A stretch of DNA of 64,000 nucleotides. It comes from an uncultured Bacteroidota bacterium. GTDB taxonomy: Bacteria; Bacteroidota; Rhodothermia; Rhodothermales; Salinibacteraceae. The position numbers were made by a program, and so were the translations under genes. Where the stretch lies: positions 1-64,000 of the forward strand of contig CAJXLV010000002.1 in assembly GCA_913056185.1 (NCBI GenBank). Direction: 5' to 3'. Of the stretch, positions 1-64,000 are shown piece after piece. A model generated the notes under the pieces. It worked only from the letters and a program-made list of their open reading frames with translations. It did no database searches and was not told the DNA's origin. Every line of letters begins with the position of its first letter. Positions within the stretch are counted from its first letter, which is position 1.

Positions 1-2
1 CC

Positions 3-95
3 GACGCAAACGAGACCGTCGCCCCCAAAGCCGACGCCCGCGTGGTCGGCACCGGCCCTGCACGCCTTCTCTCCATCAATTCCCTTCTCTACTGA
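3..95 (+). CDS. C-terminal fragment of an unrecognised protein
   Basis: An open frame enters from the left edge and ends at TGA, giving a tail of 30 residues that finishes RLLSINSLLY. The fragment is too short to assign. The frame is open from the first complete codon and has codon use like its neighbours, so it is probably the end of the gene upstream of ftsY. The start lies outside the window. Confidence 0.35.
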   Translation, partial: DANETVAPKADARVVGTGPARLLSINSLLY

Positions 96-203
96 TCCGT
101 GCACAGGTAGGTAAACATTTTTCTTCCTTCGCGGAGGACCGTGTGCTACCTCTGCCGGAATCGTCTTTAGACATCCATTCACGTATCAGTAAGTCACCGC
201 CCC

Positions 204-1178
204 ATGGGCATTCTCGACCGGTTTACCAGTAGCTACGACGAGGACGAGCAGGAAAAGCTCGACGACGGGCTGGACAAGACCCGCTCCAGCTTCTTCGGCA
301 AAATCGACCGCATGATCCGCGGAAAGGACACCGTGGACGCGGAGGTGCTCGACGAGCTCGAAGAGATCCTCATTACCAGCGACGTGGGCGTGGACACGAC
401 GCTCGACGTGATTGACCACGTGGAGGCGCGGGTGGCGGAAGATCAGTACGTCTCGTCCCAGGAGCTGAATCGGCTGATCCGGAACGAGATTGCCACGCTC
501 ATGCTGGAAGGGGGCGATGAACGCCCGGCCGACTTCGGCGCGCCGCTTCCCAACACGCCGCACGTCATCATGGTGGTGGGCGTGAACGGGGTGGGCAAGA
601 CCACCACGATTGGCAAAATGGCCCACGAGTACAAGAAGGCGGGCAAGAGCGTGCTTCTGGGCGCCGCCGATACCTTTCGCGCCGCCGCGATTGAGCAGCT
701 GGAGGTGTGGGCGGAGCGGGCCGACGTCCCCCTCATTAAGCAGACCCACGGGGCCGATCCCGCCGCGGTGGCGTACGACTCGATCGAGGCCGCCGAGGCG
801 CGCAATGCAGACGTGGTGATTGTCGACACGGCGGGCCGCCTGCACACCAAGGGCGGGCTCATGGACGAGCTTGCCAAGATGAAGCGCGTGATGGGCCGCA
901 AAATTCCGGAGGCCCCCCACGAGGTGCTGCTCGTGCTCGATGCGTCGACCGGCCAGAATGCCCTCCGCCAGGCCGAAGAGTTTATCGACAGTGTAGACGT
1001 GACGGGGCTCGTGCTCACGAAGCTCGACGGCACGGCCAAAGGCGGCGTCATCATCGGCGTGTCCCACCAGTTCCAGGTGCCGGTCAAGTACATCGGCGTG
1101 GGCGAGGGCATCGACGACCTTCAGGTGTTCGACCGCAAGGGCTTTGTCCAGGGGCTGTTCAAAGGGGTTGAGAGTTAG
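204..1178 (+). CDS. ftsY: Signal recognition particle receptor FtsY
   Basis: SRP receptor GTPase that docks ribosome-nascent-chain/SRP complexes at the inner membrane for co-translational insertion. The 324-residue product has an N domain helical bundle (about 20-100) and a G domain. The P-loop GVNGVGKTTT is at 126-135, the DTFRAAA insertion-box motif follows, DTAGR is near 208 and TKLDG near 272. It lacks the long acidic A domain of the E. coli protein, as is usual outside enterobacteria, although the first 20 residues are acidic. No Shine-Dalgarno motif precedes the ATG. The last residues (GVES) and the stop codon lie inside a GGTTGAG-type repeat that fills the spacer to fmt. Confidence 0.96.
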   Translation: MGILDRFTSSYDEDEQEKLDDGLDKTRSSFFGKIDRMIRGKDTVDAEVLDELEEILITSDVGVDTTLDVIDHVEARVAEDQYVSSQELNRLIRNEIATLMLEGGDERPADFGAPLPNTPHVIMVVGVNGVGKTTTIGKMAHEYKKAGKSVLLGAADTFRAAAIEQLEVWAERADVPLIKQTHGADPAAVAYDSIEAAEARNADVVIVDTAGRLHTKGGLMDELAKMKRVMGRKIPEAPHEVLLVLDASTGQNALRQAEEFIDSVDVTGLVLTKLDGTAKGGVIIGVSHQFQVPVKYIGVGEGIDDLQVFDRKGFVQGLFKGVES

Positions 1179-1250
1179 CGGGTTGAGGGTTCTCCCGCCT
1201 TTCTGTTTACACTAACCCGATACGCTCCAACACTCAACTCTCCAACCCGA
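1165..1250 (+). repeat. GGTTGAG-family repeat, both arms (ftsY-fmt spacer)
   Basis: The left arm (about 1165-1191) has GGTTGAGAGTTAGC followed by GGGTTGAGGGTT. The right arm (about 1211-1249) has AACCCGATACGCTCC followed by CACTCAACTCTCCAACCC. They run in opposite orientation around a central stretch of about 20 nt. The left arm overlaps the last four codons and the stop of ftsY, and the right arm ends a few bases before the fmt ATG. The same family recurs at 18.4-18.6, 34.7 and 57.8 kb. Confidence 0.75.
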
Positions 1251-1252
1251 GC

Positions 1253-2176
1253 ATGCGAGTCATTTTCATGGGCACGCCGGAGTTTGCGGTCCCTTCGCTT
1301 GCCGCCCTCATCGACGCCGGATACACGCCCGTAGCCGTGGCCACCGGACCGGACCGGCCGCGCGGACGGGGGCAGACGGTGACGCCCACCCCCGTCAAGG
1401 AGACGGCGCAGGCGGCGGGCATCGACTGCATTCTCCAGCCCGAGGACGTGACGGATCCGGACTTCGCCGCGGCCGTGGCGGAGCGGGAGCCCGACGTCAT
1501 CGCCGTGGTGGCCTACAAGATTCTCCCGCCGGAGGTCTTCACCGCGGCGCGCAAAGGCGCGTTCAACCTGCACGGGTCGCTGCTGCCCAGGTACCGCGGC
1601 GCTGCGCCCATCAACCACGCCATCATGGCGGGCGAGAGCAAAACCGGCGTGACGACGTTCTTCCTGGAGCCGTCCGTGGACACCGGCGACATCATCCTGC
1701 AGAAGGAGATGTCGATCGGCCCCAACGAGACGGCGGGGTCGGTGCACGATCGCATGGCGGAGCTGGGGGCAGACGCCGTGGTGGAGACGGTGCGGCAGCT
1801 GGACGAGGGCACCGTCGAGACGCGGTCGCAGGACGACGACAAGGCCACCCCCGCCCCCAAGATTCACGATGCCGACTGCGAGACGCCCTGGGAGGCGTCG
1901 GCCGAGGCGGTGCACAACCACGTGCGTGGCCTCTCGCCCTACCCGGGGGCGTGGACGCAGCACGGCGACACGCGCCTCAAGCTGTACCGCACGCGCCGGG
2001 CGGAGGGGACGGGCACGCCGGGCACGGTGCTGGCGGCCGATGAACGGCTGCTCGTCGCCTGCGGCACCGGGGCGGTGGAGGTGCTCGTCCTGCAACAGCC
2101 GGGCCGAAAGCGCCTCGACGCACCGGACTTCCTCAACGGCTACGCCCTTTCTGAGGGCGACCGCCTCGGCGAGTAG
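1253..2176 (+). CDS. fmt: Methionyl-tRNA formyltransferase
   Basis: Transfers a formyl group from 10-formyl-tetrahydrofolate to initiator Met-tRNA in the cytoplasm. The 307-residue length is typical. It begins MRVIFMGTPEFAVPSL, the conserved Rossmann start. It carries the catalytic Asn/His region NLHGSLLPRYRGAAPINHAI near residues 104-123 and DTGDI with the catalytic Asp near 144. The C-terminal part (from about 205) matches the OB-like tRNA-binding domain. It follows ftsY by 74 bp, a spacer made almost entirely of repeat arms, and precedes moxR by 45 bp. No ribosome-binding motif is visible before the ATG. Confidence 0.96.
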   Translation: MRVIFMGTPEFAVPSLAALIDAGYTPVAVATGPDRPRGRGQTVTPTPVKETAQAAGIDCILQPEDVTDPDFAAAVAEREPDVIAVVAYKILPPEVFTAARKGAFNLHGSLLPRYRGAAPINHAIMAGESKTGVTTFFLEPSVDTGDIILQKEMSIGPNETAGSVHDRMAELGADAVVETVRQLDEGTVETRSQDDDKATPAPKIHDADCETPWEASAEAVHNHVRGLSPYPGAWTQHGDTRLKLYRTRRAEGTGTPGTVLAADERLLVACGTGAVEVLVLQQPGRKRLDAPDFLNGYALSEGDRLGE

Positions 2177-2221
2177 AGACCGCTCGCCGCTCGTACACTC
2201 TCGCCCGACCCGCCTGCCCTC

Positions 2222-3217
2222 ATGCCCGACCCCGACCTCTCTGACCTTGAGGATCGCATCGCGACCGAGAGCGCCTTCGTCGACGATCTGCTGGACGAGA
2301 TGGGGCGGGTCGTCGTGGGGCAGCAGTCCATGATTGAGCGCCTCCTGATCGGCCTGCTGGCCGATGGGCACGTGCTGCTGGAGGGCGTCCCCGGCCTCGC
2401 GAAGACCCTCACCGTGCACACCCTCTCCGACGCCATCGGGACGGACTTTCAGCGCATCCAGTTCACGCCGGACCTGCTCCCGGCCGACCTGCTCGGCACG
2501 CTGGTCTACAACCAGAAAGAAGGCTCGTTTTCCATCAAAAAGGGGCCGATTTTTGCCAACATCATCCTGGCCGACGAGATCAACCGCTCGCCGGCCAAGG
2601 TGCAGAGTGCGCTCCTGGAAAGCATGCAGGAGCGGCAGGTGACCATTGGCGAAGACACGTTCGCCCTGGACGACCCCTTTCTCGTCCTGGCCACGCAGAA
2701 CCCCATCGAGCAGGAGGGCACCTACCCGCTCCCCGAGGCGCAGATGGACCGGTTCATGCTCAAGGTGGACGTCACGTACCCCACCAGCGACGAGGAACTC
2801 GAGATCATGCGCCGCATGGCCCGCACCGACGAGGCGCCGAGCGTCGAGACGGTGGCCTCTCCGCAGCAGATCTTGGAGGCCCGGGCCCTGATCGACGACC
2901 TCTACATGGACGAGCGGGTGGAGCAGTACATCGTGGACCTGGTGCTGGCCTCCCGCACCCCCGGCGCGCACGGCCTCGGCGACCTGGCGTCGCTGCTGGC
3001 GTACGGCGCCTCGCCGCGGGCGAGCATCAACCTGAATTTGGCCGCGCGGGCGCACGCCTTCCTGCAGCACCGGGCGTACGTCACCCCCGAGGACGTGCGT
3101 GCCCTGGCGATGGAGGTGTTGCAGCATCGACTGGTGATCACGTACGAGGCAGAGGCCCAACAGGTCGAGGCGGCGGACCTCGTCGAGCGCCTGCTCAATG
3201 CCGTAAAGGTGCCATAG
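2222..3217 (+). CDS. MoxR-family AAA+ ATPase
   Basis: AAA+ ATPase of the MoxR group, which act as chaperones that insert cofactors or metals or activate partner proteins, often with VWA-domain proteins. The 331 residues include Walker A GVPGLAKT at 55-62, Walker B ILADEINRSP at about 115-124, a sensor-1 ATQNP motif near 160, and a C-terminal lid domain. MoxR genes usually sit beside DUF58 and VWA genes. Here the downstream neighbour is hprK, so the partner cannot be read from context. The stop codon lies inside a 17-bp tandem duplication. Confidence 0.92.
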   Translation: MPDPDLSDLEDRIATESAFVDDLLDEMGRVVVGQQSMIERLLIGLLADGHVLLEGVPGLAKTLTVHTLSDAIGTDFQRIQFTPDLLPADLLGTLVYNQKEGSFSIKKGPIFANIILADEINRSPAKVQSALLESMQERQVTIGEDTFALDDPFLVLATQNPIEQEGTYPLPEAQMDRFMLKVDVTYPTSDEELEIMRRMARTDEAPSVETVASPQQILEARALIDDLYMDERVEQYIVDLVLASRTPGAHGLGDLASLLAYGASPRASINLNLAARAHAFLQHRAYVTPEDVRALAMEVLQHRLVITYEAEAQQVEAADLVERLLNAVKVP

Positions 3218-3234
3218 CCGTAAAGGTGCCGCAG
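3201..3234 (+). repeat. 17-bp tandem duplication across the moxR stop codon
   Basis: CCGTAAAGGTGCCATAG is followed at once by CCGTAAAGGTGCCGCAG, with two mismatches. The first copy supplies the last codons and TAG stop of moxR. The second copy is untranslated and has lost the stop. Confidence 0.85.
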
Positions 3235-3263
3235 CCGCCGCGACCGCCGGGCCCGCACGTCCG

Positions 3264-3320
3264 CCCTGCACATGTGCCCCGACCCAGCATATCTGCCCCG
3301 AGCCTGCACATTTGCCCCGA
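3264..3320 (+). repeat. Three 19-bp tandem units before hprK
   Basis: Three consecutive 19-nt units read CCCTGCACATGTGCCCCGA, CCCAGCATATCTGCCCCGA and GCCTGCACATTTGCCCCGA. The array ends 7 bp before the chosen hprK ATG. It is in frame with hprK and would be translated from the upstream GTG, which argues for the internal ATG as the true start. Confidence 0.8.
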
Positions 3321-3327
3321 TTTCGGC

Positions 3328-4344
3328 ATGGAGCGCCCCAGGACCTTTCAGAAAGAGTCAATCACGGTCGCGTTCATGATGCGCCACCTGCGCGAAACGG
3401 TGGGGATACAGGTGGCGCTCGTCAACGAAGGGGTAGACGCCTCCGCAAACGAGGTGACCGAAAGCACCCTGCACCGGCCCGGCCTTGCCCTGGCCGGCTA
3501 CGTCGACCTCTTCACCCACCAGCGCGTGCAGGTGCTGGGCAACACCGAGACGCGCTACCTGACCCACCTGGATCCGCCCGACCGGCGGGCCGCCTTCCAA
3601 CACCTGACGCAGTTCCCTATTCCCTGTGTGGTGCTTACCGACGGCAATGCCCTCCCCCCCGAGCTGGTGGACCGGGCCACCCAGGCCGGCATCCCCGTCT
3701 ACCGCACGCCCCGCCCCACCGTGCAGTTTATGGAGGCGCTCCGCAACTTCCTCGCCGACCAGTTTGCGCGGCAGCGGGCCGTGCACGGGTCGCTGGTGGA
3801 CGTGTACGGCATCGGGCTTCTACTAATCGGCACGCCGGGCATCGGAAAAAGTGAGGTGGCGCTCGATCTTGTGGAGCGCGGGCACCGGCTCGTGGCGGAC
3901 GATGTGGTGATGGCCACGCGGCGCGACGCGTCGATCCTGATGGGGGCCGGCACCGATCTGGTGCAGCACTTCATGGAGGTGCGCGGCCTGGGACTCGTCG
4001 ACATCCGCTCCATGTTTGGCATCCGGGCCATCCGGTTCCAGAAGCGGATTGAGATCGTCGTTCGCATGGAGCTCTGGGACGACGAGAAAGAGTACACCCG
4101 CATCAACATGGTGAAGGATACACACGAACTGTTGGGCCTTGAGCTGCCCATGGTGCGGGTGCCCATCACGCCGGGCAAGAACATCACAGTCATCTGCGAA
4201 GTGATTGCGATGAACTACCTGCTGCGCCACTACGGCCACGACCCCGCCGAAGTCTTTACCGAGCGGCTGCGCACCCGCATTCAGCAGCAAGGAGGCCCCG
4301 CCCGGCACCGCGGCATCGAATACTTTGAGCAGGACTATGAGTAG
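3328..4344 (+). CDS. hprK: HPr kinase/phosphorylase
   Basis: Bifunctional enzyme that phosphorylates HPr on a serine and removes the phosphate. In other bacteria it links carbon status to transcription. The 338-residue product has the N-terminal regulatory domain (about 8-140). The kinase domain has P-loop GTPGIGKS at 168-175, the VADDVV stretch, and the family signature GLGLVDIRSMFG near 212. The ATG at 3328 was preferred to an upstream in-frame GTG at 3226 because the extra 34 residues are low-complexity Pro/His sequence encoded by a 19-bp repeat. No HPr or PTS gene is nearby, so its substrate in this genome is unclear. Confidence 0.94.
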   Translation: MERPRTFQKESITVAFMMRHLRETVGIQVALVNEGVDASANEVTESTLHRPGLALAGYVDLFTHQRVQVLGNTETRYLTHLDPPDRRAAFQHLTQFPIPCVVLTDGNALPPELVDRATQAGIPVYRTPRPTVQFMEALRNFLADQFARQRAVHGSLVDVYGIGLLLIGTPGIGKSEVALDLVERGHRLVADDVVMATRRDASILMGAGTDLVQHFMEVRGLGLVDIRSMFGIRAIRFQKRIEIVVRMELWDDEKEYTRINMVKDTHELLGLELPMVRVPITPGKNITVICEVIAMNYLLRHYGHDPAEVFTERLRTRIQQQGGPARHRGIEYFEQDYE

Positions 4345-4417
4345 CAGGCGGTGGACTGCGAGGGAGCACAGTGGGTAAAGATTTGGGCAGGCTCGCAGGT
4401 GCCTGCCCTGTATATGG

Positions 4418-4446
4418 TTGACAGATACCTGTCTTCCGCCTATCTT
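4418..4446 (+). promoter_or_regulatory. Sigma70-like promoter upstream of the M23 peptidase gene
   Basis: TTGACA, a 17-nt spacer and TATCTT form a near-consensus pair in the hprK-peptidase spacer, about 120 bp before the ATG. A TATTTTTG sequence at 4463-4470 also fits the Bacteroidota -7 element TAnnTTTG but has no partner -33 box. The words CCCTGTATAT occur twice around this site (about 4406 and 4456). Confidence 0.45.
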
Positions 4447-4566
4447 CGGTCTTGACCCTGTATATTTTTGCGGCAATGTTCCTTGGGCGCAGACACGCAG
4501 CACCCGGGGGCGGTTTGTCCCTGGAGGTCTGTGTCCGCGTCATCGACTCTCACAACAGCGTCCACC

Positions 4567-5580
4567 ATGAGTCACGAGCAAAAGTACGTCTACGACCCGG
4601 AGACCTGCTCCTTTCAGCGGGTGAATACGACCTGGAAAGACTGGGGGGCGTACGTGGGCCAGATTGTGGGGCTTGCCCTCGTGCTGGCCGGTGGGCTCGT
4701 ATGGGGGCTCGACCAGCAGTGGATTGCGTCTCCGCACGAGCAGACCCTGGCCGTCGAGAATGCGGCGCTGGAGCAACAGCTTGATCGCGTAAACAGCCGC
4801 ATGACGCTTCTTTCCACGCGGCTTGATTCGCTGGCCGAGCGGGACCGGACGCTCTACCGGCGCCTGTTCGAGATGAAGCCAATCTCCGAAGACGTGCGAC
4901 AGGTGGGCATTGGGGGCACCGATCCGTACGCGCAGTACGATGGGATGGGGGCGGACACGGAAGCCCTCCTCAGACAGACGGCACAGAAGCTGGACAAGCT
5001 GGAGCGCCAGATGAGCCTGCAGAAGTCGAGCTACCGAGAACTCTATACCGTAGCGAAGCAGCGGCAAGACCGGCTTCGGCAGCTGCCCGCCATTCGCCCG
5101 GCCAACGGCCGCATTGTCTCCAACTACGGCATGCGCCGGCACCCCATCCTGAAAGTGCGCAAGCTGCATGAGGGCATCGACTTTCTGCTGCGACGCGGCA
5201 CGCCGGTGATGGCAACGGCGGGGGGCACCGTGCAACGCGCCGAGCGCACCCCGGGCTACGGGAAGGTGATCGAGGTGAAGCATGAAAAGTCAGGCTACAT
5301 GACCCGGTATGCCCACCTGTCCGAAATCCCCGACGACATTTACCGGGGGGCGCAGGTGGAGCGGGGCGACACAATTGGGCTCAGTGGCAATACGGGACTC
5401 TCCACCGGCCCCCATCTTCACTACGAGGTGCATGAGCTGGAGGGCGGGGCCATGAATCCAATGCGCTTCTTGATGCCGGACATGAGCCCGGAGAGCTTTC
5501 ACGAACTGGAGCAACGCACCCGGCAGTACCAGGCCCGTCTGCAGTCCACGGGGGCTTCGTCGGCACGGGCGGCGCGATAA
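4567..5580 (+). CDS. M23-family (LytM) murein peptidase, membrane-anchored
   Basis: Probable peptidoglycan endopeptidase or its regulator, anchored in the inner membrane and facing the periplasm. The 337-residue product has a short cytoplasmic N terminus, one transmembrane segment (about 29-48), a coiled coil (about 58-100), and a C-terminal M23 domain. All expected zinc ligands are present: HEGID (His about 201, Asp about 205) and the HLHYEV motif near 283. ARYAHLS-like sequence lies between them, so it looks catalytically competent rather than a degenerate EnvC-type protein. The ATG was chosen because the longer frame adds unstructured residues over the promoter. Confidence 0.9.
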   Translation: MSHEQKYVYDPETCSFQRVNTTWKDWGAYVGQIVGLALVLAGGLVWGLDQQWIASPHEQTLAVENAALEQQLDRVNSRMTLLSTRLDSLAERDRTLYRRLFEMKPISEDVRQVGIGGTDPYAQYDGMGADTEALLRQTAQKLDKLERQMSLQKSSYRELYTVAKQRQDRLRQLPAIRPANGRIVSNYGMRRHPILKVRKLHEGIDFLLRRGTPVMATAGGTVQRAERTPGYGKVIEVKHEKSGYMTRYAHLSEIPDDIYRGAQVERGDTIGLSGNTGLSTGPHLHYEVHELEGGAMNPMRFLMPDMSPESFHELEQRTRQYQARLQSTGASSARAAR

Positions 5581-5717
5581 ACGGAGGAAGAGGCGGGGCG
5601 TCGGCACTCCCGGGAGGCTATGGCGTTAAGACGTGAACGAAGGCATGCCTGGGAGAGCCGCGTTCCCGGGACTGCCCTTCCAGGGCTCTCTCGCACGCTC
5701 GCCACTGCTGGTCACCG

Positions 5718-8279
5718 ATGCAGACGCACGTTCTTCCAACTGTCCGGGGCCTTGTGGTGGGGGTGATGCTGGGGGCGGGACTGATGTTGGGAGGAGCGGG
5801 CGAAGCGAGGGGGAGCGCCGCGTCACCGGGTGCCCTTCGCCCGGCGGCCGCCGACACCTCGGCGCCCATCGTACGAGACGTTTCGATTCAGGGACGTCGT
5901 CACTTCTCCGCGCAGGTCCTGAGGCAAAACATCCGTACGCGCCCCAACCGGCGCATCCTCGGCATTCCCGGCTTCACGTGGTGGCGGTGGGTGTATCGCC
6001 TGGGGCGTGCCGACTGGATGTGGGACCGCCTCGGCGCTGCCCTCCGGGCTGGAGGAGAGCCGCCCGCGTACCTCGACTCCACCACCGTGCGCGGCGATGC
6101 GGAGCGACTGAAGCTGTTCTATCGCCAGCGCGGATTTCGGGACGCGGCCGTGCGCTACACTGTGGAGCCGACCCCGGTGCCGGACCGCGTGCGGGTTGTG
6201 TTTCGGGTGGAGCCGGGGGCGCCTACCTTCCTGCGCCGGATTCGATACGCGGGCCTCGGCATGCTGCAGCCCTCGCAGCAGCGCCGCCTCCTCCGCGAGT
6301 CTGTGTTTCCGCACACCGCCACCACGCTCGGCGATACGCTGGCCCTTTCGGGGATGGACCAGCGCTACCGAGAGCCGATGCTGCTGGAGGAGCGGCGGCG
6401 GATCCTTGCGTTTCTGCAAGCCCGCGGCTACGCCGCCGCGAGCCGCGACTCGGTGACGGCTGTGGTGTATCCGGCCGGGCCGGACTCCCTCGACGTTACC
6501 CTACGGGTGCGCCCTGGCCCTCGCTACCGCTTTGGGGCTGTTCGCTTCGTGGGAACGGGGCCCGAGCGCACCCCGCCCCGGTACGACACACTGGCGGTGC
6601 CGACGGACACGACCGGCGGCCGCCGGCCGCAAGTGACCACGCGGATCGAAGACGACGGATCGCTGGACCCCGCCATCCTGCGCCGAAGCCTTCAGTTTGC
6701 CCCCGGGGCCATCTACGACGCCTCTGCCGTGCAGGCCACCAAGCGTCGGCTCGAAAACACAGGCGTCTTCGCCTTCACCAGCCTGTCGCCCCAGTTTGAC
6801 GCGGCGTCTCCCGCCGACTCGGCAGGCGTGCGTTTTCTGCCGCTTCGGATCGAGGGACGCACCCGCGAGCGCCACGAGCTGCAGGCCGAAACCTTTGCGC
6901 TCCAGCGAGAATCGATTGGGGCGACGGAGGCGGGCCTGGGGCTGAACGAGTTTGGCGTGGGCCTCAGTGGGGTCTACGAAAACATCAACGCCCTCGGAGG
7001 CGGCGAGACCTTTCAGCTGCGGGCATCCGCCTCGGTGGCGACAGGGCTCGATTCCACCCTCATTAGTTCGAATCAGTTTGAGGGCAGCGCGTCGCTGGTC
7101 CTGCCGTATCTCATTCGTCCCTTTCAGGGGCTCGATCGGACCTTTGGCCTCTCCGATGCGCGCACCCGGCTATCCCTCACGGCCCTCACGGCCCTCCGCA
7201 GCGACCTGGGGCTGCGCATTCGCAGCCGTGTCAATGCCCGCCTGCGCCTGGAGATGGACCACACCCCCACACAGTCGTCGCTGGTGGACGTGCTGGACCT
7301 GAGCGTGAGCAATCCGGATACGCTCGACCAGTTTAGCCGCAAGTTCTTGGACCGCGTGTTCGGCCCGAGCGGGGGGGACCTGCAAGATCCGGTGCAGCGC
7401 CAGCAAATCTTGGAGGACTACACGCAGCCGCAGGTGAACACGGCCGTGCGCTACACCTTCCGCGACGCTACGGCCAATCCGCTCCGACGGCGCAACGGCC
7501 ACATCTATGAGGCTTCTGCGGAGGTGGGCAATACGATTCCCCTTCTGCTCGACCGCCTGGTGTACGCGCCTGACTCGATGAACTACGCGCTCCCGAGCCT
7601 CTTTGGCGGCGGGCTCACGGGGCGTCTCCTCTACCGGCCGTACGTGCGAGCCTCGGTGGACCTCCGGCGGTACGTGCCGCTGGGCGAAGGCACCACACTG
7701 GGACTGAAGTTGTTTGGCGGCCTGGCGCACCCGACGGGGCGGCCGACGGTGGTGCCGCTCGACCGGCGCTTCTTCAGCGGGGGCGCCAACAGCGTGCGCG
7801 GGTGGCGGCTCCGAGAACTGGGGCCGGGCGGGGCCGTGCCCCCGGTGGACACGACGGCGGACGTGCAGGGTGCCCCGGCCAACATCTTGGGGGGCGACCT
7901 GAAACTGGAAACAAGCATGGAGCTGCGCACCACTCTCCTCCCCCGACTGCTGGCCGCCCGCTGGGGGGGAGCGGTGTTCTTGGATGCGGGCAACATGTGG
8001 TTCGGCCCCCGCAACAACGGCTTTGGGACGACGAGTGATGACCCGGACACGTCGTCCCGCTCGGCGGCGACAGGGGGCGATGGAAAATTTGACGGGCTGG
8101 ATGCGTTGCTGGACGTGGGCGTGGGAGGCGGCCTGGGGCTTCGCCTGGAGTGGGAGTACCTCATCGTTCGGCTCGACCTGGCGTACCGACTGCACGACCC
8201 CTCGCCCCGCAACGATGACATCTTTGGCGATCAGTTCCGCGGGCCCCTTCTGCACTTTGGCATTGGGCAGGCCTTCTGA
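5718..8279 (+). CDS. BamA/TamA-like outer-membrane protein with POTRA domains
   Basis: Omp85-superfamily protein of 853 residues. It has a signal peptide (about 1-30), a periplasmic region of POTRA-like repeats (about 50-370, with an IVRDVSIQGRRHFS start and an RYRFGAVRFVGTG repeat), and a C-terminal barrel. The barrel has the FFSGGANSVRGWR motif near 690, the conserved lid-lock loop of BamA/TamA barrels, and a terminal Phe as expected for BAM recognition. It could be BamA itself or a TamA-like paralogue that helps assemble or secrete surface proteins. The lack of skp or lpx neighbours makes TamA-like slightly more likely. Confidence 0.85.
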   Translation: MQTHVLPTVRGLVVGVMLGAGLMLGGAGEARGSAASPGALRPAAADTSAPIVRDVSIQGRRHFSAQVLRQNIRTRPNRRILGIPGFTWWRWVYRLGRADWMWDRLGAALRAGGEPPAYLDSTTVRGDAERLKLFYRQRGFRDAAVRYTVEPTPVPDRVRVVFRVEPGAPTFLRRIRYAGLGMLQPSQQRRLLRESVFPHTATTLGDTLALSGMDQRYREPMLLEERRRILAFLQARGYAAASRDSVTAVVYPAGPDSLDVTLRVRPGPRYRFGAVRFVGTGPERTPPRYDTLAVPTDTTGGRRPQVTTRIEDDGSLDPAILRRSLQFAPGAIYDASAVQATKRRLENTGVFAFTSLSPQFDAASPADSAGVRFLPLRIEGRTRERHELQAETFALQRESIGATEAGLGLNEFGVGLSGVYENINALGGGETFQLRASASVATGLDSTLISSNQFEGSASLVLPYLIRPFQGLDRTFGLSDARTRLSLTALTALRSDLGLRIRSRVNARLRLEMDHTPTQSSLVDVLDLSVSNPDTLDQFSRKFLDRVFGPSGGDLQDPVQRQQILEDYTQPQVNTAVRYTFRDATANPLRRRNGHIYEASAEVGNTIPLLLDRLVYAPDSMNYALPSLFGGGLTGRLLYRPYVRASVDLRRYVPLGEGTTLGLKLFGGLAHPTGRPTVVPLDRRFFSGGANSVRGWRLRELGPGGAVPPVDTTADVQGAPANILGGDLKLETSMELRTTLLPRLLAARWGGAVFLDAGNMWFGPRNNGFGTTSDDPDTSSRSAATGGDGKFDGLDALLDVGVGGGLGLRLEWEYLIVRLDLAYRLHDPSPRNDDIFGDQFRGPLLHFGIGQAF

Positions 8280-8344
8280 TGCTGCTCCGCCGCCGTGGCC
8301 CCGCGCTCCGGTGATCCCTGTATCATTGATCCTCGCACAGTGTA

Positions 8345-8944
8345 ATGCGCGTATTTCGACCGCTGCTCCGTGCCGGGGCCCGGCTCTATCGCCGGCTCTT
8401 TCGTCGCCGGCTCGATGCCCGCACCCGCGACGTGGCCGCCCGGCTCCGTAGGGTCCCGGCCCTGAGTCATCTCTCCTCTGGGGCGCTCTACGCCATGGCG
8501 GAGGTGACCCACCGCCGCACATACCGTCGGGGGGAAGCACTGTACTACGAGGGCGACCCCGGCCTGGGTCTCTACATCGTCGAGTCTGGGCGCCTGCGCC
8601 TGCTCACCAATCGCGACCCGGACTGTACATGTGAACTCCGGACGCTGGAGGAAAATGAGATGATTGGTGCCGTGTCGCTGCTCGGGCACTTCCGGCGCCT
8701 GGAGACGGCGGAAACGATGACGGAGGCGCAGGTGCTCGGGTTCTTCCGGCCCGACCTGAAGAATGTGATGCGCCACACGCCGACGGCGGGGGCTGAGATC
8801 TTGCAGGCGCTCGCACGCGCCGTGGCCGCTCAGTACGTAGAGCTTGTGGGCCGGCACGAACAACAGGGCGATGCGGTGGAGGCCCTCAAAACGTACGCCG
8901 CGGCGGCTGCGGCGGCGGACCTGAGCGAGGAGGAGCCACTGTAG
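8345..8944 (+). CDS. Cyclic-nucleotide-binding-domain protein without an HTH
   Basis: Small 199-residue protein with a CRP-type cyclic nucleotide-binding fold. The segment from about 45 to 160 has the pattern of a cNMP beta-roll, with RGEALYYEGDPGLGLYIVES and a later ENEMIGAVSLLG glycine turn. The canonical phosphate-binding cassette with Arg is not clearly present. There is no C-terminal helix-turn-helix. The tail is an Ala-rich helix ending EEEPL. The Arg-rich N terminus may sit at the membrane. It follows the BamA-like gene by 65 bp and precedes an ABC exporter gene. Ligand and role are unknown. Confidence 0.75.
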   Translation: MRVFRPLLRAGARLYRRLFRRRLDARTRDVAARLRRVPALSHLSSGALYAMAEVTHRRTYRRGEALYYEGDPGLGLYIVESGRLRLLTNRDPDCTCELRTLEENEMIGAVSLLGHFRRLETAETMTEAQVLGFFRPDLKNVMRHTPTAGAEILQALARAVAAQYVELVGRHEQQGDAVEALKTYAAAAAAADLSEEEPL

Positions 8945-9181
8945 CGATGCGTTGTGCCGCCGGGCCTCGGCCCATCACACGGGGCGAGACGGCCGGCCTG
9001 TTCCCTCAGGCTGGTCTTTCTCTACGACTGTGGAGCTCTCTGTAGGGCCTCCTGCGCTCTCTCCAATGCTGTAACGTCTCCGGACTGCGAGGGCCGCGGC
9101 CAGGGGGGTGGGATCAGCCGCCTCCGCCTCTCGTTCGCCTATGCGGTCTGCTGTCTTCTGCCACGCCCGTTCGTCTCTCTC

Positions 9182-10981
9182 ATGGGCCCGCTTTCCCGCC
9201 TCAACCATTTCTTCTGGGAGTACAAATACCTGTTTGTGCCCGGCCTGCTTTTTACCATGGTTTCGGCGGGCTTCCAAATCACGGTGCCCATGGTGGTACG
9301 GCAGGCGGTGGACAGCATTCCGCGGTTCGTGCGTCTGTATACACTGTACGCGGATACCCCCGCGCAGGCGGAGCTCTACACGTATTTTGTAGTGGCCCTG
9401 CTGCTGTTTGCGGGAGGCATCATCCTGCTCTCCGCCACGAGCGGCCTGTTCATGTTTTTGATGCGGCAGACCGTGGTGGTGGCGTCCCGCCACATCGAAT
9501 ACGACCTGCGCAACGATCTGTACGCGCATCTCCAGCGGCTGTCGTCGACGTTCTACCAGGAGTATGCCACGGGCGACGTGATCACGCGGGCGACGGACGA
9601 CATCGAGAAGGTGCGGCGCTACATCGGGCCGGCCATCATGTACGTGACCCGCTCGCTGGTGATGGTGCTGGTGGCGGCATCGGCCATGTTTGTGATCTCG
9701 CCCACGCTCACGCTGTACGCCCTGCTGCCGCTGCCGCTGCTGGCTGGGGCGGTGTTTTTTATGGCGCGCATGGTGCACCGCCGCAGCGACCGGCTCCAGC
9801 AGCAGTACTCCGCGCTTACGAGCCGGGTGCAGGAGGCGCTCTCCGGCATCCGCGTGCTAAAGGCGTACACCCGCGAGGCCGCAGAAGCAGAGGCGTTTGA
9901 TGACGAAAGCCGTGCGTATCGGGCGCGCAACCTGGACCTGGCCTGGGTGGAGTCGGCGTGGCGTCCGTCGTTCCTGCTGCTTGTGGGGGTCTCCACGGTG
10001 ATTGTGGTGTGGGTGGGCGGACGCCTGGTGACAGAAGGGGCCATCACGATCGGGAATATCGCCGAGTACATCATCTACATCAACATGATGACGTGGCCGG
10101 TGGCGTCGCTCGGCTTTGTGATTACGATGATTCAGCGCGCATCGGCCTCGGTGCAACGGCTGCAGCGCATCCAGGATCGCACGCCGGAGATTGCCGATGG
10201 GCCGCAGACGGACGCATCGATCAAAACCCTGGAAGGCCGCATTGCCTTCCGCGACGTGTGGTACCAGTACGCCGACGAGGAGGCGCCGGCGCTCCGGGGC
10301 GTCAGCTTCGAGCTCCCGGCCGATGGCACCCTCGCGGTGGTGGGGCGCACCGGCGCGGGCAAGAGCACGCTCGTGCGCATGATTCCGCGCCTGCTGGACC
10401 CGGACGCGGGCACGGTGACGATTGACGGACACGATCTCCGAACCCTTCCCCTGGAGACGGTGCGTCGGCACATGGGCTATGTGCCGCAGGATGTGTTCCT
10501 GTTTAGCGACACGGTGGCAAACAACATTGCTTTCGGCGACCTCGATGCACACCGCGACGAAATCCGGCGGGCCGCGGCGGAGGCGGATCTTCTGGACAAT
10601 GTGCGCGATTTTCCCGAGGGGTTCGATACGTACGTGGGCGAGCGCGGCATTACCCTCTCGGGCGGGCAGAAGCAGCGCACGTCCATCGCTCGCGCCCTCA
10701 TCCGCAATCCGCGCATCCTGATCTTTGACGATTCCCTCTCGGCCGTCGATACGGCCACGGAGCGCAACATTCTGCGCTCGCTGCGGCAGCGCCAGGGCAG
10801 CCACACGCTCGTCATCGTGAGCCACCGCCTGAGCGCGGTGCAAGAGGCGGACCTGATCCTGGTAATGGAGCAGGGGGCGGTGGTGCAGCGCGGCACGCAC
10901 GAAGAGCTGGTGGCCCAGGACGGCCTCTACGCCGACCTCCACGAGAAGCAACTTCTCGAGGAAGAAATCCAGGCTCTCTAA
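9182..10981 (+). CDS. ABC exporter half-transporter with degenerate Walker B (MdlA/YheI type)
   Basis: Half-size ABC exporter of 599 residues, with six transmembrane helices (about 10-320) and a C-terminal nucleotide-binding domain. Walker A GRTGAGKST is near 387 and a canonical LSGGQ signature near 490. Walker B reads ILIFDDSLSAVD, with Asp in place of the catalytic Glu. That exact combination is typical of one partner of heterodimeric exporters such as MdlA, YheI and TM287. The other half is probably the protein encoded at 12339. The longer frame from 8954 adds 76 Cys/Arg-rich residues without family support, so the ATG before GPLSRLNHFFWEYK was chosen. Substrate unknown. Confidence 0.9.
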   Translation: MGPLSRLNHFFWEYKYLFVPGLLFTMVSAGFQITVPMVVRQAVDSIPRFVRLYTLYADTPAQAELYTYFVVALLLFAGGIILLSATSGLFMFLMRQTVVVASRHIEYDLRNDLYAHLQRLSSTFYQEYATGDVITRATDDIEKVRRYIGPAIMYVTRSLVMVLVAASAMFVISPTLTLYALLPLPLLAGAVFFMARMVHRRSDRLQQQYSALTSRVQEALSGIRVLKAYTREAAEAEAFDDESRAYRARNLDLAWVESAWRPSFLLLVGVSTVIVVWVGGRLVTEGAITIGNIAEYIIYINMMTWPVASLGFVITMIQRASASVQRLQRIQDRTPEIADGPQTDASIKTLEGRIAFRDVWYQYADEEAPALRGVSFELPADGTLAVVGRTGAGKSTLVRMIPRLLDPDAGTVTIDGHDLRTLPLETVRRHMGYVPQDVFLFSDTVANNIAFGDLDAHRDEIRRAAAEADLLDNVRDFPEGFDTYVGERGITLSGGQKQRTSIARALIRNPRILIFDDSLSAVDTATERNILRSLRQRQGSHTLVIVSHRLSAVQEADLILVMEQGAVVQRGTHEELVAQDGLYADLHEKQLLEEEIQAL

Positions 10982-11028
10982 CGAGGGAGTCTACCTCAGA
11001 GGGGCACGGTGGGACGATTTGGGTAGTT

Positions 11029-11110
11029 TGATGCGTGATACGTGATTCGTGATGGAGGCAGAATCACTGCTGATTGGAAATCCTCACGCATCACTCCTCA
11101 CGCATCAGAG
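11029..11110 (+). repeat. GTGATGCGTGA-family repeat, both arms (ABC-rnz spacer)
   Basis: The left arm reads TGATGCGTGATACGTGATTC and continues GTGATGG. The right arm (11081-11110) reads TCCTCACGCATCACTCC and TCACGCATCAGAGG. The arms are separated by about 26 nt and could pair. The array would be translated if rnz began at the upstream ATG (11042), which argues against that start. Confidence 0.8.
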
Positions 11111-11158
11111 GGGAAACCGCAAGAGAAGGATCCCCAATCCGGCTTCCGATTGTTTCCA

Positions 11159-12112
11159 ATGGTCACGAACGTCATTCCCCTCGGAACCGCCTCGGCGCTC
11201 CCGACGGAAGACCGGCACCTGTCGTCCGTGGCGATTGAACGGAAGGGGCGGGTGCTGCTCTTTGACTGTGGGGAGGGCACGCAGTACCGCCTTTTGCACG
11301 CCGACCTCTCCCGGGTGCGTGTGGATGCTATCTTCATCACGCACTTGCACGGCGACCACTGTTACGGCCTGCCGGGGCTGCTCTCCACGCTGGGGCTGCA
11401 GCAGCGGCGCGCCCCGGTGACGCTGGTGCTGCCGCCGGGCGGCCGCGCGATGCTGACGGCCACGCCAGGCGCCGATCCGGAGGGCTTCCCGTTTCCGCTG
11501 CGGGTACGAGAGGTGGGCGTGGACCTATCGCATACGGTCGTGTACGAGACGGAGGAGGCGGTTGTGACGGCGCGTCCGCTGGCCCACCGCGGCTTTGCCA
11601 TGGGCTTTCGGTTTGAGGAGCACGAGCGGCCCGGGCGCTTCGATCCCGAACGGGCGCGGGCGCTGGGGGTGCCGGAGGGGCCTGCATTCGGGCGGCTACA
11701 GGAAGGGACGCCGGTTGCCACGCCGGATGGCACGACGGTGGAGCCTGCGCAGGTGCTGGGGCCCCCTCGCCCCGGCACCGCGGTGGCGTACGTTACCGAC
11801 ACGCGTCCCTGCGACGGCGGCCGTGCCCTGGCCGCCGACGCGGACCTGCTCTACCACGATGCCACCTTTGCGGACGATCACCAGGAACGGGCCCGGAAAA
11901 CCGGGCACTCCACGGCCCGGCAGGCGGCCACCGTAGCCCACGACGCCGGTGCTGCGGGTCTCCTCCTGGGGCACCTGAGCGCGCGCTACTCAGATCCGGC
12001 GCCGCTGGTACGGGAGGCGCGAGAGGTCTTTCCGGGGGCGGAGGTGGCCAAAGAGCTCCACCGCTACAAGCTCGACCCGCGGGACAAGGAGCCGGAGTCG
12101 TCTGCCGGGTGA
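11159..12112 (+). CDS. rnz: Ribonuclease Z
   Basis: Zinc phosphodiesterase that trims the 3' trailer of tRNA precursors. The 317-residue product begins with the ELAC-type strand VTNVIPLGTASALPT. It carries the metal-binding THLHGDHCYGLPGLL motif near 62-76, the DTRPC motif (Asp about 217) and the HSTARQAA plus LGHLSARY motifs (His ligands about 251 and 275). The exosite arm is present between about 150 and 200. The ATG chosen excludes repeat-encoded residues. The gene sits between the two ABC half-transporter genes with no obvious functional link. Confidence 0.94.
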   Translation: MVTNVIPLGTASALPTEDRHLSSVAIERKGRVLLFDCGEGTQYRLLHADLSRVRVDAIFITHLHGDHCYGLPGLLSTLGLQQRRAPVTLVLPPGGRAMLTATPGADPEGFPFPLRVREVGVDLSHTVVYETEEAVVTARPLAHRGFAMGFRFEEHERPGRFDPERARALGVPEGPAFGRLQEGTPVATPDGTTVEPAQVLGPPRPGTAVAYVTDTRPCDGGRALAADADLLYHDATFADDHQERARKTGHSTARQAATVAHDAGAAGLLLGHLSARYSDPAPLVREAREVFPGAEVAKELHRYKLDPRDKEPESSAG

Positions 12113-12338
12113 TGCACGGCCTTCAGGGGAAGCTCCAGAACGGCCCGTCTCGGGGAGAATACGGGGACGCCGCCCCGCCCACGTCCTCCGCTCGGTGGCC
12201 CGCGGTGCAGGGCCGCTGCGGAACCCGAAACGTTCGGCCTCACCGCGGGCTGCTATTGTAGGGCGCGCAACACTGCGCCTCGGCTCTGAGTTGCTATCAA
12301 CCGTTTGCTTTTTCTTTCCGACGGACCTGCGTTCTCCC

Positions 12339-14204
12339 TTGGCTGACAACACGTCCGACGATCATTTTGAGCCCGACGATAGCGTCGACGAAGTGCACAC
12401 GTTCGACGGGAAGCTGATTCGTCGAATCGCGCGCTACCTGGCGCCCTACACGGGGTATGTCGTCCTGGCACTGGTCCTCACGCTGGGGGCCTCGGTGCTC
12501 GGGCCGTTGCGCCCGTGGCTTGTCCAGAAGGCCATCGACAACTACATCGTGGTGGGCGACCTGGAGGGCCTCCGGTGGGTCATCCTCTTCCTCATGCTGG
12601 CGCTGGTGGGGGAGGGGCTGCTTTCCTTCGTGGAAAACTATCTCACGCAGTGGATTGGGCAGCAGGCGATCTACGACCTGCGGACCACCCTCTTCCGCCA
12701 CGTCGAGAACCAGTCGCTCTCTTACTTCGACCACACGCCCGTAGGGCGCATCATTACGCGCACCACGAGCGACGTGGAGGCGCTCAGCGACGCCTTTTCC
12801 TCGGGCCTCGTGACCGCGCTGGGCGACCTGTTCAAGCTGTTCTTTATCGCCTACTTCATGTTCACCCTCAACTGGATGCTGGCGGTGGTGACACTGCTGG
12901 TGATGCCGCTGATGGTGGGGGTGACGGTGTGGTTTCGGCGCAACGTGCGGAAGCAGTACCGCGAGACGCGCAAGCAGATGGCCCGCCTCAACTCCTTCAT
13001 CCAGGAGCACGTGACGGGCATGCACATCGTACAGTTGTTTGGGCGGGAGGCGGAGGAGAAGCGGCGATTTGAGGACATTAACGATGATCACCGGGCGGCG
13101 CACCTGCGCACAATTTTTTACTACGCCATTTTTTGGCCGTCCATTGAGTTTATTTCGAGCGTGGCGCTGGCGGCGGTGCTGTGGTTTGGGGGCTTCCGGG
13201 CGCTCGGCGGCTCGGCGCTGACGCTGGGCGTGCTCGTGGCCTTCATCCAGTACGCGCGCCAGTTCTTTCGCCCCATCCGCGACCTTTCCAACAAGTACGA
13301 CACCCTGCAGCGGGCCATGGCGGGCGCCGAGCGCGTCTTCGGCGTGTTGGATACCAGGGCGAGCCTCGATGCACCGGACGCCCCGGTGGAGCTGAAAGGG
13401 ATCCAGGGGACAATCGAGTTCGAGAACGTATGGTTCGCGTACGAAGAGGACACGGAGGGCACTCCGGATTGGGTCCTCAAGGATGTTTCCTTTAAGGTGG
13501 AGCCTGGGGAGACGGCGGCGCTGGTGGGCGCGACGGGGGCCGGCAAGTCGACGGTGATGAACGTGCTGCTCCGGTTCTACGAAATCCAGAAGGGCCGCAT
13601 CCTGGTGGACGGGCACGACATTCGCGACCTACGCCTGCAGGACCTGCGCGAGCACATTGGCCTCATCCCGCAGGATGTGTTCCTCTTCAGCGGCTCGGTG
13701 CGGCGCAATCTGACGCTCGACAACCCGGACGTAGACGAGGCGCTGATGCGACGCGCCGCGAAGATGGTGCAGGCCGATGGGCTGATTCAGCGCCTGCCGG
13801 ACGGGTACGACCAGGACGTGAAGGAGCGCGGCTCGTCGCTCTCGCGCGGCCAGCGGCAGCTCCTGGCGTTTGTGCGGGCGCTGCTGTACGACCCGGACGT
13901 GATGGTGCTCGATGAGGCCACCTCCAGCGTCGATACCGAGACGGAGGCCCTCATCCAGCAGGCCCTCGAGCGCGTGACGGAGGGGCGCACCACGCTTGCC
14001 ATCGCGCACCGCCTCTCCACCATCCAGGACGCGGACAAGATTCTGGTGATGCACAAGGGGGAGATCCGGGAGCGGGGGACGCACCAGGAGCTGCTGGCCG
14101 CGGACGGCCTCTACCGCAAGCTCTACGACCTGCAGTACGCTGAACAGTCGCCTGGGGGAGCATGGGAAAAGAACGAGCCGACTGACGAGCGCGTGCAGGC
14201 ATAA
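12339..14204 (+). CDS. ABC exporter half-transporter with deviant signature (MdlB/YheH type)
   Basis: Half-size ABC exporter of about 621 residues, with six membrane helices (about 35-340). Walker A GATGAGKST is near 396. The signature LSRGQ near 500 differs from the consensus LSGGQ. The Walker B VMVLDEATSSVD keeps the catalytic Glu. This complements the partner at 9182, whose Walker B is degenerate and signature intact, as in heterodimers with one dead ATP site. No ATG lies near the expected start. TTG at 12339, giving ADNTSDDHFEPDD, was chosen, and the frame stays open back to ATG 12195. The acidic N terminus fits a halophile. Confidence 0.88.
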   Translation: MADNTSDDHFEPDDSVDEVHTFDGKLIRRIARYLAPYTGYVVLALVLTLGASVLGPLRPWLVQKAIDNYIVVGDLEGLRWVILFLMLALVGEGLLSFVENYLTQWIGQQAIYDLRTTLFRHVENQSLSYFDHTPVGRIITRTTSDVEALSDAFSSGLVTALGDLFKLFFIAYFMFTLNWMLAVVTLLVMPLMVGVTVWFRRNVRKQYRETRKQMARLNSFIQEHVTGMHIVQLFGREAEEKRRFEDINDDHRAAHLRTIFYYAIFWPSIEFISSVALAAVLWFGGFRALGGSALTLGVLVAFIQYARQFFRPIRDLSNKYDTLQRAMAGAERVFGVLDTRASLDAPDAPVELKGIQGTIEFENVWFAYEEDTEGTPDWVLKDVSFKVEPGETAALVGATGAGKSTVMNVLLRFYEIQKGRILVDGHDIRDLRLQDLREHIGLIPQDVFLFSGSVRRNLTLDNPDVDEALMRRAAKMVQADGLIQRLPDGYDQDVKERGSSLSRGQRQLLAFVRALLYDPDVMVLDEATSSVDTETEALIQQALERVTEGRTTLAIAHRLSTIQDADKILVMHKGEIRERGTHQELLAADGLYRKLYDLQYAEQSPGGAWEKNEPTDERVQA

Positions 14205-14234
14205 AATCTGTTTTGGCGCATGCCGCCGCCACTG

Positions 14235-14263
14235 CGGCCCGGCGGGAAAAGTCCCCCGGGCCG
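14235..14263 (+). terminator. Strong GC hairpin after the second ABC gene
   Basis: CGGCCCGG pairs with CCGGGCCG, then GGGA with TCCC around an AAAG tetraloop. This is a 12-bp stem with a single bulged C, 30 bp after the stop codon. No U-tract follows, so it may be a terminator that works without one or an mRNA-stabilising hairpin. Confidence 0.45.
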
Positions 14264-14385
14264 TGTAACACATCCGCACCGGAATGCACACCACCTTGTA
14301 GAGGCACCACCTGGCCAGTACGGAGTCCGCTTCGGTGTGCTGGCGCGCATGTTCGCTCTGTTGCTCAGTGACGGACCCCCGTCCG

Positions 14386-15102
14386 ATGCCCGAGGGCCGC
14401 ACCGCCATTTTGTTCTTTAGCCACCGCCCCGCACGGGAGTGGCACAATAAGCGGTTCGTGGAGGCGGGCTACGTCAAAAACCGGCGGGTGGCTGCGGCCT
14501 TCTACGAACACACACGGAAGGCCGTGGCGAAAAGCGCCCTCCCGGTGCTTGAGGCGCACGGTCCGCAGCAGCGGGGCGACACGTTTGGGGCTCGCCTGGC
14601 CAATGCCTTCGCCGACGCGTTTGCCGCGGGGTACGACCGCGTCATCGCTGTGGGCAGTGACTGCCCCACCCTGCACGAGGTGGACTGGGCGGCGGTGGAG
14701 GCGCGGCTGGCGGACGGAACGCCGGTCCTGGGTCCGACGGCCAACGGGGCGGGGACGTACCTGATTGGGCTGACCCGGGCGCAGTTCGACTGGGCGACAT
14801 TTGCTACGCTTCCGTGGCAGTCGCCCACCCTGCTTGCGGCGCTGCACCACCACCTCGCGTCCGACATCGGGACGACGCCGGCCCTGCGCCCGCCCCGCGC
14901 GGACGTAAACGGACACGCGGACCTCGTGCACCTGGTGCGCCGGGCGCCCGCGCCGCCCAGGGGCCTCGTAGATCGCCTCCGCGCAGTTCTGGGCGGCATC
15001 TCTACTGCTGGCGCCCCCACCACGGCGCCGGCCCCTCCACGCACGGCTCTGCGCCGCCGGCCCCGCGCCCCTCCGGCCCTTCCACGGAGCCCATGCGCGT
15101 AG
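14386..15102 (+). CDS. DUF2064 / TIGR04282-type glycosyltransferase-like protein
   Basis: The product is 238 residues, and the family is annotated as glycosyltransferase-A-fold, nucleotidyltransferase-like proteins of unknown substrate. Seen here: an N-terminal strand AILFFSHRP, a basic region, VIAVGSDCPTL near 85-95 (the DxD-like Asp-Cys-Pro motif of the family), and GPTANGAGTYLIGL. The C-terminal 60 residues are Pro/Arg/Ala-rich and probably disordered. The ATG before PEGRTAILFF was preferred, and a GTG 18 bp upstream is an alternative. It stands alone between an exporter gene and a receptor gene. Confidence 0.75.
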   Translation: MPEGRTAILFFSHRPAREWHNKRFVEAGYVKNRRVAAAFYEHTRKAVAKSALPVLEAHGPQQRGDTFGARLANAFADAFAAGYDRVIAVGSDCPTLHEVDWAAVEARLADGTPVLGPTANGAGTYLIGLTRAQFDWATFATLPWQSPTLLAALHHHLASDIGTTPALRPPRADVNGHADLVHLVRRAPAPPRGLVDRLRAVLGGISTAGAPTTAPAPPRTALRRRPRAPPALPRSPCA

Positions 15103-15344
15103 GGGAAGAGGCCGGGCCCTCTCGGTCGTCGTCTCTCGGTTGCAGGACCTGCCGCGCCCCGGCTCCGCACATCGCTGGAGGCCCCCGCCGTACCTGTCTC
15201 TCGGTGCGGCGGAGGGTCCGCACTGCGCTCCTCCAGGCGCCACACGGCCCTGCGCCCGAAGTCCCCGCAACGTATCGCCCCCGCACGCGGCCTGGAGCAG
15301 CGGTTTCTCGCCCGGTCGTCCCCCCGCCCCTCCCGTCTTTCGCC

Positions 15345-18300
15345 ATGACTCCGCCCCTGTTTGCATCGCTCCTCGCCGCCCTTCCGCGTCGCCTCCGTGC
15401 CACCGGGGTGTGCCTCGCGCTCGGCCTTCTGGCTCCTGCGTGGGCCCACGCACAAACGGGCCTGGAGGTGACGGCGCTCAACGTCCACCAAAACACCGGC
15501 GTTGAGGACGTAACCGTCCACCTTGTCAACGAGGCCATCGGCGTTTCCGACGCCCGCTCCACCGGGGCCGACGGGCGCGTGGCGTGGCGCGGCCTCTCCA
15601 CCTCCGGCCGCTACACGGTCTACATTGAAGAAACCGACCGCTTCTACGCCGCCCGGGCCGCCGACCTGGAGCTGCGCGCCGACTTTACGCGGAGCGTGAC
15701 GCTCTTTCTGCAGCCGCTGGCCGCGTTCGAGATGGAAGAGGTGGTGGTCGAGGGGGGGCGCAGCGTGGCCGAGGTAAACCGCGTCAACGCCGAGGTGTCG
15801 TCGAGCCTCGACGGCGCCGCCCTGGACGATCTGCCCGTGGAGGGGCGCAACGTTACGCAGAGCCTCTACCGCCTGCCCAACGTCACGCCCGCCACCGGCT
15901 TTTTCCCCGAGGCCCCCAACGTCACCATCAACGGGACGAACGGCCTCTACACGCAGTACCTAATCGACGGCATGGACAACAACGAGCAGTTCCTGGGCGG
16001 GCCGCAGTTCGATGCGCCCACCGGCGTGGTGAAAGACGTGACTGTGCTCACCAGTACCTACTCCGCCGAGTACGGCCGCACCGGCAACGGCATCTTTAAC
16101 GTCACCACCAAGTCCGGCAGCAACGCGTACGAGGGCGAAGCCTTCTACCTCACGCGCCCGGGCCCGCCGCTCGACGGGGAGTTCGGCGGCGATACGCCGA
16201 CGCAGCGCGATCTGTCGGGCAACGCCGTGAAAAGCGGGTTTCAGCGCCAGCAGGCCGGTGTTGCGCTCGGCGGGCCGATCGTGAAAGATCAGACCTTCTT
16301 CTACGTGAATCTGGAGCACACGACCGATTTTAAGGACAACCTGCTGGATGCGCCGGGCGTGCGGGCCACCCTCGACGGCCGCAACCATCTCACGTACGCT
16401 TCGGCCCGCGTGGACCACCGCTGGTCCGAGCGGTGGCGCTCCACGGTGCGGCTCAACGCCAATCGCGTTCATCTCGACAACCAGGGCGGGGGGCTCACGG
16501 GCGGGGTCAGGTTTGCCAGTGCAGCCAGCACAGAGCAGCGCGACGGCGTCCACGCGGCGCTCCAGAACACCTACGTGGGCGACAAGCTCGTGTACGAGAG
16601 CAATGTCCAGTACAGCTGGTTCCACTGGGTCGCGGGAAATCCGGCAAATCCAAACAGCCCGCGGGTGAATGTGCAGGGCCCGGATGGCACCCTCCGAGCG
16701 GTGCTCGGCCACCCCGGGTTTGCGTTCGACAGCGTGGAAAACACGTTCCAGCTCCAACAGAAGGTGTCGTACGCGCTCGGCGACCACAACCTGAAGGCTG
16801 GGGCCGACGTCCTGCTGTCCGACCACGGGCTTACGGGCGGCGGCAATCCGAATGGCACCTACACGGTACAGCTGACGCAGTCGCAGTTCGACCGCTTTCG
16901 GGCCGCCCCCATTGACCCCTCGCTGGGGCCTGCCGGATTGCCGGGCGCGCTGGGGACAGACGCGCAGAACATCGACGTGACCAACTACCGCGTGGAGCTG
17001 CGCCCGTCCTCGTTCGGCGTGCGGCAGGACCTGATTGGGCTTTACGTGGAGGACGAGTTCTCCCCGGGGGCGGCCCTGATGGTGACGGCGGGCCTGCGCT
17101 GGGACTACGACAGCCTGTCGGAGGCCACCCTCGGCCGCGAGCACGGGGACTGGGACAACATTGCCCCGCGCCTCAGCGTCAACTACGCGCTCGACGCCCG
17201 CACTACGCTGCGCGGTGGGTACGGCCTCTTCTACGACAAAATCGTCTACTCGGTCGTTAGCGACGCACTGCAGGTGAATACGAACACGGACGGATTTCGG
17301 GCGCAGATCGCCGAGCTCGTCGACCAGGGCCGCCTCCCGTCCGGCACCGACCCGGAGGAGGTCACCTTCAACGGAAACCGCACGCTCGGCCCAACGCCGC
17401 CGCCCGACTACCTGGAGGGCCCCACGGCCGCAACGGTGAAGGGCACGCCCACGGACGTGCTGAGCCAGGCGCAAATCCTGAACCCAAACGGGTACGAGAA
17501 CCCAGCGACCCACCAGTTCTCGTTGGGCGTGCAGCGACAGTTTGGCAACGATCTGCTGGCGTACGTGGACCTCATCCACACCCGCACCTCCAACCTCTAC
17601 CGCATTCGCGACCTGAACGCGCCGGCCCCGCACGAGATAACCCGTGAGGACTTGGACGCGGTGCAGAACGATCCCACCCGAGATCCCTCGGACCTCGTGC
17701 GGAGTCCGGCGGCGGCCAACGAGACGCGGCCGGTCGATCCGCGGCCGGGCGGCGCACGGCGCATCACCATGACGGAGATGAACGGCGAGGCGCGCTACTG
17801 GGCCGCCAACGTCAACCTCGTGAAGGACCGGGCCAACGACCGCTACTCGTACCGCCTTAGCTACACGCTGTCGAGCCGGCGCAACAACACGGACGACATC
17901 AACTTCCGGGCCGAAGACGCCAACGACTTCGGGGACGAGTGGGGCCCCTCTGTCAACGACCGGCGCCACGTACTCAGCGCCATCGGATCGGCATACCCGA
18001 GCGACCGACTGCGCGTGACGCTCGCCGGCCTGCTCCAGAGCGGGCAGCCCATCAACCGGGTGCCGAATGCGTGCGCGCCCGGAGAAGGGAGCGAAGGGGA
18101 GATTTGCTTCGGCACCCGCGACCTGAACGGGGACGGGACGTACCGGGGCGGGCAGTACGTGGGCGATTCCGACCGCTTCCCCGGCGCGTCCCGCAACACC
18201 GATCGCCTGCCGTGGTCGTACCGGTTGGACCTCAGCGCGCAGTACGGCTGGCCCATCGCGGGCGGACGCCTCGTGGCCCGGGCCGACGTGTTCAATGTCC

Positions 18301-18443
18301 TCAATACCAAAAACCTGAGTGGCTACGCCAACAACGCCACCCAGAGCAACCAGATTCAGGTGGGCCCGCCGGGCTCCGACATCGAAGAGAAAACCGCCGG
18401 GCCGCCGCGGCAATTCCAGTTCGGCCTGCGGTACGAGTTTTAG
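15345..18443 (+). CDS. TonB-dependent outer-membrane receptor with carboxypeptidase-like N-terminal domain
   Basis: Outer-membrane active transporter of 1032 residues. It has a signal peptide ending AWAHAQ (about 30), a carboxypeptidase regulatory-like beta-sandwich (about 35-125), and a plug (about 140-260) with YLIDGMDNNEQFLGGP and AEYGRTGNGIFNVTTKSGSN. A large barrel ends with FQFGLRYEF, whose terminal Phe is the usual BAM signal. No SusD-like partner gene follows, so this is a stand-alone receptor of the oar/cna-B type rather than a SusCD pair. The in-frame region upstream of the ATG has no signal peptide and overlaps the preceding gene. Ligand unknown. Confidence 0.9.
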   Translation: MTPPLFASLLAALPRRLRATGVCLALGLLAPAWAHAQTGLEVTALNVHQNTGVEDVTVHLVNEAIGVSDARSTGADGRVAWRGLSTSGRYTVYIEETDRFYAARAADLELRADFTRSVTLFLQPLAAFEMEEVVVEGGRSVAEVNRVNAEVSSSLDGAALDDLPVEGRNVTQSLYRLPNVTPATGFFPEAPNVTINGTNGLYTQYLIDGMDNNEQFLGGPQFDAPTGVVKDVTVLTSTYSAEYGRTGNGIFNVTTKSGSNAYEGEAFYLTRPGPPLDGEFGGDTPTQRDLSGNAVKSGFQRQQAGVALGGPIVKDQTFFYVNLEHTTDFKDNLLDAPGVRATLDGRNHLTYASARVDHRWSERWRSTVRLNANRVHLDNQGGGLTGGVRFASAASTEQRDGVHAALQNTYVGDKLVYESNVQYSWFHWVAGNPANPNSPRVNVQGPDGTLRAVLGHPGFAFDSVENTFQLQQKVSYALGDHNLKAGADVLLSDHGLTGGGNPNGTYTVQLTQSQFDRFRAAPIDPSLGPAGLPGALGTDAQNIDVTNYRVELRPSSFGVRQDLIGLYVEDEFSPGAALMVTAGLRWDYDSLSEATLGREHGDWDNIAPRLSVNYALDARTTLRGGYGLFYDKIVYSVVSDALQVNTNTDGFRAQIAELVDQGRLPSGTDPEEVTFNGNRTLGPTPPPDYLEGPTAATVKGTPTDVLSQAQILNPNGYENPATHQFSLGVQRQFGNDLLAYVDLIHTRTSNLYRIRDLNAPAPHEITREDLDAVQNDPTRDPSDLVRSPAAANETRPVDPRPGGARRITMTEMNGEARYWAANVNLVKDRANDRYSYRLSYTLSSRRNNTDDINFRAEDANDFGDEWGPSVNDRRHVLSAIGSAYPSDRLRVTLAGLLQSGQPINRVPNACAPGEGSEGEICFGTRDLNGDGTYRGGQYVGDSDRFPGASRNTDRLPWSYRLDLSAQYGWPIAGGRLVARADVFNVLNTKNLSGYANNATQSNQIQVGPPGSDIEEKTAGPPRQFQFGLRYEF

Positions 18444-18642
18444 CGTTGGAGGTTACGCGGTGGGCGTTGAGGGTTTTGCGTTATAATTTTGGGCTGAGGT
18501 GGGAAATTCGGACGCAAGCTCGACGCTCATGATGTCCCTTGACAGCACCGATCCAGAACGCTCAACCCAAAACGCTCAACCCAAAACCCTCAACCCAGAA
18601 CGCTCAACCCAGAACCCTCAACCCTCAACCCAGAACGCTCAA
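18444..18642 (+). repeat. GGTTGAG-family repeat, long right arm of 14-bp units
   Basis: The left arm (about 18444-18486) has GTTGGAGGTTACGCGG and GGGCGTTGAGGGTTTTGCGTT. The right arm (18555-18642) is a tandem array of about six 14-bp units of the form ARAACSCTCAACCC, ending just before the ATG at 18649. About 70 nt of unrelated sequence lies between them. The units are translated in the longer frame (Thr-Gln-Asn-Pro repeats), which is why the internal ATG was chosen for the next gene. Confidence 0.85.
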
Positions 18643-18648
18643 TCCGAA

Positions 18649-19455
18649 ATGACCGCCGTCGCCGCCATTCTCGGAAGTGCCTTTTCGGACGCACTTCCGG
18701 GCGAACTGGACCTGGAAGCGGAAAAGATCGAGACCGAATGGGGCGAACAGACGCTCCACCGCGTCGCCGACACAGACCGACCCGCGTACGTCCTCTTTCG
18801 CCACGAGGTGCCGCATCGCCTGCTGCCCAACCAGATCCACTACCGGGCGCAGGCCGCGGCGCTGCGGGCCGTCGACTGCGGGGCGCTCCTGGTGACCAGC
18901 TCGGTGGGGGTGCTCGACAGTAACGTGCCCCTCTACCGCCCCCTCGTGGTCGACGATCTTCTCATGCTCGCCAACCGCCTGCCGGACGGCACGGCCTGCA
19001 CCATGTTCACCGATCCCGAGGGCGTTCGGCCCCGTCAGGGACACCTTGTGTTCGACGACGGACCGTTTGCTTCGGCCCTTACCGAGCAGGTACGCACCCT
19101 GGCGGCACAGGAGGACGCGCCCGTGGCCGACAGCGTCACGTTTGCCTACGTGCAAGGCCCCCGCTCGAAGACCGCCGCCGAAAACCGGGCCTTGCCGCGG
19201 CTGGGAGCGCAGGTCAACTCGATGACGCTGGGGCCGGAGGTGGTGCTGGCCAACGAGCTGGAGATTCCGTGCGCGGGGCTCGTGGTGGGGCACAAATACT
19301 CGATCCCCGACCGCGACCCGCCGGAGCGGAACGCCCTCTCCACCACCCTCGACCGCGCCCGCGAGGAGCAGGAGCGCATCGTCACGGCGTTCCTGCGCGA
19401 GGGCACACCGGTCGACTTTCCGAATACGATCTACCGGTTTGGGGAAGAAGCGTGA
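18649..19455 (+). CDS. MTAP/purine nucleoside phosphorylase-superfamily protein
   Basis: Member of the trimeric PNP/methylthioadenosine phosphorylase superfamily, 268 residues. It has the opening strand AILGSAF, a phosphate-site-like RHEVPHRLLPNQIHYRAQ (about 49-66), VTSSVGVLDSNVPL, and a base/ribose-binding segment QVNSMTLGPEVVLANELEIP (about 185-204) matching the MTAP pattern GMTxxPEAxLARE. It diverges enough that the substrate (MTA, another nucleoside or something else) cannot be set. It lies 32 bp before an MTR-kinase-like gene. A second, canonical PNP lies at 50875. Its TGA stop is the first unit of a GTGATGCGTGA repeat. Confidence 0.75.
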   Translation: MTAVAAILGSAFSDALPGELDLEAEKIETEWGEQTLHRVADTDRPAYVLFRHEVPHRLLPNQIHYRAQAAALRAVDCGALLVTSSVGVLDSNVPLYRPLVVDDLLMLANRLPDGTACTMFTDPEGVRPRQGHLVFDDGPFASALTEQVRTLAAQEDAPVADSVTFAYVQGPRSKTAAENRALPRLGAQVNSMTLGPEVVLANELEIPCAGLVVGHKYSIPDRDPPERNALSTTLDRAREEQERIVTAFLREGTPVDFPNTIYRFGEEA

Positions 19456-19474
19456 TGCGTGATGCGTGATGCGG
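19451..19474 (+). repeat. GTGATGCGTGA repeat, single arm
   Basis: Three units of GTGATGC that contain the stop codon of the phosphorylase-like gene and end 13 bp before the next gene. No opposing arm is present here. Confidence 0.7.
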
Positions 19475-19487
19475 CTTCTTTCGTTCG

Positions 19488-20588
19488 GTGTTGCCTTCCA
19501 CTGTTCAGCACTTGCCTGTGACTGACAAGGACGTAGTGCCGTATCTTCGGGAGCGGTTGCCGGACTTCACGCCGGTGGGGGCGCCGAGGCGGTTGCCGGA
19601 GGGCAATCTGAATGTCGTCTGGCGCGTGCCGGGCGAGGAGCGGTCAGTCATCGTGAAGTACGCGCCGCCCCACATCGCCGTCGACCCGGACACGCCCCTC
19701 GACCCGAGTCGGCTGCTGATTGAGGCTCGCTGTTTGGAGGCGCTGGGGCCGGAGGGCATGCTGGAAAACGTACGCCGGGCGTCAGTGCGGGCGCCTCGGC
19801 CCCTGGATGTCAACGACGACGGACACGTGCTGGTGATGGAAGACCTGGGCGACTGGCCAACGCTGGGCCGGTGGCTGCACGAGCACGACCCAGAGGCGGT
19901 CCGGGAACGGACGCCCGCAATTGGCCAGCAGCTCGGGGCGTTTATCGGGACCTTGCACGCGACAACGGTCGGCAACAAGGCCTGCGCCGATGTCTTCGAC
20001 AACCGTTCCATGCAGGAGACCCGGTACGCCGTGCAGTACCAGGGCGTGACGGACATGCTCCGGGCGGCAGGCGTCCCGGACGCGGAGAAGCTGGGCGCGC
20101 GGGCCGAGGCGCTCGGCAAGGACCTCTTGGAGACGGGCCGTTGCCTCACGATGGGGGATCTGTGGCCCCCGTCGGTCCTCGTAGCCGACGACGCGCTGCA
20201 CCTCATCGACTGGGAACTGGCCCACTACGGCCGTCCGCTGCAGGACGTGGCCCACGTCCTTGCCCACCTTTGGATGCAGGCCCACCGCGCCCCATCGCCT
20301 GCGGTGGCCGACGCCGTCGGGTCCCTCCGAGCGTCCTTTCTCGCCGCCTACGAGCACGCATTGGGGGACACAGCCGAGGCCCTGTGGACGAAGCAAGAGC
20401 AACGCAATGCGGCCGTCCACTTCGGCGCCGAGATTCTCGTCCGAGCTGTAGGGCCGTTCCAGGCGGGGTATGTCTACGAAGGTCTGGACCCGGATCATGC
20501 GGCCGTGCAGGAGGCGGTGGCGACAGCGGCGCGGCGCGTGCGCATCCCGGCCTCCGTGGGCCCGGGCCTCCTCGGGGAGTCGCGCTGA
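19488..20588 (+). CDS. Aminoglycoside-phosphotransferase-fold kinase, MTR-kinase-like
   Basis: Small-molecule kinase of the APH/choline-kinase fold, up to 366 residues. The N-lobe has LPEGNLNVVWRV (glycine-rich loop) and SVIVKYAPPHIAV, which closely resembles the ATP-binding lysine region of 5-methylthioribose kinase. The catalytic loop reads MGDLWPPSVLV, keeping the Asp and having Ser where many APH proteins have Asn, as MtnK does. HLIDWELAHYGRP supplies the DxD-like metal site. Pairing with the phosphorylase-like gene suggests a nucleoside or pentose salvage step such as MTA to MTR-1-P, which is inference. The start is GTG 19488, or possibly GTG 19518. Confidence 0.75.
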   Translation: MLPSTVQHLPVTDKDVVPYLRERLPDFTPVGAPRRLPEGNLNVVWRVPGEERSVIVKYAPPHIAVDPDTPLDPSRLLIEARCLEALGPEGMLENVRRASVRAPRPLDVNDDGHVLVMEDLGDWPTLGRWLHEHDPEAVRERTPAIGQQLGAFIGTLHATTVGNKACADVFDNRSMQETRYAVQYQGVTDMLRAAGVPDAEKLGARAEALGKDLLETGRCLTMGDLWPPSVLVADDALHLIDWELAHYGRPLQDVAHVLAHLWMQAHRAPSPAVADAVGSLRASFLAAYEHALGDTAEALWTKQEQRNAAVHFGAEILVRAVGPFQAGYVYEGLDPDHAAVQEAVATAARRVRIPASVGPGLLGESR

Positions 20589-20591
20589 GCT

Positions 20592-20611
20592 GCCTCGTCT
20601 ACCGCCGAGGC
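20592..20611. terminator. Small hairpin between convergent genes
   Basis: GCCTCG and CGAGGC enclose an 8-nt loop just after the kinase stop and before the end of the thioesterase gene on the other strand. No T-tract follows on either side, so its role as a terminator is uncertain. Confidence 0.3.
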
Positions 20612-20662
20612 GGAGGGACAACCCTGACGGGCATCGGCCCAGGTGCAGGAAAGCACCGTCGA

Positions 20663-21079
20663 TTAGTCGAGCCCCAGGTCCGGCAGTGGCACCGGGGTGC
20701 CTGTCTCCACATCCACCCACACCAGCACCGCCGTGCCCGTGGCGACTGGAGAGGGCCCCTCCACGAGCCGGGCGCGGTAGTGGGTCGTCAGGCTCGTTCG
20801 TCCGGGCGGTTCGGCGTACACATCAATGTGGAGCGTCGCGGGGTGGTGCACCGGTCGCTTAAAGTCACAGGAGGCGGCGGCCAGCACCGGCCCGTGCTCG
20901 CCGTCCCTTGGCGCGTCGAGGGTGTCTTTCAGCCATTCCACGCGCGCCTCCTCAAAGTAGGTAAAGAATCGACTGTTGTTGACGTGACCAACAGCGTCCA
21001 TGTCGCCCCAACGGACCGCAATCTGGGCCGTGTGTAGATGCTGCGCATCGTGAGGGCGGGACGCGGAAGAGGGCTCCAT
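20663..21079 (-). CDS. Acyl-CoA thioesterase, hotdog fold (4HBT/YbgC type)
   Basis: Probable thioesterase of 138 residues. It has the single-hotdog motif VRWGDMDAVGHVNNSRFFTY near 22-41, with the catalytic Asp of the 4-hydroxybenzoyl-CoA thioesterase family, followed by YFEEARVEWL. The rest matches the family strands (AASCDFKRPVHHP and a later TGTAVLVWVD). The ATG before EPSSASRPHD was chosen because the longer frame adds a Cys/Gly/Trp-rich extension overlapping a terminator hairpin. It is the only minus-strand gene between the kinase and the PorT-like gene. Substrate unknown. Confidence 0.85.
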   Translation of the reverse strand: MEPSSASRPHDAQHLHTAQIAVRWGDMDAVGHVNNSRFFTYFEEARVEWLKDTLDAPRDGEHGPVLAAASCDFKRPVHHPATLHIDVYAEPPGRTSLTTHYRARLVEGPSPVATGTAVLVWVDVETGTPVPLPDLGLD

Positions 21080-21183
21080 GGGACAAAGAGAGATAAGGAA
21101 ACAGAAGACTCCCCCGGAGCTACCGCCTCCGCGGTACGGCCAGTCGGGGCGGAGAGCCGGGGCACACCCCAAAGCAAAGCACC

Positions 21184-21222
21184 AAAACAAAAAAAGGCCA
21201 CCTCCCAAACGGGAGGCGGCCC
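21184..21222 (-). terminator. Rho-independent terminator of the PorT-like gene
   Basis: On the minus strand, GGCCGCCTCCC pairs with GGGAGGTGGCC (one G-A mismatch in the stem) around a 4-nt GTTT loop. A run of T broken by one G follows. It lies 26 bp beyond the stop of the PorT-like gene. Confidence 0.9.
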
Positions 21223-21247
21223 AGATCGTGCCGAAGCACGTAAGGGG

Positions 21248-21898
21248 TTAGATGTCGAAGCGCAGGCTCAGCGTACCGGTGAAGGCGCTGGTCGAGACGT
21301 CCTCGAAGTTGCCGACGTCGCCAAGCTGCGTAAAGCCGATGTTGTAGCGCCCGTCGATCGCAATCTCGCTGAGCGGGCCCTTGTCCAGGGCGTAGGCAAT
21401 CTCGCCGCCCACAACGCCGCTGAAGTCGGCGTCCGCGAAGCTGTCGTCAGCGTCCGCGCCATTGACTTCACTGTTCGTGACAAACGCGAGGGCGGGCCCA
21501 GCGTAGAGGCGCGGCGTGACGGGCGAGAGCGGGGCACTCAGCTTAAAGAGCACCGGGATCTCGATTACGTCCTGGCGGACGCGTACGTCCTCAAGATCCG
21601 GGTTGGTCGTGGCGCTGAAGTGGTTCTTGGCGCCGCGCACCGAGTAGAGCACCTCCGGCTGGATGGCGAAAGCGTCATTCACCTGGTAGTTCAGGAAGAC
21701 ACCGCCCGTGAAGCCCGGCCGGAAGTCATTCGACGCCACGTCATCGCCGTAGAAGGTAGCCTGGGTGAGGCCGCCCCGCACGCCAATGTCAACCGGCGAC
21801 TGCGCCTGACTGATGCTCGGCAGGGCAAGCCCGGCCAGCAAGAAAAGGGTTGCGATCGAGGTCGCGAGTTTCGATGTTACAAGCTGCATAGTCTGCAA
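21248..21898 (-). CDS. PorT-family small outer-membrane beta-barrel protein
   Basis: A 216-residue exported protein. It has a signal peptide ending SISQAQ (about 33), then an eight-stranded-type barrel pattern of alternating residues with VDIGVRGGLTQATFYGD, FRPGFTGGVFLNYQVND and AIQPEVLYSVRG, typical of the Bacteroidota outer membrane beta-barrel domain (PorT/OMP_b-brl_2). The C terminus is LSLRFDI. Loops are rich in Asp. A second ATG three codons in is also possible. It is flanked by its own terminator and a 5' region of about 400 bp, so it is probably monocistronic. Function unknown. Confidence 0.85.
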   Translation of the reverse strand: MQTMQLVTSKLATSIATLFLLAGLALPSISQAQSPVDIGVRGGLTQATFYGDDVASNDFRPGFTGGVFLNYQVNDAFAIQPEVLYSVRGAKNHFSATTNPDLEDVRVRQDVIEIPVLFKLSAPLSPVTPRLYAGPALAFVTNSEVNGADADDSFADADFSGVVGGEIAYALDKGPLSEIAIDGRYNIGFTQLGDVGNFEDVSTSAFTGTLSLRFDI

Positions 21899-22297
21899 GT
21901 GTGTTTGTGCTGTAGGATATGCGGCGCAGGGGAGTTGCGACGGATAGGTTGGTGCCGTCAGTCGCAGCTTCGCCTGCGTTTTTTTGTTTGGAGAAGTCGG
22001 AGTGTGCGCCGGGCCGCGTTCGCCCAGATTCGCACACCACTTTTCTCAGGAGAACGTGGAAAACGTCTCCTCTTGGAATGAGTGAACGATCATTCCGCTA
22101 AATGGAAATAGAACGGGCGCATCGGGTTCCCCGTGCAGGAGGGAACACTGGACTTTCACACCGTCCTGTTGCATTCCCGTTAAGGGGTCAGAAAAACCCG
22201 GAGAGGGGGCCTTCAGTCCCGTCGCCGAAGGAGGAGGAAGAGCCCTGCAGCCAGACTGCCCTGATCATTCGGCTGCGTGCCCCCACGAACCGAGGAC
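21899..22297. other. Intergenic region between the PorT-like gene and cnoX
   Basis: About 400 bp that should hold the minus-strand promoter of the PorT-like gene and the 3' end of the cnoX transcript. The only clear structure is the inverted repeat at 22075-22096. No credible gene was seen. Confidence 0.6.
22075..22096. promoter_or_regulatory. Perfect 7-bp inverted repeat, candidate operator
   Basis: GGAATGA, 8 nt, TCATTCC. The arm sequence resembles half-sites of TetR/FadR-type operators (GAATGA/TCATTC). It lies about 180 bp upstream of the PorT-like gene start on its coding strand. No regulator gene is adjacent. Confidence 0.35.
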
Positions 22298-23110
22298 TCA
22301 GTACAGAGCCATATCGAAGGTGCGGCGGTACTCCTTTGTGGCGGGGTGGTCGCTGCCGAGGAGTGTGAAGAGAGCGACGCACGCCTTGCGGGCCCCGTCG
22401 TCGTCATAGTCGCGGTCGGTGCGGACGACATCGATGAAGTGTTCGAGGGCCGTGTCGAAGTCATGATCGGTGAGCGCATTGGCGGCGGCCACGTACGTGT
22501 CGCGCATGTCGTGGTCGGGGAGAGCGTCCGGCTCCTCGGCAAGCGTGTAAAGCCGCGCAACCGTTTGCACGCTCTCGCGGATCTGGCGCAGCTCGGGGTC
22601 GGCACTCTCTGCCGCGTCGGCCAGTATTTGGGCCCGCTCGGGGTCCTTAAAAACCAGCGCCCGGGCCATCAGAATCTGGGCTTCGGTGTGCTCCGGGTTG
22701 TCTTCCAGAACTGGCCAGAGCAGATGTTCGGCGTCCTGGCGGTCTCCGGCCTCCAGAGCGTGCCGGGCATCCTCAATGCGGCTCTTTTGCTCGCTCGGCA
22801 GGTGCGCGTCGAGCCAGCTTTGCACCTGGGGCTTCGGCTTTACGCCCGTAAACTCCGCCTCCACCGTACCGTCTACAAACAGCTTGACGGCAGGAATGCC
22901 GCGCACGCCGTACTCCTGGGCCGGCGCCGGATGGTCGTCTACGTTGACCTTCACCAGCGTCCAGTCGTCGGCTGCCTCGGCCAGCGATTCGAGGGTGGGA
23001 CTGAGCTGCCGGCAGGGGCCACACCAGGGCGCCCAAAAGTCCACAAGCACGGGCGCCTCCGCGCTCGCCTCAATCACGTCTGCGTGGAAGTCATTCACCT
23101 CGTAGGACAT
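22298..23110 (-). CDS. cnoX: Thioredoxin-fold chaperedoxin with TPR tail (CnoX/YbbN)
   Basis: A 270-residue cytoplasmic protein. An N-terminal thioredoxin domain (1-107) carries the redox motif WCGPC near 29-33 and cis-Pro GIPAVKLF, followed by a helical TPR-like region (about 110-270). This is the layout of E. coli CnoX/YbbN, a holdase linked to GroEL and oxidative stress. Unlike the E. coli protein, which has an altered active site, both cysteines are intact, so it may have true thioredoxin activity. It stands apart from neighbours by sizeable spacers on both sides. Confidence 0.88.
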   Translation of the reverse strand: MSYEVNDFHADVIEASAEAPVLVDFWAPWCGPCRQLSPTLESLAEAADDWTLVKVNVDDHPAPAQEYGVRGIPAVKLFVDGTVEAEFTGVKPKPQVQSWLDAHLPSEQKSRIEDARHALEAGDRQDAEHLLWPVLEDNPEHTEAQILMARALVFKDPERAQILADAAESADPELRQIRESVQTVARLYTLAEEPDALPDHDMRDTYVAAANALTDHDFDTALEHFIDVVRTDRDYDDDGARKACVALFTLLGSDHPATKEYRRTFDMALY

Positions 23111-23275
23111 AGCGGATGGGGAACGGGGAGAAAGAAGGTGATAAGAAGGAGTATTTGGACGAAATGACCCTCAGATGATTCCCGGCTCCACAAGAGTTTC
23201 GAACACTGCCGTGCATGGTGCATTTGCGCAGGCACCGCCCCACGGAGTCCTTTCACGTACACCTCTCGTCCTCAG

Positions 23276-23569
23276 ATGCCGGCGGAGCCTGCCTTGCCCC
23301 CCGACGATGCGGAACGCATTCGGGCACACATGAATGACGCGCATGCCGACGATCTTGTGCGCTACGCAGATGCCTTCACGTCGCTCACAGACGTGCGAGC
23401 CGCCCGTATGACGGGCCTGGACGCCCGGGGAATGGACCTGGCGGTGGAGACGACCGAGACGACCCAGACGGTTCGGCTTTCGTTTGAGGCTCCCCGTGCC
23501 GACGCGGCGGCGGCTCGGTCGGCGCTTGTGGACTTGGCGATGCGGGCACGGGAGCAGACCGAACGATGA
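23276..23569 (+). CDS. DUF2470 domain protein
   Basis: A 97-residue protein made up almost entirely of one DUF2470 domain. It starts DDAERIRAHMNDAHADDLVRYADAF, with the conserved HMNxDH-like motif (here HMNDAH), then DARGMDLAVET and SFEAPRADAAAARSALVDLA. The domain is usually the C-terminal part of haem-utilisation HugZ-type and FMN-binding proteins, but single-domain versions occur. Both genes downstream of it are unlinked in function, so the role is not evident. The domain call is confident and the function is not. Confidence 0.8.
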   Translation: MPAEPALPPDDAERIRAHMNDAHADDLVRYADAFTSLTDVRAARMTGLDARGMDLAVETTETTQTVRLSFEAPRADAAAARSALVDLAMRAREQTER

Positions 23570-23667
23570 TGTGACCTCTGTGCGGGGGGCTCTCCCTGTG
23601 GGGATCTCCGCCGTGAACTCATGGTAAATGGTAGCGCTGTTCTTCGAACTCGACTTTCTGTAGCTCC

Positions 23668-24123
23668 ATGTCGTCATTTCTCGATGCTCTCTGGGGCTGG
23701 TGGCGAGCACACCGGACGGACCGCATTACGGAAGCGCAGGTGCAGGCGCGGGTACAACGTGGGGCGGAGTACCTTGACGAGGTAGACCCGGGCTGGCATG
23801 CCCGGGTGAATGCGCAGACCCTGGAGTTGGAGGACGGGCAGCACTGCGTGCTGGGGCAGCTCCACGGCGGGTTTCGGCTCGGACTCGGGCGGTCCCAGGT
23901 GCTGAGCCTCTCGAGTGCCCCGCGGGCCAGTTTGTCGCCGGTGGCCTACGGTTTCAAGTGCGTCGAAGGGGTGTCCGAGGCGTGGCAGGCGCGCGACTAC
24001 GAGTTGCTGACGGCGGCCTGGCGGGAGGCCGTGCGCCGCCGACAACGGCAGGACCTACTGGAGGAGGTGCAGATGCCGACGGGAGTGCCCGCACGCGGCG
24101 AAGCAGAAGAGGTCCCGGCGTAG
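23668..24123 (+). CDS. Hypothetical protein of 151 residues
   Basis: Not assigned to a family here. The middle region GAEYLDEVDPGWHARVNAQT followed by LELEDGQHCVLGQLHGGF has the look of a small domain found in actinobacterial and phage hypotheticals, where a GAxxLDexxPGW segment precedes a C-x-LGQ segment. The N terminus is Trp-rich (LWGWWRAH) and the C terminus is basic then acidic. It ends 7 bp before the end of cimA on the other strand. Coding is supported by length, codon use and a gapless fit between neighbours. Confidence 0.6.
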   Translation: MSSFLDALWGWWRAHRTDRITEAQVQARVQRGAEYLDEVDPGWHARVNAQTLELEDGQHCVLGQLHGGFRLGLGRSQVLSLSSAPRASLSPVAYGFKCVEGVSEAWQARDYELLTAAWREAVRRRQRQDLLEEVQMPTGVPARGEAEEVPA

Positions 24124-24130
24124 CTGCCCC

Positions 24131-25726
24131 TCAAGCCGTCACCGCAGGGTCGTTGCCGTGTGCCGCCGCTCCATCCGTATGAAAGAAAAAGTACCGCAGA
24201 CCATCGGCCAGGGCCTGCCAGCTGGCGTCGAGGATGTTTTCGGAGACACCGACCGTGTTCCAGGTGCTCGTGCCGTCGCTGTGCTCGATGAGGACGCGGA
24301 CGGTGGCGGCGGTGCCGTCCTGCGGCGTGAGGACGCGCACCTTGTAGTCGGTTAGGCGAACAGAAGTGAGGGGCGGATAAAAGGTTTTTAGGCCGTCGCG
24401 CATTGCGTTGGAGAGGGCATCGACGGGACCGTCCCCCTCCGCCACGGCCAGTCGGCGCTGATCCTGCACACAGAGCGCCAGAGACGCCTCCACAGTCTGG
24501 CTGCCGGCCTCGTCCTGCCCGCTCCACACGCGCATGCGCTCCAACTCAAAGAAGCGGGGCATCCCGTCCTGCAAGGTGCGCAGCAGCAGCTCGAACGACG
24601 CCTCGGCCCCCTGAAACTCGTACCCGAGGTGCTCCAGCTCCTTGATCCGGTCGACGGCCTGCGCCGCATCGTCCGACGCCAGATCGATGCCCAGCTCCTC
24701 GGCCTTGTAGCGGATGTTGCTCCGGCCCGAGAGGTCGGACACGAGCGCCCGCCGCCGGTTGCCCACGGCGTCGGGCGCCACGTGCTCGTAGGTGCTCGGC
24801 TCCTTCATGACGGCCGAGACGTGCACGCCGCCCTTGTGCGTGAAGGCGCTCCGCCCCACGTACGGGGCGCCGTCGTCGGGGTCGAGGTTGGCCACCTCGT
24901 TCGTAAAGCGGGAGAGGTCGACGAGATCGCTGAGGGGATCCGCGTCGACGCATTCGAAGCCCATCTTCAGCTGCAGGTCGGGGATGACGGCGCAGAGGTC
25001 GGCGTTGCCGCAGCGCTCGCCGAGGCCGTTGATGGTGCCCTGCACGTGCCGCGCCCCGGCCCGCACCGCGGCGAGGGTGTTGGCCACCGCGCACCCGCCG
25101 TCGTTGTGGGCGTGGATGCCGAGGGTCGTATCAACGTCACTGTGGACGGCGCTGGCGACTTCGTGAATGTCGTGTGGCAGGGAGCCCCCGTTCGTGTCGC
25201 AGAGCACCAGCGTGTCGGCCCCGGCCTCGGCGGCGGCCCGGAGCGTGCGGAGGGCGTACTCCGGATGGTCGGCGTAGCCGTCGAAGAAGTGCTCCGCGTC
25301 GTAGATCACCCGCTTCCCGTGCTCGCGCAGAAACGCCACGGAGGAGCGGATGAGGTCCAGATTTGTCTCCAGCGACACCCCGAGCGCCTGCTCCACGTGC
25401 AGGGTCCACGACTTGCCGAAGATGGACACCACGTCCGTCTCCGCCGCGATGAGGGCCTGCAGGTTTGGGTCGTTCGCCGGGGCGTTGGAGGCGTGCCGGG
25501 TGGAGCCGAAGGCGCAGAGGGCAGCGTGGGGCCACTCCTCGGTGCGGGCATCGTCGAAGAACGCCTGGTCCTTGGGGTTGGAGCCGGGCCACCCGCCCTC
25601 GATCACGTCGATCCCAAACGCATCCAGGCGGCGGGCGATGCGTCCCTTGTCGCGGGCTGAGAGGGTCACGTGCTCGCCCTGCGTGCCGTCGCGAAGGGTG
25701 GTGTCGAAGAGTTCGATTGTAGGCAT
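24131..25726 (-). CDS. cimA: (R)-citramalate synthase
   Basis: Condenses pyruvate and acetyl-CoA to citramalate, giving 2-oxobutyrate for isoleucine without threonine deaminase. The 531-residue product has the DRE-TIM motif [17 protein letters not shown] at the N terminus, the metal-binding GIHAHNDGGCAVANT near 202-216, and a C-terminal LeuA-type allosteric domain (about 390-520). It is the last gene of the minus-strand BCAA cluster, 120 bp after ilvD. LeuC, LeuD and LeuB upstream can process citramalate as well as isopropylmalate, which explains why no separate genes are needed. Confidence 0.93.
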   Translation of the reverse strand: MPTIELFDTTLRDGTQGEHVTLSARDKGRIARRLDAFGIDVIEGGWPGSNPKDQAFFDDARTEEWPHAALCAFGSTRHASNAPANDPNLQALIAAETDVVSIFGKSWTLHVEQALGVSLETNLDLIRSSVAFLREHGKRVIYDAEHFFDGYADHPEYALRTLRAAAEAGADTLVLCDTNGGSLPHDIHEVASAVHSDVDTTLGIHAHNDGGCAVANTLAAVRAGARHVQGTINGLGERCGNADLCAVIPDLQLKMGFECVDADPLSDLVDLSRFTNEVANLDPDDGAPYVGRSAFTHKGGVHVSAVMKEPSTYEHVAPDAVGNRRRALVSDLSGRSNIRYKAEELGIDLASDDAAQAVDRIKELEHLGYEFQGAEASFELLLRTLQDGMPRFFELERMRVWSGQDEAGSQTVEASLALCVQDQRRLAVAEGDGPVDALSNAMRDGLKTFYPPLTSVRLTDYKVRVLTPQDGTAATVRVLIEHSDGTSTWNTVGVSENILDASWQALADGLRYFFFHTDGAAAHGNDPAVTA

Positions 25727-25827
25727 GGACGGGTGGAAGTATGGAGGAGTGGACGCATTGATCAGTCCGGCTCTCGTGTGCTACGCTGCTGCTCCTTGTG
25801 GCCTCGGGCTTCGGTGGGGAGAGACCC

Positions 25828-25850
25828 ATGCATCACGTTTCCCGCATCAC
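25828..25850 (-). repeat. GTGATGCGTGA-type repeat at the ilvD stop codon
   Basis: Read on the minus strand, the TGA of ilvD begins GTGATGCGGGAAACGTGATG. This is a single arm, with no opposing arm before cimA. Confidence 0.6.
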
Positions 25851-27565
25851 TCTTCGCTCGTCACGTGGGTGACGGCCCCATCTGCAGCAGAACCGAAGAG
25901 GGCGGCGTATTTGGCAAGAACGCCAGTGGTGTACTGGGGCTCGGGGGGCGACCACGCGTCGAGGCGTTGTTCCAGCTCGGCGTCGGCGAGGTCGACCTCC
26001 AGCGTGCGCTCCGCCACGTCGATCCGGATCGTATCGCCGTCCTGCACCGCAGCGAGTGGGCCGCCGACCGAGGCTTCAGGGGCGACGTGGCCGATGGAGA
26101 GGCCGCGGGTGGCGCCGGAGAAGCGCCCGTCGGTAATGAGCGCCACGTCCTGGGCGTGGCCCTGCCCGTCTCGTGCGGCGGTTACCCCGAGCATCTCGGG
26201 CATGCCGGGCGCGCCCTTGGGCCCGAGGGTGCGAATGATGATGGCGTCGCCGGATGCAATCCGGCCGGCCTGCACGTAGCTCATCGCGTCCGCCTCGCTC
26301 TCAAAAACCCGAGCAGTCCCTTCGAAGCGGAGGTTGTCGGCAGCCGTGATCTTGAGCACCGCGCCGTCGGGCGCCAGGTTGCCGGTGAGGATGCGAATCG
26401 CGCCTTCCTCGTTCTTGGGGGTGTCGACCGGGTAGAGGTAGTCCACGTTGAGGTCCGCAATGGCGGGCGGATCGACGCGGTCGAGCGCCTCGGCCATCGT
26501 CTCGCCGGTGACGGTAAGCGCGTCGCCGTGCAGCAGGCCTGCGTCCTGGAGTTCCTTGAGGACGACCGGCACGCCACCGACCTCATGGAGGTCGTTCATC
26601 ACACGCGAGCCGCCAGGCTGAAAGTCGCCAATCTTCGGCGTCCGGCGACTGATCGCGTCAAACGCCTCAATCGAGAGGTCGATGCCCGCCTCCGCCGCCA
26701 TCGCGAGCAGGTGGAGCACCCCGTTCGTGGAACCGCCCACGGCCACCTGCAGGGCAATCGCGTTCTCGAACGATTTTTTGCTGAGGAAGTCTGACGGTCG
26801 CCGCCGCTTTTTGACGGCCTCCACGGTGAGCCGACCCGTCTCGCGGGCCACCCTGTCACGAGATTCGTCCACCGCGGGCGGGCCTGCGCTCCCCAGCGGG
26901 GCAAAGCCGATCGCCTCGCTGATGGAGGCCATCGTATTGGCGGTAAACATGCCGCCGCAGGAGCCGGCGCCCGGGCAGGCATGGCGCTCGATCTCGTCGA
27001 GCTCCTCTTCCGTCATCTGTCCCGTAGCCACCGCCCCGCACGCCTCGAACACGTTTTGAATCGTGATGTCCTGCCCGCGGTGCCGCCCCGGCATAATCGA
27101 GCCGCCGTAAAGGAAGACGCTCGGCAGGTCGGCGCGGATGGCGGCCATCATCATGCCCGGCATGTTCTTGTCGCACCCGCCCATGACGACGAGTCCATCG
27201 AGCCGCTCGGCGAAGGCCACCAGCTCCACGGAGTCGGCGATGACCTCACGTGAGATGAGCGACCCCTTCATGCCCTCCGTCCCCATCGAGATGCCGTCGC
27301 TCACGGTGATGGTGCCGAATTCGATCGGCGTCCCGCCCGCTGCGTTCAGGCCGTCCCGCGCCGCGTCGGCGATGCGGTCGAGGTGCATGTTGCAGGGCGT
27401 CACGTCCGCCGCCGGGTTGGCAATGCCGATGAGCGGCTGCGCGAGGTCCTCGTCGTCGTAGCCCATGGCCCGAAACATGGCACGGGCCGGGGCGCGGCCG
27501 AGGCCCTCGGTGACGTCCTGGCTCTGGATTTTGTCGGAGTGGCCGTTTTCGGAAGGGGAGGGCAT
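25847..27565 (-). CDS. ilvD: Dihydroxy-acid dehydratase
   Basis: Fe-S enzyme that dehydrates 2,3-dihydroxy acids in valine, isoleucine and leucine synthesis. The 572-residue product has the three cluster cysteine motifs: [16 protein letters not shown] and [15 protein letters not shown]. The late GRFSGATRG motif is also intact. The ATG before [11 protein letters not shown] was chosen. The open frame extends 41 codons further but only by reading His-Ala-Ser-Arg repeats encoded by the GTGATGCGTGA array. The last codons touch a repeat as well. Confidence 0.95.
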
Positions 27566-27598
27566 TTGTAGGCGGGGTAGATGGGGAAAGGTTGGTAT

Positions 27599-27710
27599 TG
27601 ATGCGTGATACGTGATGCGTGGTACGTGATGCGTGAAGCGTGATGCGTGGTACGTGATGCGTGAGGCGTGAGGCTGCCCTCCTCTCACGTGTCACGTTTT
27701 CACGTGTCAC
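27599..27710 (-). repeat. GTGATGCGTGA-family repeat, both arms (leuD-ilvD spacer)
   Basis: About seven 10-11-bp units of the GTGATGCGTG type (with variants such as GTGGTACGTG) run from 27599 to 27673. A linker CTGCCCTCCTC follows, then three opposed units of the TCACGTGTCACG type run up to the leuD stop. The array fills the spacer almost completely. Confidence 0.85.
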
Positions 27711-28328
27711 TTAACAGTCAGCAAAGTCGTTCAGATACGGCACCTCATTCGCGGTTTGCCGCACCTCATCCATGTAGCTCTTCATCAGAGCCGTCGTGTC
27801 CCAGATGCCCTGCAGGAGCGCCTCGCGCTGCGAGTCGTTGATGGTGACGCCGATCGTCTCGTCACCGACGGTGGCCGTCTCGGCTTCGACGTCGATTGTC
27901 AGTTCGATGGTCGGATCGGCTTCCACCTGTCCCATGATCCACTCGACGGTTTCGGGGGCGGCGGTGACGGTGGGGAGGCCGAGGGCCTGGCAGTTGCCGG
28001 CGAAGATCTCAGCGAAGGACTCGCCGATGAGGCCGTCGATGCCCCAGCGCATGAGCGCCTGCGGGGCGTGCTCGCGCGAGGAGCCGCAGCCGAAGTTCTG
28101 GTTCACGACCAGGATGGACGCGTTCGGGTAGCGGTTGAACGGGTGGTCGTTCAAGGTGCCGTCGTCGTCCCGCCGCACGTCGTAGAAGGCGTACTCGCCC
28201 ATGTTGTCGAACGTCACCTCCTTGAGGAAGCGGGCGGGGACGATCTGGTCGGTGTCGATGTCGTTGCCGCGCACGGGGACAGCGGGGCCGGTGACGGTGG
28301 TTACGGTTTTGTCCGTTGCGGTGGGCAT
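27711..28328 (-). CDS. leuD: 3-isopropylmalate dehydratase small subunit
   Basis: Small swivel subunit that, with LeuC, isomerises 2- to 3-isopropylmalate (and citramalate to methylmalate). The 205-residue product has the conserved NDIDTDQIVPARFLK start, NQNFGCGSSREHAPQAL near 75-91 and a C-terminal domain of usual length. It is separated from leuC by a four-helix-bundle gene on the other strand, which is unusual because leuC and leuD normally adjoin or overlap. Its TAA stop is followed directly by repeat sequence. Confidence 0.95.
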   Translation of the reverse strand: MPTATDKTVTTVTGPAVPVRGNDIDTDQIVPARFLKEVTFDNMGEYAFYDVRRDDDGTLNDHPFNRYPNASILVVNQNFGCGSSREHAPQALMRWGIDGLIGESFAEIFAGNCQALGLPTVTAAPETVEWIMGQVEADPTIELTIDVEAETATVGDETIGVTINDSQREALLQGIWDTTALMKSYMDEVRQTANEVPYLNDFADC

Positions 28329-28333
28329 ATTGA

Positions 28334-28380
28334 GGGGCGTGATGCGTGAGGCGTGATTCGTGAGGCGTGATTCGTGAGGC
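28334..28380. repeat. Left inverted arm of the four-helix-bundle cassette
   Basis: Tandem GTGATGCGTGA/GTGATTCGTGA units between the leuD start and the four-helix-bundle gene. Bases 28351-28370 match the reverse complement of 28880-28899 at 19 of 20 positions. The arm is followed by GGCTGCTTTGG, which resembles the linker GGCTGCCCTCC seen in the leuD-ilvD array. Confidence 0.85.
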
Positions 28381-28396
28381 TGCTTTGGTCTGACCG

Positions 28397-28879
28397 ATGA
28401 ATTTCTCCGACTGGCAGGATCAGGTTCCGGCGTCGATTCGAGAGGATACGTTGTGGGACATTGAGGCGTATCGGCTGAGCCTGTTTGCGTCCGACGTGTG
28501 CTGGCAGGACATCCGGAAGATCCACGAGGAGTCGAATGCCTACTCGCTCGCGGATCAGCTGTATCGGGCCGTCGGGTCGATCAGTTCAAACATTGCGGAA
28601 GGCTACTCGCGGGGCACGGGGAAGGACCGCGCCCGGTTTTACGAGTACGCTCTCGGTTCTGCCCGGGAGAGCCGAGACTGGTACTACAAAAGTCGATTCA
28701 TCCTCGGGGACAACGTTGTGGATCATCGTCTCGATTTCATGACACAGATCATCCGGCTTTTGCTCGTGATGGTGCCCGATCAGCGCGGAGGTGAGATCCG
28801 TGACCCGGATTCGCAGTATCGTGCTTCTGAGTACAGTGAGACAGAGCGTCTCGAAGAAATTCCTTTCGCTTCGGAATAG
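28397..28879 (+). CDS. Four-helix-bundle protein (S23 / 23S rRNA intervening-sequence family)
   Basis: A 160-residue protein of the TIGR02436 four-helix-bundle family. The signature region is LADQLYRAVGSISSNIAEGY (about 55-74), followed by SRGTGKDRARFYEYALGSAR with the conserved Arg and Glu. Relatives are encoded inside 23S rRNA intervening sequences and elsewhere, and are related in fold to Avd of diversity-generating retroelements. A nucleic-acid-binding role is suspected but unproven. The gene lies antisense in the leuC-leuD spacer, between opposed repeat arms, with no obvious promoter of its own. The extra tail after about residue 130 is acidic. Confidence 0.88.
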   Translation: MNFSDWQDQVPASIREDTLWDIEAYRLSLFASDVCWQDIRKIHEESNAYSLADQLYRAVGSISSNIAEGYSRGTGKDRARFYEYALGSARESRDWYYKSRFILGDNVVDHRLDFMTQIIRLLLVMVPDQRGGEIRDPDSQYRASEYSETERLEEIPFASE

Positions 28880-28975
28880 TCACGCCTCACGATTCACGCA
28901 ACACGTCTCACGCAACACGTCTCACGCAACACGTCTCACGCATCACGTTTCACGCATCACGTTTCACGCATCAAT
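28880..28975. repeat. Right inverted arm of the four-helix-bundle cassette
   Basis: Nine or so units (TCACGCCTCACGATTCACGC, then TCACGCAACACG-type three times, then TCACGCATCACGTT-type) start directly after the TAG of the four-helix-bundle gene. They run into the 3' end of leuC on the other strand, where they encode its last residues. Confidence 0.85.
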
Positions 28976-30375
28976 CGCCGTACGTCGGTGACTGCCCCTT
29001 CTATTGCCGCCGCCACCACCATCGCCGGGCTCATCAGCACCGTGCGCCCGTCCTTGCTGCCCTGGCGGCCGATGAAGTTGCGGTTGGAGGAGGAGGCGCA
29101 GAGCTCGCGGCCCTGCAGTTGGTCCTCGTTCATGCCCAGGCACATGGAGCAGCCGGCGCCGCGCCAGTCGAAGCCCGCCGCGCGGAACGTATCGGCGAGG
29201 CCTTCGTCCTCGGCCTGCTGCTTCACGCCCTGCGAGCCGGGGACGACCATCGCCCGCACGTCGTCGGCCACTGGGCGATCCAGCCGCTCCAGGAGCGACG
29301 CCGCCTCGCGGAGGTCGGTGATGCGCGCGTTGGTGCAGGAGCCGAGGAACGCCACGTCTACGTTGACGCCCTCCATCGTGCGGCCGGGCCGCAGGTTCAT
29401 GTGATCGAGCGCCTTCTCGGCCGTCGCCCGGTCGCCGGAGTCCATGGTGGCCGGATCGGGGATCGGCTCCGAGATGCCGATCGCCTGCCCCGGCGTGATG
29501 CCCCACGTCACCATCGGCTCGATGGCCGAGCCGTCGAACGTCACGGTGTCGTCGTATGTCGCATCCGGGGCGGACTGAATGTTCTGCCAGCAGTCGATGG
29601 CCCGCTCCCAGGCCTTGCCGCTCGGGGCGTGGGGGCGGCCCTTCACGTACTCGAACGTGGTGAGGTCGGGATTCACGTAGCCGGCGCGGGCCCCGCCCTC
29701 GATGCTCATGTTGCAGATCGACATCCGGCCCTCCATGCTGAGCCCCTCGATGGCCGGGCCGCCGTACTCGTAGACGTACCCGATGCCGCCCTCCACGCCC
29801 AGCTCGCCGATGATCTTGAGGATGATGTCCTTGGCGTACACGCCCTCCCCGAGCGAGCCGGTCACCTCGATGCGGCGCACGTCCTGCTTCTCCATCGCGA
29901 TGCACTGGGTCGCCAGCACGTCGCGGATCTGGCTCGTGCCGATGCCGAAGCCGAGGGTGCCGAAGGCCCCGTGCGTGCTCGTGTGCGAGTCGCCGCAGAC
30001 GATGGTCATGCCGGGCTGCGTGAGGCCCTGCTCCGGCCCCACCACGTGCACGATCCCTTGCGCGCCCGACGTGGGGTCGAAGAAGGTGATGTCGTATTCT
30101 TCGGTGTTTTGCTCCAACTCCTGGAGCATCGTTTCGGCCTGGTCGTCGCCGAAGGGGCGGGAGAGATCCGCCGTGGGGACGATGTGGTCGGTGGTGGCGT
30201 AGGTGCGATCCGGAAATGCCACCGACAGGTCGCGCTCCTCGAGCATGCCGAACGCTTGCGGGCTCGTGACCTCATGAATGAGGTGCAGGCCCACGAACAG
30301 CTGCGTTTCGCCGGTGGGCAGCTCCCGGACGGTGTGCTGGTTCCAGACGTTGTCGTAGAGGGTGCCGGTGGACAT
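28957..30375 (-). CDS. leuC: 3-isopropylmalate dehydratase large subunit
   Basis: Aconitase-family Fe-S subunit that partners LeuD. The 472-residue product has the cluster ligands in GSCTN near 350 and CSMCLGMN near 410, and the [20 protein letters not shown] substrate region near 135-155. Its start faces the leuA-leuC repeat array. The final residues LMRET and the TGA stop are encoded by a GTGATGCGTGAAACGTGA-type repeat, suggesting that repeat sequence has replaced or extended the original C terminus. Confidence 0.96.
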
Positions 30376-30421
30376 CAGTGAGGTGGGCGGATCCGAAAGG
30401 GTACGCTAGTATTCAGAAAGG

Positions 30422-30486
30422 GCGTGATGCGTGAGGAGTGATACGTAAGGATGCCCTTCCCTCACGCATCACGTTTCACGTATCAT
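30422..30486 (-). repeat. GTGATGCGTGA-family repeat with 14-bp stem (leuA-leuC spacer)
   Basis: CGTGATGCGTGAGG (30423-30436) is the exact reverse complement of CCTCACGCATCACG (30460-30473). The loop is 23 nt and contains GGATGCCCTTC. Further units extend to the leuA stop, whose TGA is part of the array. The transcript would form a long hairpin directly after leuA. Confidence 0.9.
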
Positions 30487-32123
30487 TCCCCGTACGCGTG
30501 CATAATGCCGTTCTGGACGAACTCGACGGACTCAGCGTTCGCACGAGCGGCGGCGAGGCGGTTTAGGGCGTCGACGTAGGCGTCGGCCGAGGCGCGGACG
30601 ACATCGGTGTCGCGGGCGTGGCCCACAAACTCGTTTTCGCCGTACCGCACGTGGACCTCGACCTCGCCCTGTGCATCGGCGCCTTCGCTAATGGCCTGGA
30701 GGGCGAAGTCGACCAGGGTGTGGGGCTGGTCCACCGCATGATCGATCGCCCGGTAGACCGCCTCCACCGGCCCCTCGCCCGTGGCGTTCTCCTCGCGCAC
30801 GGAGCCATCGTCGCGCTGGATGCGCACCGAAACCTGCGGGTCCTCGTCCGTGGTGATCTGCACGGACAGATGATCGAGACGGTAGGCGGGCGCGTCGCCA
30901 TTGGGGCCGGCGCCGTCGTCGGGCAGGCCCGTCGATGCTTTGACGGCTTCTGCGCCGAAGTCCTCCATCATCTGCTCGAGGTCCTCTTCAAAGACCTCCT
31001 TCTTGCGGTCGGCGAGATCCAGGAAGCGCTGGTAGATCTCGCCGTGATGGGAGGCGGGCACCTCGTAGCCCAGTGCCTCCAGGCGGTTGAAAAGGCCGTG
31101 GCGACCCGAGTGGCGGCCCAGCCGAATCTGCTCGGCCTCCTGCCCCACGTCCTCGGCGGACATGATCTCGTAGGTGGTTCGCTCCTTGAGGACGCCGTGC
31201 TGGTGGATGCCGGCTTCGTGGCTGAAGGCATTGTCGCCGACGATGGCCTTGTTCGGCTGCACCGGGAAGCCGGTCGCGGCCGAGACCAGCTGGCTCGTGG
31301 GCGTTAGGTACTCAGTGTGGATCGCCGGCTTTACGTCGAACTGATCCGCGCGGACCGTCAGGGCCATCACGATTTCCTCCAGGGCGGCATTGCCGGCTCG
31401 TTCCCCGATGCCGTTGATCGTGCACTCCACCTGCCGGGCACCGGCTCGCACGCCCGCGAGGGTGTTTGCCGTGGCGAGGCCGAGGTCGTCGTGGCAATGG
31501 GTGGAGAGGGTGACCGCGTCCGGGGCGGGCAAGCCGTCGATCACCGACGCCAACAGATCAGCGTATCCGGACGGGGCGCAGTAGCCGGTCGTGTCGGGGA
31601 TGTTGATCGTCGTCGCCCCGGCCTCGGCCGCCGCCTGCACGATCTCGCGGAGAAAGCCGCGGTCGGTGCGCCCCGCATCTTCGGCGCTGAACTCAACATC
31701 ATTGGTGTAGGTGAGGGCCTGCTCGATGGCGCGGACGGCACGCTCGATGATGGCCTGTCGCTTCTCGGCCATCGTGTCCCCGAGGGTGTCAAATTTTGCC
31801 TCGATGTGGATGTCGCTCGTGGCGATGAAGGTGTGCAGGCGCGTATCGGTCCCGCCTTCGAGGGCCTCGCCGGCGGCGTCGATGTCGTCCTCCTTGGTGC
31901 GGGCGAGGGCACAGGTGACGGGGCCGTCGACCTCGCTTGCGATGCGGGCTACGGCCGCAGTCTGCGTGGGCGACGAGATGGGGAATCCGGCCTCGATCAC
32001 GTCTACGTTCAGGTCCGCCAGCTTCTTTGCGATGCGGACCTTCTCGGGAACGGTCATGGAGGCGCCCGGCGCCTGTTCGCCGTCGCGAAGGGTGGTGTCG
32101 AAAATCGTAATGGAATTGCTCAT
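30483..32123 (-). CDS. leuA: 2-isopropylmalate synthase
   Basis: First committed leucine enzyme, condensing acetyl-CoA with 2-oxoisovalerate. The 546-residue product has [16 protein letters not shown] at the N terminus, the [14 protein letters not shown] metal site near 200, [12 protein letters not shown], and a C-terminal allosteric domain (about 400-546). The acidic linker near 395-420 fits a halophile. It is 107 bp upstream of leuC and 330 bp downstream of leuB. CimA, its closest relative in the window, shares the fold but has the HVTLS rather than GASM continuation. Confidence 0.95.
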
Positions 32124-32453
32124 CGGTTGGGGCGTACGCTGAATTCAGGTCGTCGGGGAGCAAGGTGGGGGGCAGAGAAGCGCCCGGACGCCGCGCTGGT
32201 CGTCGCGTCCGGACGCTCGATAAGGCGCAGGCCCCTTCGACCGCGCGCCCCGAGGTCCTTCGGAGCGAGGGGCGGTTCGTCAGGTGGAGGACGGTACCTC
32301 ATGGCGCAGAGGCTTAGTCTGGTGTTCGGAACTGGAGCCGAATTTCTGTTCTTCTGCTCTGGGGCAGGTTCGAAGGTCTTGTTCTCCTGAGTGTCATGTC
32401 CATTTTGGATCTGATTCAGAAGAGGGAGGTCGTTTTGAGCCTTCGAGCACCTG
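32124..32453 (-). other. leuB-leuA spacer, no gene seen
   Basis: A 330-bp gap in an otherwise tight cluster. It holds an 8-bp perfect stem (CCGGACGC at 32184-32191 and GCGTCCGG at 32205-32212, 13-nt loop) about 60 nt before leuA and no member of either repeat family. Frames crossing it have no family resemblance. An internal leuA promoter or attenuator could sit here, but no good -35/-10 pair was found. Confidence 0.4.
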
Positions 32454-33587
32454 TCATGAGAGGGAAGGCGAAGCATTCTGGGGGGAGTGATCGGCGGCGC
32501 GGGTGGCAACTTCACGGCCAAAGGTAGAGGTGGATACAGCCTCCTCGTCATTCGCTGCGAGGTCCCGCGTCCGGAAGCCGGCATCCAGGGTTGCGTCGAC
32601 GCCGTGCCGGACCGCCTCCGCGGCCTCGTGCTCGCCGAGTTCGTCGAGCAGGAGGGCGGCGCTGAGGATCGTGCCGATCGGATTGGCCGCGTCCTCCCCG
32701 GCGAGATCCGGGGCGCTGCCGTGAACCGGCTCGAAGACCCCCACTGCGCCCCCAATGCTGGCGGAGGGAAGAAGGCCGAGCGAGCCCGGCAGGGCTGCCG
32801 CAAGGTCGGAGAGGATGTCGCCGAACAGGTTGCCCGTGAGCACCACGTCGAACTGCTGCGGATCGCGAACGACCTGCATCGCAGCGTTGTCGACGTACAG
32901 GGAACGGAGCGCCACGTCAGGATAGTGCTCCTCGCGGAGTCGGGTCACGACCTCCCGCCACAGCCCCGACACCTCCAGCACGTTCGCCTTGTCGACGGAG
33001 GTCACGTGCCCGTTGCGCCGCTGCGCCCGCTGGAAGGCGATGTGGGCGATGCGTTCGACTTCTGCCTCCGAGTACACCATCGTGCTGCGGGCCCCGTCGT
33101 CGGTGCGCCCCTCCGGCGTGCCGAAGTAGATGCCGCCGGTCAGCTCGCGGACGAACAAGAGGTCGGCGCCGCTTACGCGGTCGGGGCGGAGGGGAGAGGC
33201 CGACGCCAGCGCGTTGGAAACGCGGACGGGGCGCAGGTTGGCGTAGACGCCGAGGGCCTTGCGGAGGGCGAGGAGTCCGCTTTCCGGCCGCTGGTCACCT
33301 GTGTTGTCGTTCCATTTCGGCCCACCGACCGCGCCGAGCAGGACCGCGTCGCTCTCCTGGCACGCCGTGCGGGTGTCGTCGGGAAACGGAACGCCGGCCT
33401 CATCGAGCGCCGCGCCGCCCATGAGGTGCTCCTCGGCGGTGAAGGCGAATCCATGGGCCGAAGCCACTGCGTCCAGCGCGCGGAGTGCCTCCCGCGTCAC
33501 TTCGGGGCCGATGCCGTCCCCGGGGAGCCAGGCGATTTCGTACGTTGAGGCGTCTCGGCGAGACGGCTTTACGGCTTCGTTGGGCAT
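32454..33587 (-). CDS. leuB: 3-isopropylmalate dehydrogenase
   Basis: NAD-dependent oxidative decarboxylase of leucine synthesis, 377 residues. It opens with YEIAWLPGDGIGPEV. The catalytic YSEAEVERIAHIAF and DKANVLEVSGLWREVV motifs are mid-protein. The NAD-binding run GGAVGVFEPVHGSAPDLAG near 285-303 is present. In this pathway it probably also oxidises the citramalate-derived methylmalate. The C-terminal 20 residues, after ATRA, are a variable Ser/Pro tail. It lies between ilvC and leuA in the cluster. Confidence 0.95.
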   Translation of the reverse strand: MPNEAVKPSRRDASTYEIAWLPGDGIGPEVTREALRALDAVASAHGFAFTAEEHLMGGAALDEAGVPFPDDTRTACQESDAVLLGAVGGPKWNDNTGDQRPESGLLALRKALGVYANLRPVRVSNALASASPLRPDRVSGADLLFVRELTGGIYFGTPEGRTDDGARSTMVYSEAEVERIAHIAFQRAQRRNGHVTSVDKANVLEVSGLWREVVTRLREEHYPDVALRSLYVDNAAMQVVRDPQQFDVVLTGNLFGDILSDLAAALPGSLGLLPSASIGGAVGVFEPVHGSAPDLAGEDAANPIGTILSAALLLDELGEHEAAEAVRHGVDATLDAGFRTRDLAANDEEAVSTSTFGREVATRAADHSPQNASPSLS

Positions 33588-33665
33588 AAGGGACGTCGTG
33601 GATCGAGGGGATTGAGGCGTCCCAGGGCCGAAAGGCAGGCCGTGGGGGCCGGAGGGGCGACGTGG

Positions 33666-34712
33666 CTATGCGGACTCCGTCGCGGCGGCCGCGTCTGGGT
33701 CCGAGGCTTCGCCATTCTCCGGGGCCTCGTCGTCCTCCAGCCAGGGCATCATGCCGCGTAGTTTTTTGCCGACCTGCTCGATCGGGTGGTCCTTCAGGGC
33801 CTCGCGTTCCTTCTGGAGGCGGCTGGCGCCCTGCTCGTACTCCTCAATCCACTCGTCGGCAAACTCGCCGGACTGGATCTCATCGAGGATGTCCTTCATT
33901 TCGTCGCGCACATCGTCATTGATCACGCGCGGCCCACGGGTGTGATTGCCATACTCGGCCGTGTCGCTCACCGAGTAGTTCATGTACTCGAGTCCGCCCT
34001 CGTAGTAGAGGTCGACGATCAGCTTCAGCTCGTGGAGGCACTCGAAGTAGGCCAGCTCCTCGGGGTAGCCGGCGTCCACCAGCGTCTCGAAGCCCGCCTG
34101 GATGAGCGCCTGCGAGCCGCCGCAGAGCACGGCCTGCTCCCCGAACAGGTCGGTTTCGGTCTCGTCTTTGAACGTGGTCTCGATCACGCCGGCGTGCGTG
34201 CCGCCGATGGCGTCGGCGTAGCTAATGGCGAGGTTCATCGCGCCGCCGGAGGCATCCTGGGCGACGGCGGCGAGGCACGGCACGCCGCTGCCCTGTGCGT
34301 AGGTGCGGCGGACGAGGTGGCCGGGGGACTTCGGGGCCACCATAAAGACGTCCACGCCTTCGGGCGGCTCGATGCGGCCGTAATGCACATTGAAGCCGTG
34401 CCCAAAGCCGAGCGCTGTGCCGGGCGTCACGTGGGCCTCGATCTTCGCCTCGTAGACGTCCTTCTGGTGCTGGTCGGGAATGAGGAGCATGACTACATCG
34501 CCCCATGCAGCGGCCTCATCGATTGTCATGACGGACAGGCCCTGTTGCTCGGCCTTCGCGCGGGAGGAGGAGCCGGGGCGCAGGCCCACGGCCACGTCCA
34601 CGCCGCTATCGTGCAGGTTGAGCGCGTGGGCGTGGCCCTGGCTGCCGTAGCCAATGACGGCCACCTGCTTGTCACGGATGAGGGAGGGGTCGGCGTCGTA
34701 GTGTACGTCCAT
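33666..34712 (-). CDS. ilvC: Ketol-acid reductoisomerase (class I)
   Basis: NADPH- and Mg-dependent isomeroreductase shared by valine, isoleucine and leucine synthesis. It is 348 residues, a class I length. [15 protein letters not shown] near 19-33 is the cofactor loop, followed by [14 protein letters not shown]. The metal-binding D/E residues lie in [20 protein letters not shown] and [14 protein letters not shown]. The C-terminal 25 residues are an acidic extension ([15 protein letters not shown]), as in many halophile proteins. A GGTTGAG-family arm lies just upstream of its ATG. Confidence 0.96.
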
Positions 34713-34715
34713 TAT

Positions 34716-34750
34716 TGAGTTGAGGGTTGGGAGTTGAGCGTTGGGTGTTC
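34716..34750 (-). repeat. GGTTGAG-family arm upstream of ilvC
   Basis: On the plus strand: GAGTTGAGGGTTGGGAG followed by TTGAGCGTTGGGTG, directly before the ilvC start codon (minus strand). Only one arm is visible. Confidence 0.65.
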
Positions 34751-34771
34751 TGGAAGGCAGGCGGTAAGAGA

Positions 34772-35419
34772 CTACTTGTTGTCCGGGGTCGAGCCGTTTT
34801 CGGGTTGGGCAGCGTCGGTAGAGGCGAGGGGATTGGGGGCCTCGTATTCCAGGTCTCGGTGCATGGCCACTTGCCCGCTGCGCGCCACCTCCTCGATGCC
34901 GTGCGCCTCCATCATGCCGATAAAGGCATTGATCTTCTTGTTCGGGCCGGTCACCTCGAGTACCATCGTTTCGGGCGTCACGTTGACGACGCGTCCGCGG
35001 AAGATGTCTTTAATGTCGAGGATTTCCGGGCGGGTGTCGGATGTGTACCGCACCTTCAAGAGGCACAACTCGCGCTCCACATGCTCCGCGTCGGTCAGGT
35101 CGGTCACTTCGTAGGTATTGACGAGGTTGTCGAGCTGGCGCGTGATCTGGGCCACGATGCGCTCATTGCCTACCGTGACAAGCGTGAGCCGTGCGACGGA
35201 CGGCTCGTCTGTTTCCCCCACGGCCACACTTTCGAGGTTGAAGCCTCGCGCCGAAAATAGATTCGTGACGCGGTTGAGCGCGCCGATCGTGTTTTCGAGC
35301 GTGACGGCGATCATGTGCCGCCGTTCTTGGTCGGTGCCGTTTTCTTCTTCCGGCAAAATCGGCTCGCCAAACTTTCGCTTCCGGCGGATCTGTTGGCGGG
35401 TCAGCGTGTCTTCGGACAT
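34772..35419 (-). CDS. ilvN: Acetolactate synthase small (regulatory) subunit
   Basis: Regulatory subunit that activates IlvB and mediates valine feedback. The 215-residue product starts with a basic/polar N-terminal extension (about 30 residues). It then has the ACT domain beginning [20 protein letters not shown] near 36-55, with [18 protein letters not shown], and the C-terminal ACT-like half. It lies 59 bp before ilvC and 120 bp after ilvB, in the usual B-N-C order. Confidence 0.94.
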
Positions 35420-35466
35420 GGGAATGTGCTGGTTGATTCAAATCGGGGAGGCTCACGGGAGACGGA

Positions 35467-35543
35467 GTGAAACGTGAAGCGTGAATCGTGATTGTGCTAC
35501 TGCTTCACTTCTCACGCATCACGAATCACTCGTCACCCATCAC
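35467..35543 (-). repeat. GTGATGCGTGA-family repeat, both arms (ilvB-ilvN spacer)
   Basis: GTGAAACGTGAAGCGTGAATC then GTGATT on the plus strand, a short linker (GTGCTACTGC), then TTCACTTCTCACGCATCACG and TCACTCGTCACCCATCAC. The TGA of ilvB is the outermost unit on the right. Confidence 0.8.
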
Positions 35544-37333
35544 TTATCCGCCATCTTTTCCTTGTCAAACATCTCCGTGAGCATGTCGTCGCTGGCGGCG
35601 CCGGCGGGGACCATCGGGAAGACCATCTCCTCCTTGGGCACCTGAAATTCCATCACCACAGGGCGGTCGTCGATCTCCCAGGCCTGGTCGATCACGTCAC
35701 CCACCTCGTCGGGGGACGTGGCCCGCAGGCCGACGCAGTGGTGCGCCTCGGCGAGCTTTACGAAGTCGGGATTCGTGGGCTTGAGGTCCGTGTGGCTGAA
35801 GCGGTCCTCGTGGAACAGGGACTGCCACTGCCGCACCATGCCGAGGTAGCTGTTATTGAGGATGGCAACCTTGAGCGGCAGGCCGTGCGCTGCGGCGACG
35901 CTGAGCTCCTGCCCGTTCATCACAAAGCCCCCGTCGCCGCTCACGCAGACGACGTCGAGGTCGCGTCCCTCCCGCATGCCGAACGCCGCGCCCATCGCTG
36001 CCGGCAGGCCAAAGCCCATTGTCCCGAGGCCGCCGGAGCTGATATGGGAGCGAGTTTGGCCGAACTTGTAGTACTGGCAGACCCACATCTGGTGCTGACC
36101 CACGTCGGAGACCATCACGGCGTCGCCCTGCGTCTTGTCGTAGAGCGCCTCCACGACCGCTTCGGGGGCAATCTGGTCGTCGGCCTCCGGCGGGTCGTAG
36201 TCGTACGGCGGACAGTCGGCGCGCCACGCGTCGATCTGGGCGAGCCAGTCGGTCGTGTCTTTCGGCTCCACCTTGGGAAGCAACTGCTCCAGGACGGCCT
36301 GCGCGTCGCCGACGAGGGCACAGTCGGCGTACACGTTTTTGGAGATACAGGACGGATCGATGTCGACGTGGATAATCTTCGCGTTGGGCGCCCACTCTTC
36401 CACGTCCCCCGTCACGCGATCGTCGAACCGGGCGCCAACGGCCATGATAAGGTCGGCGTTCTGCACGGCCATGTTCGTGTGGTAGAAGCCGTGCATGCCC
36501 AGCCAGCCGAGGGCCAGGTCGTCCGTTTCGGGGAAGGCGCCGAGCCCGTGCAGAGTAGTGGTGACGGGGATGTTGGTCTTTCGGGCGAGCTCCGTGAGGG
36601 CCTCCGGGGCGTCGGCGTTGATGGTACCGCCCCCGACGTAGAGGAGCGGCTTCTCGGCGTCCGCAATCATCTTTGCGGCGCGGTCCACCTGCTTCGAGAC
36701 CGCCGCTCCCGGGACGGAGTAGCCGTCCAGCGTCGGCTCTTTGGGGTAGACGAACGGGGCCTCGTCCATCTGCACGTCCTTCGGAATGTCGACGACGACG
36801 GGGCCGGGCCGGCCGGTGCGGGCGATGTGATAGGCCTGCTTCACCGTCGCAGCCAGCTCGCTCACGTCCTGCACCAGGAAGTTGTGCTTCGTGATGCTGC
36901 GGGTGACGCCTGTCGTGTCCGTCTCCTGAAAGCTGTCGTTGCCGATGAGGTGCGTGGGCACCTGACCGGTGAAGACGACGATGGGCACCGAGTCCATGTA
37001 GGCGTCCGCGATGCCGGTGACTGTATTGGTGGCGCCGGGGCCGCTGGTGACGAGCACCGTGCCGACGCGCCCGGTGGCCTTCGCGTAGCCCTCGGCCGCG
37101 TGCGCGCCGCCCTGCTCGTGGCGAACGAGCACGTGGTCGTACGACGGCTGGATGCGCTCCATGGCGTCGTAGATTTTGATCACGGCGCCGCCGGGGTGGC
37201 CAAAGACACGGTCGACTCCTTCTTCTTCGAGGGCGCGGACGAAGATCTCGGAGCCTTTCAGGATGGGCGCGTCGGGAGCGCCGTTGAGGGGGGAGGACGC
37301 GGAGTCTGGCGATCGTACAGAAGGGGTAGGCAT
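35540..37333 (-). CDS. ilvB: Acetolactate synthase large (catalytic) subunit
   Basis: ThDP-dependent enzyme that makes acetolactate and acetohydroxybutyrate. The product is about 597 residues. The catalytic Glu lies in VRHEQGGAHAAEGYAKATGR near 60-79. The ThDP/Mg motif starts GDGGFVMNGQELSVAAAHG and ends in the NN pair near 450-480. The ATG at 37333 is preferred to the one 33 bp upstream because it overlaps the stop of a 63-codon leader ORF as TGATG, suggesting translational coupling. It heads the minus-strand cluster and follows a leader of about 480 nt. Confidence 0.95.
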   Translation of the reverse strand: MPTPSVRSPDSASSPLNGAPDAPILKGSEIFVRALEEEGVDRVFGHPGGAVIKIYDAMERIQPSYDHVLVRHEQGGAHAAEGYAKATGRVGTVLVTSGPGATNTVTGIADAYMDSVPIVVFTGQVPTHLIGNDSFQETDTTGVTRSITKHNFLVQDVSELAATVKQAYHIARTGRPGPVVVDIPKDVQMDEAPFVYPKEPTLDGYSVPGAAVSKQVDRAAKMIADAEKPLLYVGGGTINADAPEALTELARKTNIPVTTTLHGLGAFPETDDLALGWLGMHGFYHTNMAVQNADLIMAVGARFDDRVTGDVEEWAPNAKIIHVDIDPSCISKNVYADCALVGDAQAVLEQLLPKVEPKDTTDWLAQIDAWRADCPPYDYDPPEADDQIAPEAVVEALYDKTQGDAVMVSDVGQHQMWVCQYYKFGQTRSHISSGGLGTMGFGLPAAMGAAFGMREGRDLDVVCVSGDGGFVMNGQELSVAAAHGLPLKVAILNNSYLGMVRQWQSLFHEDRFSHTDLKPTNPDFVKLAEAHHCVGLRATSPDEVGDVIDQAWEIDDRPVVMEFQVPKEEMVFPMVPAGAASDDMLTEMFDKEKMADK

Positions 37334-37524
37334 CAGACGAAGGGGGGCGGATGAGGAAAAGAGCATCGCAAGGAGGCACCGGGCGGGAGGGACCCCGGAT
37401 AGCTCTGAGATGCACGCGGTCTCCGCATCGGCCGGGGGTGGGCATGAGGGCCCGGCGATGAGGATCGCCTACACGACGGCATCGGAGGGCGACGCACGAT
37501 GACGGAGGACAAGAGCGTGGGCAT
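37333..37524 (-). CDS. Possible ilvB leader ORF with Leu/Val/Ile codons
   Basis: A 63-codon frame beginning MPTLLSSVIVRRPP. Five of residues 4-10 are branched-chain amino acids, the placement expected of an attenuation leader, and the rest is Pro/Arg/Ser-rich with no fold. Its TGA shares its last base with the ilvB ATG. It starts 12 nt after a 10-bp RNA stem. Whether it is translated is not shown by the sequence. Such codons could occur by chance in this frame. Confidence 0.35.
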   Translation of the reverse strand: MPTLLSSVIVRRPPMPSCRRSSSPGPHAHPRPMRRPRASQSYPGSLPPGASLRCSFPHPPPFV

Positions 37525-37535
37525 CGGGGGCAAGG

Positions 37536-37592
37536 GGCCAATCCCCTCGGCTCGCCACGATACCTGATGTCATCGTTGGGAAGGGATTGGCC
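37536..37592 (-). ncRNA. Candidate cis-regulatory RNA structure in the ilvB leader
   Basis: In the ilvB-sense transcript, GGCCAATCCC pairs perfectly with GGGATTGGCC around a 37-nt interior. The interior contains a second stem (ACGAT/ATCGT extended by CC/GG across a bulge). It lies between the promoter at 37822-37851 and the leader ORF. A second hairpin (GCCTCCG/CGGAGGC, 3-nt loop) is at 37643-37659. It may be an attenuator or an amino-acid-responsive element. No known riboswitch class was recognised. Confidence 0.5.
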
Positions 37593-37821
37593 GTCGGTTG
37601 TTAGTCCGCAAGAATCGCAATAAGAAGAACGAGGCGCGCCACGCCTCCGAGACGGAGGCACGCCCGTTCGGATACGGCAATCCCGTGAGTACCAGTCAAA
37701 CGGCAGACCTCAGCGGGACTCTGCGCCCGGCATGCACTCGAGACTGGAATGGAGCACGAGGAAGCGAGCATGGGGGAGGGCCGGTGAGGGCCGAGGCGAG
37801 CCGTTCGTGAAAGGGTGCCCC

Positions 37822-37851
37822 TAATTAGGTGGACGGAAGCTCCCCTGTCAA
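37822..37851 (-). promoter_or_regulatory. Sigma70-like promoter of the ilv-leu cluster
   Basis: On the minus strand, TTGACA (37851-37846), an 18-nt spacer and TAATTA (37827-37822). It is the best -35/-10 pair in the 800-bp region upstream of ilvB and would give a leader of about 480 nt. Confidence 0.5.
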
Positions 37852-38149
37852 ATGTCGCAAGGCAAGAAATGGCAGACGAAAGAAAAGAGAGATCCTCTTA
37901 AGAGAAGCGCTTCCAGGACAAAAAAGATGAAGAAAAGTCGAGAGAAAAGAAAAAATTCTCTGGAAAAGAGGGGGATCGTTGAAATTATTTGCCGGAGAGA
38001 AATTCAGCGAGAGATCAAATTCATCATATCATAATATTTACTGTCGCATGATCCTGCTCTGGGGATGCCGCCTGTTTGCAGAGCCGGGGGAACAGTGCTG
38101 TGCCGACTGGCCGAGATGGGTTCCTGAAGGTGGTTCCTCCCGTGGGCGT
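37852..38149. other. A+T-rich, purine-biased intergenic tract
   Basis: From about 37855 to 38040 the plus strand is very rich in A and G and far lower in GC than anything else in the window. It has short palindromes (CTCTTAAGAG; AGAGAA/TTCTCT). From 38041 to the end of the SRPBCC gene the sequence is ordinary. The only frame, a Lys/Arg-rich 60-codon ORF, has no protein character. It may be an UP-type promoter element, a bent-DNA site or inserted DNA. Confidence 0.5.
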
Positions 38150-38584
38150 TCACGAGCAGAGCTGGTCCCAAAGATTTTGGAGCAGTGCCCGGACCTCGCG
38201 CGTGTTGTAGCGGCGGACGAACGGGCGGGTGAGGGGGTGGAGGAGGCGGGGACCGGGGAGCTGGTACGTCGCTGCGTAGGTAAGGCGGCATCCCGCATCG
38301 GTCGGCTCAAAGTACCATCGAAGGGTGCCCTGTAAGTCGCCCGTCATGTTCCACACAATGCGCTCGCCCGGGGCATAGTCGGTGGCGCGCACCTCTCCGG
38401 AAAATGAGAGCCCAAAGATCTGGTACGTATACCGGGCGCGCGACCCACCACTGGGGAGGCGCTCAACGAGGGTGGAATCCCGAAGACTGGGCGTGATGTG
38501 GGCCTGGTGGGCAGGCGTATCCATGTATGCGAAGACCTCCTCTGTAGGTGCCGGAATGTGGATGTGCTCGCGGACGGTCAGCAT
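38150..38584 (-). CDS. SRPBCC-fold (polyketide cyclase/CoxG-like) protein
   Basis: A 144-residue single-domain protein. It has the typical first strand LTVREHIHIPAPTEEVFAYM (about 2-21), a middle region YTYQIFGLSFSGEVRATDYAPG and a long C-terminal helix (VRRYNTREVRALLQNLWDQL). Such proteins bind hydrophobic ligands or act as dehydratase, cyclase or membrane-interaction modules. It sits 205 bp downstream of ccmF on the same strand, with no evident shared pathway. The longer frame was rejected because it runs through GC-rich low-complexity sequence without a domain. Confidence 0.8.
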   Translation of the reverse strand: MLTVREHIHIPAPTEEVFAYMDTPAHQAHITPSLRDSTLVERLPSGGSRARYTYQIFGLSFSGEVRATDYAPGERIVWNMTGDLQGTLRWYFEPTDAGCRLTYAATYQLPGPRLLHPLTRPFVRRYNTREVRALLQNLWDQLCS

Positions 38585-38789
38585 GGTCGGGGAGGGTTCG
38601 TGATTCCCGTAAGGGAAGGGCAGAAAGCGGGCACCGATGGAGGGGCCCAAGGCGTGAAAGGGCTCAGGGCGGGGCCTCCGGTCGCGTCCTCCGGACTTCG
38701 CCGGCGGCTGCGCAGTGCGAATGGTGCAGCTCCCAGCCTCCGGAAACGATTGGGGTACATGCAGGAGGCCCGAGGAGGGCAGAGGGCGG

Positions 38790-41297
38790 CTATCGCCGAA
38801 ACCGGATGTCTTGCACGCGGCGGGCAGTGGACACAACGAAGCCCACAGAGAGCACGATGATGCCGACCCAGAGGACGCTGATGAGGGGCTTCGTATACGC
38901 TTGCACGACGACCCAATTTTCCGGCATCACGTCCACGCCCTCCACCGCAAACGTCGCCTTGCTATTGTTCACATCCATCTCGGTAAACGCCATGCGCAGG
39001 TCCCAGTCCGCAACCCGGTTTTCGATGTACTGCTGCGAATTGTCGTCCATGATGACGTAAATGGGCATGAGCGACCGGGTCTCGTCGGTGTCCAGGTTCG
39101 TGACCCGCAGGCGCGCGCCCACCGCCATCTGGGCATTGTCGGGCACGCGGTCGCTGGAGGCCGTAGCGTCCATCGGCCCCCCGTCCGGCCCGCGCAGCAT
39201 CTCAAAGCCCTGGAACGCCACCGCGTACTCCTTCCCCCCAAGCAGCGTCGAGTCGCCCGCGGCAAGCTGAAACTCTCCGCCGGGCGGCCCCTTCTTCTGG
39301 CCGATGCCAGTGGCCTCCTTCGGCGTGACCGCCACGAAGAGGTCTTTTTCGAGAAACGCCTTTACGTCCGGGTGCTTGAACCACTGGTCGTTGCTGCCCT
39401 GATACGCCACCGGGCGGGCCGTGAACGAGCGCCCGCGGGGGTCGCGCACATCCAGAATGTACTGCCCGCGGCCGCGGTCGGTCGTGGTTTTGCGCTGGTA
39501 CGTGACCTGGTACCCATTCACGATGCGCGTTTGGCCCTTGGCCACCACGAAGTTCTCGCGCGGCATCTGCTCGGTGTCCGCCGTGTACGGCGTATTCAGG
39601 CGGGGCAGGGCCCGGTCGAAGCCATTGGAGGCAATCACGCCCAGGATGATGAGCGCAAAGCCCACGTGGGCGAGCGCCCCGCCGGCCATCCGAGGATTGC
39701 CGCGGAGGGTGCGCCAGAGCACCGTCCCGTTCCCAAACAACGCGAAGAAGGCCACGAACAGGAGCAAGAGCATCTGGATGGCCTGGCCGTACATGGTCCA
39801 AAACTCCTGTAGGCTGCCCAGGAGGTTGGCGGAGGCGGTTTGCGGGACGCCCCCGCTGGCGGCGGGCACGACGAGGGCCTGCTCCGCGAACGGGGTGAGC
39901 AGAAGCACCGCAATCGTGCTGGCCGTGGCCAGAGCGATGGGCTTGAAGAGGACCTGATTCACCGTCGCGACGTCCATCTTCTTCCACCAGAAGAGCTGGC
40001 CGAGTCCCGCAAGAAAAACGAAGCCGAGGGCCAGCGGGAGCGTCCATTGGTTGTAGAACGACTGCGGGACGGCCGAGGGGTTGTCCCGAAAAATCTGGCC
40101 GAAAATGGGCGCGCTCGTGCCCAGGATGATCACCGCCGCCGTGGCCGTGAGAAGCACCGCGCCGCTCAGCACCATAAACTCGCGCGAGAGCATCTTCGGC
40201 TCTTTGTCCGGCGTAGGCAGCTCCGTGAAGCGGTACGCAAACAGGCCGAGGCCGACTGCCCCCATGACCGCAATCCAGAGCAGGAGCTGGTTGTACAGGC
40301 CCAGGCTCACAAACGAGTGGACGGACACGTCCCCCAGAATGCCGCTGCGCGTGAGGAACGTGGAGTAGACGACGAACAGGTACGCGGCAATGGAGAGAAT
40401 GAGGGACGCCTTTTGGCTAGATCCGCTCTTCTTTTGCACCAGCATCGTGTGGAAGGCGGCCACGCCCAACAGCCAGGGCACGAGCGATGAGTTTTCGACG
40501 GGGTCCCACGCCCAGTACCCCCCGAACGAGAGGGTGATGTAGGCCCAGTAGCCGCCCATTGCAATCGCCACGCCCAGCGACAACACGGCGAAGAGCGTCC
40601 ACGGCAGGGCCGGCCGCACCCATTGCGTGTACCGCTTCTTCCACAGCGCCGCCACGGCGAAGGCAAAGGGCACCACCATTGCCGAGAAGCCGACAAAGAG
40701 CACCGGCGGGTGAATTGTCATCCAGGGGTTCTGGAGCAGGTCGTTTAGCCCCTGCCCGTCCGCCGGCACGAAGCCCGGGTTCTGCTGGAAAATGGGCGCG
40801 TCGGCAAACTTCTCCGGGAGCGTCATGAACGGAGACGACCCAATCTCAACCGGCCCAAACTGCAGCCCCACGATCATCGAGAGCAGGAAGGCCTGGCAGA
40901 GGGCCACGACGGCCATCACCGGCGTTTCGTACTTGCGGTGGACGTAGGCGATGAGCAGGCCGCCCACGCCGCACATCATGAGCCCCCAGAAGAGAAACGA
41001 GCCCTCCTGCCCGGCCCAAAAGGTGGAGAAGAGAAAGTGCAGCGGGAGGTCGTTGGACGATTGCTGGTAGACGTAGGCGTACTGGTACTGATGCGTAAGC
41101 AGCATGTACCAGAGCACGCCGGAGGCCGCCCCCACGGCTGCGCTCATGCCCCCCCACGCGAGGCGCCCTACGCGCTTCCATGTGCGCGCAAGGGCAGACC
41201 CGGGCGTGGCCTGTGCGGACCAAAAGAACGAAAACGCCGACAGGCCGCACACCACGAAGGCGGCAAGAAGAAGAAGATCCCCAGCGGTGCCAAGCAT
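38790..41297 (-). CDS. ccmF: Cytochrome c maturation protein CcmF
   Basis: Multi-pass haem-handling protein of the System I cytochrome c ligation machinery. The 835 residues include many membrane helices, the haem-binding WWD-type motif GGYWAWDPVENSS near 258-270, conserved His residues in TIHPPVLFVGF and AAFHTMLVQ, and a long periplasmic region (about 600-800) before a last helix. This is longer than the roughly 650 residues usual for E. coli CcmF, because of the periplasmic part. No other ccm gene follows, so the rest of the system must be elsewhere. Confidence 0.93.
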   Translation of the reverse strand: MLGTAGDLLLLAAFVVCGLSAFSFFWSAQATPGSALARTWKRVGRLAWGGMSAAVGAASGVLWYMLLTHQYQYAYVYQQSSNDLPLHFLFSTFWAGQEGSFLFWGLMMCGVGGLLIAYVHRKYETPVMAVVALCQAFLLSMIVGLQFGPVEIGSSPFMTLPEKFADAPIFQQNPGFVPADGQGLNDLLQNPWMTIHPPVLFVGFSAMVVPFAFAVAALWKKRYTQWVRPALPWTLFAVLSLGVAIAMGGYWAYITLSFGGYWAWDPVENSSLVPWLLGVAAFHTMLVQKKSGSSQKASLILSIAAYLFVVYSTFLTRSGILGDVSVHSFVSLGLYNQLLLWIAVMGAVGLGLFAYRFTELPTPDKEPKMLSREFMVLSGAVLLTATAAVIILGTSAPIFGQIFRDNPSAVPQSFYNQWTLPLALGFVFLAGLGQLFWWKKMDVATVNQVLFKPIALATASTIAVLLLTPFAEQALVVPAASGGVPQTASANLLGSLQEFWTMYGQAIQMLLLLFVAFFALFGNGTVLWRTLRGNPRMAGGALAHVGFALIILGVIASNGFDRALPRLNTPYTADTEQMPRENFVVAKGQTRIVNGYQVTYQRKTTTDRGRGQYILDVRDPRGRSFTARPVAYQGSNDQWFKHPDVKAFLEKDLFVAVTPKEATGIGQKKGPPGGEFQLAAGDSTLLGGKEYAVAFQGFEMLRGPDGGPMDATASSDRVPDNAQMAVGARLRVTNLDTDETRSLMPIYVIMDDNSQQYIENRVADWDLRMAFTEMDVNNSKATFAVEGVDVMPENWVVVQAYTKPLISVLWVGIIVLSVGFVVSTARRVQDIRFRR

Positions 41298-41662
41298 ACG
41301 AGACAGGGCAGAAAGCTACGTCATTCGGCGGAAACATTGAAATTGCGGGGCGGGGGGCAGTTCCTCGTTCGGCCCTTGAAAACGGGCCTTATGAAGGGGC
41401 GCGTAGGCGTTTCAACGAACCTGCGTATTTCTGGGGGCAGCAGGGTGTTCGCGGCCTCGGAGAAGAGCCTCGCAGGATGCCTCAACTCCGGAGAGTAGAT
41501 CGGAAGTGTCGGTCTTGAGACGACCACTGCACGCGAGCCAATGCCGCGAAGGGAGGCGATCCCGAAGCGACCACAAGAGGGGCAGGGCGGCGTCGGAACC
41601 CCCTTGTGACGACCGCGGTCCGATTAAGGCAGCCCAGGTGTTTTTCCACCAACACCCCCCTT
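41298..41662. other. Divergent spacer between ccmF and rlpA
   Basis: A 365-bp region that must hold promoters for both genes. Seen: a hairpin GGCCC/GGGCC around 41373-41390 and a TATTTCTG sequence near 41427 that is one base from the Bacteroidota -7 element. No convincing gene or repeat arm. Confidence 0.5.
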
Positions 41663-42139
41663 ATGCATCGCCCTTCGGCGCTGAGCAGCACTTTTCGGGG
41701 GCCGTGCAGCGTTGTGCTCCTCGGCTTCCTCCTGTTGGGGTGTGCGACGGTGCAGCATGCCGGGACGCGAGGGCTTCCTCAGAAGCGAGGCACAGCCAGT
41801 TACTATGCCGACAAATACGTCGGGCGGACGACTGCCAACGGAGAAGTGTTTGATCAGTCGGTCCTCACCGCAGCCCATCGCACCCTTCCGTTTGGCACCC
41901 GGGTGCGGGCCACACGCATCGACGTGCCCAGCCGCCCGTCCGTGGTGGTGCGCATCAACGACCGAGGGCCGTTCAAAGACAATCGGATCATTGATCTTTC
42001 AAAGTCTGCCGCTCGCCGCCTGGGCATGCTTCCAGAGGGGCTTGCGGAGGTGCAGTTGGAGGTGGTCGCCTACCCGGAAGGAGCCGCTGCGCCTCTGGAC
42101 ACGGGAAGGACCGAGCGGCCGCCGCATGTAGCGTGGTAG
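41663..42139 (+). CDS. rlpA: RlpA-type septal lipoprotein (DPBB domain)
   Basis: Short secreted lipoprotein of 158 residues. It has a signal peptide with lipobox LLLGC (Cys about 27). The double-psi beta-barrel domain reads GTASYYADKYVGRTTANGE, AHRTLPFGTRV and VRINDRGPFKDNRIIDLSK, including the Asp/Arg motif RINDRGPF typical of RlpA lytic transglycosylases. No SPOR domain follows, so it is the short form. The ATG that gives a proper signal peptide was chosen over one 57 bp upstream. It probably acts on peptidoglycan at division sites. Confidence 0.88.
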   Translation: MHRPSALSSTFRGPCSVVLLGFLLLGCATVQHAGTRGLPQKRGTASYYADKYVGRTTANGEVFDQSVLTAAHRTLPFGTRVRATRIDVPSRPSVVVRINDRGPFKDNRIIDLSKSAARRLGMLPEGLAEVQLEVVAYPEGAAAPLDTGRTERPPHVAW

Positions 42140-42243
42140 CGGCTGGCACTCCCCCGGGCGCCGGGGAGCCCACAGGCCCTTCTCGCGCTCTGCCCAATAC
42201 TCTAACTATAGAGCAGGGCGTGGAGGAGCGACCACCAGAGTTG

Positions 42244-42528
42244 CTACGGCTTCTCCGTGGCCACAAAGTCCGCGCGCTCCCCCGAAGGCGTGCTGACCAC
42301 CCCCGTTACTTCCACCGAGAAGCTCTTCTCCCGCTCTCGGCTGCGATCGTACAGGATGCCCTCAAAGGTAGCCTCGGCTTCCTCGTCGGCCAGGAGCTCA
42401 ATCTCCTCCTCGTTCTCGCCGAAAAAGACCCCTTTGTACGCCTTGCCGTATACCGTTTTCTCGGAATAAGCGAACCCCTCGCCCTCCATATCGTTAAGCG
42501 TCGCGTCGTGCAGATTATACAAACTCAT
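42244..42528 (-). CDS. Small acidic conserved-looking protein of unknown function
   Basis: A 94-residue acidic protein, not recognised. It starts MSLYNLHDATLNDMEGEGFA, has VYGKAYKGVFFGENEEEIELLAD and ends with a beta-like stretch SVEVTGVVSTPSGERADFVA. Strongly protein-like composition, no membrane segment or Cys. It is transcribed away from the ECF sigma gene and shares a 300-bp divergent spacer with it. A simple beta-rich fold is likely. No function can be given. Confidence 0.6.
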   Translation of the reverse strand: MSLYNLHDATLNDMEGEGFAYSEKTVYGKAYKGVFFGENEEEIELLADEEAEATFEGILYDRSREREKSFSVEVTGVVSTPSGERADFVATEKP

Positions 42529-42827
42529 GGGTATGCCAGAAAATTGAGTGGGGACAGTGCGTTGAGCGCACGCGCTTCGGATCGGCCCAGGGCGCGACCC
42601 GCATTCGTCCGCGGTAGGAGCGCGGCAACGTTGGTGGAACGACCGGACGGTGCGGCCTGCTGATCCCGACGCGTAGCGGGGTCGTTGTGACGGCGTCCGT
42701 GAGGGAGTGCGCCTCCGGATATCTCGCCAAAACCGCTTTTTATACGGGGCGAACGTCCATCAGTTCGCGCCGGGTCCTGAGGGGGGGCAGAGGCCGCACC
42801 GCTGTTTGCTTTGCTTTTTGCTCGTTC
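42529..42827. other. Divergent spacer upstream of the ECF sigma gene
   Basis: A 299-bp spacer. A TTTTTATAC stretch near 42735 could be a -10 region for the sigma gene. The 42540-42680 part is GC-rich without a clear motif. No repeat family member or gene was seen. Confidence 0.4.
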
Positions 42828-43382
42828 ATGTCTGAGGCTCCATTTCACCCCGATCGTGTACGAGAAGCGCAGGGCGGCAACGAGCAGGCGCGAAATGGGC
42901 TGCTGCGCCGCCTGGAGCCCATTCTGCGCGGGTATTTTATTAAGCGCATTGGGGCAGAGACGGAGGTGGACGACCTGGTTCAGAATACGCTGGTTCGCAT
43001 CCACAAGAGTCTCGACGACCTGGAAAAGCCGGGCAGCCTCAAGTCGTTTGCCATGAAGGCGGCGCTGTACGAGTTGCAGGACTACTACCGCGGGCGGTAC
43101 GACATGAAGGAGCACCTACGGGACCCGGATCTTCCGCTGGGGCAGTCGACCGCCCCGGAGGACCGGAGTGCGCATGTGGATGTGGAAACGGCCCTGGAGG
43201 CCCTTACGCCGAAGGCGCGGCGCATTATGGAGCTGCGAGAGTACGGCTATCTCTACCGCGAAATTGCGCAGATGCTTGACACGACGGAGGCCGCCGTGAA
43301 GATGCAGGTGAAGCGCGCGTTCGAGACGATGAAAGACGCCCTCAGTGTTGTGCTCCTTCTGGTCTTGATAACGGGACTCTGA
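42828..43382 (+). CDS. ECF-type RNA polymerase sigma factor (FecI-like)
   Basis: Sigma-70-family factor of 184 residues. It has region 2 (about 20-90) with EVDDLVQNTLVRIHKSLDDL and region 4 (about 120-175) with TPKARRIMELREYGYLYREI followed by AQMLDTTEAAVKMQVKRAFE. The C terminus ends in a very hydrophobic tail VLLLVLITGL, which is unusual for a soluble sigma factor. It is followed by a FecR gene and an STN-type TonB receptor, so it should be controlled by surface signalling. The ATG before SEAPFHPD was chosen. Confidence 0.9.
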   Translation: MSEAPFHPDRVREAQGGNEQARNGLLRRLEPILRGYFIKRIGAETEVDDLVQNTLVRIHKSLDDLEKPGSLKSFAMKAALYELQDYYRGRYDMKEHLRDPDLPLGQSTAPEDRSAHVDVETALEALTPKARRIMELREYGYLYREIAQMLDTTEAAVKMQVKRAFETMKDALSVVLLLVLITGL

Positions 43383-43578
43383 GCGACGAGCCTCGGTGCT
43401 GAGCCTCGGTGCGGTACGACACTGAGGAGGGGGCGGTGGAGGGGGAGCAACGGAGGCCGTCGGCGTCCCGTGGTGCTGTGTTACTTTTCCTGAAAAAGAA
43501 GCGGCTCTGTCCGTGCGATGCCCCAACCGGGGGCGTCATGCAGTCGGTGATTGTTTGCGAATAGGACCCTCGGGACCG

Positions 43579-44793
43579 ATGGACGACAGGTTGGATCCGT
43601 TTCTTTACGACGAGCGGCCCTCGGAGGCGGACGCGGCGACGCTGCAGGAGGTGCTCGATGCAGACCCGGAGCTGGCGCGGCAGTGGCAGTACTGGGTGCG
43701 AGTGCGGAGGCGATTGCGCGAGCGGGTGCGCGAATGCGTGCCCGACCGCCGCCTCCTTGTGCTGTATGCCCTGGAGCAGGCGGACGCTGGCGAGGTGCTC
43801 TCGGCTACAGAGCACGATGCCCTGGCGTCGACCCGCGACGACATTGAGGCGGCGCTGCGTGCCATGCCGGCGCTCCGCGATGTGGTCGAACGCATCCAGG
43901 ACGAGCACGCTGCTTTTGAGGCGGTGTGGGCTCAGCACCGCGGCGAGGGCACAGAGCCCGTGGCAGAAGAGAAGCCCGTGGCAGAAGGAGAGGCTTCCCG
44001 GTCCCGCCCCGAGCGCTCCCCGCGTGCTTCCCGCTCTCACACGGCTTCCGAGCGCCGATGGGGATGGCGGCTTACGGCCGCAGCCCTGCTGCTGGGCGCC
44101 GCCGTCCTGGCGCTGGTGTACGGGCCGCAGCGGACGGAGCGCACCACGGTCACAGCTGCGGCTGGTGAGCACAAGACGGTCACGCTTCCGGACGGCTCTA
44201 CGGTCCGGCTTGCTGGGCAGGCGACGGTGTCGTACACGCCGGGGATAGACGGGGCACAGCCGCAGCGGGTGCGTCTCGCACGGGGAAAGGCCTTCTTCAC
44301 GGTCCCGGCCGGGCGCGAGGCGCCGTTCGTGGTGCGCACGCCCGCTGCTCGCGCCGAAGTGCAAGGGACGCAATTTGGGGTGGTGACGGGAAACGATTCG
44401 ACGGAGGTGGTGCTGGTGGACGGAGCAGTGCGGGTGAGCACCGGAGACGAGGCAGACGAGGCATCGTCAGTCGTTCTCCGCCCGGGTCAGCGAAGCCTGG
44501 TGCGCCAGGGACAGGCTCCTGCCGCTCCCGCGTCGGCCGACCTAACGGCGGCACTGGCCTGGAGCGGCCTGTTTGTGTTCCGGTCCACTCCCATGGCCAC
44601 CATCGCCCAGCGGCTGCAGCAGCAGTACGGGGGGATCATCCGGGTGGCCCCGGCACTGGCGGACGAGCCGGTGACGGGAACCTTCGCCCGCGAGCAGTCG
44701 GTGCAGCAGGTGCTTGTGCCTCTCGCCCAGACGCTGGGAGCGGAGGTGCGCCGTGAGGGCGAGGACGCCTACCGGCTCGTTCCTATCAATTGA
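43579..44793 (+). CDS. FecR-family anti-sigma / signal transducer
   Basis: Inner-membrane regulator of 404 residues. The cytoplasmic N-terminal part (1-160) is helical then Pro/Ser/Arg-rich. One transmembrane segment (about 164-182) is followed by the FecR domain starting ERTTVTAAAGEHKTVTLPDG. A C-terminal DUF4974/STN-like domain (about 325-404) carries VFRSTPMATIAQRLQQQYGG. It should pass a signal from the TonB receptor to the ECF sigma factor. The last codons and stop lie in a 31/28-bp direct repeat. Confidence 0.9.
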   Translation: MDDRLDPFLYDERPSEADAATLQEVLDADPELARQWQYWVRVRRRLRERVRECVPDRRLLVLYALEQADAGEVLSATEHDALASTRDDIEAALRAMPALRDVVERIQDEHAAFEAVWAQHRGEGTEPVAEEKPVAEGEASRSRPERSPRASRSHTASERRWGWRLTAAALLLGAAVLALVYGPQRTERTTVTAAAGEHKTVTLPDGSTVRLAGQATVSYTPGIDGAQPQRVRLARGKAFFTVPAGREAPFVVRTPAARAEVQGTQFGVVTGNDSTEVVLVDGAVRVSTGDEADEASSVVLRPGQRSLVRQGQAPAAPASADLTAALAWSGLFVFRSTPMATIAQRLQQQYGGIIRVAPALADEPVTGTFAREQSVQQVLVPLAQTLGAEVRREGEDAYRLVPIN

Positions 44794-44828
44794 GGATGTC
44801 TACCGGCGCGCTCCTGTCAATTGATGTC
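44770..44828 (+). repeat. Imperfect direct repeat across the fecR stop codon
   Basis: A 31-nt unit beginning TACCGGCTCGTTCCTATCAA is followed by a 28-nt copy beginning TACCGGCGCGCTCCTGTCAA that lacks three bases. The first copy carries the TGA stop, and the second is untranslated. Confidence 0.8.
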
Positions 44829-44987
44829 CGCCCACCGGTGCCGAGAGGAGCTGTGGGATCCGGGGGAGCGTTTCATGATGGGCGGCAACAGGGCAGGGGG
44901 CTGAACGAAGAGCGCTGAACGAAGGGCGCCGCGGAAAGTAGAAGGGACGTTGCTCGTCCTCTTCGGTGTCGCTCCCAGCCAGGCCCC

Positions 44988-47633
44988 GTGGTTCGTTTCT
45001 TTTTTGCATGTCTACTGGTCCTGGGGAGCGCATGCGCCGTGGCGCCGTCTACGGTTGGGGCACAGCCTACGATCCGGATTCGCGCCACCGACGTGCCCCT
45101 TGCAACGGCCCTGGCGCAGGTGCGGGCCGAGGCTTCGCTGCAACTGGTGTACGCCGATCGATTGGTCGACGGACGCCGGGCCACGTGCACCTACACAGGC
45201 ACAGTGCCCCGGGAAGCCCTCGCGTGTGTGGTGGCGGGAACGGGAATCGAAGCGAAGCAGGTGCGACGCCGCCAGTACGTGCTGGTTGCAGCGGCGTCGC
45301 AGGAGGCGTCGGCCGAGCCGCGTGCTTCGCTCAACGGGTACGTCTACGACGCCGATACGGACGAGCGTCTGCCGGGGGCTCACGTCTACCTCACGGAGTT
45401 GAGGGCCGGGGGCACCACGAACCGGGACGGCTATTTTGTGCTGTCGGACCTTCCGTCCGGTCCCTACAAGGTGCGCATCTCGTACCTTGGGTACCAATCG
45501 GTGGACACTACGCTACACGCCGGTGGAGATCCGGCCCAGATCGCACTGGCGCCGGCCCCCATCGCCTCCGAAGGTGTGGTGGTAGAGGCGGGCTCCACCC
45601 GCGGGCGCAGCAGGCAGCAGCTGCCGGGCATGATCTCGGTCGCGCTCGGGCAGGCAGGGCGCCTCCCGTCGCTCGGCGAACCGGACCTGTTTCGTGCCCT
45701 GCGATGGACGCCCGGCATTCGCAAGCCGGGCGTGCTGGCGACAGGGCTCACGGTGCGGGGCGGGAAGCCCGACCAGAACCTCTACCTGCTCGATGGAGCG
45801 CCGGTCTACCACCCCTGGCACGCCTTTAGCCTCATCTCCACGTTCCAGACCGGGACGCTGCAGTCCACAGACCTGTACCGTGGGAGCCTTCCCGTAGAGC
45901 ACGGGGGACGCCTCTCCGCCGTGCTCGACGCGCAGATGAAAGATGGCAGCCGACGCTCTCCCACCGCCGTGGCTGCCCTCAGTCTGCTCAGCGGGCGCTT
46001 TCGGGTCGAAACGCCGCTTACCTCCTCCACCTCATTTATGCTGTCGGGGCGCCGCTCCTACATCGATAAGCTGGTGGGGCGCCGCCATCCTGTGACGGGC
46101 CCTGATGGACGACGCGATACACTACGCACCGGCTACTATTTCTTCGATACCAGCGCCAAGCTCACGCACCGCCTTGGGCCCGCCCACCGGCTTTCGCTCA
46201 GCTACTACCACGGGCGCGATGATCTGGACTTGCGCCTTCCGTTCGATCTTTCCCTCGACTTTTCCTCCTGGCTCCGCCCGCCCGACCTGCTGTTTGAGGT
46301 GGTGCAAAACTGGGACAACCGCGTGTTCAGCGGCCAGCATCGGGTCCTGCTGGGAGACAATCTGTTTCTCACCAGCACGGCCTACTACTCCGGCTACCGG
46401 GCGCAAGAGGCCTCGTTTGTGCAGCCGACGACGACGGCCTCCCTGGCGTCGGACTATCGCGTGCGGCTGTCCGACACTGGGGCCAAGATTCACGTTGACT
46501 ACCATCCCTCAATGCGCCACGAATGGACGGCCGGCCTGGAGGTGTCTGTCCTCCAGTTCGAGAGCCGGCTCGATGGCGAGCTGCGCCGCTCGCGCAGCAC
46601 GGTGACCCAGCGGGCTCAGGCAACGGATGTGCGCGCGGTACAGATGGCGGCCTACCTTCAAGATTCCTGGACGCCGACGCCGCGCTGGACGGTGGAGCCG
46701 GGCCTGCGGGCCAGCTACTTCGGGGGAGGGGACCATGTGCACGTAGCGCCCCGCCTCAACGCGCAGTATGTGGTCGACCCGCGGTGGCTGGTGCTGGAGG
46801 GAAGTGCGGGCGTACAGGTTCAGTATCTGCACCGTCTTCGCGATCGGTACTCCCTCGCGTACGACCTGGTCTCCAGTCGCTGGATTCCGTCGAGTGAGCG
46901 GGTGGCTCCGGCCCTCGGCGGACAGCTGGGGCTGGGCACGTATACGCAGCTCCGGCCCGGCTGGAGCCTGGAGGTGGATGCGTATCTGCGCAGTACACGC
47001 CAAACGCTTGTGCCGACGGATGTCTTTCAGGAGAAAGAGGGCATTGACGGGCCGGGCATTGAGGTGGGGGCGCTGCTGGGGCAGTACACGGCGGGGGCTA
47101 CACGTGCGATGGGAGTAGAGGTGCGCACGCGCTACGAACGCGGCCCCTGGCGCGCCCGCCTGGCGGTGAGCGGCGGACGGACGTACGTGCGTGCGCCGGG
47201 CCGCACCGCCACCGGATCGCGCTGGCGCCCGTCCAGCTTGGACGTCCCGGTGTCGGTCCGGAGCATTCTGGGGTGGACCCACGGGCGCTGGAGCGCTACG
47301 ATTGCCGCTGAAGTGCGCAGCGGCTCCCCCATCACGGTGCCGGAGGCCCGCTACCGCCTGGGCGACCCCACGGCCACAGAGCCAACGACGTATCTCTACC
47401 GGCCCGAATTCAACAACGGTCGGCTTCCCCCGTACGTCCGGCTGGACTTCACGCTGCAATACGCGTTTCCGTTCTTGTCGACGGACTGGACCGCCTCGGT
47501 CGATGTGTTTAACCTGACCAATCGGGACAATATCGTCGACCGAACGTATCGCCCCACGGACACAGGCGTGGCTGTGGATCGTCGGCGTGGACTTCCGTTT
47601 CTTCCCCTTCTGGAACTGAAGATGGAACTGTAG
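44988..47633 (+). CDS. TonB-dependent receptor with STN signalling domain (FecA type)
   Basis: Outer-membrane receptor of 881 residues with a GTG start. It has a signal peptide (about 1-25), an STN domain (about 28-95, with DVPLATALAQVRAEASLQLV), a carboxypeptidase-like domain (about 110-190), and a plug carrying GLTVRGGKPDQNLYLLDGAP near 248-267. The barrel follows. The STN domain is what contacts FecR-type regulators, so this receptor probably senses and imports the ligand that controls the operon. It ends ELKMEL rather than in Phe. Substrate unknown. No haem- or siderophore-specific motif was recognised. Confidence 0.9.
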   Translation: MVRFFFACLLVLGSACAVAPSTVGAQPTIRIRATDVPLATALAQVRAEASLQLVYADRLVDGRRATCTYTGTVPREALACVVAGTGIEAKQVRRRQYVLVAAASQEASAEPRASLNGYVYDADTDERLPGAHVYLTELRAGGTTNRDGYFVLSDLPSGPYKVRISYLGYQSVDTTLHAGGDPAQIALAPAPIASEGVVVEAGSTRGRSRQQLPGMISVALGQAGRLPSLGEPDLFRALRWTPGIRKPGVLATGLTVRGGKPDQNLYLLDGAPVYHPWHAFSLISTFQTGTLQSTDLYRGSLPVEHGGRLSAVLDAQMKDGSRRSPTAVAALSLLSGRFRVETPLTSSTSFMLSGRRSYIDKLVGRRHPVTGPDGRRDTLRTGYYFFDTSAKLTHRLGPAHRLSLSYYHGRDDLDLRLPFDLSLDFSSWLRPPDLLFEVVQNWDNRVFSGQHRVLLGDNLFLTSTAYYSGYRAQEASFVQPTTTASLASDYRVRLSDTGAKIHVDYHPSMRHEWTAGLEVSVLQFESRLDGELRRSRSTVTQRAQATDVRAVQMAAYLQDSWTPTPRWTVEPGLRASYFGGGDHVHVAPRLNAQYVVDPRWLVLEGSAGVQVQYLHRLRDRYSLAYDLVSSRWIPSSERVAPALGGQLGLGTYTQLRPGWSLEVDAYLRSTRQTLVPTDVFQEKEGIDGPGIEVGALLGQYTAGATRAMGVEVRTRYERGPWRARLAVSGGRTYVRAPGRTATGSRWRPSSLDVPVSVRSILGWTHGRWSATIAAEVRSGSPITVPEARYRLGDPTATEPTTYLYRPEFNNGRLPPYVRLDFTLQYAFPFLSTDWTASVDVFNLTNRDNIVDRTYRPTDTGVAVDRRRGLPFLPLLELKMEL

Positions 47634-47674
47634 CTCTGTCTTGTCGCTGGATTGCTTCTTGAACGCAACGCTGT

Positions 47675-48664
47675 ATGGACATGGGTAGCGCGCTCTCCAC
47701 GGCTTGGAGGCGAGGCCGATGGGTCGTCGGCCTTCTTCTGGCGGGAGGAAGCGTCCTCCTGCTTGGGCGGTGCGACTTTGCCGACTCGGCGGAGCGGCAG
47801 CCGCTGGTGGTGGAGGCATTTCTGCAAACCGGGGCCTCGCTGCCTACCATCACGCTTCGGCAAACCCGATCGCTAAGCGCCACGGATTCCCTGCCCGCGG
47901 GCGCGGCGCGAGGGGCGGAGCTGGAACTGCGGGTGCACGACCGAAGGGTGGCCTACCGCGAGGCGGCACACCAGCCCGGCCGGTACGTCCCGCAGACGGT
48001 GGCGTCGGTGCCTGCCCAGGCGTCCTGGCGGCTGCAGGCCCGCTGGCGTGCCGAAACGGCCACGGCGCAGGGCACCACCCCGCCCCCCATCCATCTTGGA
48101 GAGGTGTGTGTGGATGTGCCTCCCGCCCCCGTCGAGGCCATCCGTGTCGATTCACTGCGGCGGGATTCCCTCGACATTCCTGCGGAGCAAACGTACATTT
48201 ATCCCGTGGATGTGTCGCTCCGTTGGCCCGCTCCTCCTGCCTCGTCGGGGGGCGACACGGCCCACTGGGTGCGCCCCCGCTTAAATCCGGACACGACGGA
48301 ATCGGACTCGCGCGTGGTCGGGTTCTTTTTGGAGCCGGTGGATGTGCGGCGCGAGGATCGGTTTCGCCGCGTGGACGAGGGGCACACCTGGGCGGGGGTC
48401 TACGCGATGCCCGTGGAGGACAGCACGGCCGCCGTGCCGCGCCACCGCCTCACGGTTACCCTAACACGGGGCGATACGGCCTTCGCCGCTTTTGCCCGGA
48501 GCCGAGACGATCCCGAGCGCCGCGAGCCGGTCTCCAATGTGCGTGGCGGCCTGGGCATTGCCACCGCCGTGGCCCTCGATCGCCTCCAGGTGGACGTGAC
48601 GGCGGCGGGAGAGCGGTGCCGTGCGCCGGAGCAAGGTGCCGAGGAGCAAGGTGCCGAGGAGTAA
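47675..48664 (+). CDS. DUF4249-like secreted protein downstream of the receptor
   Basis: An exported protein of 329 residues. It has a hydrophobic N-terminal segment (VVGLLLAGGSVLLLGRC) and then VVEAFLQTGASLPTITLRQT, the typical start of DUF4249 proteins that accompany TonB receptors in Bacteroidota. The Cys is preceded by Arg, not a classical lipobox residue, so lipidation is doubtful. Beta-rich middle with no catalytic motif seen. The extreme C terminus (EQGAEEQGAEE) comes from a 15-bp tandem repeat that also supplies the stop codon. It is 41 bp after the receptor gene and probably part of the same operon. Confidence 0.75.
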   Translation: MDMGSALSTAWRRGRWVVGLLLAGGSVLLLGRCDFADSAERQPLVVEAFLQTGASLPTITLRQTRSLSATDSLPAGAARGAELELRVHDRRVAYREAAHQPGRYVPQTVASVPAQASWRLQARWRAETATAQGTTPPPIHLGEVCVDVPPAPVEAIRVDSLRRDSLDIPAEQTYIYPVDVSLRWPAPPASSGGDTAHWVRPRLNPDTTESDSRVVGFFLEPVDVRREDRFRRVDEGHTWAGVYAMPVEDSTAAVPRHRLTVTLTRGDTAFAAFARSRDDPERREPVSNVRGGLGIATAVALDRLQVDVTAAGERCRAPEQGAEEQGAEE

Positions 48665-48670
48665 GGCGCC
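48628..48670 (+). repeat. 15-bp tandem repeat at the end of the DUF4249-like gene
   Basis: GGAGCAAGGTGCC, GAGGAGCAAGGTGCC and GAGGAGTAAGGCGCC in a row. The third copy converts CAA to TAA and ends the gene. Confidence 0.8.
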
Positions 48671-48728
48671 GTCGCCGTGTTCGACCGCTTCCTTCCTGTT
48701 TCTGTCTCCTTGCACCTGCTTTGTCCCC

Positions 48729-49397
48729 ATGTCCGACTCTCCCTCCCCGGGCGTCATCACACGCCTCGAGCCCCAGGTCCACAACGAGGATCGCGTCTCT
48801 GTCTTTCTCGATGACGAGTTTGCCCTCGGCATCCACAAAGACCTGGTCGTGAAGCACCATCTCTCGGTAGGCATGGAGCTGTCTCCCGACGACCTCCGGG
48901 CGCTCGAACGGGATGAACAGTACATCGATGCCAAACAGCGAGCGCTCGACTACCTCGCGTATAAGCCCCGCACCAAAGAAGAGGTGCGACGGAAGCTGCG
49001 CGACACGGACGCCTCCCCCGAGGTGATCGACGATGTGGTGGCGCGCCTCCTGGAGCTTGGGTATCTCGATGATGAGGCCTACGCGCACGACTACGCCCAC
49101 AATCGGTTTTCCAGTAAGCAATACGGCCCGGTGCGCATCCGGCGCGAGTTGAAGGAGCGCGGGGTGGACCGGCACGTGGCGGATGCGGCGGTGGATCAGC
49201 TCTTTGCGGAGGTGGATGCCCGGGCCGCGGCCTGGAGCCACGCCGAGAAGCGCTGGCCGCGCCTGGACGACGAGGACGACCCGCGCCGCCGACGACAAAA
49301 GATGTACCGCTACCTTCGTCGACGCGGCTTTGCGTCCGACACCATCCGCCCCATTCTCGACGAACTGGAGCAGAGTGGTGTGCGTACACGCCGCTAA
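48729..49397 (+). CDS. recX: Regulatory protein RecX
   Basis: Modulator of RecA filaments, 222 residues. It has an N-terminal beta region (about 1-60, HNEDRVSVFLDDEFALGIHK) and three tandem three-helix repeats, with ALDYLAYKPRTKEEVRRKLR (about 70-89) and ELGYLDDEAYAHDYAHNRF. A YGPVRIRRELKERGV stretch marks the second repeat. The longer frame from 48621 starts inside the repeat at the end of the previous gene, so the ATG at 48729 was chosen. recA is not in the window. Confidence 0.9.
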   Translation: MSDSPSPGVITRLEPQVHNEDRVSVFLDDEFALGIHKDLVVKHHLSVGMELSPDDLRALERDEQYIDAKQRALDYLAYKPRTKEEVRRKLRDTDASPEVIDDVVARLLELGYLDDEAYAHDYAHNRFSSKQYGPVRIRRELKERGVDRHVADAAVDQLFAEVDARAAAWSHAEKRWPRLDDEDDPRRRRQKMYRYLRRRGFASDTIRPILDELEQSGVRTRR

Positions 49398-49469
49398 CGG
49401 TGGAGGCCGCGCGGCGGCGTCCACGTCGCTTCTGCTCCCTTGGTTTTTGCCTGTACCGCCACGCATTGT

Positions 49470-50717
49470 ATGCCCGACGGATCATCGCCGTCCCCACCAT
49501 CCCCGGAAGATGCCGCCTCCGCAGAAGGGGGGGCTCCGCGGGATCGGGCTGCGCGCCGCCGCGATGGATCCCCTGAGGCGATTGAGGGCGACGACCCCGA
49601 GGCGCCTCCGGAACGGTTTCGTCCCCGAGGGAGCGCGCGTGGAGGCCCCGCCATCACGCTCGATCGGGTTGTTCGCTTTCTGCTGGCGGTGGCCGCCAGT
49701 GCGGCGCTTGGGTGGGGGCTGTGGTACTTCGCCGGCATTGTGCTGTACCTGGCGGTGGGGGGCATCCTGGCGTACCTGCTGCGTCCCCTCGTGGAGCGCC
49801 TACAGACCCTGGGGCTGGGCCGCGTCGCTGCCATCCTGCTCTCGTTCGTGGTGCTGCTGGGCGGGGTGGCCGTTATCGTCACCTCCGTGGTGCCCTTCGT
49901 CACGCGCCAAGTGCAGGACCTGTCCCAACTGATTACGGTGGACACGGCTGCCTACGTCGCCAACCTGGTGCAGTCGCACGTGCAGCCCCTGGTGCCGCTG
50001 GAACCGGGCCTTCTTGAGGAAAATGTGCGCCAGCTTGCCCGGTCCCTTCTGCAGGGCGATTTGGTGGAGGGGCGGCAGGTGGCGCAGACGGTCAGCTCGG
50101 TGGTGGCCGTGTTTACGAACATCGTCTACGCGGTCGTTATTGTGCCCTTTGTCTCGTTCTTCTTGCTTAAGGATGAACTGAAAATCCGGCGCAGTGTGCT
50201 CTCGCTGGTGCCCAACCGCTACCTCGAGGTCACGCTTTCCATCCTGGCCACCGTAGAGGCGAATGTGGGGCGCTACTTCCGGGCGCTGTTGGTACAGGGC
50301 ACGGCCGTGGCCGCCATCGCGTCCGGACTGCTGTGGGTTGTGGGGGTGCGCGGGGCCATCGCGATTGGGATCTTTACCGGGCTTGCGAACACCATCCCGT
50401 ATTTTGGCCCGTTTCTGGGGTTTTTGGCCGGGACGCTCGTGGGCATTGCGCAGACGGGCGATGTCTCGCTCGTGCCCGGCGTTGCCCTCGCGATGGCCCT
50501 CACGCAGCTGGCGGACAATGTGATGCTGCAGCCCCTCATCTTTTCCCGTGCCGCGCAGACCCATCCGCTCGTCATTTTGTTTGTGGTGCTGGTGGGAGCA
50601 CAGCTTGGGGGGCTCGTGGGCATGCTGGTGGCCATCCCGGTGACGACCACCATTCGTGTCGTCGTGGAGCAGTTGCTGTGGAGCTTCCAGAACTACCAAA
50701 TTCTCCGGAGCGGATGA
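49470..50717 (+). CDS. AI-2E family permease (PerM-like)
   Basis: Integral membrane protein of 415 residues. A disordered acidic/Pro-rich N terminus (about 1-70) precedes the eight-helix AI-2E fold. The first helix pair is RFLLAVAASAALGWGLWYFAG, the conserved PFVSFFLLKDE motif is near 225, and GLANTIPYFGPFLGFLAGT near 310 is the hallmark loop of the family. Members export or take up small molecules, including quorum signals and Na+/H+ in some cases, so the substrate is open. The 70-residue tail at the N terminus is unusually long. Confidence 0.88.
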   Translation: MPDGSSPSPPSPEDAASAEGGAPRDRAARRRDGSPEAIEGDDPEAPPERFRPRGSARGGPAITLDRVVRFLLAVAASAALGWGLWYFAGIVLYLAVGGILAYLLRPLVERLQTLGLGRVAAILLSFVVLLGGVAVIVTSVVPFVTRQVQDLSQLITVDTAAYVANLVQSHVQPLVPLEPGLLEENVRQLARSLLQGDLVEGRQVAQTVSSVVAVFTNIVYAVVIVPFVSFFLLKDELKIRRSVLSLVPNRYLEVTLSILATVEANVGRYFRALLVQGTAVAAIASGLLWVVGVRGAIAIGIFTGLANTIPYFGPFLGFLAGTLVGIAQTGDVSLVPGVALAMALTQLADNVMLQPLIFSRAAQTHPLVILFVVLVGAQLGGLVGMLVAIPVTTTIRVVVEQLLWSFQNYQILRSG

Positions 50718-50874
50718 GCGTCGATGCTGAGTCGCTGCTGCGTGTGCTGGGCGCTGGGCTGCTTCGGGGGGAACGCATTCCGGCAGGCAATCCCCCTCCG
50801 GGCTCCCCACAGTGCTTGCCCACACCTTGATTGTTTCTCCTACCCCCCGTTTCACTCATCACCCCGACCTGTTC

Positions 50875-51714
50875 ATGCGATCCGACCCGACCGTGCACGA
50901 GGCCGAAGACCTCCGTGCTGCCACCGCGGCAGTGCGGCGCCACATCGATGCGGCGCCCGAAGTGGCGCTCATTCTGGGCTCCGGCCTGGGGCGCCTGGCA
51001 GAGGCCGCTCACGACACGACCACAGTGCCGGCCACAGCCATCCCGGGCTATCCGGAGTCGACCGTGGAGGGCCACGACGGGCAGCTCGTCTTCGGGGCCT
51101 TGGAAGGGACACGTGTGGTGTTCGTGCAAGGCCGCGTGCACCTCTACGAGGGCTACCCGGTACAGCAGATCACCATGCCTGTGCGCCTGTTGCATGCACT
51201 GGGAGCCCGGCAGATGCTTGTGACCAATTCGGCCGGGGGCATCAATCGGGCGTTCCGGCCGGGGGCGCTCATGTTTATCACCAGCCATCTCAACATGGCG
51301 TTTGCGAGTCCTGGGGTGGGGGCAGAACGTCCGGCAGCCCCGGCAGGAGCGGAGGAGGCCTCGTTCTACGACCTGGACTGGACGCGGCGGGCGGAGCAGG
51401 CGGCGCAGGCACGCGGGCTGGAGGCGCACCGCGGCACCTATGCGTGGACGCTGGGGCCGAGCTACGAGACCAAGGCTGAGGTGCGGGCGCTGGATCGCCT
51501 CGGCGCCGATGCGGTGGGCATGAGCACGGTGCCGGAGGTGGTGCAGGCGCAGCGGCTGGGCATGGCGGTGCTCGGCCTCTCAACCATCACAAACCCCGCG
51601 GCGGGACTGGCGGCGGGTGGGTTGGATCACGACGAGGTGCTGGAGGTCGGCGCGCGCGTGCGGGACGATCTGATGGCGCTGGTGCGCGATATCGTGCAAG
51701 CGGCGGATGCGTAG
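50875..51714 (+). CDS. punA: Purine nucleoside phosphorylase (trimeric, class I)
   Basis: Phosphorolyses inosine and guanosine to base and ribose-1-phosphate. The 279-residue product has LILGSGLGRLAE near 32-43, the phosphate-binding RVHLYEGYPVQQITMPVRLL, NSAGGINRAFRPG near 113-125, and the purine-site segment GPSYETKAEVRALDRLGADAVGMST with the catalytic Asn in ITNPAAG. This is the classical PNP of the window. The gene at 18649 is a divergent relative. The ATG before RSDPTVHEAEDL was chosen. Confidence 0.93.
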   Translation: MRSDPTVHEAEDLRAATAAVRRHIDAAPEVALILGSGLGRLAEAAHDTTTVPATAIPGYPESTVEGHDGQLVFGALEGTRVVFVQGRVHLYEGYPVQQITMPVRLLHALGARQMLVTNSAGGINRAFRPGALMFITSHLNMAFASPGVGAERPAAPAGAEEASFYDLDWTRRAEQAAQARGLEAHRGTYAWTLGPSYETKAEVRALDRLGADAVGMSTVPEVVQAQRLGMAVLGLSTITNPAAGLAAGGLDHDEVLEVGARVRDDLMALVRDIVQAADA

Positions 51715-51772
51715 GGGCCGGTGAGGGCGGTGCGGAGGGGGAAAGAACGCTCGTAGGGATACATTTTCCATA

Positions 51773-51822
51773 GGGCACTTCCACGAGGGCACTTCCACGG
51801 GGGCAGTCCGGGCACTTCTGGC
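51773..51822 (+). repeat. 14-bp tandem repeat between convergent genes
   Basis: GGGCACTTCCACGA and GGGCACTTCCACGG, then two degraded copies (GGGCAGTCCGGGCACTTCTG). It lies between punA and the 3' end of the SAH gene. Its unit is not shared with the other arrays. Confidence 0.7.
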
Positions 51823-51851
51823 ATTGCGCGAACGACCGCAACTTCACAGAA

Positions 51852-52514
51852 CTACTCTTTGTGCCCCAAAATTGCCTCAAAACGGTCGAGCTCCGTCTGG
51901 AGGCGGGCGCGCATGGGAGGCAGACGCGGGTCGTCGTGGTGGTAAGAGGCCTCCAAAACGGACTGGTAGAACCAATGCTGCGCCTCGGCGTCGCCGCTGA
52001 GCACCGATAGGATGTCTTCGCCGTTTTCCAGGCTCTGGGTGATGGACCACAGGTTGTGGATTTTGTCGGCCAGGCTAATGGCCATTGCCTCGGGGGATCC
52101 CGTGCGGATGCTGTTGAGGTAGTCTTCTTTGCGCACGCGCCAGGGAAGCATCGTCCCTTCGTCTCCCAGCTTCTGTTCCGAGACCTGGTTGACGAGCCGG
52201 GCCACCTCCGCCCCCACTGCGTCGCGCAACTGCTTGCGGCGCAGGCGCTGGCCGTGCTCGTTCATGTCCTCAATGGTGTCGTGCAGATACGCGGCGGCCA
52301 CTGTGGCTTCGTCCCACCCTGCCCGGTGTACGATGGACGCTACCGCGGCGAGGTGGGCCATGACGGGAACCTGAATGTCTTCGTCCTGCGGCACCTCAAA
52401 CGCTGGGTCGCGCCACCCGCTTTTCCGGTAGGTGCCGTCGTGCCACTGGGCCGACAGTTCGATGGCGTGCTCAATAAGCGGACTGAACAGCGTATCGGGG
52501 TCGGGCACATCCAT
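51852..52514 (-). CDS. HD-domain small alarmone hydrolase (Mesh1/SpoT-like)
   Basis: A 220-residue HD hydrolase lacking a synthetase domain. It has MAHLAAVASIVHRAGWDEAT near 51-70, the HD pair in AAAYLHDTIEDM near 75-83, and a late LADKIHNL motif near 150. Spacing and motifs match stand-alone (p)ppGpp pyrophosphohydrolases, so it probably lowers stringent-response nucleotides. An HD-phosphohydrolase with another nucleotide substrate is not excluded. It is the last gene of a minus-strand run that begins with hisD. Confidence 0.8.
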   Translation of the reverse strand: MDVPDPDTLFSPLIEHAIELSAQWHDGTYRKSGWRDPAFEVPQDEDIQVPVMAHLAAVASIVHRAGWDEATVAAAYLHDTIEDMNEHGQRLRRKQLRDAVGAEVARLVNQVSEQKLGDEGTMLPWRVRKEDYLNSIRTGSPEAMAISLADKIHNLWSITQSLENGEDILSVLSGDAEAQHWFYQSVLEASYHHDDPRLPPMRARLQTELDRFEAILGHKE

Positions 52515-52585
52515 CAGTAGCGCGCAAGGGTCTTGTCCTGAAAAACGGCGAACATCTGCTCTCCCCCCATCTTCCCCACATCCCC

Positions 52586-54229
52586 CTACAGCTCTACGAC
52601 CTGATGCGCGGAGGTATCGGTTCGGAGCGAGTGCCGGAGCTCCGACAGCAGGCCGAGGCTGTACTTGTTCAAGAAATACGTCACATTGATCATCCGCTCC
52701 TGCAGGGTGCCGCCGGGGCGCAGGTTGACGTGGGCCTTTTCGAGTTGGGCTCGCACCTCATCCTGCTGTCGCTTCTCAGCCCGCACCACTTTCTGCTTCA
52801 GCGCCTCCATCTCGTCCACAATCGCCGCGCGCGCCGATTCGGTCGCGGAGCCGAGCGTTCGGTCCACAGCCTCCACCTCCGGCTTCAGGGCATTGATCGC
52901 CTTGTGGAGGTCGGGCATCGCGTCGGAGAAGAGCGCGTCCACGTCCACCTCCATCGTCTCCATCACCACCTCCTGAAAGAGCGCGTCGGGATCAGCCCCG
53001 AAGGCGCCCACCGAGCGGCCGTACTTGTCGAGCACCTTTTGCACCTTTCCCTCCACGAGGCTCACGCTGGCGCGGGGATGGATGAGCGGCGGCGCGAGGT
53101 CGGCCCAGTCGTAGACGCCGCCGTACTGGGCAAAGTAAGAGACCTCGCCGGGCCCCGCCACGTAGGCCGCTGTAGGCAGGAGGTGATCCTGCATGAGCGG
53201 GCGCAGGACCACATTGGGGCTGAAGCGCTCGGGCTCCGCGTCGAGCCGACGGAGCAGGTCGGGGCGAGAGAATGTGCGGTCGGTGTGGCGGAGATGGAAC
53301 GTGCCCTCGTCGCCAAGGTCAAGGGGGTGGCGGCCGTCGTTGCCGAGCCAAAAAAGGTTGGTGGGGCGGGCGGACACCTGCGCGTGGTAGCCCTGTTCGC
53401 GGAGCGCCCGGCTGGTAGCCTCGATGCGGGCAGAGGGCGTGCGCGGATCCTCGATGTCGCGACGGAAGAGGGGGCGAGCCAGGGCCTTCAGGCGCGCATC
53501 GTCCGGGTTGATGAAAACAAGCCCGTCGTCCGGGAAGAGCGAGCGCAACAGGCGGGTGAAGGCATCTTCGAGGGGCGTGCCGGGGCGGTAGGCAGCGCGC
53601 ACCCGTTCCATCACGGCCGGCTTGAAGTCGGAGGCGGGCAGGGCCTCGTCGAGGCGATCGAGAACGTCGTTGATGGCATCAGTGAGGACGAGTCGCCCGA
53701 CGGCTCCGGGATTGCTGGCCCGGTCGGGCGCATACGTAAGGGGGACGACCTCGTTGCGACGGAAGACGTGCGCGGTGGCGATTTCCTCGAAGTCGTGGTC
53801 TTCGCCCTCCACCCAAAACACCGGCACCACCGTGCGCCCCGTCTGCTCGGCCCACTCCTCGGCCAGCTGGAGCGTGGTGATTGTCTTGTAGAGGGTGTAG
53901 AGCGGTCCCGTAAAGAGCCCCACTTGCTGTCCGGTCACGATGGCGATGCTTTCCGGATCGCGAAGGGCCTCGATGTGGGTGCGCGTTGCAGCGTCCAGGC
54001 CCCAGCGCTGGTTTTGGTCGAGGAGGGCGTCAGCCAGGGCATCGCGGTTGGCGGGGCGGCGGGCCGCAGCGTCGGCAGCGTCGCGGCGGGCCTCCAGGTC
54101 GCGCCAGTCGCCCGGATAGAAGCGCGCCACGGCACTGAAGCGGGTGCAGTAGTCGACGAAGAGATCCGGAAAAGCGCCGAGGGCTGCGGGCGAGGTGTGT
54201 CGGAGGGTCGCGTTGGCGAGGGGGGGCAT
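52586..54229 (-). CDS. bshC: Bacillithiol biosynthesis cysteine ligase BshC
   Basis: Putative cysteine-adding enzyme of bacillithiol synthesis, 547 residues. It has the Rossmann-like IVTGQQVGLFTGPLYTLYKT (about 98-117), VPVFWVEGEDHDFEEI with the conserved Glu/Asp, the FSPNVVLRPLMQDHLLPTAAY segment near 335, and a long C-terminal coiled coil (about 430-520). This family is found in Bacillota, Bacteroidota and Deinococcus. The other bsh genes are not in the window. The ATG before PPLANATL was chosen, and a codon 30 bp upstream is possible. Confidence 0.9.
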   Translation of the reverse strand: MPPLANATLRHTSPAALGAFPDLFVDYCTRFSAVARFYPGDWRDLEARRDAADAAARRPANRDALADALLDQNQRWGLDAATRTHIEALRDPESIAIVTGQQVGLFTGPLYTLYKTITTLQLAEEWAEQTGRTVVPVFWVEGEDHDFEEIATAHVFRRNEVVPLTYAPDRASNPGAVGRLVLTDAINDVLDRLDEALPASDFKPAVMERVRAAYRPGTPLEDAFTRLLRSLFPDDGLVFINPDDARLKALARPLFRRDIEDPRTPSARIEATSRALREQGYHAQVSARPTNLFWLGNDGRHPLDLGDEGTFHLRHTDRTFSRPDLLRRLDAEPERFSPNVVLRPLMQDHLLPTAAYVAGPGEVSYFAQYGGVYDWADLAPPLIHPRASVSLVEGKVQKVLDKYGRSVGAFGADPDALFQEVVMETMEVDVDALFSDAMPDLHKAINALKPEVEAVDRTLGSATESARAAIVDEMEALKQKVVRAEKRQQDEVRAQLEKAHVNLRPGGTLQERMINVTYFLNKYSLGLLSELRHSLRTDTSAHQVVEL

Positions 54230-54267
54230 ACGGGGGCGAGAGGGGAAGAGAGGCAACAAGACGGCAA

Positions 54268-54309
54268 CAAAAAAGGCGAAGCCTCGGGGGAGATCCGCAA
54301 GGCTTCGCC
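54268..54309 (-). terminator. Rho-independent terminator of bfn
   Basis: On the minus strand, GGCGAAGCCT pairs perfectly with AGGCTTCGCC (10 bp) over a 15-nt loop, followed by TTTTTTGTTG. It separates bfn from bshC, so bshC must have its own promoter or rely on read-through. Confidence 0.92.
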
Positions 54310-54339
54310 AGAATTGTCGCGGGGAATGTGCGGGCCGCG

Positions 54340-54948
54340 TCAGTTTTGGTTCTGCTGCTGCTCCTGTTCGAGGCGCTGGATTTCGTCGCGCAGTTCGGCG
54401 GCACGCTCGTAGTCTTCCTCCTCCACCGCCTGCTCCAGCTTTTTCTCCATCTTCTCGAGCTCCGTGCCGCCCATCTCTTCGGGGTCCGTGGCGGGAGACT
54501 CCTCCGCCTGTTCGGCGAGCGACGAGATATCGGCCTCGTCCTCCGCCACAATGCCGGCCTCCTCCAACACCGTGGGGGCCACAAAGATGGGCGCGTCCAC
54601 CCGCACCGCGAGCGCCACCGCGTCGCTGGGGCGAGAGTCGAGCTGTCGCTCTTCGCCGTTGTGGCGGTAGCGGATTTTCGCGAAGAAGGTCCCCTCGCGG
54701 AGCTCATCGATGACGACCTGCGTCACCTCCATGTCCACCGCCTCGAAGCTGTCTCGCAGTAGGTCGTGCGTCATGGGGCGGGGGGGCTGGATTTTCTCGA
54801 GCTCCAGCGCGATGGCCTGCGCCTCAAACGCACCGATAATGATTGGTAGGCGGCGGTTGCCCTCGACTTCTCCCAGCACCAGGGCGTACGCACCGCCGCT
54901 GGACGGGCTGGTGGAGAGACCAATAATGTCTACCCGAGTTAAATCCAT
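54340..54948 (-). CDS. Bifunctional nuclease family protein with UVR motif
   Basis: A 202-residue protein with an N-terminal BFN/DUF151 domain (about 1-135). The domain includes VLGEVEGNRRLPIIIGAFEA near 25-44, the REGTFFAKIRYRHNGEE strand and RPSDAVALAVRVDAPIFVAP. A short acidic linker and a C-terminal UvrB/UvrC-type motif (about 160-200, EEEDYERAAELRDEIQRLEQ) follow. The BFN fold has been reported to act on DNA and RNA in plants. Bacterial roles are unclear. The combination of BFN and UVR is common in Bacteroidota. Confidence 0.9.
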   Translation of the reverse strand: MDLTRVDIIGLSTSPSSGGAYALVLGEVEGNRRLPIIIGAFEAQAIALELEKIQPPRPMTHDLLRDSFEAVDMEVTQVVIDELREGTFFAKIRYRHNGEERQLDSRPSDAVALAVRVDAPIFVAPTVLEEAGIVAEDEADISSLAEQAEESPATDPEEMGGTELEKMEKKLEQAVEEEDYERAAELRDEIQRLEQEQQQNQN

Positions 54949-55047
54949 CGCAATCTCAGGATCTCAATGAGTTCGAAGAACGCGTCCGGCACCCGAGCGA
55001 GAAGGACCATGCAGCGTTGCCCCGAGGCGCGTGCGCCGGTTCCCGGG

Positions 55048-56172
55048 CTATGTGCTGGTGCCCGCAGGAATTTCCGAAAGCGACATTTCCAACGCAGCCA
55101 GAAACGCGTTGTTCTCTGCCTCGGTCCCCGCGCTGACCCGCAAATAGCCCTCCAGCTCCGGGTATCCGCCCATGTTGCGCACCAGCACGCCGCGGTCGGC
55201 CAGGCGGTCCTGCAACGCATCGGCCGGGGCGGGAGTGGTGAAGAGGACAAAATTGGCCTGGGACGGCACCACCTCCACTGCATCCAGGGCCTGCAGGGCC
55301 TCGGTGAGGGCGGTGATGGATGCCTGGATGCGCGATACGCGGTCTTCAATCAGGGAGGGACGACGGAGCACAGCCAGGGCGGTTTGCTCGGCGAACCGGT
55401 CCACCATAAACGGCAGGCGCGCCTTCATAAGCTCCGTCACCACAGCAGGGTGGGCGAGGAGGTACCCGAGCCGTGCGCCCGCCAGTCCAAATCCTTTCGA
55501 GAGGGTGCGAAGAATCAGCACATTGGGGTGCTGCTCAAGCAGCTCAATGGCGGTGCCCTCTGGGTTGAACTCGACGTATGCCTCGTCAATCACTACGAAC
55601 CCGGAGCTTGCCGTGACGACTTGCTCGAGCTCGTCGAGCGTCATGGCCAGCCCCGTCGGGTTGTTGGGGGTGGTGAGGATGGTCAGAACGGCGTCGGTCG
55701 CCCGTGCCGCTTCCGCGAGGGCGTCCGCATCGAACTGAAGGTCATCGCGGGGCGGCACGGAGGTGAGGGCGGCCTCTTGCAGGCGCATCACCTTTTCGTA
55801 GAGGGAAAACATCGGGCGGGGCAGGACCACCGGATCGCCGGGGTCTAAGAAGGCAAGGCCGAAGGTGTACGTGATTTCGTTCGAGCCGTTGCCAACGAGG
55901 ATCTGATCGGGGTCGACGCCGTCGTAGTCGGCGAGTGCCTGACGCAAGGCCTCCGGCTGTTCGGAGGGATACCGGTTCATCTCCACCTGCGTATGCGCGT
56001 CGAGAAGCTCCTGCTTGAGGCCCTCCGGCAGGTCAAAAGGGCTTTCGTTCTGGTTGAGCTTTACGTCAATCCCCTCCGGCATGTCCACGATGTACTCGCT
56101 CCGCTCCCGCACGGCGGGGCGGATGTGCTGGAGCAGATCATCGATAGAAGGGGGCGCAGCGTCAACGGCCAT
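55048..56172 (-). CDS. hisC: Histidinol-phosphate aminotransferase
   Basis: PLP aminotransferase of histidine synthesis, 374 residues, fold type I. It has KLNQNESPFDLPEGL near 38-52, LVGNGSNEI (substrate and PLP phosphate contacts), TPNNPTGLAM near 165-175, and LSKGFGLAGARLGYL near 224-238 containing the PLP lysine. The Arg of RVSAGTEAENNAFL is conserved near the C terminus. It is 239 bp downstream of hisD on the same strand, and no other his genes are present here. Confidence 0.93.
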   Translation of the reverse strand: MAVDAAPPSIDDLLQHIRPAVRERSEYIVDMPEGIDVKLNQNESPFDLPEGLKQELLDAHTQVEMNRYPSEQPEALRQALADYDGVDPDQILVGNGSNEITYTFGLAFLDPGDPVVLPRPMFSLYEKVMRLQEAALTSVPPRDDLQFDADALAEAARATDAVLTILTTPNNPTGLAMTLDELEQVVTASSGFVVIDEAYVEFNPEGTAIELLEQHPNVLILRTLSKGFGLAGARLGYLLAHPAVVTELMKARLPFMVDRFAEQTALAVLRRPSLIEDRVSRIQASITALTEALQALDAVEVVPSQANFVLFTTPAPADALQDRLADRGVLVRNMGGYPELEGYLRVSAGTEAENNAFLAALEMSLSEIPAGTST

Positions 56173-56411
56173 GAAACCGGCGGGCTCTCTGGAAAGGGGT
56201 TGAAAAGAGTGTGTTGCCCCAAGTCGTAACCTCCCCGGACGACGGTCCTTCTGAACTTGATTCGGACTCTCTATGAGCCAATCTGCCTGTTCAGGGGAGG
56301 CTCACTCCTGGAGCACTCGGTCGCTTCACTCCCAGCGAAGCACGGGGTGCGGAATGACACACAACCTGGACTGTAGAAAAATACTGTCTACGCTCCACAA
56401 TGTCTCCGGGG
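56173..56411 (-). other. hisD-hisC spacer
   Basis: A 239-bp spacer without a gene. A TATTTTTC sequence near 56380 (minus strand) resembles the Bacteroidota -7 element, and short inverted repeats GTAGA/TCTAC overlap it. It may hold an internal promoter for hisC. Confidence 0.35.
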
Positions 56412-57719
56412 TCACGGCTTTTTCGAACCCGATCCGTCGTCGCGGTCAAGTCGCGTTCGGATCGCCTCGGCGTGGGCCTGCAGGTCTTCGGCCTCGGCAA
56501 TTGTCGTGATCTGCTCGCCGGTGTCCTGCAGCCGCTCTTCGGTGTAGGAGAGCACCGACTGCGTCCGCACGAAGGCATCCACCCCGAGGGCGGAGGCGTG
56601 GCGGGCGGTGCCGCCCGTGGGCAGGACGTGATTGGGGCCGGCAAAGTAGTCGCCCACCGGCTCCGACGAGTACTCGCCCAAGAAGATGGCCCCGGCGTGG
56701 CGGATGCGCGTCATCGTCTGCCAGGGATCAGCCGTGTGAATCTCCAGATGCTCCACGGCGAGGTCGTTCATCAGCGCCACGGCCTCCTCCATCGTGTCGG
56801 GGACGATGCATGCGCCGTACTCGGTCAGGGACTGCTCAATGACGTCGGCCCGCGGAAGGTCGGGCACCCTGTGGTCGATCTGCACCTGCACGGCCTCGGC
56901 CAGCGGGCGGTGAGGGGTGATGAGAATGGCGGAGGCCCGCTCGTCGTGTTCGGCCTGCGAGAGGAGGTCCGCCGCGACGAATTCCGGATCGGCCGTGTTG
57001 TCGGCCAGCACCCCAATCTCGCTGGGGCCGGCCACGGAGTCGATGCCTACGCGTCCGAACACCTTTTTTTTCGCCGCGGCCACGTATGCATTGCCCGGCC
57101 CCACGATGGTGTCCACCGCCGGAACCGTCTCGGTACCGTAGGCGAGCGCCCCCACGGCCTGCGCGCCCCCCACGGCGTAGACGTGCTCCAGACCGAGCAG
57201 CGCGGCGGTGGCCAGGACCAGGGGGTGCGGCCGGCCGTCCTCCTGCGGCGGCGAGACAAGGTGAATTTCCTCTACCCCCGCCACCTGCGCGGGAATGGCG
57301 TTCATGAGAAGGCTGGACGGGTAGAAGGCCGTGCCGCCCGGCACGTACAGGCCTGCCCGCGCCATCGGCACCACGCGCTGCCCCAGCACCACCCCGTCGC
57401 CATCCTCCGTAAACCACGACTCGCGCACCTGCTTCTCGTGGAAGCGACGGATGTTGGCCGCTGCCGCCTCCAGGGCGTCCCGGAGGTCGCCGTCGAGCGC
57501 CTCGGCCGCGCCCTGCAGAGTCGCCGCAGGAACCTTGACGGGATCGGGGCGCACGCCGTCGTATTTTTCTGTGAGGGCACGCAGCGCCGCGTCGCCCTCG
57601 GCACGCACCTGCGCCAGAATGCCGTCGACCGTGGCGTCGACCTCGTCGCTAAAGGTGCCGCCTCGGCGCATGATGGCGTCGAGACGGGCGGTGTCGTCGG
57701 GCGAGAGAAGCGGAATCAT
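56412..57719 (-). CDS. hisD: Histidinol dehydrogenase
   Basis: Zn-dependent four-electron oxidoreductase that finishes histidine synthesis, 435 residues. It has VPMARAGLYVPGGTAFYPSS near 115-134, IVGPGNAYVAAAKKKVFG, AGPSEIGVLAD, the zinc and catalytic residues in SQAEHDE near 257, VEHLEIHTADP and GPNHVLPTGGTAR near 370. The ATG before IPLLSPDD was preferred to one 27 bp upstream. It is divergent from rlmN, with a repeat-containing spacer. Confidence 0.95.
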   Translation of the reverse strand: MIPLLSPDDTARLDAIMRRGGTFSDEVDATVDGILAQVRAEGDAALRALTEKYDGVRPDPVKVPAATLQGAAEALDGDLRDALEAAAANIRRFHEKQVRESWFTEDGDGVVLGQRVVPMARAGLYVPGGTAFYPSSLLMNAIPAQVAGVEEIHLVSPPQEDGRPHPLVLATAALLGLEHVYAVGGAQAVGALAYGTETVPAVDTIVGPGNAYVAAAKKKVFGRVGIDSVAGPSEIGVLADNTADPEFVAADLLSQAEHDERASAILITPHRPLAEAVQVQIDHRVPDLPRADVIEQSLTEYGACIVPDTMEEAVALMNDLAVEHLEIHTADPWQTMTRIRHAGAIFLGEYSSEPVGDYFAGPNHVLPTGGTARHASALGVDAFVRTQSVLSYTEERLQDTGEQITTIAEAEDLQAHAEAIRTRLDRDDGSGSKKP

Positions 57720-57762
57720 GGCAGAAAGGGGCGAAGAAAGGAGCAAGCACGACGGAACCGTC

Positions 57763-57847
57763 TATTTTTGAGTGGGGGGAATGTTTTCGGAGGGACGTTG
57801 GAAGGTTGGAACGTTGGGGGGACGGTGGGACGGTTGAACGTTGAGCA
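57763..57847 (+). repeat. TATTTTTG box and GTTGGAACG repeats in the hisD-rlmN spacer
   Basis: TATTTTTG at 57763-57770 matches the Bacteroidota -7 element on the plus strand. From about 57794 the units GACGTTGGAAGGTTGGAACG, GTTGGGGGGACGG and GGGACGGTTGAACGTTGAGC form a degenerate GGTTGAG-family array. The spacer should contain promoters for both divergent genes. Confidence 0.5.
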
Positions 57848-57922
57848 GGGGGCGTCCGCTGGGGAGGTGTCGTCGGGCGCTTCTGAAACGTCCGGCTTCT
57901 TCACAGCGTTACCCCTAATGTT

Positions 57923-59020
57923 ATGCCAAATGCCAATACTGCATCCCATACCGTCGGCACCGCCGAAGCCCGCGTGGACCTGAAAACCATGGACCGTGCG
58001 GCCCTGCGCAGATTTGTGACCGAGCGTGGAGCGCCGCCGTATCGCGGCGATCAGCTCTTCAATTGGATCTACGGAAAGGGCGTATCCGATTTCGGGCGCA
58101 TGTCGAACCTGCCGAAGCGGATGCGCCGCGACCTGCAGCGAGACGCGACGGTGGAAGACATCGAGATTGTAGAGCAGCAGCAGGCCGCCGATCAGACGGT
58201 GAAGGCGCTCTTTGCGTTGTCGTCGGGGCGCGAGGCAGAGACGGTGCTCATTCCCGACATCGACGAGCGGGGGAGTGCCCGCCGCCTTACGGTGTGCGTG
58301 TCGAGCGAGGTCGGCTGCGCCATGGGGTGCGAGTTCTGCGCCACCGGCCAGATGGGCTTCCGCGAAAACCTCACGCCCGGGGCCATCTTCGATCAGGTGT
58401 GGCACATGAACGAGGTCGCCCAGGAGCACTTCGGGCGGCCTGTGAGCAACATCGTGTTTATGGGAATGGGGGAGCCGCTTCTCAACTACGACGCGGTGCT
58501 CGACAGCATTTCCATTCTGACCGACGAGGACAGCCTCAACCTCTCGGCTCAGAAGATCACCGTCTCCACCGTCGGCCTTGCGCGCCGCATCAAGGACCTG
58601 GCCGACGATGAGCTGCGTACCAATCTGGCGGTGTCCCTCCACGCGCCGGACAACGAGACGCGCAGTCGCATCATGCCCGTGAACGAGGCGGAGAAGACGA
58701 GCCTCCCGGCGCTGAAGGAGGCGCTCCAGTACTACTCGCGAAAGACGGGCCGCCAGATTACCTACGAGTACTGCCTCTTCAAGGGCGTCAACGACAGCGA
58801 GGCCGACGCCCGCCGCCTCGCCGAGGTCACGCGCTGGGCGCCGAGCAAGGTGAATCTGCTGATGTACAACCCGGTGGACGGACTCAATTTCGAGCGCACG
58901 TCCGAGGCCCAGCTCGACCGGTTCGTGCAGGTGCTCGTGCAGGAGGGCGCGACGGTGACCGTGCGCCGGAGCCGGGGGCAAGACATTGACGCCGCCTGTG
59001 GGCAGCTGGCGAATGAGTGA
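57923..59020 (+). CDS. rlmN: 23S rRNA/tRNA adenine-C2 methyltransferase RlmN
   Basis: Radical SAM methyltransferase that makes 2-methyladenosine in 23S rRNA and some tRNAs. The 365-residue product has the radical SAM cysteines in SSEVGCAMGCEFCATGQMGF near 128-147. GMGEPLLNYDAVL is near 185, SLHAPDNETRSRIMPVN near 240, and the second catalytic Cys near the C terminus is in DIDAACGQLAN. The N-terminal helical region (about 20-90) contains the RGDQLFNWIYGKGV motif. Confidence 0.95.
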   Translation: MPNANTASHTVGTAEARVDLKTMDRAALRRFVTERGAPPYRGDQLFNWIYGKGVSDFGRMSNLPKRMRRDLQRDATVEDIEIVEQQQAADQTVKALFALSSGREAETVLIPDIDERGSARRLTVCVSSEVGCAMGCEFCATGQMGFRENLTPGAIFDQVWHMNEVAQEHFGRPVSNIVFMGMGEPLLNYDAVLDSISILTDEDSLNLSAQKITVSTVGLARRIKDLADDELRTNLAVSLHAPDNETRSRIMPVNEAEKTSLPALKEALQYYSRKTGRQITYEYCLFKGVNDSEADARRLAEVTRWAPSKVNLLMYNPVDGLNFERTSEAQLDRFVQVLVQEGATVTVRRSRGQDIDAACGQLANE

Positions 59021-59126
59021 TGCCTGGGTGCAGGGGCGCGTGGAGGGGACGGAAGGACCCGGACAAGGACTCCGGACAGAAGAACGTCCTGAAGGAACGT
59101 CCTGAGACGCACGTGCGCTCGGACCC

Positions 59127-59432
59127 ATGGCGGTCAAGACCTCTCTTCCCAACCCTCAGTCTTTCATGTCTCCCCGCAACGTCCCAAGCTGGCTGACGCG
59201 TCTCCTTCAGGGCCTACTCGGCATCCTCGGCTTCTACGCCGCCGTACGGCTTCTGCCCAGGGTGCTCAAAAGCATGACGCGCCGCTTCCTCTTCGGCCTC
59301 GTCGGCGAGATTCTGCTCGTGGCCCTGGGCCTCTTCCTGACGCGACGGGCCACCGATCGGCCGCGTTCCCGGCCCGGCCCCGCCGCGCAAAATGGAACGC
59401 GTCCGGAGCCGACTGCCCCCCGCAACGACTAA
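59127..59432 (+). CDS. Small membrane protein of unknown function
   Basis: A 101-residue protein with two likely membrane segments (about 25-42, LTRLLQGLLGILGFYAAVRL; and about 55-70, LFGLVGEILLVALGLFL) and a basic Pro-rich tail. An in-frame ATG at 59166 is an alternative start. No family recognised. Its end overlaps the 5' extension of the next frame but not the chosen HerA start. Coding is plausible from hydrophobicity and position, but not certain. Confidence 0.5.
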   Translation: MAVKTSLPNPQSFMSPRNVPSWLTRLLQGLLGILGFYAAVRLLPRVLKSMTRRFLFGLVGEILLVALGLFLTRRATDRPRSRPGPAAQNGTRPEPTAPRND

Positions 59433-59514
59433 CTCGCGCCCCCCCGCATTCGTGAGGGAGGCGCAAATGCCCCGAGCCCAAATCCGCGTCCGTGCCGCTT
59501 GCCCCTGTGCTGCC

Positions 59515-61203
59515 ATGTTTGAAGACACGAGCTTCCGAGCCGAGCACCTTGGCGTCATCACCCACGGCTCGCTGAACGACGGCATCGAGATGAAGCTCGA
59601 CCCCGGCGAGTCGGTCGAGAACGTGGTGGCCGGCACATTCGTCGTCATTCAGGGGGAGCAGCACGATTTCTTCTGCATGATTACGGACGTGGAGATCGAG
59701 GCGGCCAACGAGCAGATTCTGCTGAATCCCCCCGGGCCGTCCGACGACCTGCTCCGCGAGGTGATGCAGGGCAGCGGCACCTACGTGACGGTGCAGCTGA
59801 AGCCCATGCTCATGATGCCGAACGCCGATCACCCGGAGCTGACCGACGAGGAGCCGAACTCGGTGAAGACCATTCCCGCGCACTTTTCGCCGGTGGCGCA
59901 GGCCGAGGCCGACGACGTGGCGCGCGTCTTTGGCGACGAGACGTGGGACGGCGGGGACACGTACTTTCACGTGGGGCACCCGATCGGGATGGAAGAGAGT
60001 CCCGTCTGCGTCGACCTCTCGAAGTTTGCCGAGCGCTCGAACGCGATTTTCGGCAAGACGGGGACGGGGAAGACGTTTCTCACGAGGCTTCTGCTGGCGG
60101 GGACGATCGTGACGGGGCGCGCCGTGAACCTCGTGTTCGACATGCACTCGGAGTACGGCTACGGGAGTCAGGCGGAGGGGGAAGACGGGCAGGCGCAGTT
60201 CGTGAAGGGATTGCGCGACCTCTTCCCGAGCAAGGTGAGTCTCTTTTCGCTCGACCCCGCCACCACCCGCAGCCGCGGCCACACGCCGGACCGCGACGTG
60301 CACCTCCACGCCGACCAGATTGAGCCGACCGACATTCTGCCGCTGCGCGACACCCTCAACCTCAACGCCACCGCGGCCGAGAGCAGCTACCTCCTCAAGA
60401 ACCAGTACGGCGACCAGTGGCTCACCACGCTTTTGGAGGCGCAGAGCGCAGACGACTTTGAGCGGCTGGCCGACGAGACCGGCGCCCACAAGAACTCGAT
60501 CGAGGCCCTGCGTCGCAAGCTGGCCCCGTTTCAGGAGTACGACTTCTTCACCACGCAGCCCTCGCCCGACGACTACGACGTCCTCGACGCTCTTCTCGAA
60601 AACCTGGGGGCGGGCAAATCGGTGGTGCTGGAGTTTGGGCAGTACGATGACCTGCGCGTCTACTTGCTCGTGGCCAACGCGCTCACGCGCCGCATCCGCC
60701 GCGCCTACGAGCAAAAAACCAACCGCTACCGGCAGACGCAGAACGAGGCCGACAAGCCGCAGCCCCTGATGATTACGATTGAGGAGGCCCACAAATTCCT
60801 CTCGCCGGACATCGCGCACGAGACGCCCTTCGGCAAGATTGCGCGCGAGATGCGGAAATTCTTCGTGAGCCTGCTGGTGGTGGACCAGCGCCCCAGCGCG
60901 ATTGACGAAGAGGTGCTGAGCCAGATCGGCACCAAGATGGTCGCCAAGCTGAGCGACGACAAGGACATCGGCGCCGCCCTCGTAGGCACGAGCGACGCCT
61001 CCTCGCTCCGCGAAATCCTGGCCTCCCTCGATGCGAAGCAGCAGGCCCTCCTGCTGGGCCACGCCGTGCCGATGCCCATCGTCGTGAAGACGCGGACGTA
61101 CGACCAGGACTTCTACGAGGCCCTCCGCACCCACCCGGCAACGATGGGCAATGCCGACGGCGAGGCCGACCCGGACGAGGAGATGAACGATCTGTTTTAC
61201 TGA
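59515..61203 (+). CDS. HerA-like hexameric ATPase
   Basis: ATPase of the HerA/FtsK class, 562 residues. It has an N-terminal HAS-barrel-like beta domain (about 10-100) and P-loop IFGKTGTGKTFLTRL near 178-192. VNLVFDMHSEYGYGS precedes a long insert. The Walker B/Glu motif MITIEEAHKFL is near 420, and an arginine-finger-type region DQRPSAIDEEVLSQIGTK is present. The C-terminal 20 residues are acidic. Such ATPases usually pair with the NurA nuclease or act in DNA translocation and defence. No nuclease gene is adjacent, so the partner is unknown. Confidence 0.85.
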   Translation: MFEDTSFRAEHLGVITHGSLNDGIEMKLDPGESVENVVAGTFVVIQGEQHDFFCMITDVEIEAANEQILLNPPGPSDDLLREVMQGSGTYVTVQLKPMLMMPNADHPELTDEEPNSVKTIPAHFSPVAQAEADDVARVFGDETWDGGDTYFHVGHPIGMEESPVCVDLSKFAERSNAIFGKTGTGKTFLTRLLLAGTIVTGRAVNLVFDMHSEYGYGSQAEGEDGQAQFVKGLRDLFPSKVSLFSLDPATTRSRGHTPDRDVHLHADQIEPTDILPLRDTLNLNATAAESSYLLKNQYGDQWLTTLLEAQSADDFERLADETGAHKNSIEALRRKLAPFQEYDFFTTQPSPDDYDVLDALLENLGAGKSVVLEFGQYDDLRVYLLVANALTRRIRRAYEQKTNRYRQTQNEADKPQPLMITIEEAHKFLSPDIAHETPFGKIAREMRKFFVSLLVVDQRPSAIDEEVLSQIGTKMVAKLSDDKDIGAALVGTSDASSLREILASLDAKQQALLLGHAVPMPIVVKTRTYDQDFYEALRTHPATMGNADGEADPDEEMNDLFY

Positions 61204-61260
61204 AGAGCGGCGCGCCGGTGCAACAGACGCGTCGCATGCGCACCGTGCAGGGGAGCACGG

Positions 61261-61458
61261 CTATGCCTGCCTGGCGGGCGTCGAGGCATTTGCGCGGCGG
61301 GAGCGATGGGCGAGAGAGGGAGACGCCGCGCGGTCGTCCGGATCCGGACGCATGGCGTCGTCGAGAGCGTCGCGGAAGCTCTGGAATAGAATCGAGGCGT
61401 ACAGGCTGCGATACGGTGCGCGCTGTCGAGCGTCCTTGGAGGGAGAAAGGTCGTCCAT
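61261..61458 (-). CDS. Possible small protein of 65 residues
   Basis: Starts MDDLSPSKDARQRAPYRSLY and continues ASILFQSFRDALDDAMRPDP, a plausible amphipathic helix, then a basic Ser/Ala tail. No family recognised. It is the only frame in the gap that reads like protein, but a chance ORF is quite possible. Confidence 0.3.
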   Translation of the reverse strand: MDDLSPSKDARQRAPYRSLYASILFQSFRDALDDAMRPDPDDRAASPSLAHRSRRANASTPARQA

Positions 61459-61493
61459 AAAACGGAAAGCGTGGGAAGAGAGAATGTCGTGAG

Positions 61494-61538
61494 GAGGGTC
61501 CCTGCATGGAGCCACCCCGCAGGGCATTGGCGACCCTC
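61494..61538. other. Nested inverted repeat, possible RNA structure
   Basis: GAGGGT and CCCTGC on the left pair with GCAGGG and ACCCTC on the right, with a 13-nt loop and an 8-nt bulge. About 290 bp before the acyl-CoA synthetase ATG. Possible leader structure or operator. Confidence 0.35.
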
Positions 61539-61826
61539 CGCTGGGCCAAACACAGCGTACAAGACCCATGCCACCAGAGGGGCGCTGCGGGAGCGTCGTG
61601 TCCGTCCGTAGCAGGATCTTCGCAAGGCGGCGGCCAGGGACCCGTCGTCTGCCATTTTGTCTCGTTCGTGGAGGGGCTTCGGAGGCGCAGCCGATGCGGA
61701 GTTTCGGCAAAATCGGAATGGGAGGGCTTCCGCAGAGAAACGAGCATGTGCGTTGCCTTCTTTCGAGTACTCCCGCGCCCCTCGCGGCATCGTCCAGCGC
61801 CTGTACGAGCCCAGCCCCCGGTTGCC

Positions 61827-64000
61827 ATGCCCAGCCCCTCTGAGACCCCCCCCACCAGCGACCCGTCGTACGACCTGATTGCATCGCGGCGGCAACCGCT
61901 GGACGCCGTCTTTGCCCCAGAGAACATTGCCGTCATCGGCGCGAGCGAGACGCCGGGAAGCGTAGGACGGACGCTGCTTTGGAACCTCGTGAGCAATCCG
62001 TTTGGCGGCACTATCTTTCCCGTCAATCCCCGGCGGGACAGTGTGCTCGGCATCGAGGCGTACGAGAGCGTATCTGGCATTGAAGCAGACGTGGACCTGG
62101 CCGTGATCGCCACGCCCGCCCCTACGGTGCCGGGCATTGTGGAGGAGTGCGGGGAGGCTGGGGTGGAGGGCCTCATCATTGTCTCGGCCGGCTTTCGGGA
62201 GGTGGGGGAGGAAGGGGCCGAACTGGAGCACGACATTCGCCGGATTGCGCGTGCGTACGACATTCGCATCGTCGGGCCCAATTGCCTCGGCGTCATGCGC
62301 CCGCCGAACGGCCTCAACGCCACCTTCGCCGGCTCGATGGCCAACACCGGCGACGTGGCCTTCGTGAGCCAGAGCGGCGCGCTTTTGACCTCCATCCTCG
62401 ACTGGAGCTTCCGCGAAAACGTGGGCTTCAGTGCGTTCGTCTCCATCGGCTCCATGCTCGATGTGGACTGGGGCGACATGATCACCTACCTGGGCGACGA
62501 CCCGCAGACGGAGAGCATTGTGCTCTACATGGAGTCGATTGGGAACGCGCGCTCGTTTTTGTCCGCGGCGCGCGATGTGGCGCAGAGCAAGCCCATCATC
62601 GTGATCAAGGCCGGGCGCACGGAGGCCGCGGCGGAGGCGGCGGCCTCCCACACTGGCACCCTCACCGGCAGCGACGCGGTGCTCAATGCCGCGTTTCGCC
62701 GCAGCGGGGTGCTGCGCGTGGACGACATCAACGACCTGTTCTACATGGCCGAGGTACTCGGCAAGCAGCCGCGCCCCAAGGGCCGCAACCTCACCATTCT
62801 TACCAACGCGGGCGGCCCCGGCGTGCTGGCCACCGACGCCCTCATCGGGGGCGGCGGGGAGCTGACGCCCCTCTCCGAGGACGCCCTGGACGACTTCAAC
62901 GAGATTCTGCCGGCTGCCTGGAGCCATAGCAACCCCGTCGACATTCTGGGCGACGCCGACCCGGAGCGCTACGCGAAGTCGCTGGAGGTGGCGGCCAATG
63001 ACGACAACAGCGACGGCCTGCTGGTCGTCCTCACGCCACAGGCGATGACCGCGCCCACCAAGACGGCCGAGCACCTGCGGCCTTACGCCCGCGACAACGA
63101 CAAGCCCATCCTCGCCAGCTGGATGGGGGGCGACGCGGTGTCCCCCGGAGAGAAGACCCTGAACGAGGCCGGCCTGCCGACCTTTGCCTATCCGGACACG
63201 GCGGCGCGTGTGTTCAACCACATGTGGCGCTACAGCTACAACCTGCGGGCCCTCTACGAGACGCCCAGCCTGCCGGCCGATGAAGAAGGCATCCCGGACC
63301 GCGACACGGCCGCCAACATCGTCGAGGAGACCCACGAGAGCGGGCGCGTGCTCATGACCGAGTACGCCTCCAAGCGATTGCTCTCGGCCTACGGCATCCC
63401 GACGGTGGAGACGCGCATCGCTGAAACGGCCGACGAGGCGATCGCCGCTGCCCAGGAGATTGGCTATCCGGTCGCCGTCAAGATCCACTCCACGTCCATT
63501 ACCCACAAGTCGGACGTCGGTGGCGTCAAGCTGGGCCTTGGCACCGACGAGGCCGTTGCGGAGGCCTTCCGTACGATTGAGGGCAACGTGACCCCCGACG
63601 GCTTCGACGGGGTGACGGTGCAGCCGATGATCGACCGCACGGACGGCTACGAGCTCATCATTGGGAGCAGCATGGACGAACAGTTCGGCCCCGTGTTGCT
63701 CTTCGGCTCCGGCGGCCAACTGGTGGAGGTCTACAAGGACCGGGCGCTCGGCCTCCCCCCGCTCAACACCACGCTCGCGCGGCGCATGATGGAGCAGACC
63801 GACATCTACGAGGCGCTGGAGGGCGTGCGGGGGCGGGCGCCGGTGGATCTCGATGCCCTGGAGTCGCTGCTCGTCCGCTTCAGCCAGCTGGTGGTGGAGC
63901 AGCCGCGGGTAAAAGAAATCGACGTAAACCCGTTGCTGGCCCGCCCCGGAGAGGGAGGGCTGCTGGCCCTCGATGCGCGCGTGGTGCTGCATCCCCCCTC
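61827..64000 (+). CDS. NDP-forming acyl-CoA synthetase (acetate-CoA ligase type), 3' end outside the window
   Basis: Frame open to the window edge, at least 724 residues. It has a CoA-binding domain (about 24-150) starting [20 protein letters not shown] and a ligase-type segment with [11 protein letters not shown] near 152. A succinyl-CoA-synthetase-like part carries [10 protein letters not shown] near 275, and an ATP-grasp domain (about 510-724) has [16 protein letters not shown] and [20 protein letters not shown]. This is the layout of ADP-forming acetyl-CoA synthetases, often fused to a C-terminal GNAT domain in bacteria. The end, and any GNAT part, is cut off. Confidence 0.9.

Follow-up and report, generated by a model that had tools for sequence, protein, structure and literature searches.

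Genes for S23-family four-helix-bundle proteins are often bracketed by inverted arrays of gene-specific 7- or 8-nucleotide repeats

Introduction

Genes for four-helix-bundle proteins of the S23 family occur in spacers between protein-coding genes and are frequently bracketed by two inverted arrays of short repeats, mostly tandem units of 7 or 8 nucleotides whose sequence varies from gene to gene. This architecture is spread over many phyla and has a common polarity, the type of repeat is linked to the relatedness of the proteins, and gene-less arrays in the same genomes usually resemble the resident arms. The chances seem about equal that many S23 genes outside rRNA are, or are not, one half of a two-part unit composed of a ring protein and its cognate, convergent 7- or 8-nt arrays; binding of the arrays, its stoichiometry, action at the RNA level and any mobility are what we infer from this layout.

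A gene-specific repeat code beside many S23 genes would provide a directly testable substrate for a common protein and would join two loose ends, namely orphan S23 genes and bacterial heptamer repeats; it also suggests that the intervening sequences (IVSs) of rRNA belong to a wider class. Titles and abstract openings of the literature (largely open-access, from the top of result lists) gave no link of non-rRNA S23 genes to flanking 7- or 8-mer arrays, which is weak evidence of novelty.

The S23 Gene of the leuC-leuD Spacer

The window (the whole stretch of 64,000 nucleotides analysed) contains the following features around the S23 gene.

28397–28879, plus strand: S23/four-helix-bundle protein gene, 160 aa, antisense to the leu operon (PF05635, TIGR02436)
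28337–28378, plus strand: upstream arm, six tandem CGTGANN heptamers pointing inward
28880–28975, minus strand: downstream arm, about 13–14 tandem heptamers, CGTGANN and variants such as CGTGTTG
27711–28328, minus strand: leuD, flanking the S23 gene
28957–30375, minus strand: leuC, flanking the S23 gene on the other side

The preliminary description of this DNA had reported a complete plus-strand S23 gene between leuD and leuC, and profile searches bear this out: the reading frame at 28397–28879 matches PF05635 (E 2.3e-16, 60.4 bits, curated cut-off 33.8) and TIGR02436, "four helix bundle protein" (E 3.4e-19, 69.1 bits, cut-off 24). PF05635 is the sole Pfam match of the protein, and a Y1 HuH transposase domain is absent. 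According to their Pfam domains the neighbours constitute a branched-chain amino acid operon (nine ilv/leu genes, 24131–37366), the gene names being those that we take to go with these domains. Besides leuA, the cluster includes a second HMGL/LeuA_dimer gene (24131–25726, minus strand), which we presume could be a citramalate synthase.

The frame is enclosed by an inverted-repeat stem made of inverted arrays of the degenerate CGTGANN heptamer, and the inner segments of the arms (28351–28370 and 28880–28899) are complementary at 19 of 20 positions, as had been noted. Three consecutive CGTGANN units occur 66 times in the own genome as compared with 0 occurrences of a reversed control pattern, so the heptamer arrays are above chance. 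The view that the locus is IVS-like although outside rRNA, its gene occupying a loop enclosed by a long inverted repeat, also holds: the locus lies between leuD and leuC, not in 23S rRNA, and positions 24000–36000 of the window gave no Rfam match at E<=0.1. In the leu transcript the stem would be a putative substrate of RNase III, the enzyme by which IVSs of rRNA are excised. With dN/dS values of 0.06–0.22 among six leu-S23 orthologues, the protein is by this measure under purifying selection.

Inverted Arms at Other S23 Genes

Seven S23 matches, including the leu copy, occur in the own genome. Copies elsewhere with unrelated flanks, named in the preliminary description as evidence against a repeat-bounded cassette, were found in part: three of the six other copies (L001–L003) do have inverted arms, which differ in sequence (GGTAAGG-, AACGTTG- and GTTGAGG-like), and L004, L006 and L007 showed no arms by the test that found those of L001–L003.

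In 25 of the 27 family genomes, 129 S23 matches were found. The family set analysed consists of 95 of these; most of the remaining matches were weaker or incomplete or stood further down the list, and some were strong. Comparison of upstream flanks with the reverse complement of downstream flanks gave a median score of 13.75; the median was 10.5 both for mismatched partners and for outer flanks, taken 600 nt farther from the gene. Among S23 copies 23 of 94, and among outer flanks 1 of 90, reached the 99th percentile of the mismatched control. For 260-nt flanks, 49 of 94 copies exceeded the 95th percentile of mismatched flanks and 24 of 94 the 99th. Autocorrelation is raised at lags 7 and 8 (also 14 and 15) in both flanks, and neither within the gene nor 900 nt away.

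Strict arrays of period 7 adjoin 19 of the 95 family copies and those of period 8 adjoin 6 of 95, while an evenly spaced 400-kb sample of the near-complete genome G016 contained two and none, respectively; its arrays of other periods (three of period 6, six of 9, one of 10 and one of 11) have a single counterpart in S23 flanks, of period 11. An inverted-arm score of at least 12.5 was attained by 42 of 94 S23 copies (52 fell below) versus 3 of 192 ordinary G016 spacers (Fisher p 1.5e-20), in a comparison where gene calls came from a simple script and the spacer halves were often shorter than the 180/190-nt S23 flanks. Arms are strongly enriched at S23 genes over other spacers.

The best period was 7 in 60 loci, 8 in 32, 9 in 3 and none in 12 (107 loci; period and polarity were counted only in arms scoring at least 14). 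The period-7 unit has about five conserved and two variable positions, the two least conserved being adjacent in 28 of 53 period-7 arms, where one third would be expected by chance (p 0.003). The inward-reading strand is poor in C: G exceeded C in 39 of 40, 15 of 16 and 49 of 50 of the arms in which the two differed; polarity is weaker in two low-GC genomes (13 of 19 distinct copies, 14 of 20 rows). Over 146 loci scoring at least 12.5, the arms contain G and C at 2966:930 (G>C in 135 versus 9 loci) and the remaining flanks at 13204:10713 (121 versus 23 loci), that is, the G bias is general in the flanks, yet smaller outside the arms.

A GTGTCT motif, mostly as ATGTGTCT, is located between arm and start codon at L007, L012, L027, L043, L055 and L084 (Salinibacter-type) and is perhaps a promoter.

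Spread Across Bacteroidota and Other Phyla

PF05635 matches were found in 157 of 198 sampled Bacteroidota genomes, with up to 16 per genome. Among the 30 best-scoring loci of this phylum, a non-random choice, 17 exceeded the 95th percentile of mismatched flanks. When named genomes were scanned, the best 80 of 585 loci were retained, 78 of which were entered (L232 and L283 were omitted) and 77 had sufficient flank; many are from metagenome bins. In this best-scoring set 58 of 77 loci were above the 95th percentile of mismatched partners and 36 of 77 above the 99th (62 and 36, respectively, when the control was drawn again). The non-Bacteroidota loci contributed 19 of 24 above the 95th percentile, two of these 24 loci being Ignavibacteriae. 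Armed loci include records titled Deltaproteobacteria (31 of 31 positions matching), Thiobacillus, Ruminococcus, Acidobacteriales and Anaerolineae; there was no arm signal at the Gloeocapsopsis (short upstream flank), Daviesbacteria, SAR324, Tenacibaculum, Sunxiuqinia and Faecalibacter loci.

Two genomes, G216 and G091, were picked as single contigs with many S23 copies, and all copies found were taken. The 95th percentile was exceeded by 11 of 14 distinct copies in G216 (12 of 15 rows, one copy being listed twice as L319 and L320 where the contig ends overlap) and by 8 of 11 in G091. The copies of each genome carry different arms, and strict arrays adjoin 6 of the 26 S23 rows of both. Bracketing arrays are therefore peculiar neither to the leu S23 gene nor to the CGTGANN repeat.

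Arms and Protein Relatedness

Most family S23 copies belong to about a dozen locus groups with common flanking genes. Arms of different S23 groups are no more alike within one genome (9.34) than between genomes (9.38), and the repeat type is therefore a property of the gene rather than of the genome. When pairs with unrelated outer flanks were compared among 80 armed many-phyla loci, arms were more similar the more identical the proteins were (rho 0.153; 0 of 500 permutations). Unit length follows the proteins as well: on a quick protein tree of 87 rows, 7 changes between lengths 7 and 8 were counted versus 25 in shuffled data (0 of 500), and one tree group (support 85, not starred) unites 19 length-8 rows from Bacteroidota genera and from KSB1, Nitrospirae, Desulfobacteraceae and Lambdaproteobacteria records. 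After removal of locus orthologues and of pairs at least 60% identical, 55 rows gave 8 changes versus 10.2 when shuffled (13 of 300 as low). By these comparisons, arm-protein coupling is clear among relatives and marginal at depth.

Within the family, own arms scored higher on average than cross comparisons in 11 of 12 locus groups (group B was reversed), by no more than 0.5 in groups I, K and leu, and the own arm beat the best cross in just 25 of 74 cases. As a minimum reading, gene and arms could be co-inherited as a unit; the stronger reading is that the protein could recognize its arms.

Gene-less Arrays

Arrays without an S23 gene between them occur at several places in the window:

27597–27710, no strand assigned: gene-less heptamer hairpin, leuD-ilvD spacer; the best of 227 S23 loci is the own S23 with its arms
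30420–30484, no strand assigned: gene-less heptamer hairpin, leuA-leuC spacer
35463–35548, no strand assigned: gene-less heptamer hairpin, ilvB-ilvN spacer
25820–25866, minus strand: degenerate single array between the leuA-like gene (24131–25726) and ilvD, family D1
19443–19477, plus strand: single gene-less CGTGATG array; own S23 ranks 2 of 227
11033–11053, plus strand: single gene-less CGTGANN array of three units
18596–18642, no strand assigned: gene-less array of another type (CTCAACC), resembling the L003 arms of the same genome (rank 4 of 227)

The first three confirm that arms similar to those of the S23 gene are present in the leuD-ilvD, leuA-leuC and ilvB-ilvN spacers, with RNA folding z scores of -3.7, -5.0 and -3.7, respectively, against dinucleotide shuffles. 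The likeness between the linker before the gene (GGCTGCTTTGG) and that of the leuD-ilvD spacer (GGCTGCCCTCC) is also real, and GTGAGGCTG was found again in the leuD-ilvD spacers of G016, G015 and G019. The longest ilvD frame (25847–27688, minus strand) extends into the hairpin and acquires N-terminal HASRITYHAS... repeats; translation probably starts at the ATG near 27565.

Hairpins that gene-less arms form in RNA at gene ends are what ordinary intrinsic terminators would look like, and inverted repeats may also arise by chance. This explanation is scarcely credible in view of the periods of 7 and 8, the length, polarity and S23 specificity of the arms, the shifted and mismatched controls, and the finding that 20 strong S23 loci match no Rfam family at gathering scores.

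Gene-less arrays resemble the arms of S23 genes resident in the same genome, which rank 1–4 of 227 for 10 of 11 arrays: 4, 2 and 1 for three arrays of the window, 3 and 45 for two arrays of G016, and 1, 1, 2, 1, 2 and 1 for six arrays of G216, which are non-independent, five being of one type. These six are all the strict arrays found away from S23 genes in 400 kb of G216, a distant genome; all have period 7, and the sample held no arrays of periods 5, 6 or 8–11.

At the level of whole genomes the correspondence is looser. Of 28 K-type arrays, 23 are in three K-group genomes and 5 in four others, so that they fit gene presence better than CGT-type arrays do. CGTGANN and CGTRTTN arrays together number 27–107 in nine genus members with a leu-S23 match of at least 61% identity and 1–30 in four genus members without such a match, one of which is 62% complete. 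Both types also occur where no close leu-S23 was seen (G010, G001, G022), CGTGANN arrays peaking in G010 (125 arrays), a genome with no close leu-S23 but 62% complete. Outside the genus, CGT-type arrays are many in G010 and G001, without a close leu-S23, and G002, with an orthologue, has none, including zero of CGTGANN; the relation to leu-S23 is an association, not a rule. CGARTNN arrays abound in genomes lacking the J-group gene (G001, 66; G004, 17; G007, 21) and are absent from G003, which has that gene. In G001, the arms of the S23 copy L049 are ATCGTGAGTCGTGA-like and match in type the arrays of this genome. The proposal that CGTRTTN arrays are tied to one leu-S23 subclade was rejected, as they are present with both subclades.

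Twenty gene-less array loci were selected by pattern; in 18 of them the type occurs in a single orientation (counting exact cores, which a degenerate second arm could escape), and several of the 20 have an array of another type opposite, across the spacer. Two repeat types per spacer were seen at the G001 loci L292, L294, L295 and L297, where CGTGANN and CATTGATCAATG-type arrays face each other.

The existence of gene-less arrays, most of those 20 one-armed, would be expected if arrays arose by replication slippage and hairpin-templated correction, the S23 genes being passengers that tolerate or prefer such spacers; such correction could also make the arms of one locus turn over in concert, as in 11 of 12 groups. 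We consider this improbable, since the strong enrichment at S23 genes over other spacers, the gene specificity of arms within a genome and the arm-protein link all speak against it.

Known Systems and a Possible Mechanism

A single-sequence prediction models the S23 protein as four long helices with modest confidence (pLDDT 64.8). The best Foldseek matches are 2rld and 2gsc (probability 1.00, but E 5e-3 to 6e-2), PDB relatives with five chains each; the Xanthomonas one of the two is described as a ring of five four-helix bundles, as cited in passages of PMC4990558 and PMC10053308. The latter also describes PF05635 as homologous to Avd, an accessory protein of diversity-generating retroelements, the likeness extending to structure. 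No reverse transcriptase was present among the nine ilv/leu genes scanned (24131–37366), and PADLOC assigned two S23 proteins to no defence family.

RAYT genes are flanked by inverted copies of their own repeat type, and gene-less copies are dispersed. The S23 genes are alike in standing between inverted copies of a repeat also present gene-less in the genome; they differ in that S23 is not a Y1 HuH transposase and in that the repeats are tandem 7- or 8-mers rather than palindromes of 20–40 bp. IVSs of 23S rRNA share with the leu locus the protein family and an ORF in the loop of an inverted repeat, and in Coxiella, according to passages of PMC4990558, tandem heptamers precede the S23 ORF of the IVS. 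Unlike these, the leu locus is in a protein-coding spacer, with gene-specific degenerate arrays on both sides and gene-less arrays elsewhere; a search of this stretch of the window and of 20 other loci gave no rRNA match. The best and most economical model is S23 with cognate repeats, in a layout comparable to RAYT-REP, of which the rRNA IVS may be a special case.

The TRAP ring binds spaced GAG/UAG triplets. Although TRAP is unrelated to S23, the analogy lies in a ring protein combined with short cores and spacers of 2–3 nt, binding by S23 being putative. The five-membered ring and the short core with its 2–3 nt spacer could mean one repeat unit per subunit on a single strand. In the proposed mechanism, a putative S23 pentamer would bind an array in single-stranded form, in the transcript most likely and possibly in DNA, each subunit contacting one short core as TRAP contacts its triplets. 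Bracketing arrays would then serve self-recognition of the unit, in autoregulation, processing or copying, and arrays elsewhere that have these units but no gene would provide further cognate sites, in the way that REP sequences relate to RAYT genes.

Intergenic tandem heptamers also occur in Beggiatoaceae (TAACTGA); in contrast to those described here, nearly all of them are direct repeats, usually placed upstream of starts (passages of PMC4679880), and the main text of that paper contains no "four helix", "23S" or "intervening". The S23 family is named in a figure legend of PMC10910872.

A broader proposal, which we put forward tentatively as having something less than an even chance, is that S23 proteins form a large class of rings, so far unrecognised, that read repeats. 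Each would read its own tandem 7- or 8-nt code of core plus spacer, the unit length being set by the protein clade; its gene would lie within a unit that this code delimits, and it would use or maintain matching arrays dispersed in its genome. If so, rRNA IVSs would be members of the class that settled in 23S rRNA.

Variation Among Relatives and Possible Mobility

The leu-S23 gene is bounded by CGTGANN arms in G000, G014, G015, G016 and G019 (87–90% identity to the window protein), by CGTATTN arms in G013, G017 and G018 (61–66%), likewise in G021 upstream, the side that its contig covers, and by CGTAAAN-like arms in G007, where the gene is inverted; in G002 the S23 gene is on the opposite side of leuD. 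The other outcome that the preliminary description named as evidence against its reading also came true in part: G012 and G022, without the gene at leuC-leuD, are also without arms. As both gene-less spacers are armless, gene and arms seem to go together, and the arms, which are gene-specific, seem to travel or turn over with the gene. Of the leuD-downstream spacers, 12 were examined and nearly all have a hairpin, CGTGANN or CGTATTN (degenerate or partial in G012, G018 and G021).

Eleven of 14 pheS-pheT loci were inspected. An S23 unit with TTCGAAT-type arms is present in G015, where it fills the spacer from stop codon to start codon, and in G022, G013, G017 and G018; G021 was counted with these by locus group. 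Gene-less hairpins are of CGTATTN type in G016 (flank 96% identical to G015) and G014, degenerate in G012, and of AACGTTG type in G000, G011 and G019. At the K locus, a unit with arms is present in G016 and G019, and a short armless spacer in G015, G012, G011, G022 and G000; the flanks of G016 and G015 are 95% identical. Because the difference at the K locus reaches into the beginning of the following gene, it probably reflects exchange between species.

According to the preliminary description, the cassette might target the loop of a GTGATGCGTGA hairpin that was already in place. The gene-less pheS-pheT hairpins of relatives may indeed reflect a shared site, and the linker similarity in the leu operon points the same way, but the hairpin types at pheS-pheT differ from the arms of the S23 unit there, the arms of other copies differ too, and the gene-less spacers are armless both at leuC-leuD (G012, G022) and at the K locus (five genomes), which makes such insertion very improbable.

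Another possibility is a mobile or formerly mobile element akin to rRNA IVSs or RAYT/REP, whose gene and terminal arrays move jointly, whose gene-less derivatives are non-autonomous hairpins, and whose S23 protein works together with an enzyme of the host or of a retroelement, much as Avd cooperates with reverse transcriptase. It would account for the K unit of G016 missing from G015, for the pheS-pheT S23 unit of G015 facing a CGTATTN hairpin in G016, and for similar proteins and arms with unrelated flanks in KSB1, Nitrospirae and Desulfobacteraceae records, and it agrees with the PF05635-Avd homology noted in PMC10053308. We nevertheless consider it rather unlikely: G216 and G091 have no recent paralogues (best identity 0.59 and 0.75, the double-listed copy set aside), most of the 95 family copies are in groups with common flanking genes, an unsystematic look revealed no target-site duplication, and the K difference is explicable by homologous exchange between species.

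Two rearranged loci were also seen. In G018 the pheS-pheT S23 unit (L203) is enlarged by additional sequence between arm and gene that contains GATTCCCAGGATTC-like repeats, and in G007 a second leu-type S23 is present as two pieces (C31, 4249–4687 and 6268–6747) beside the full-length inverted copy.
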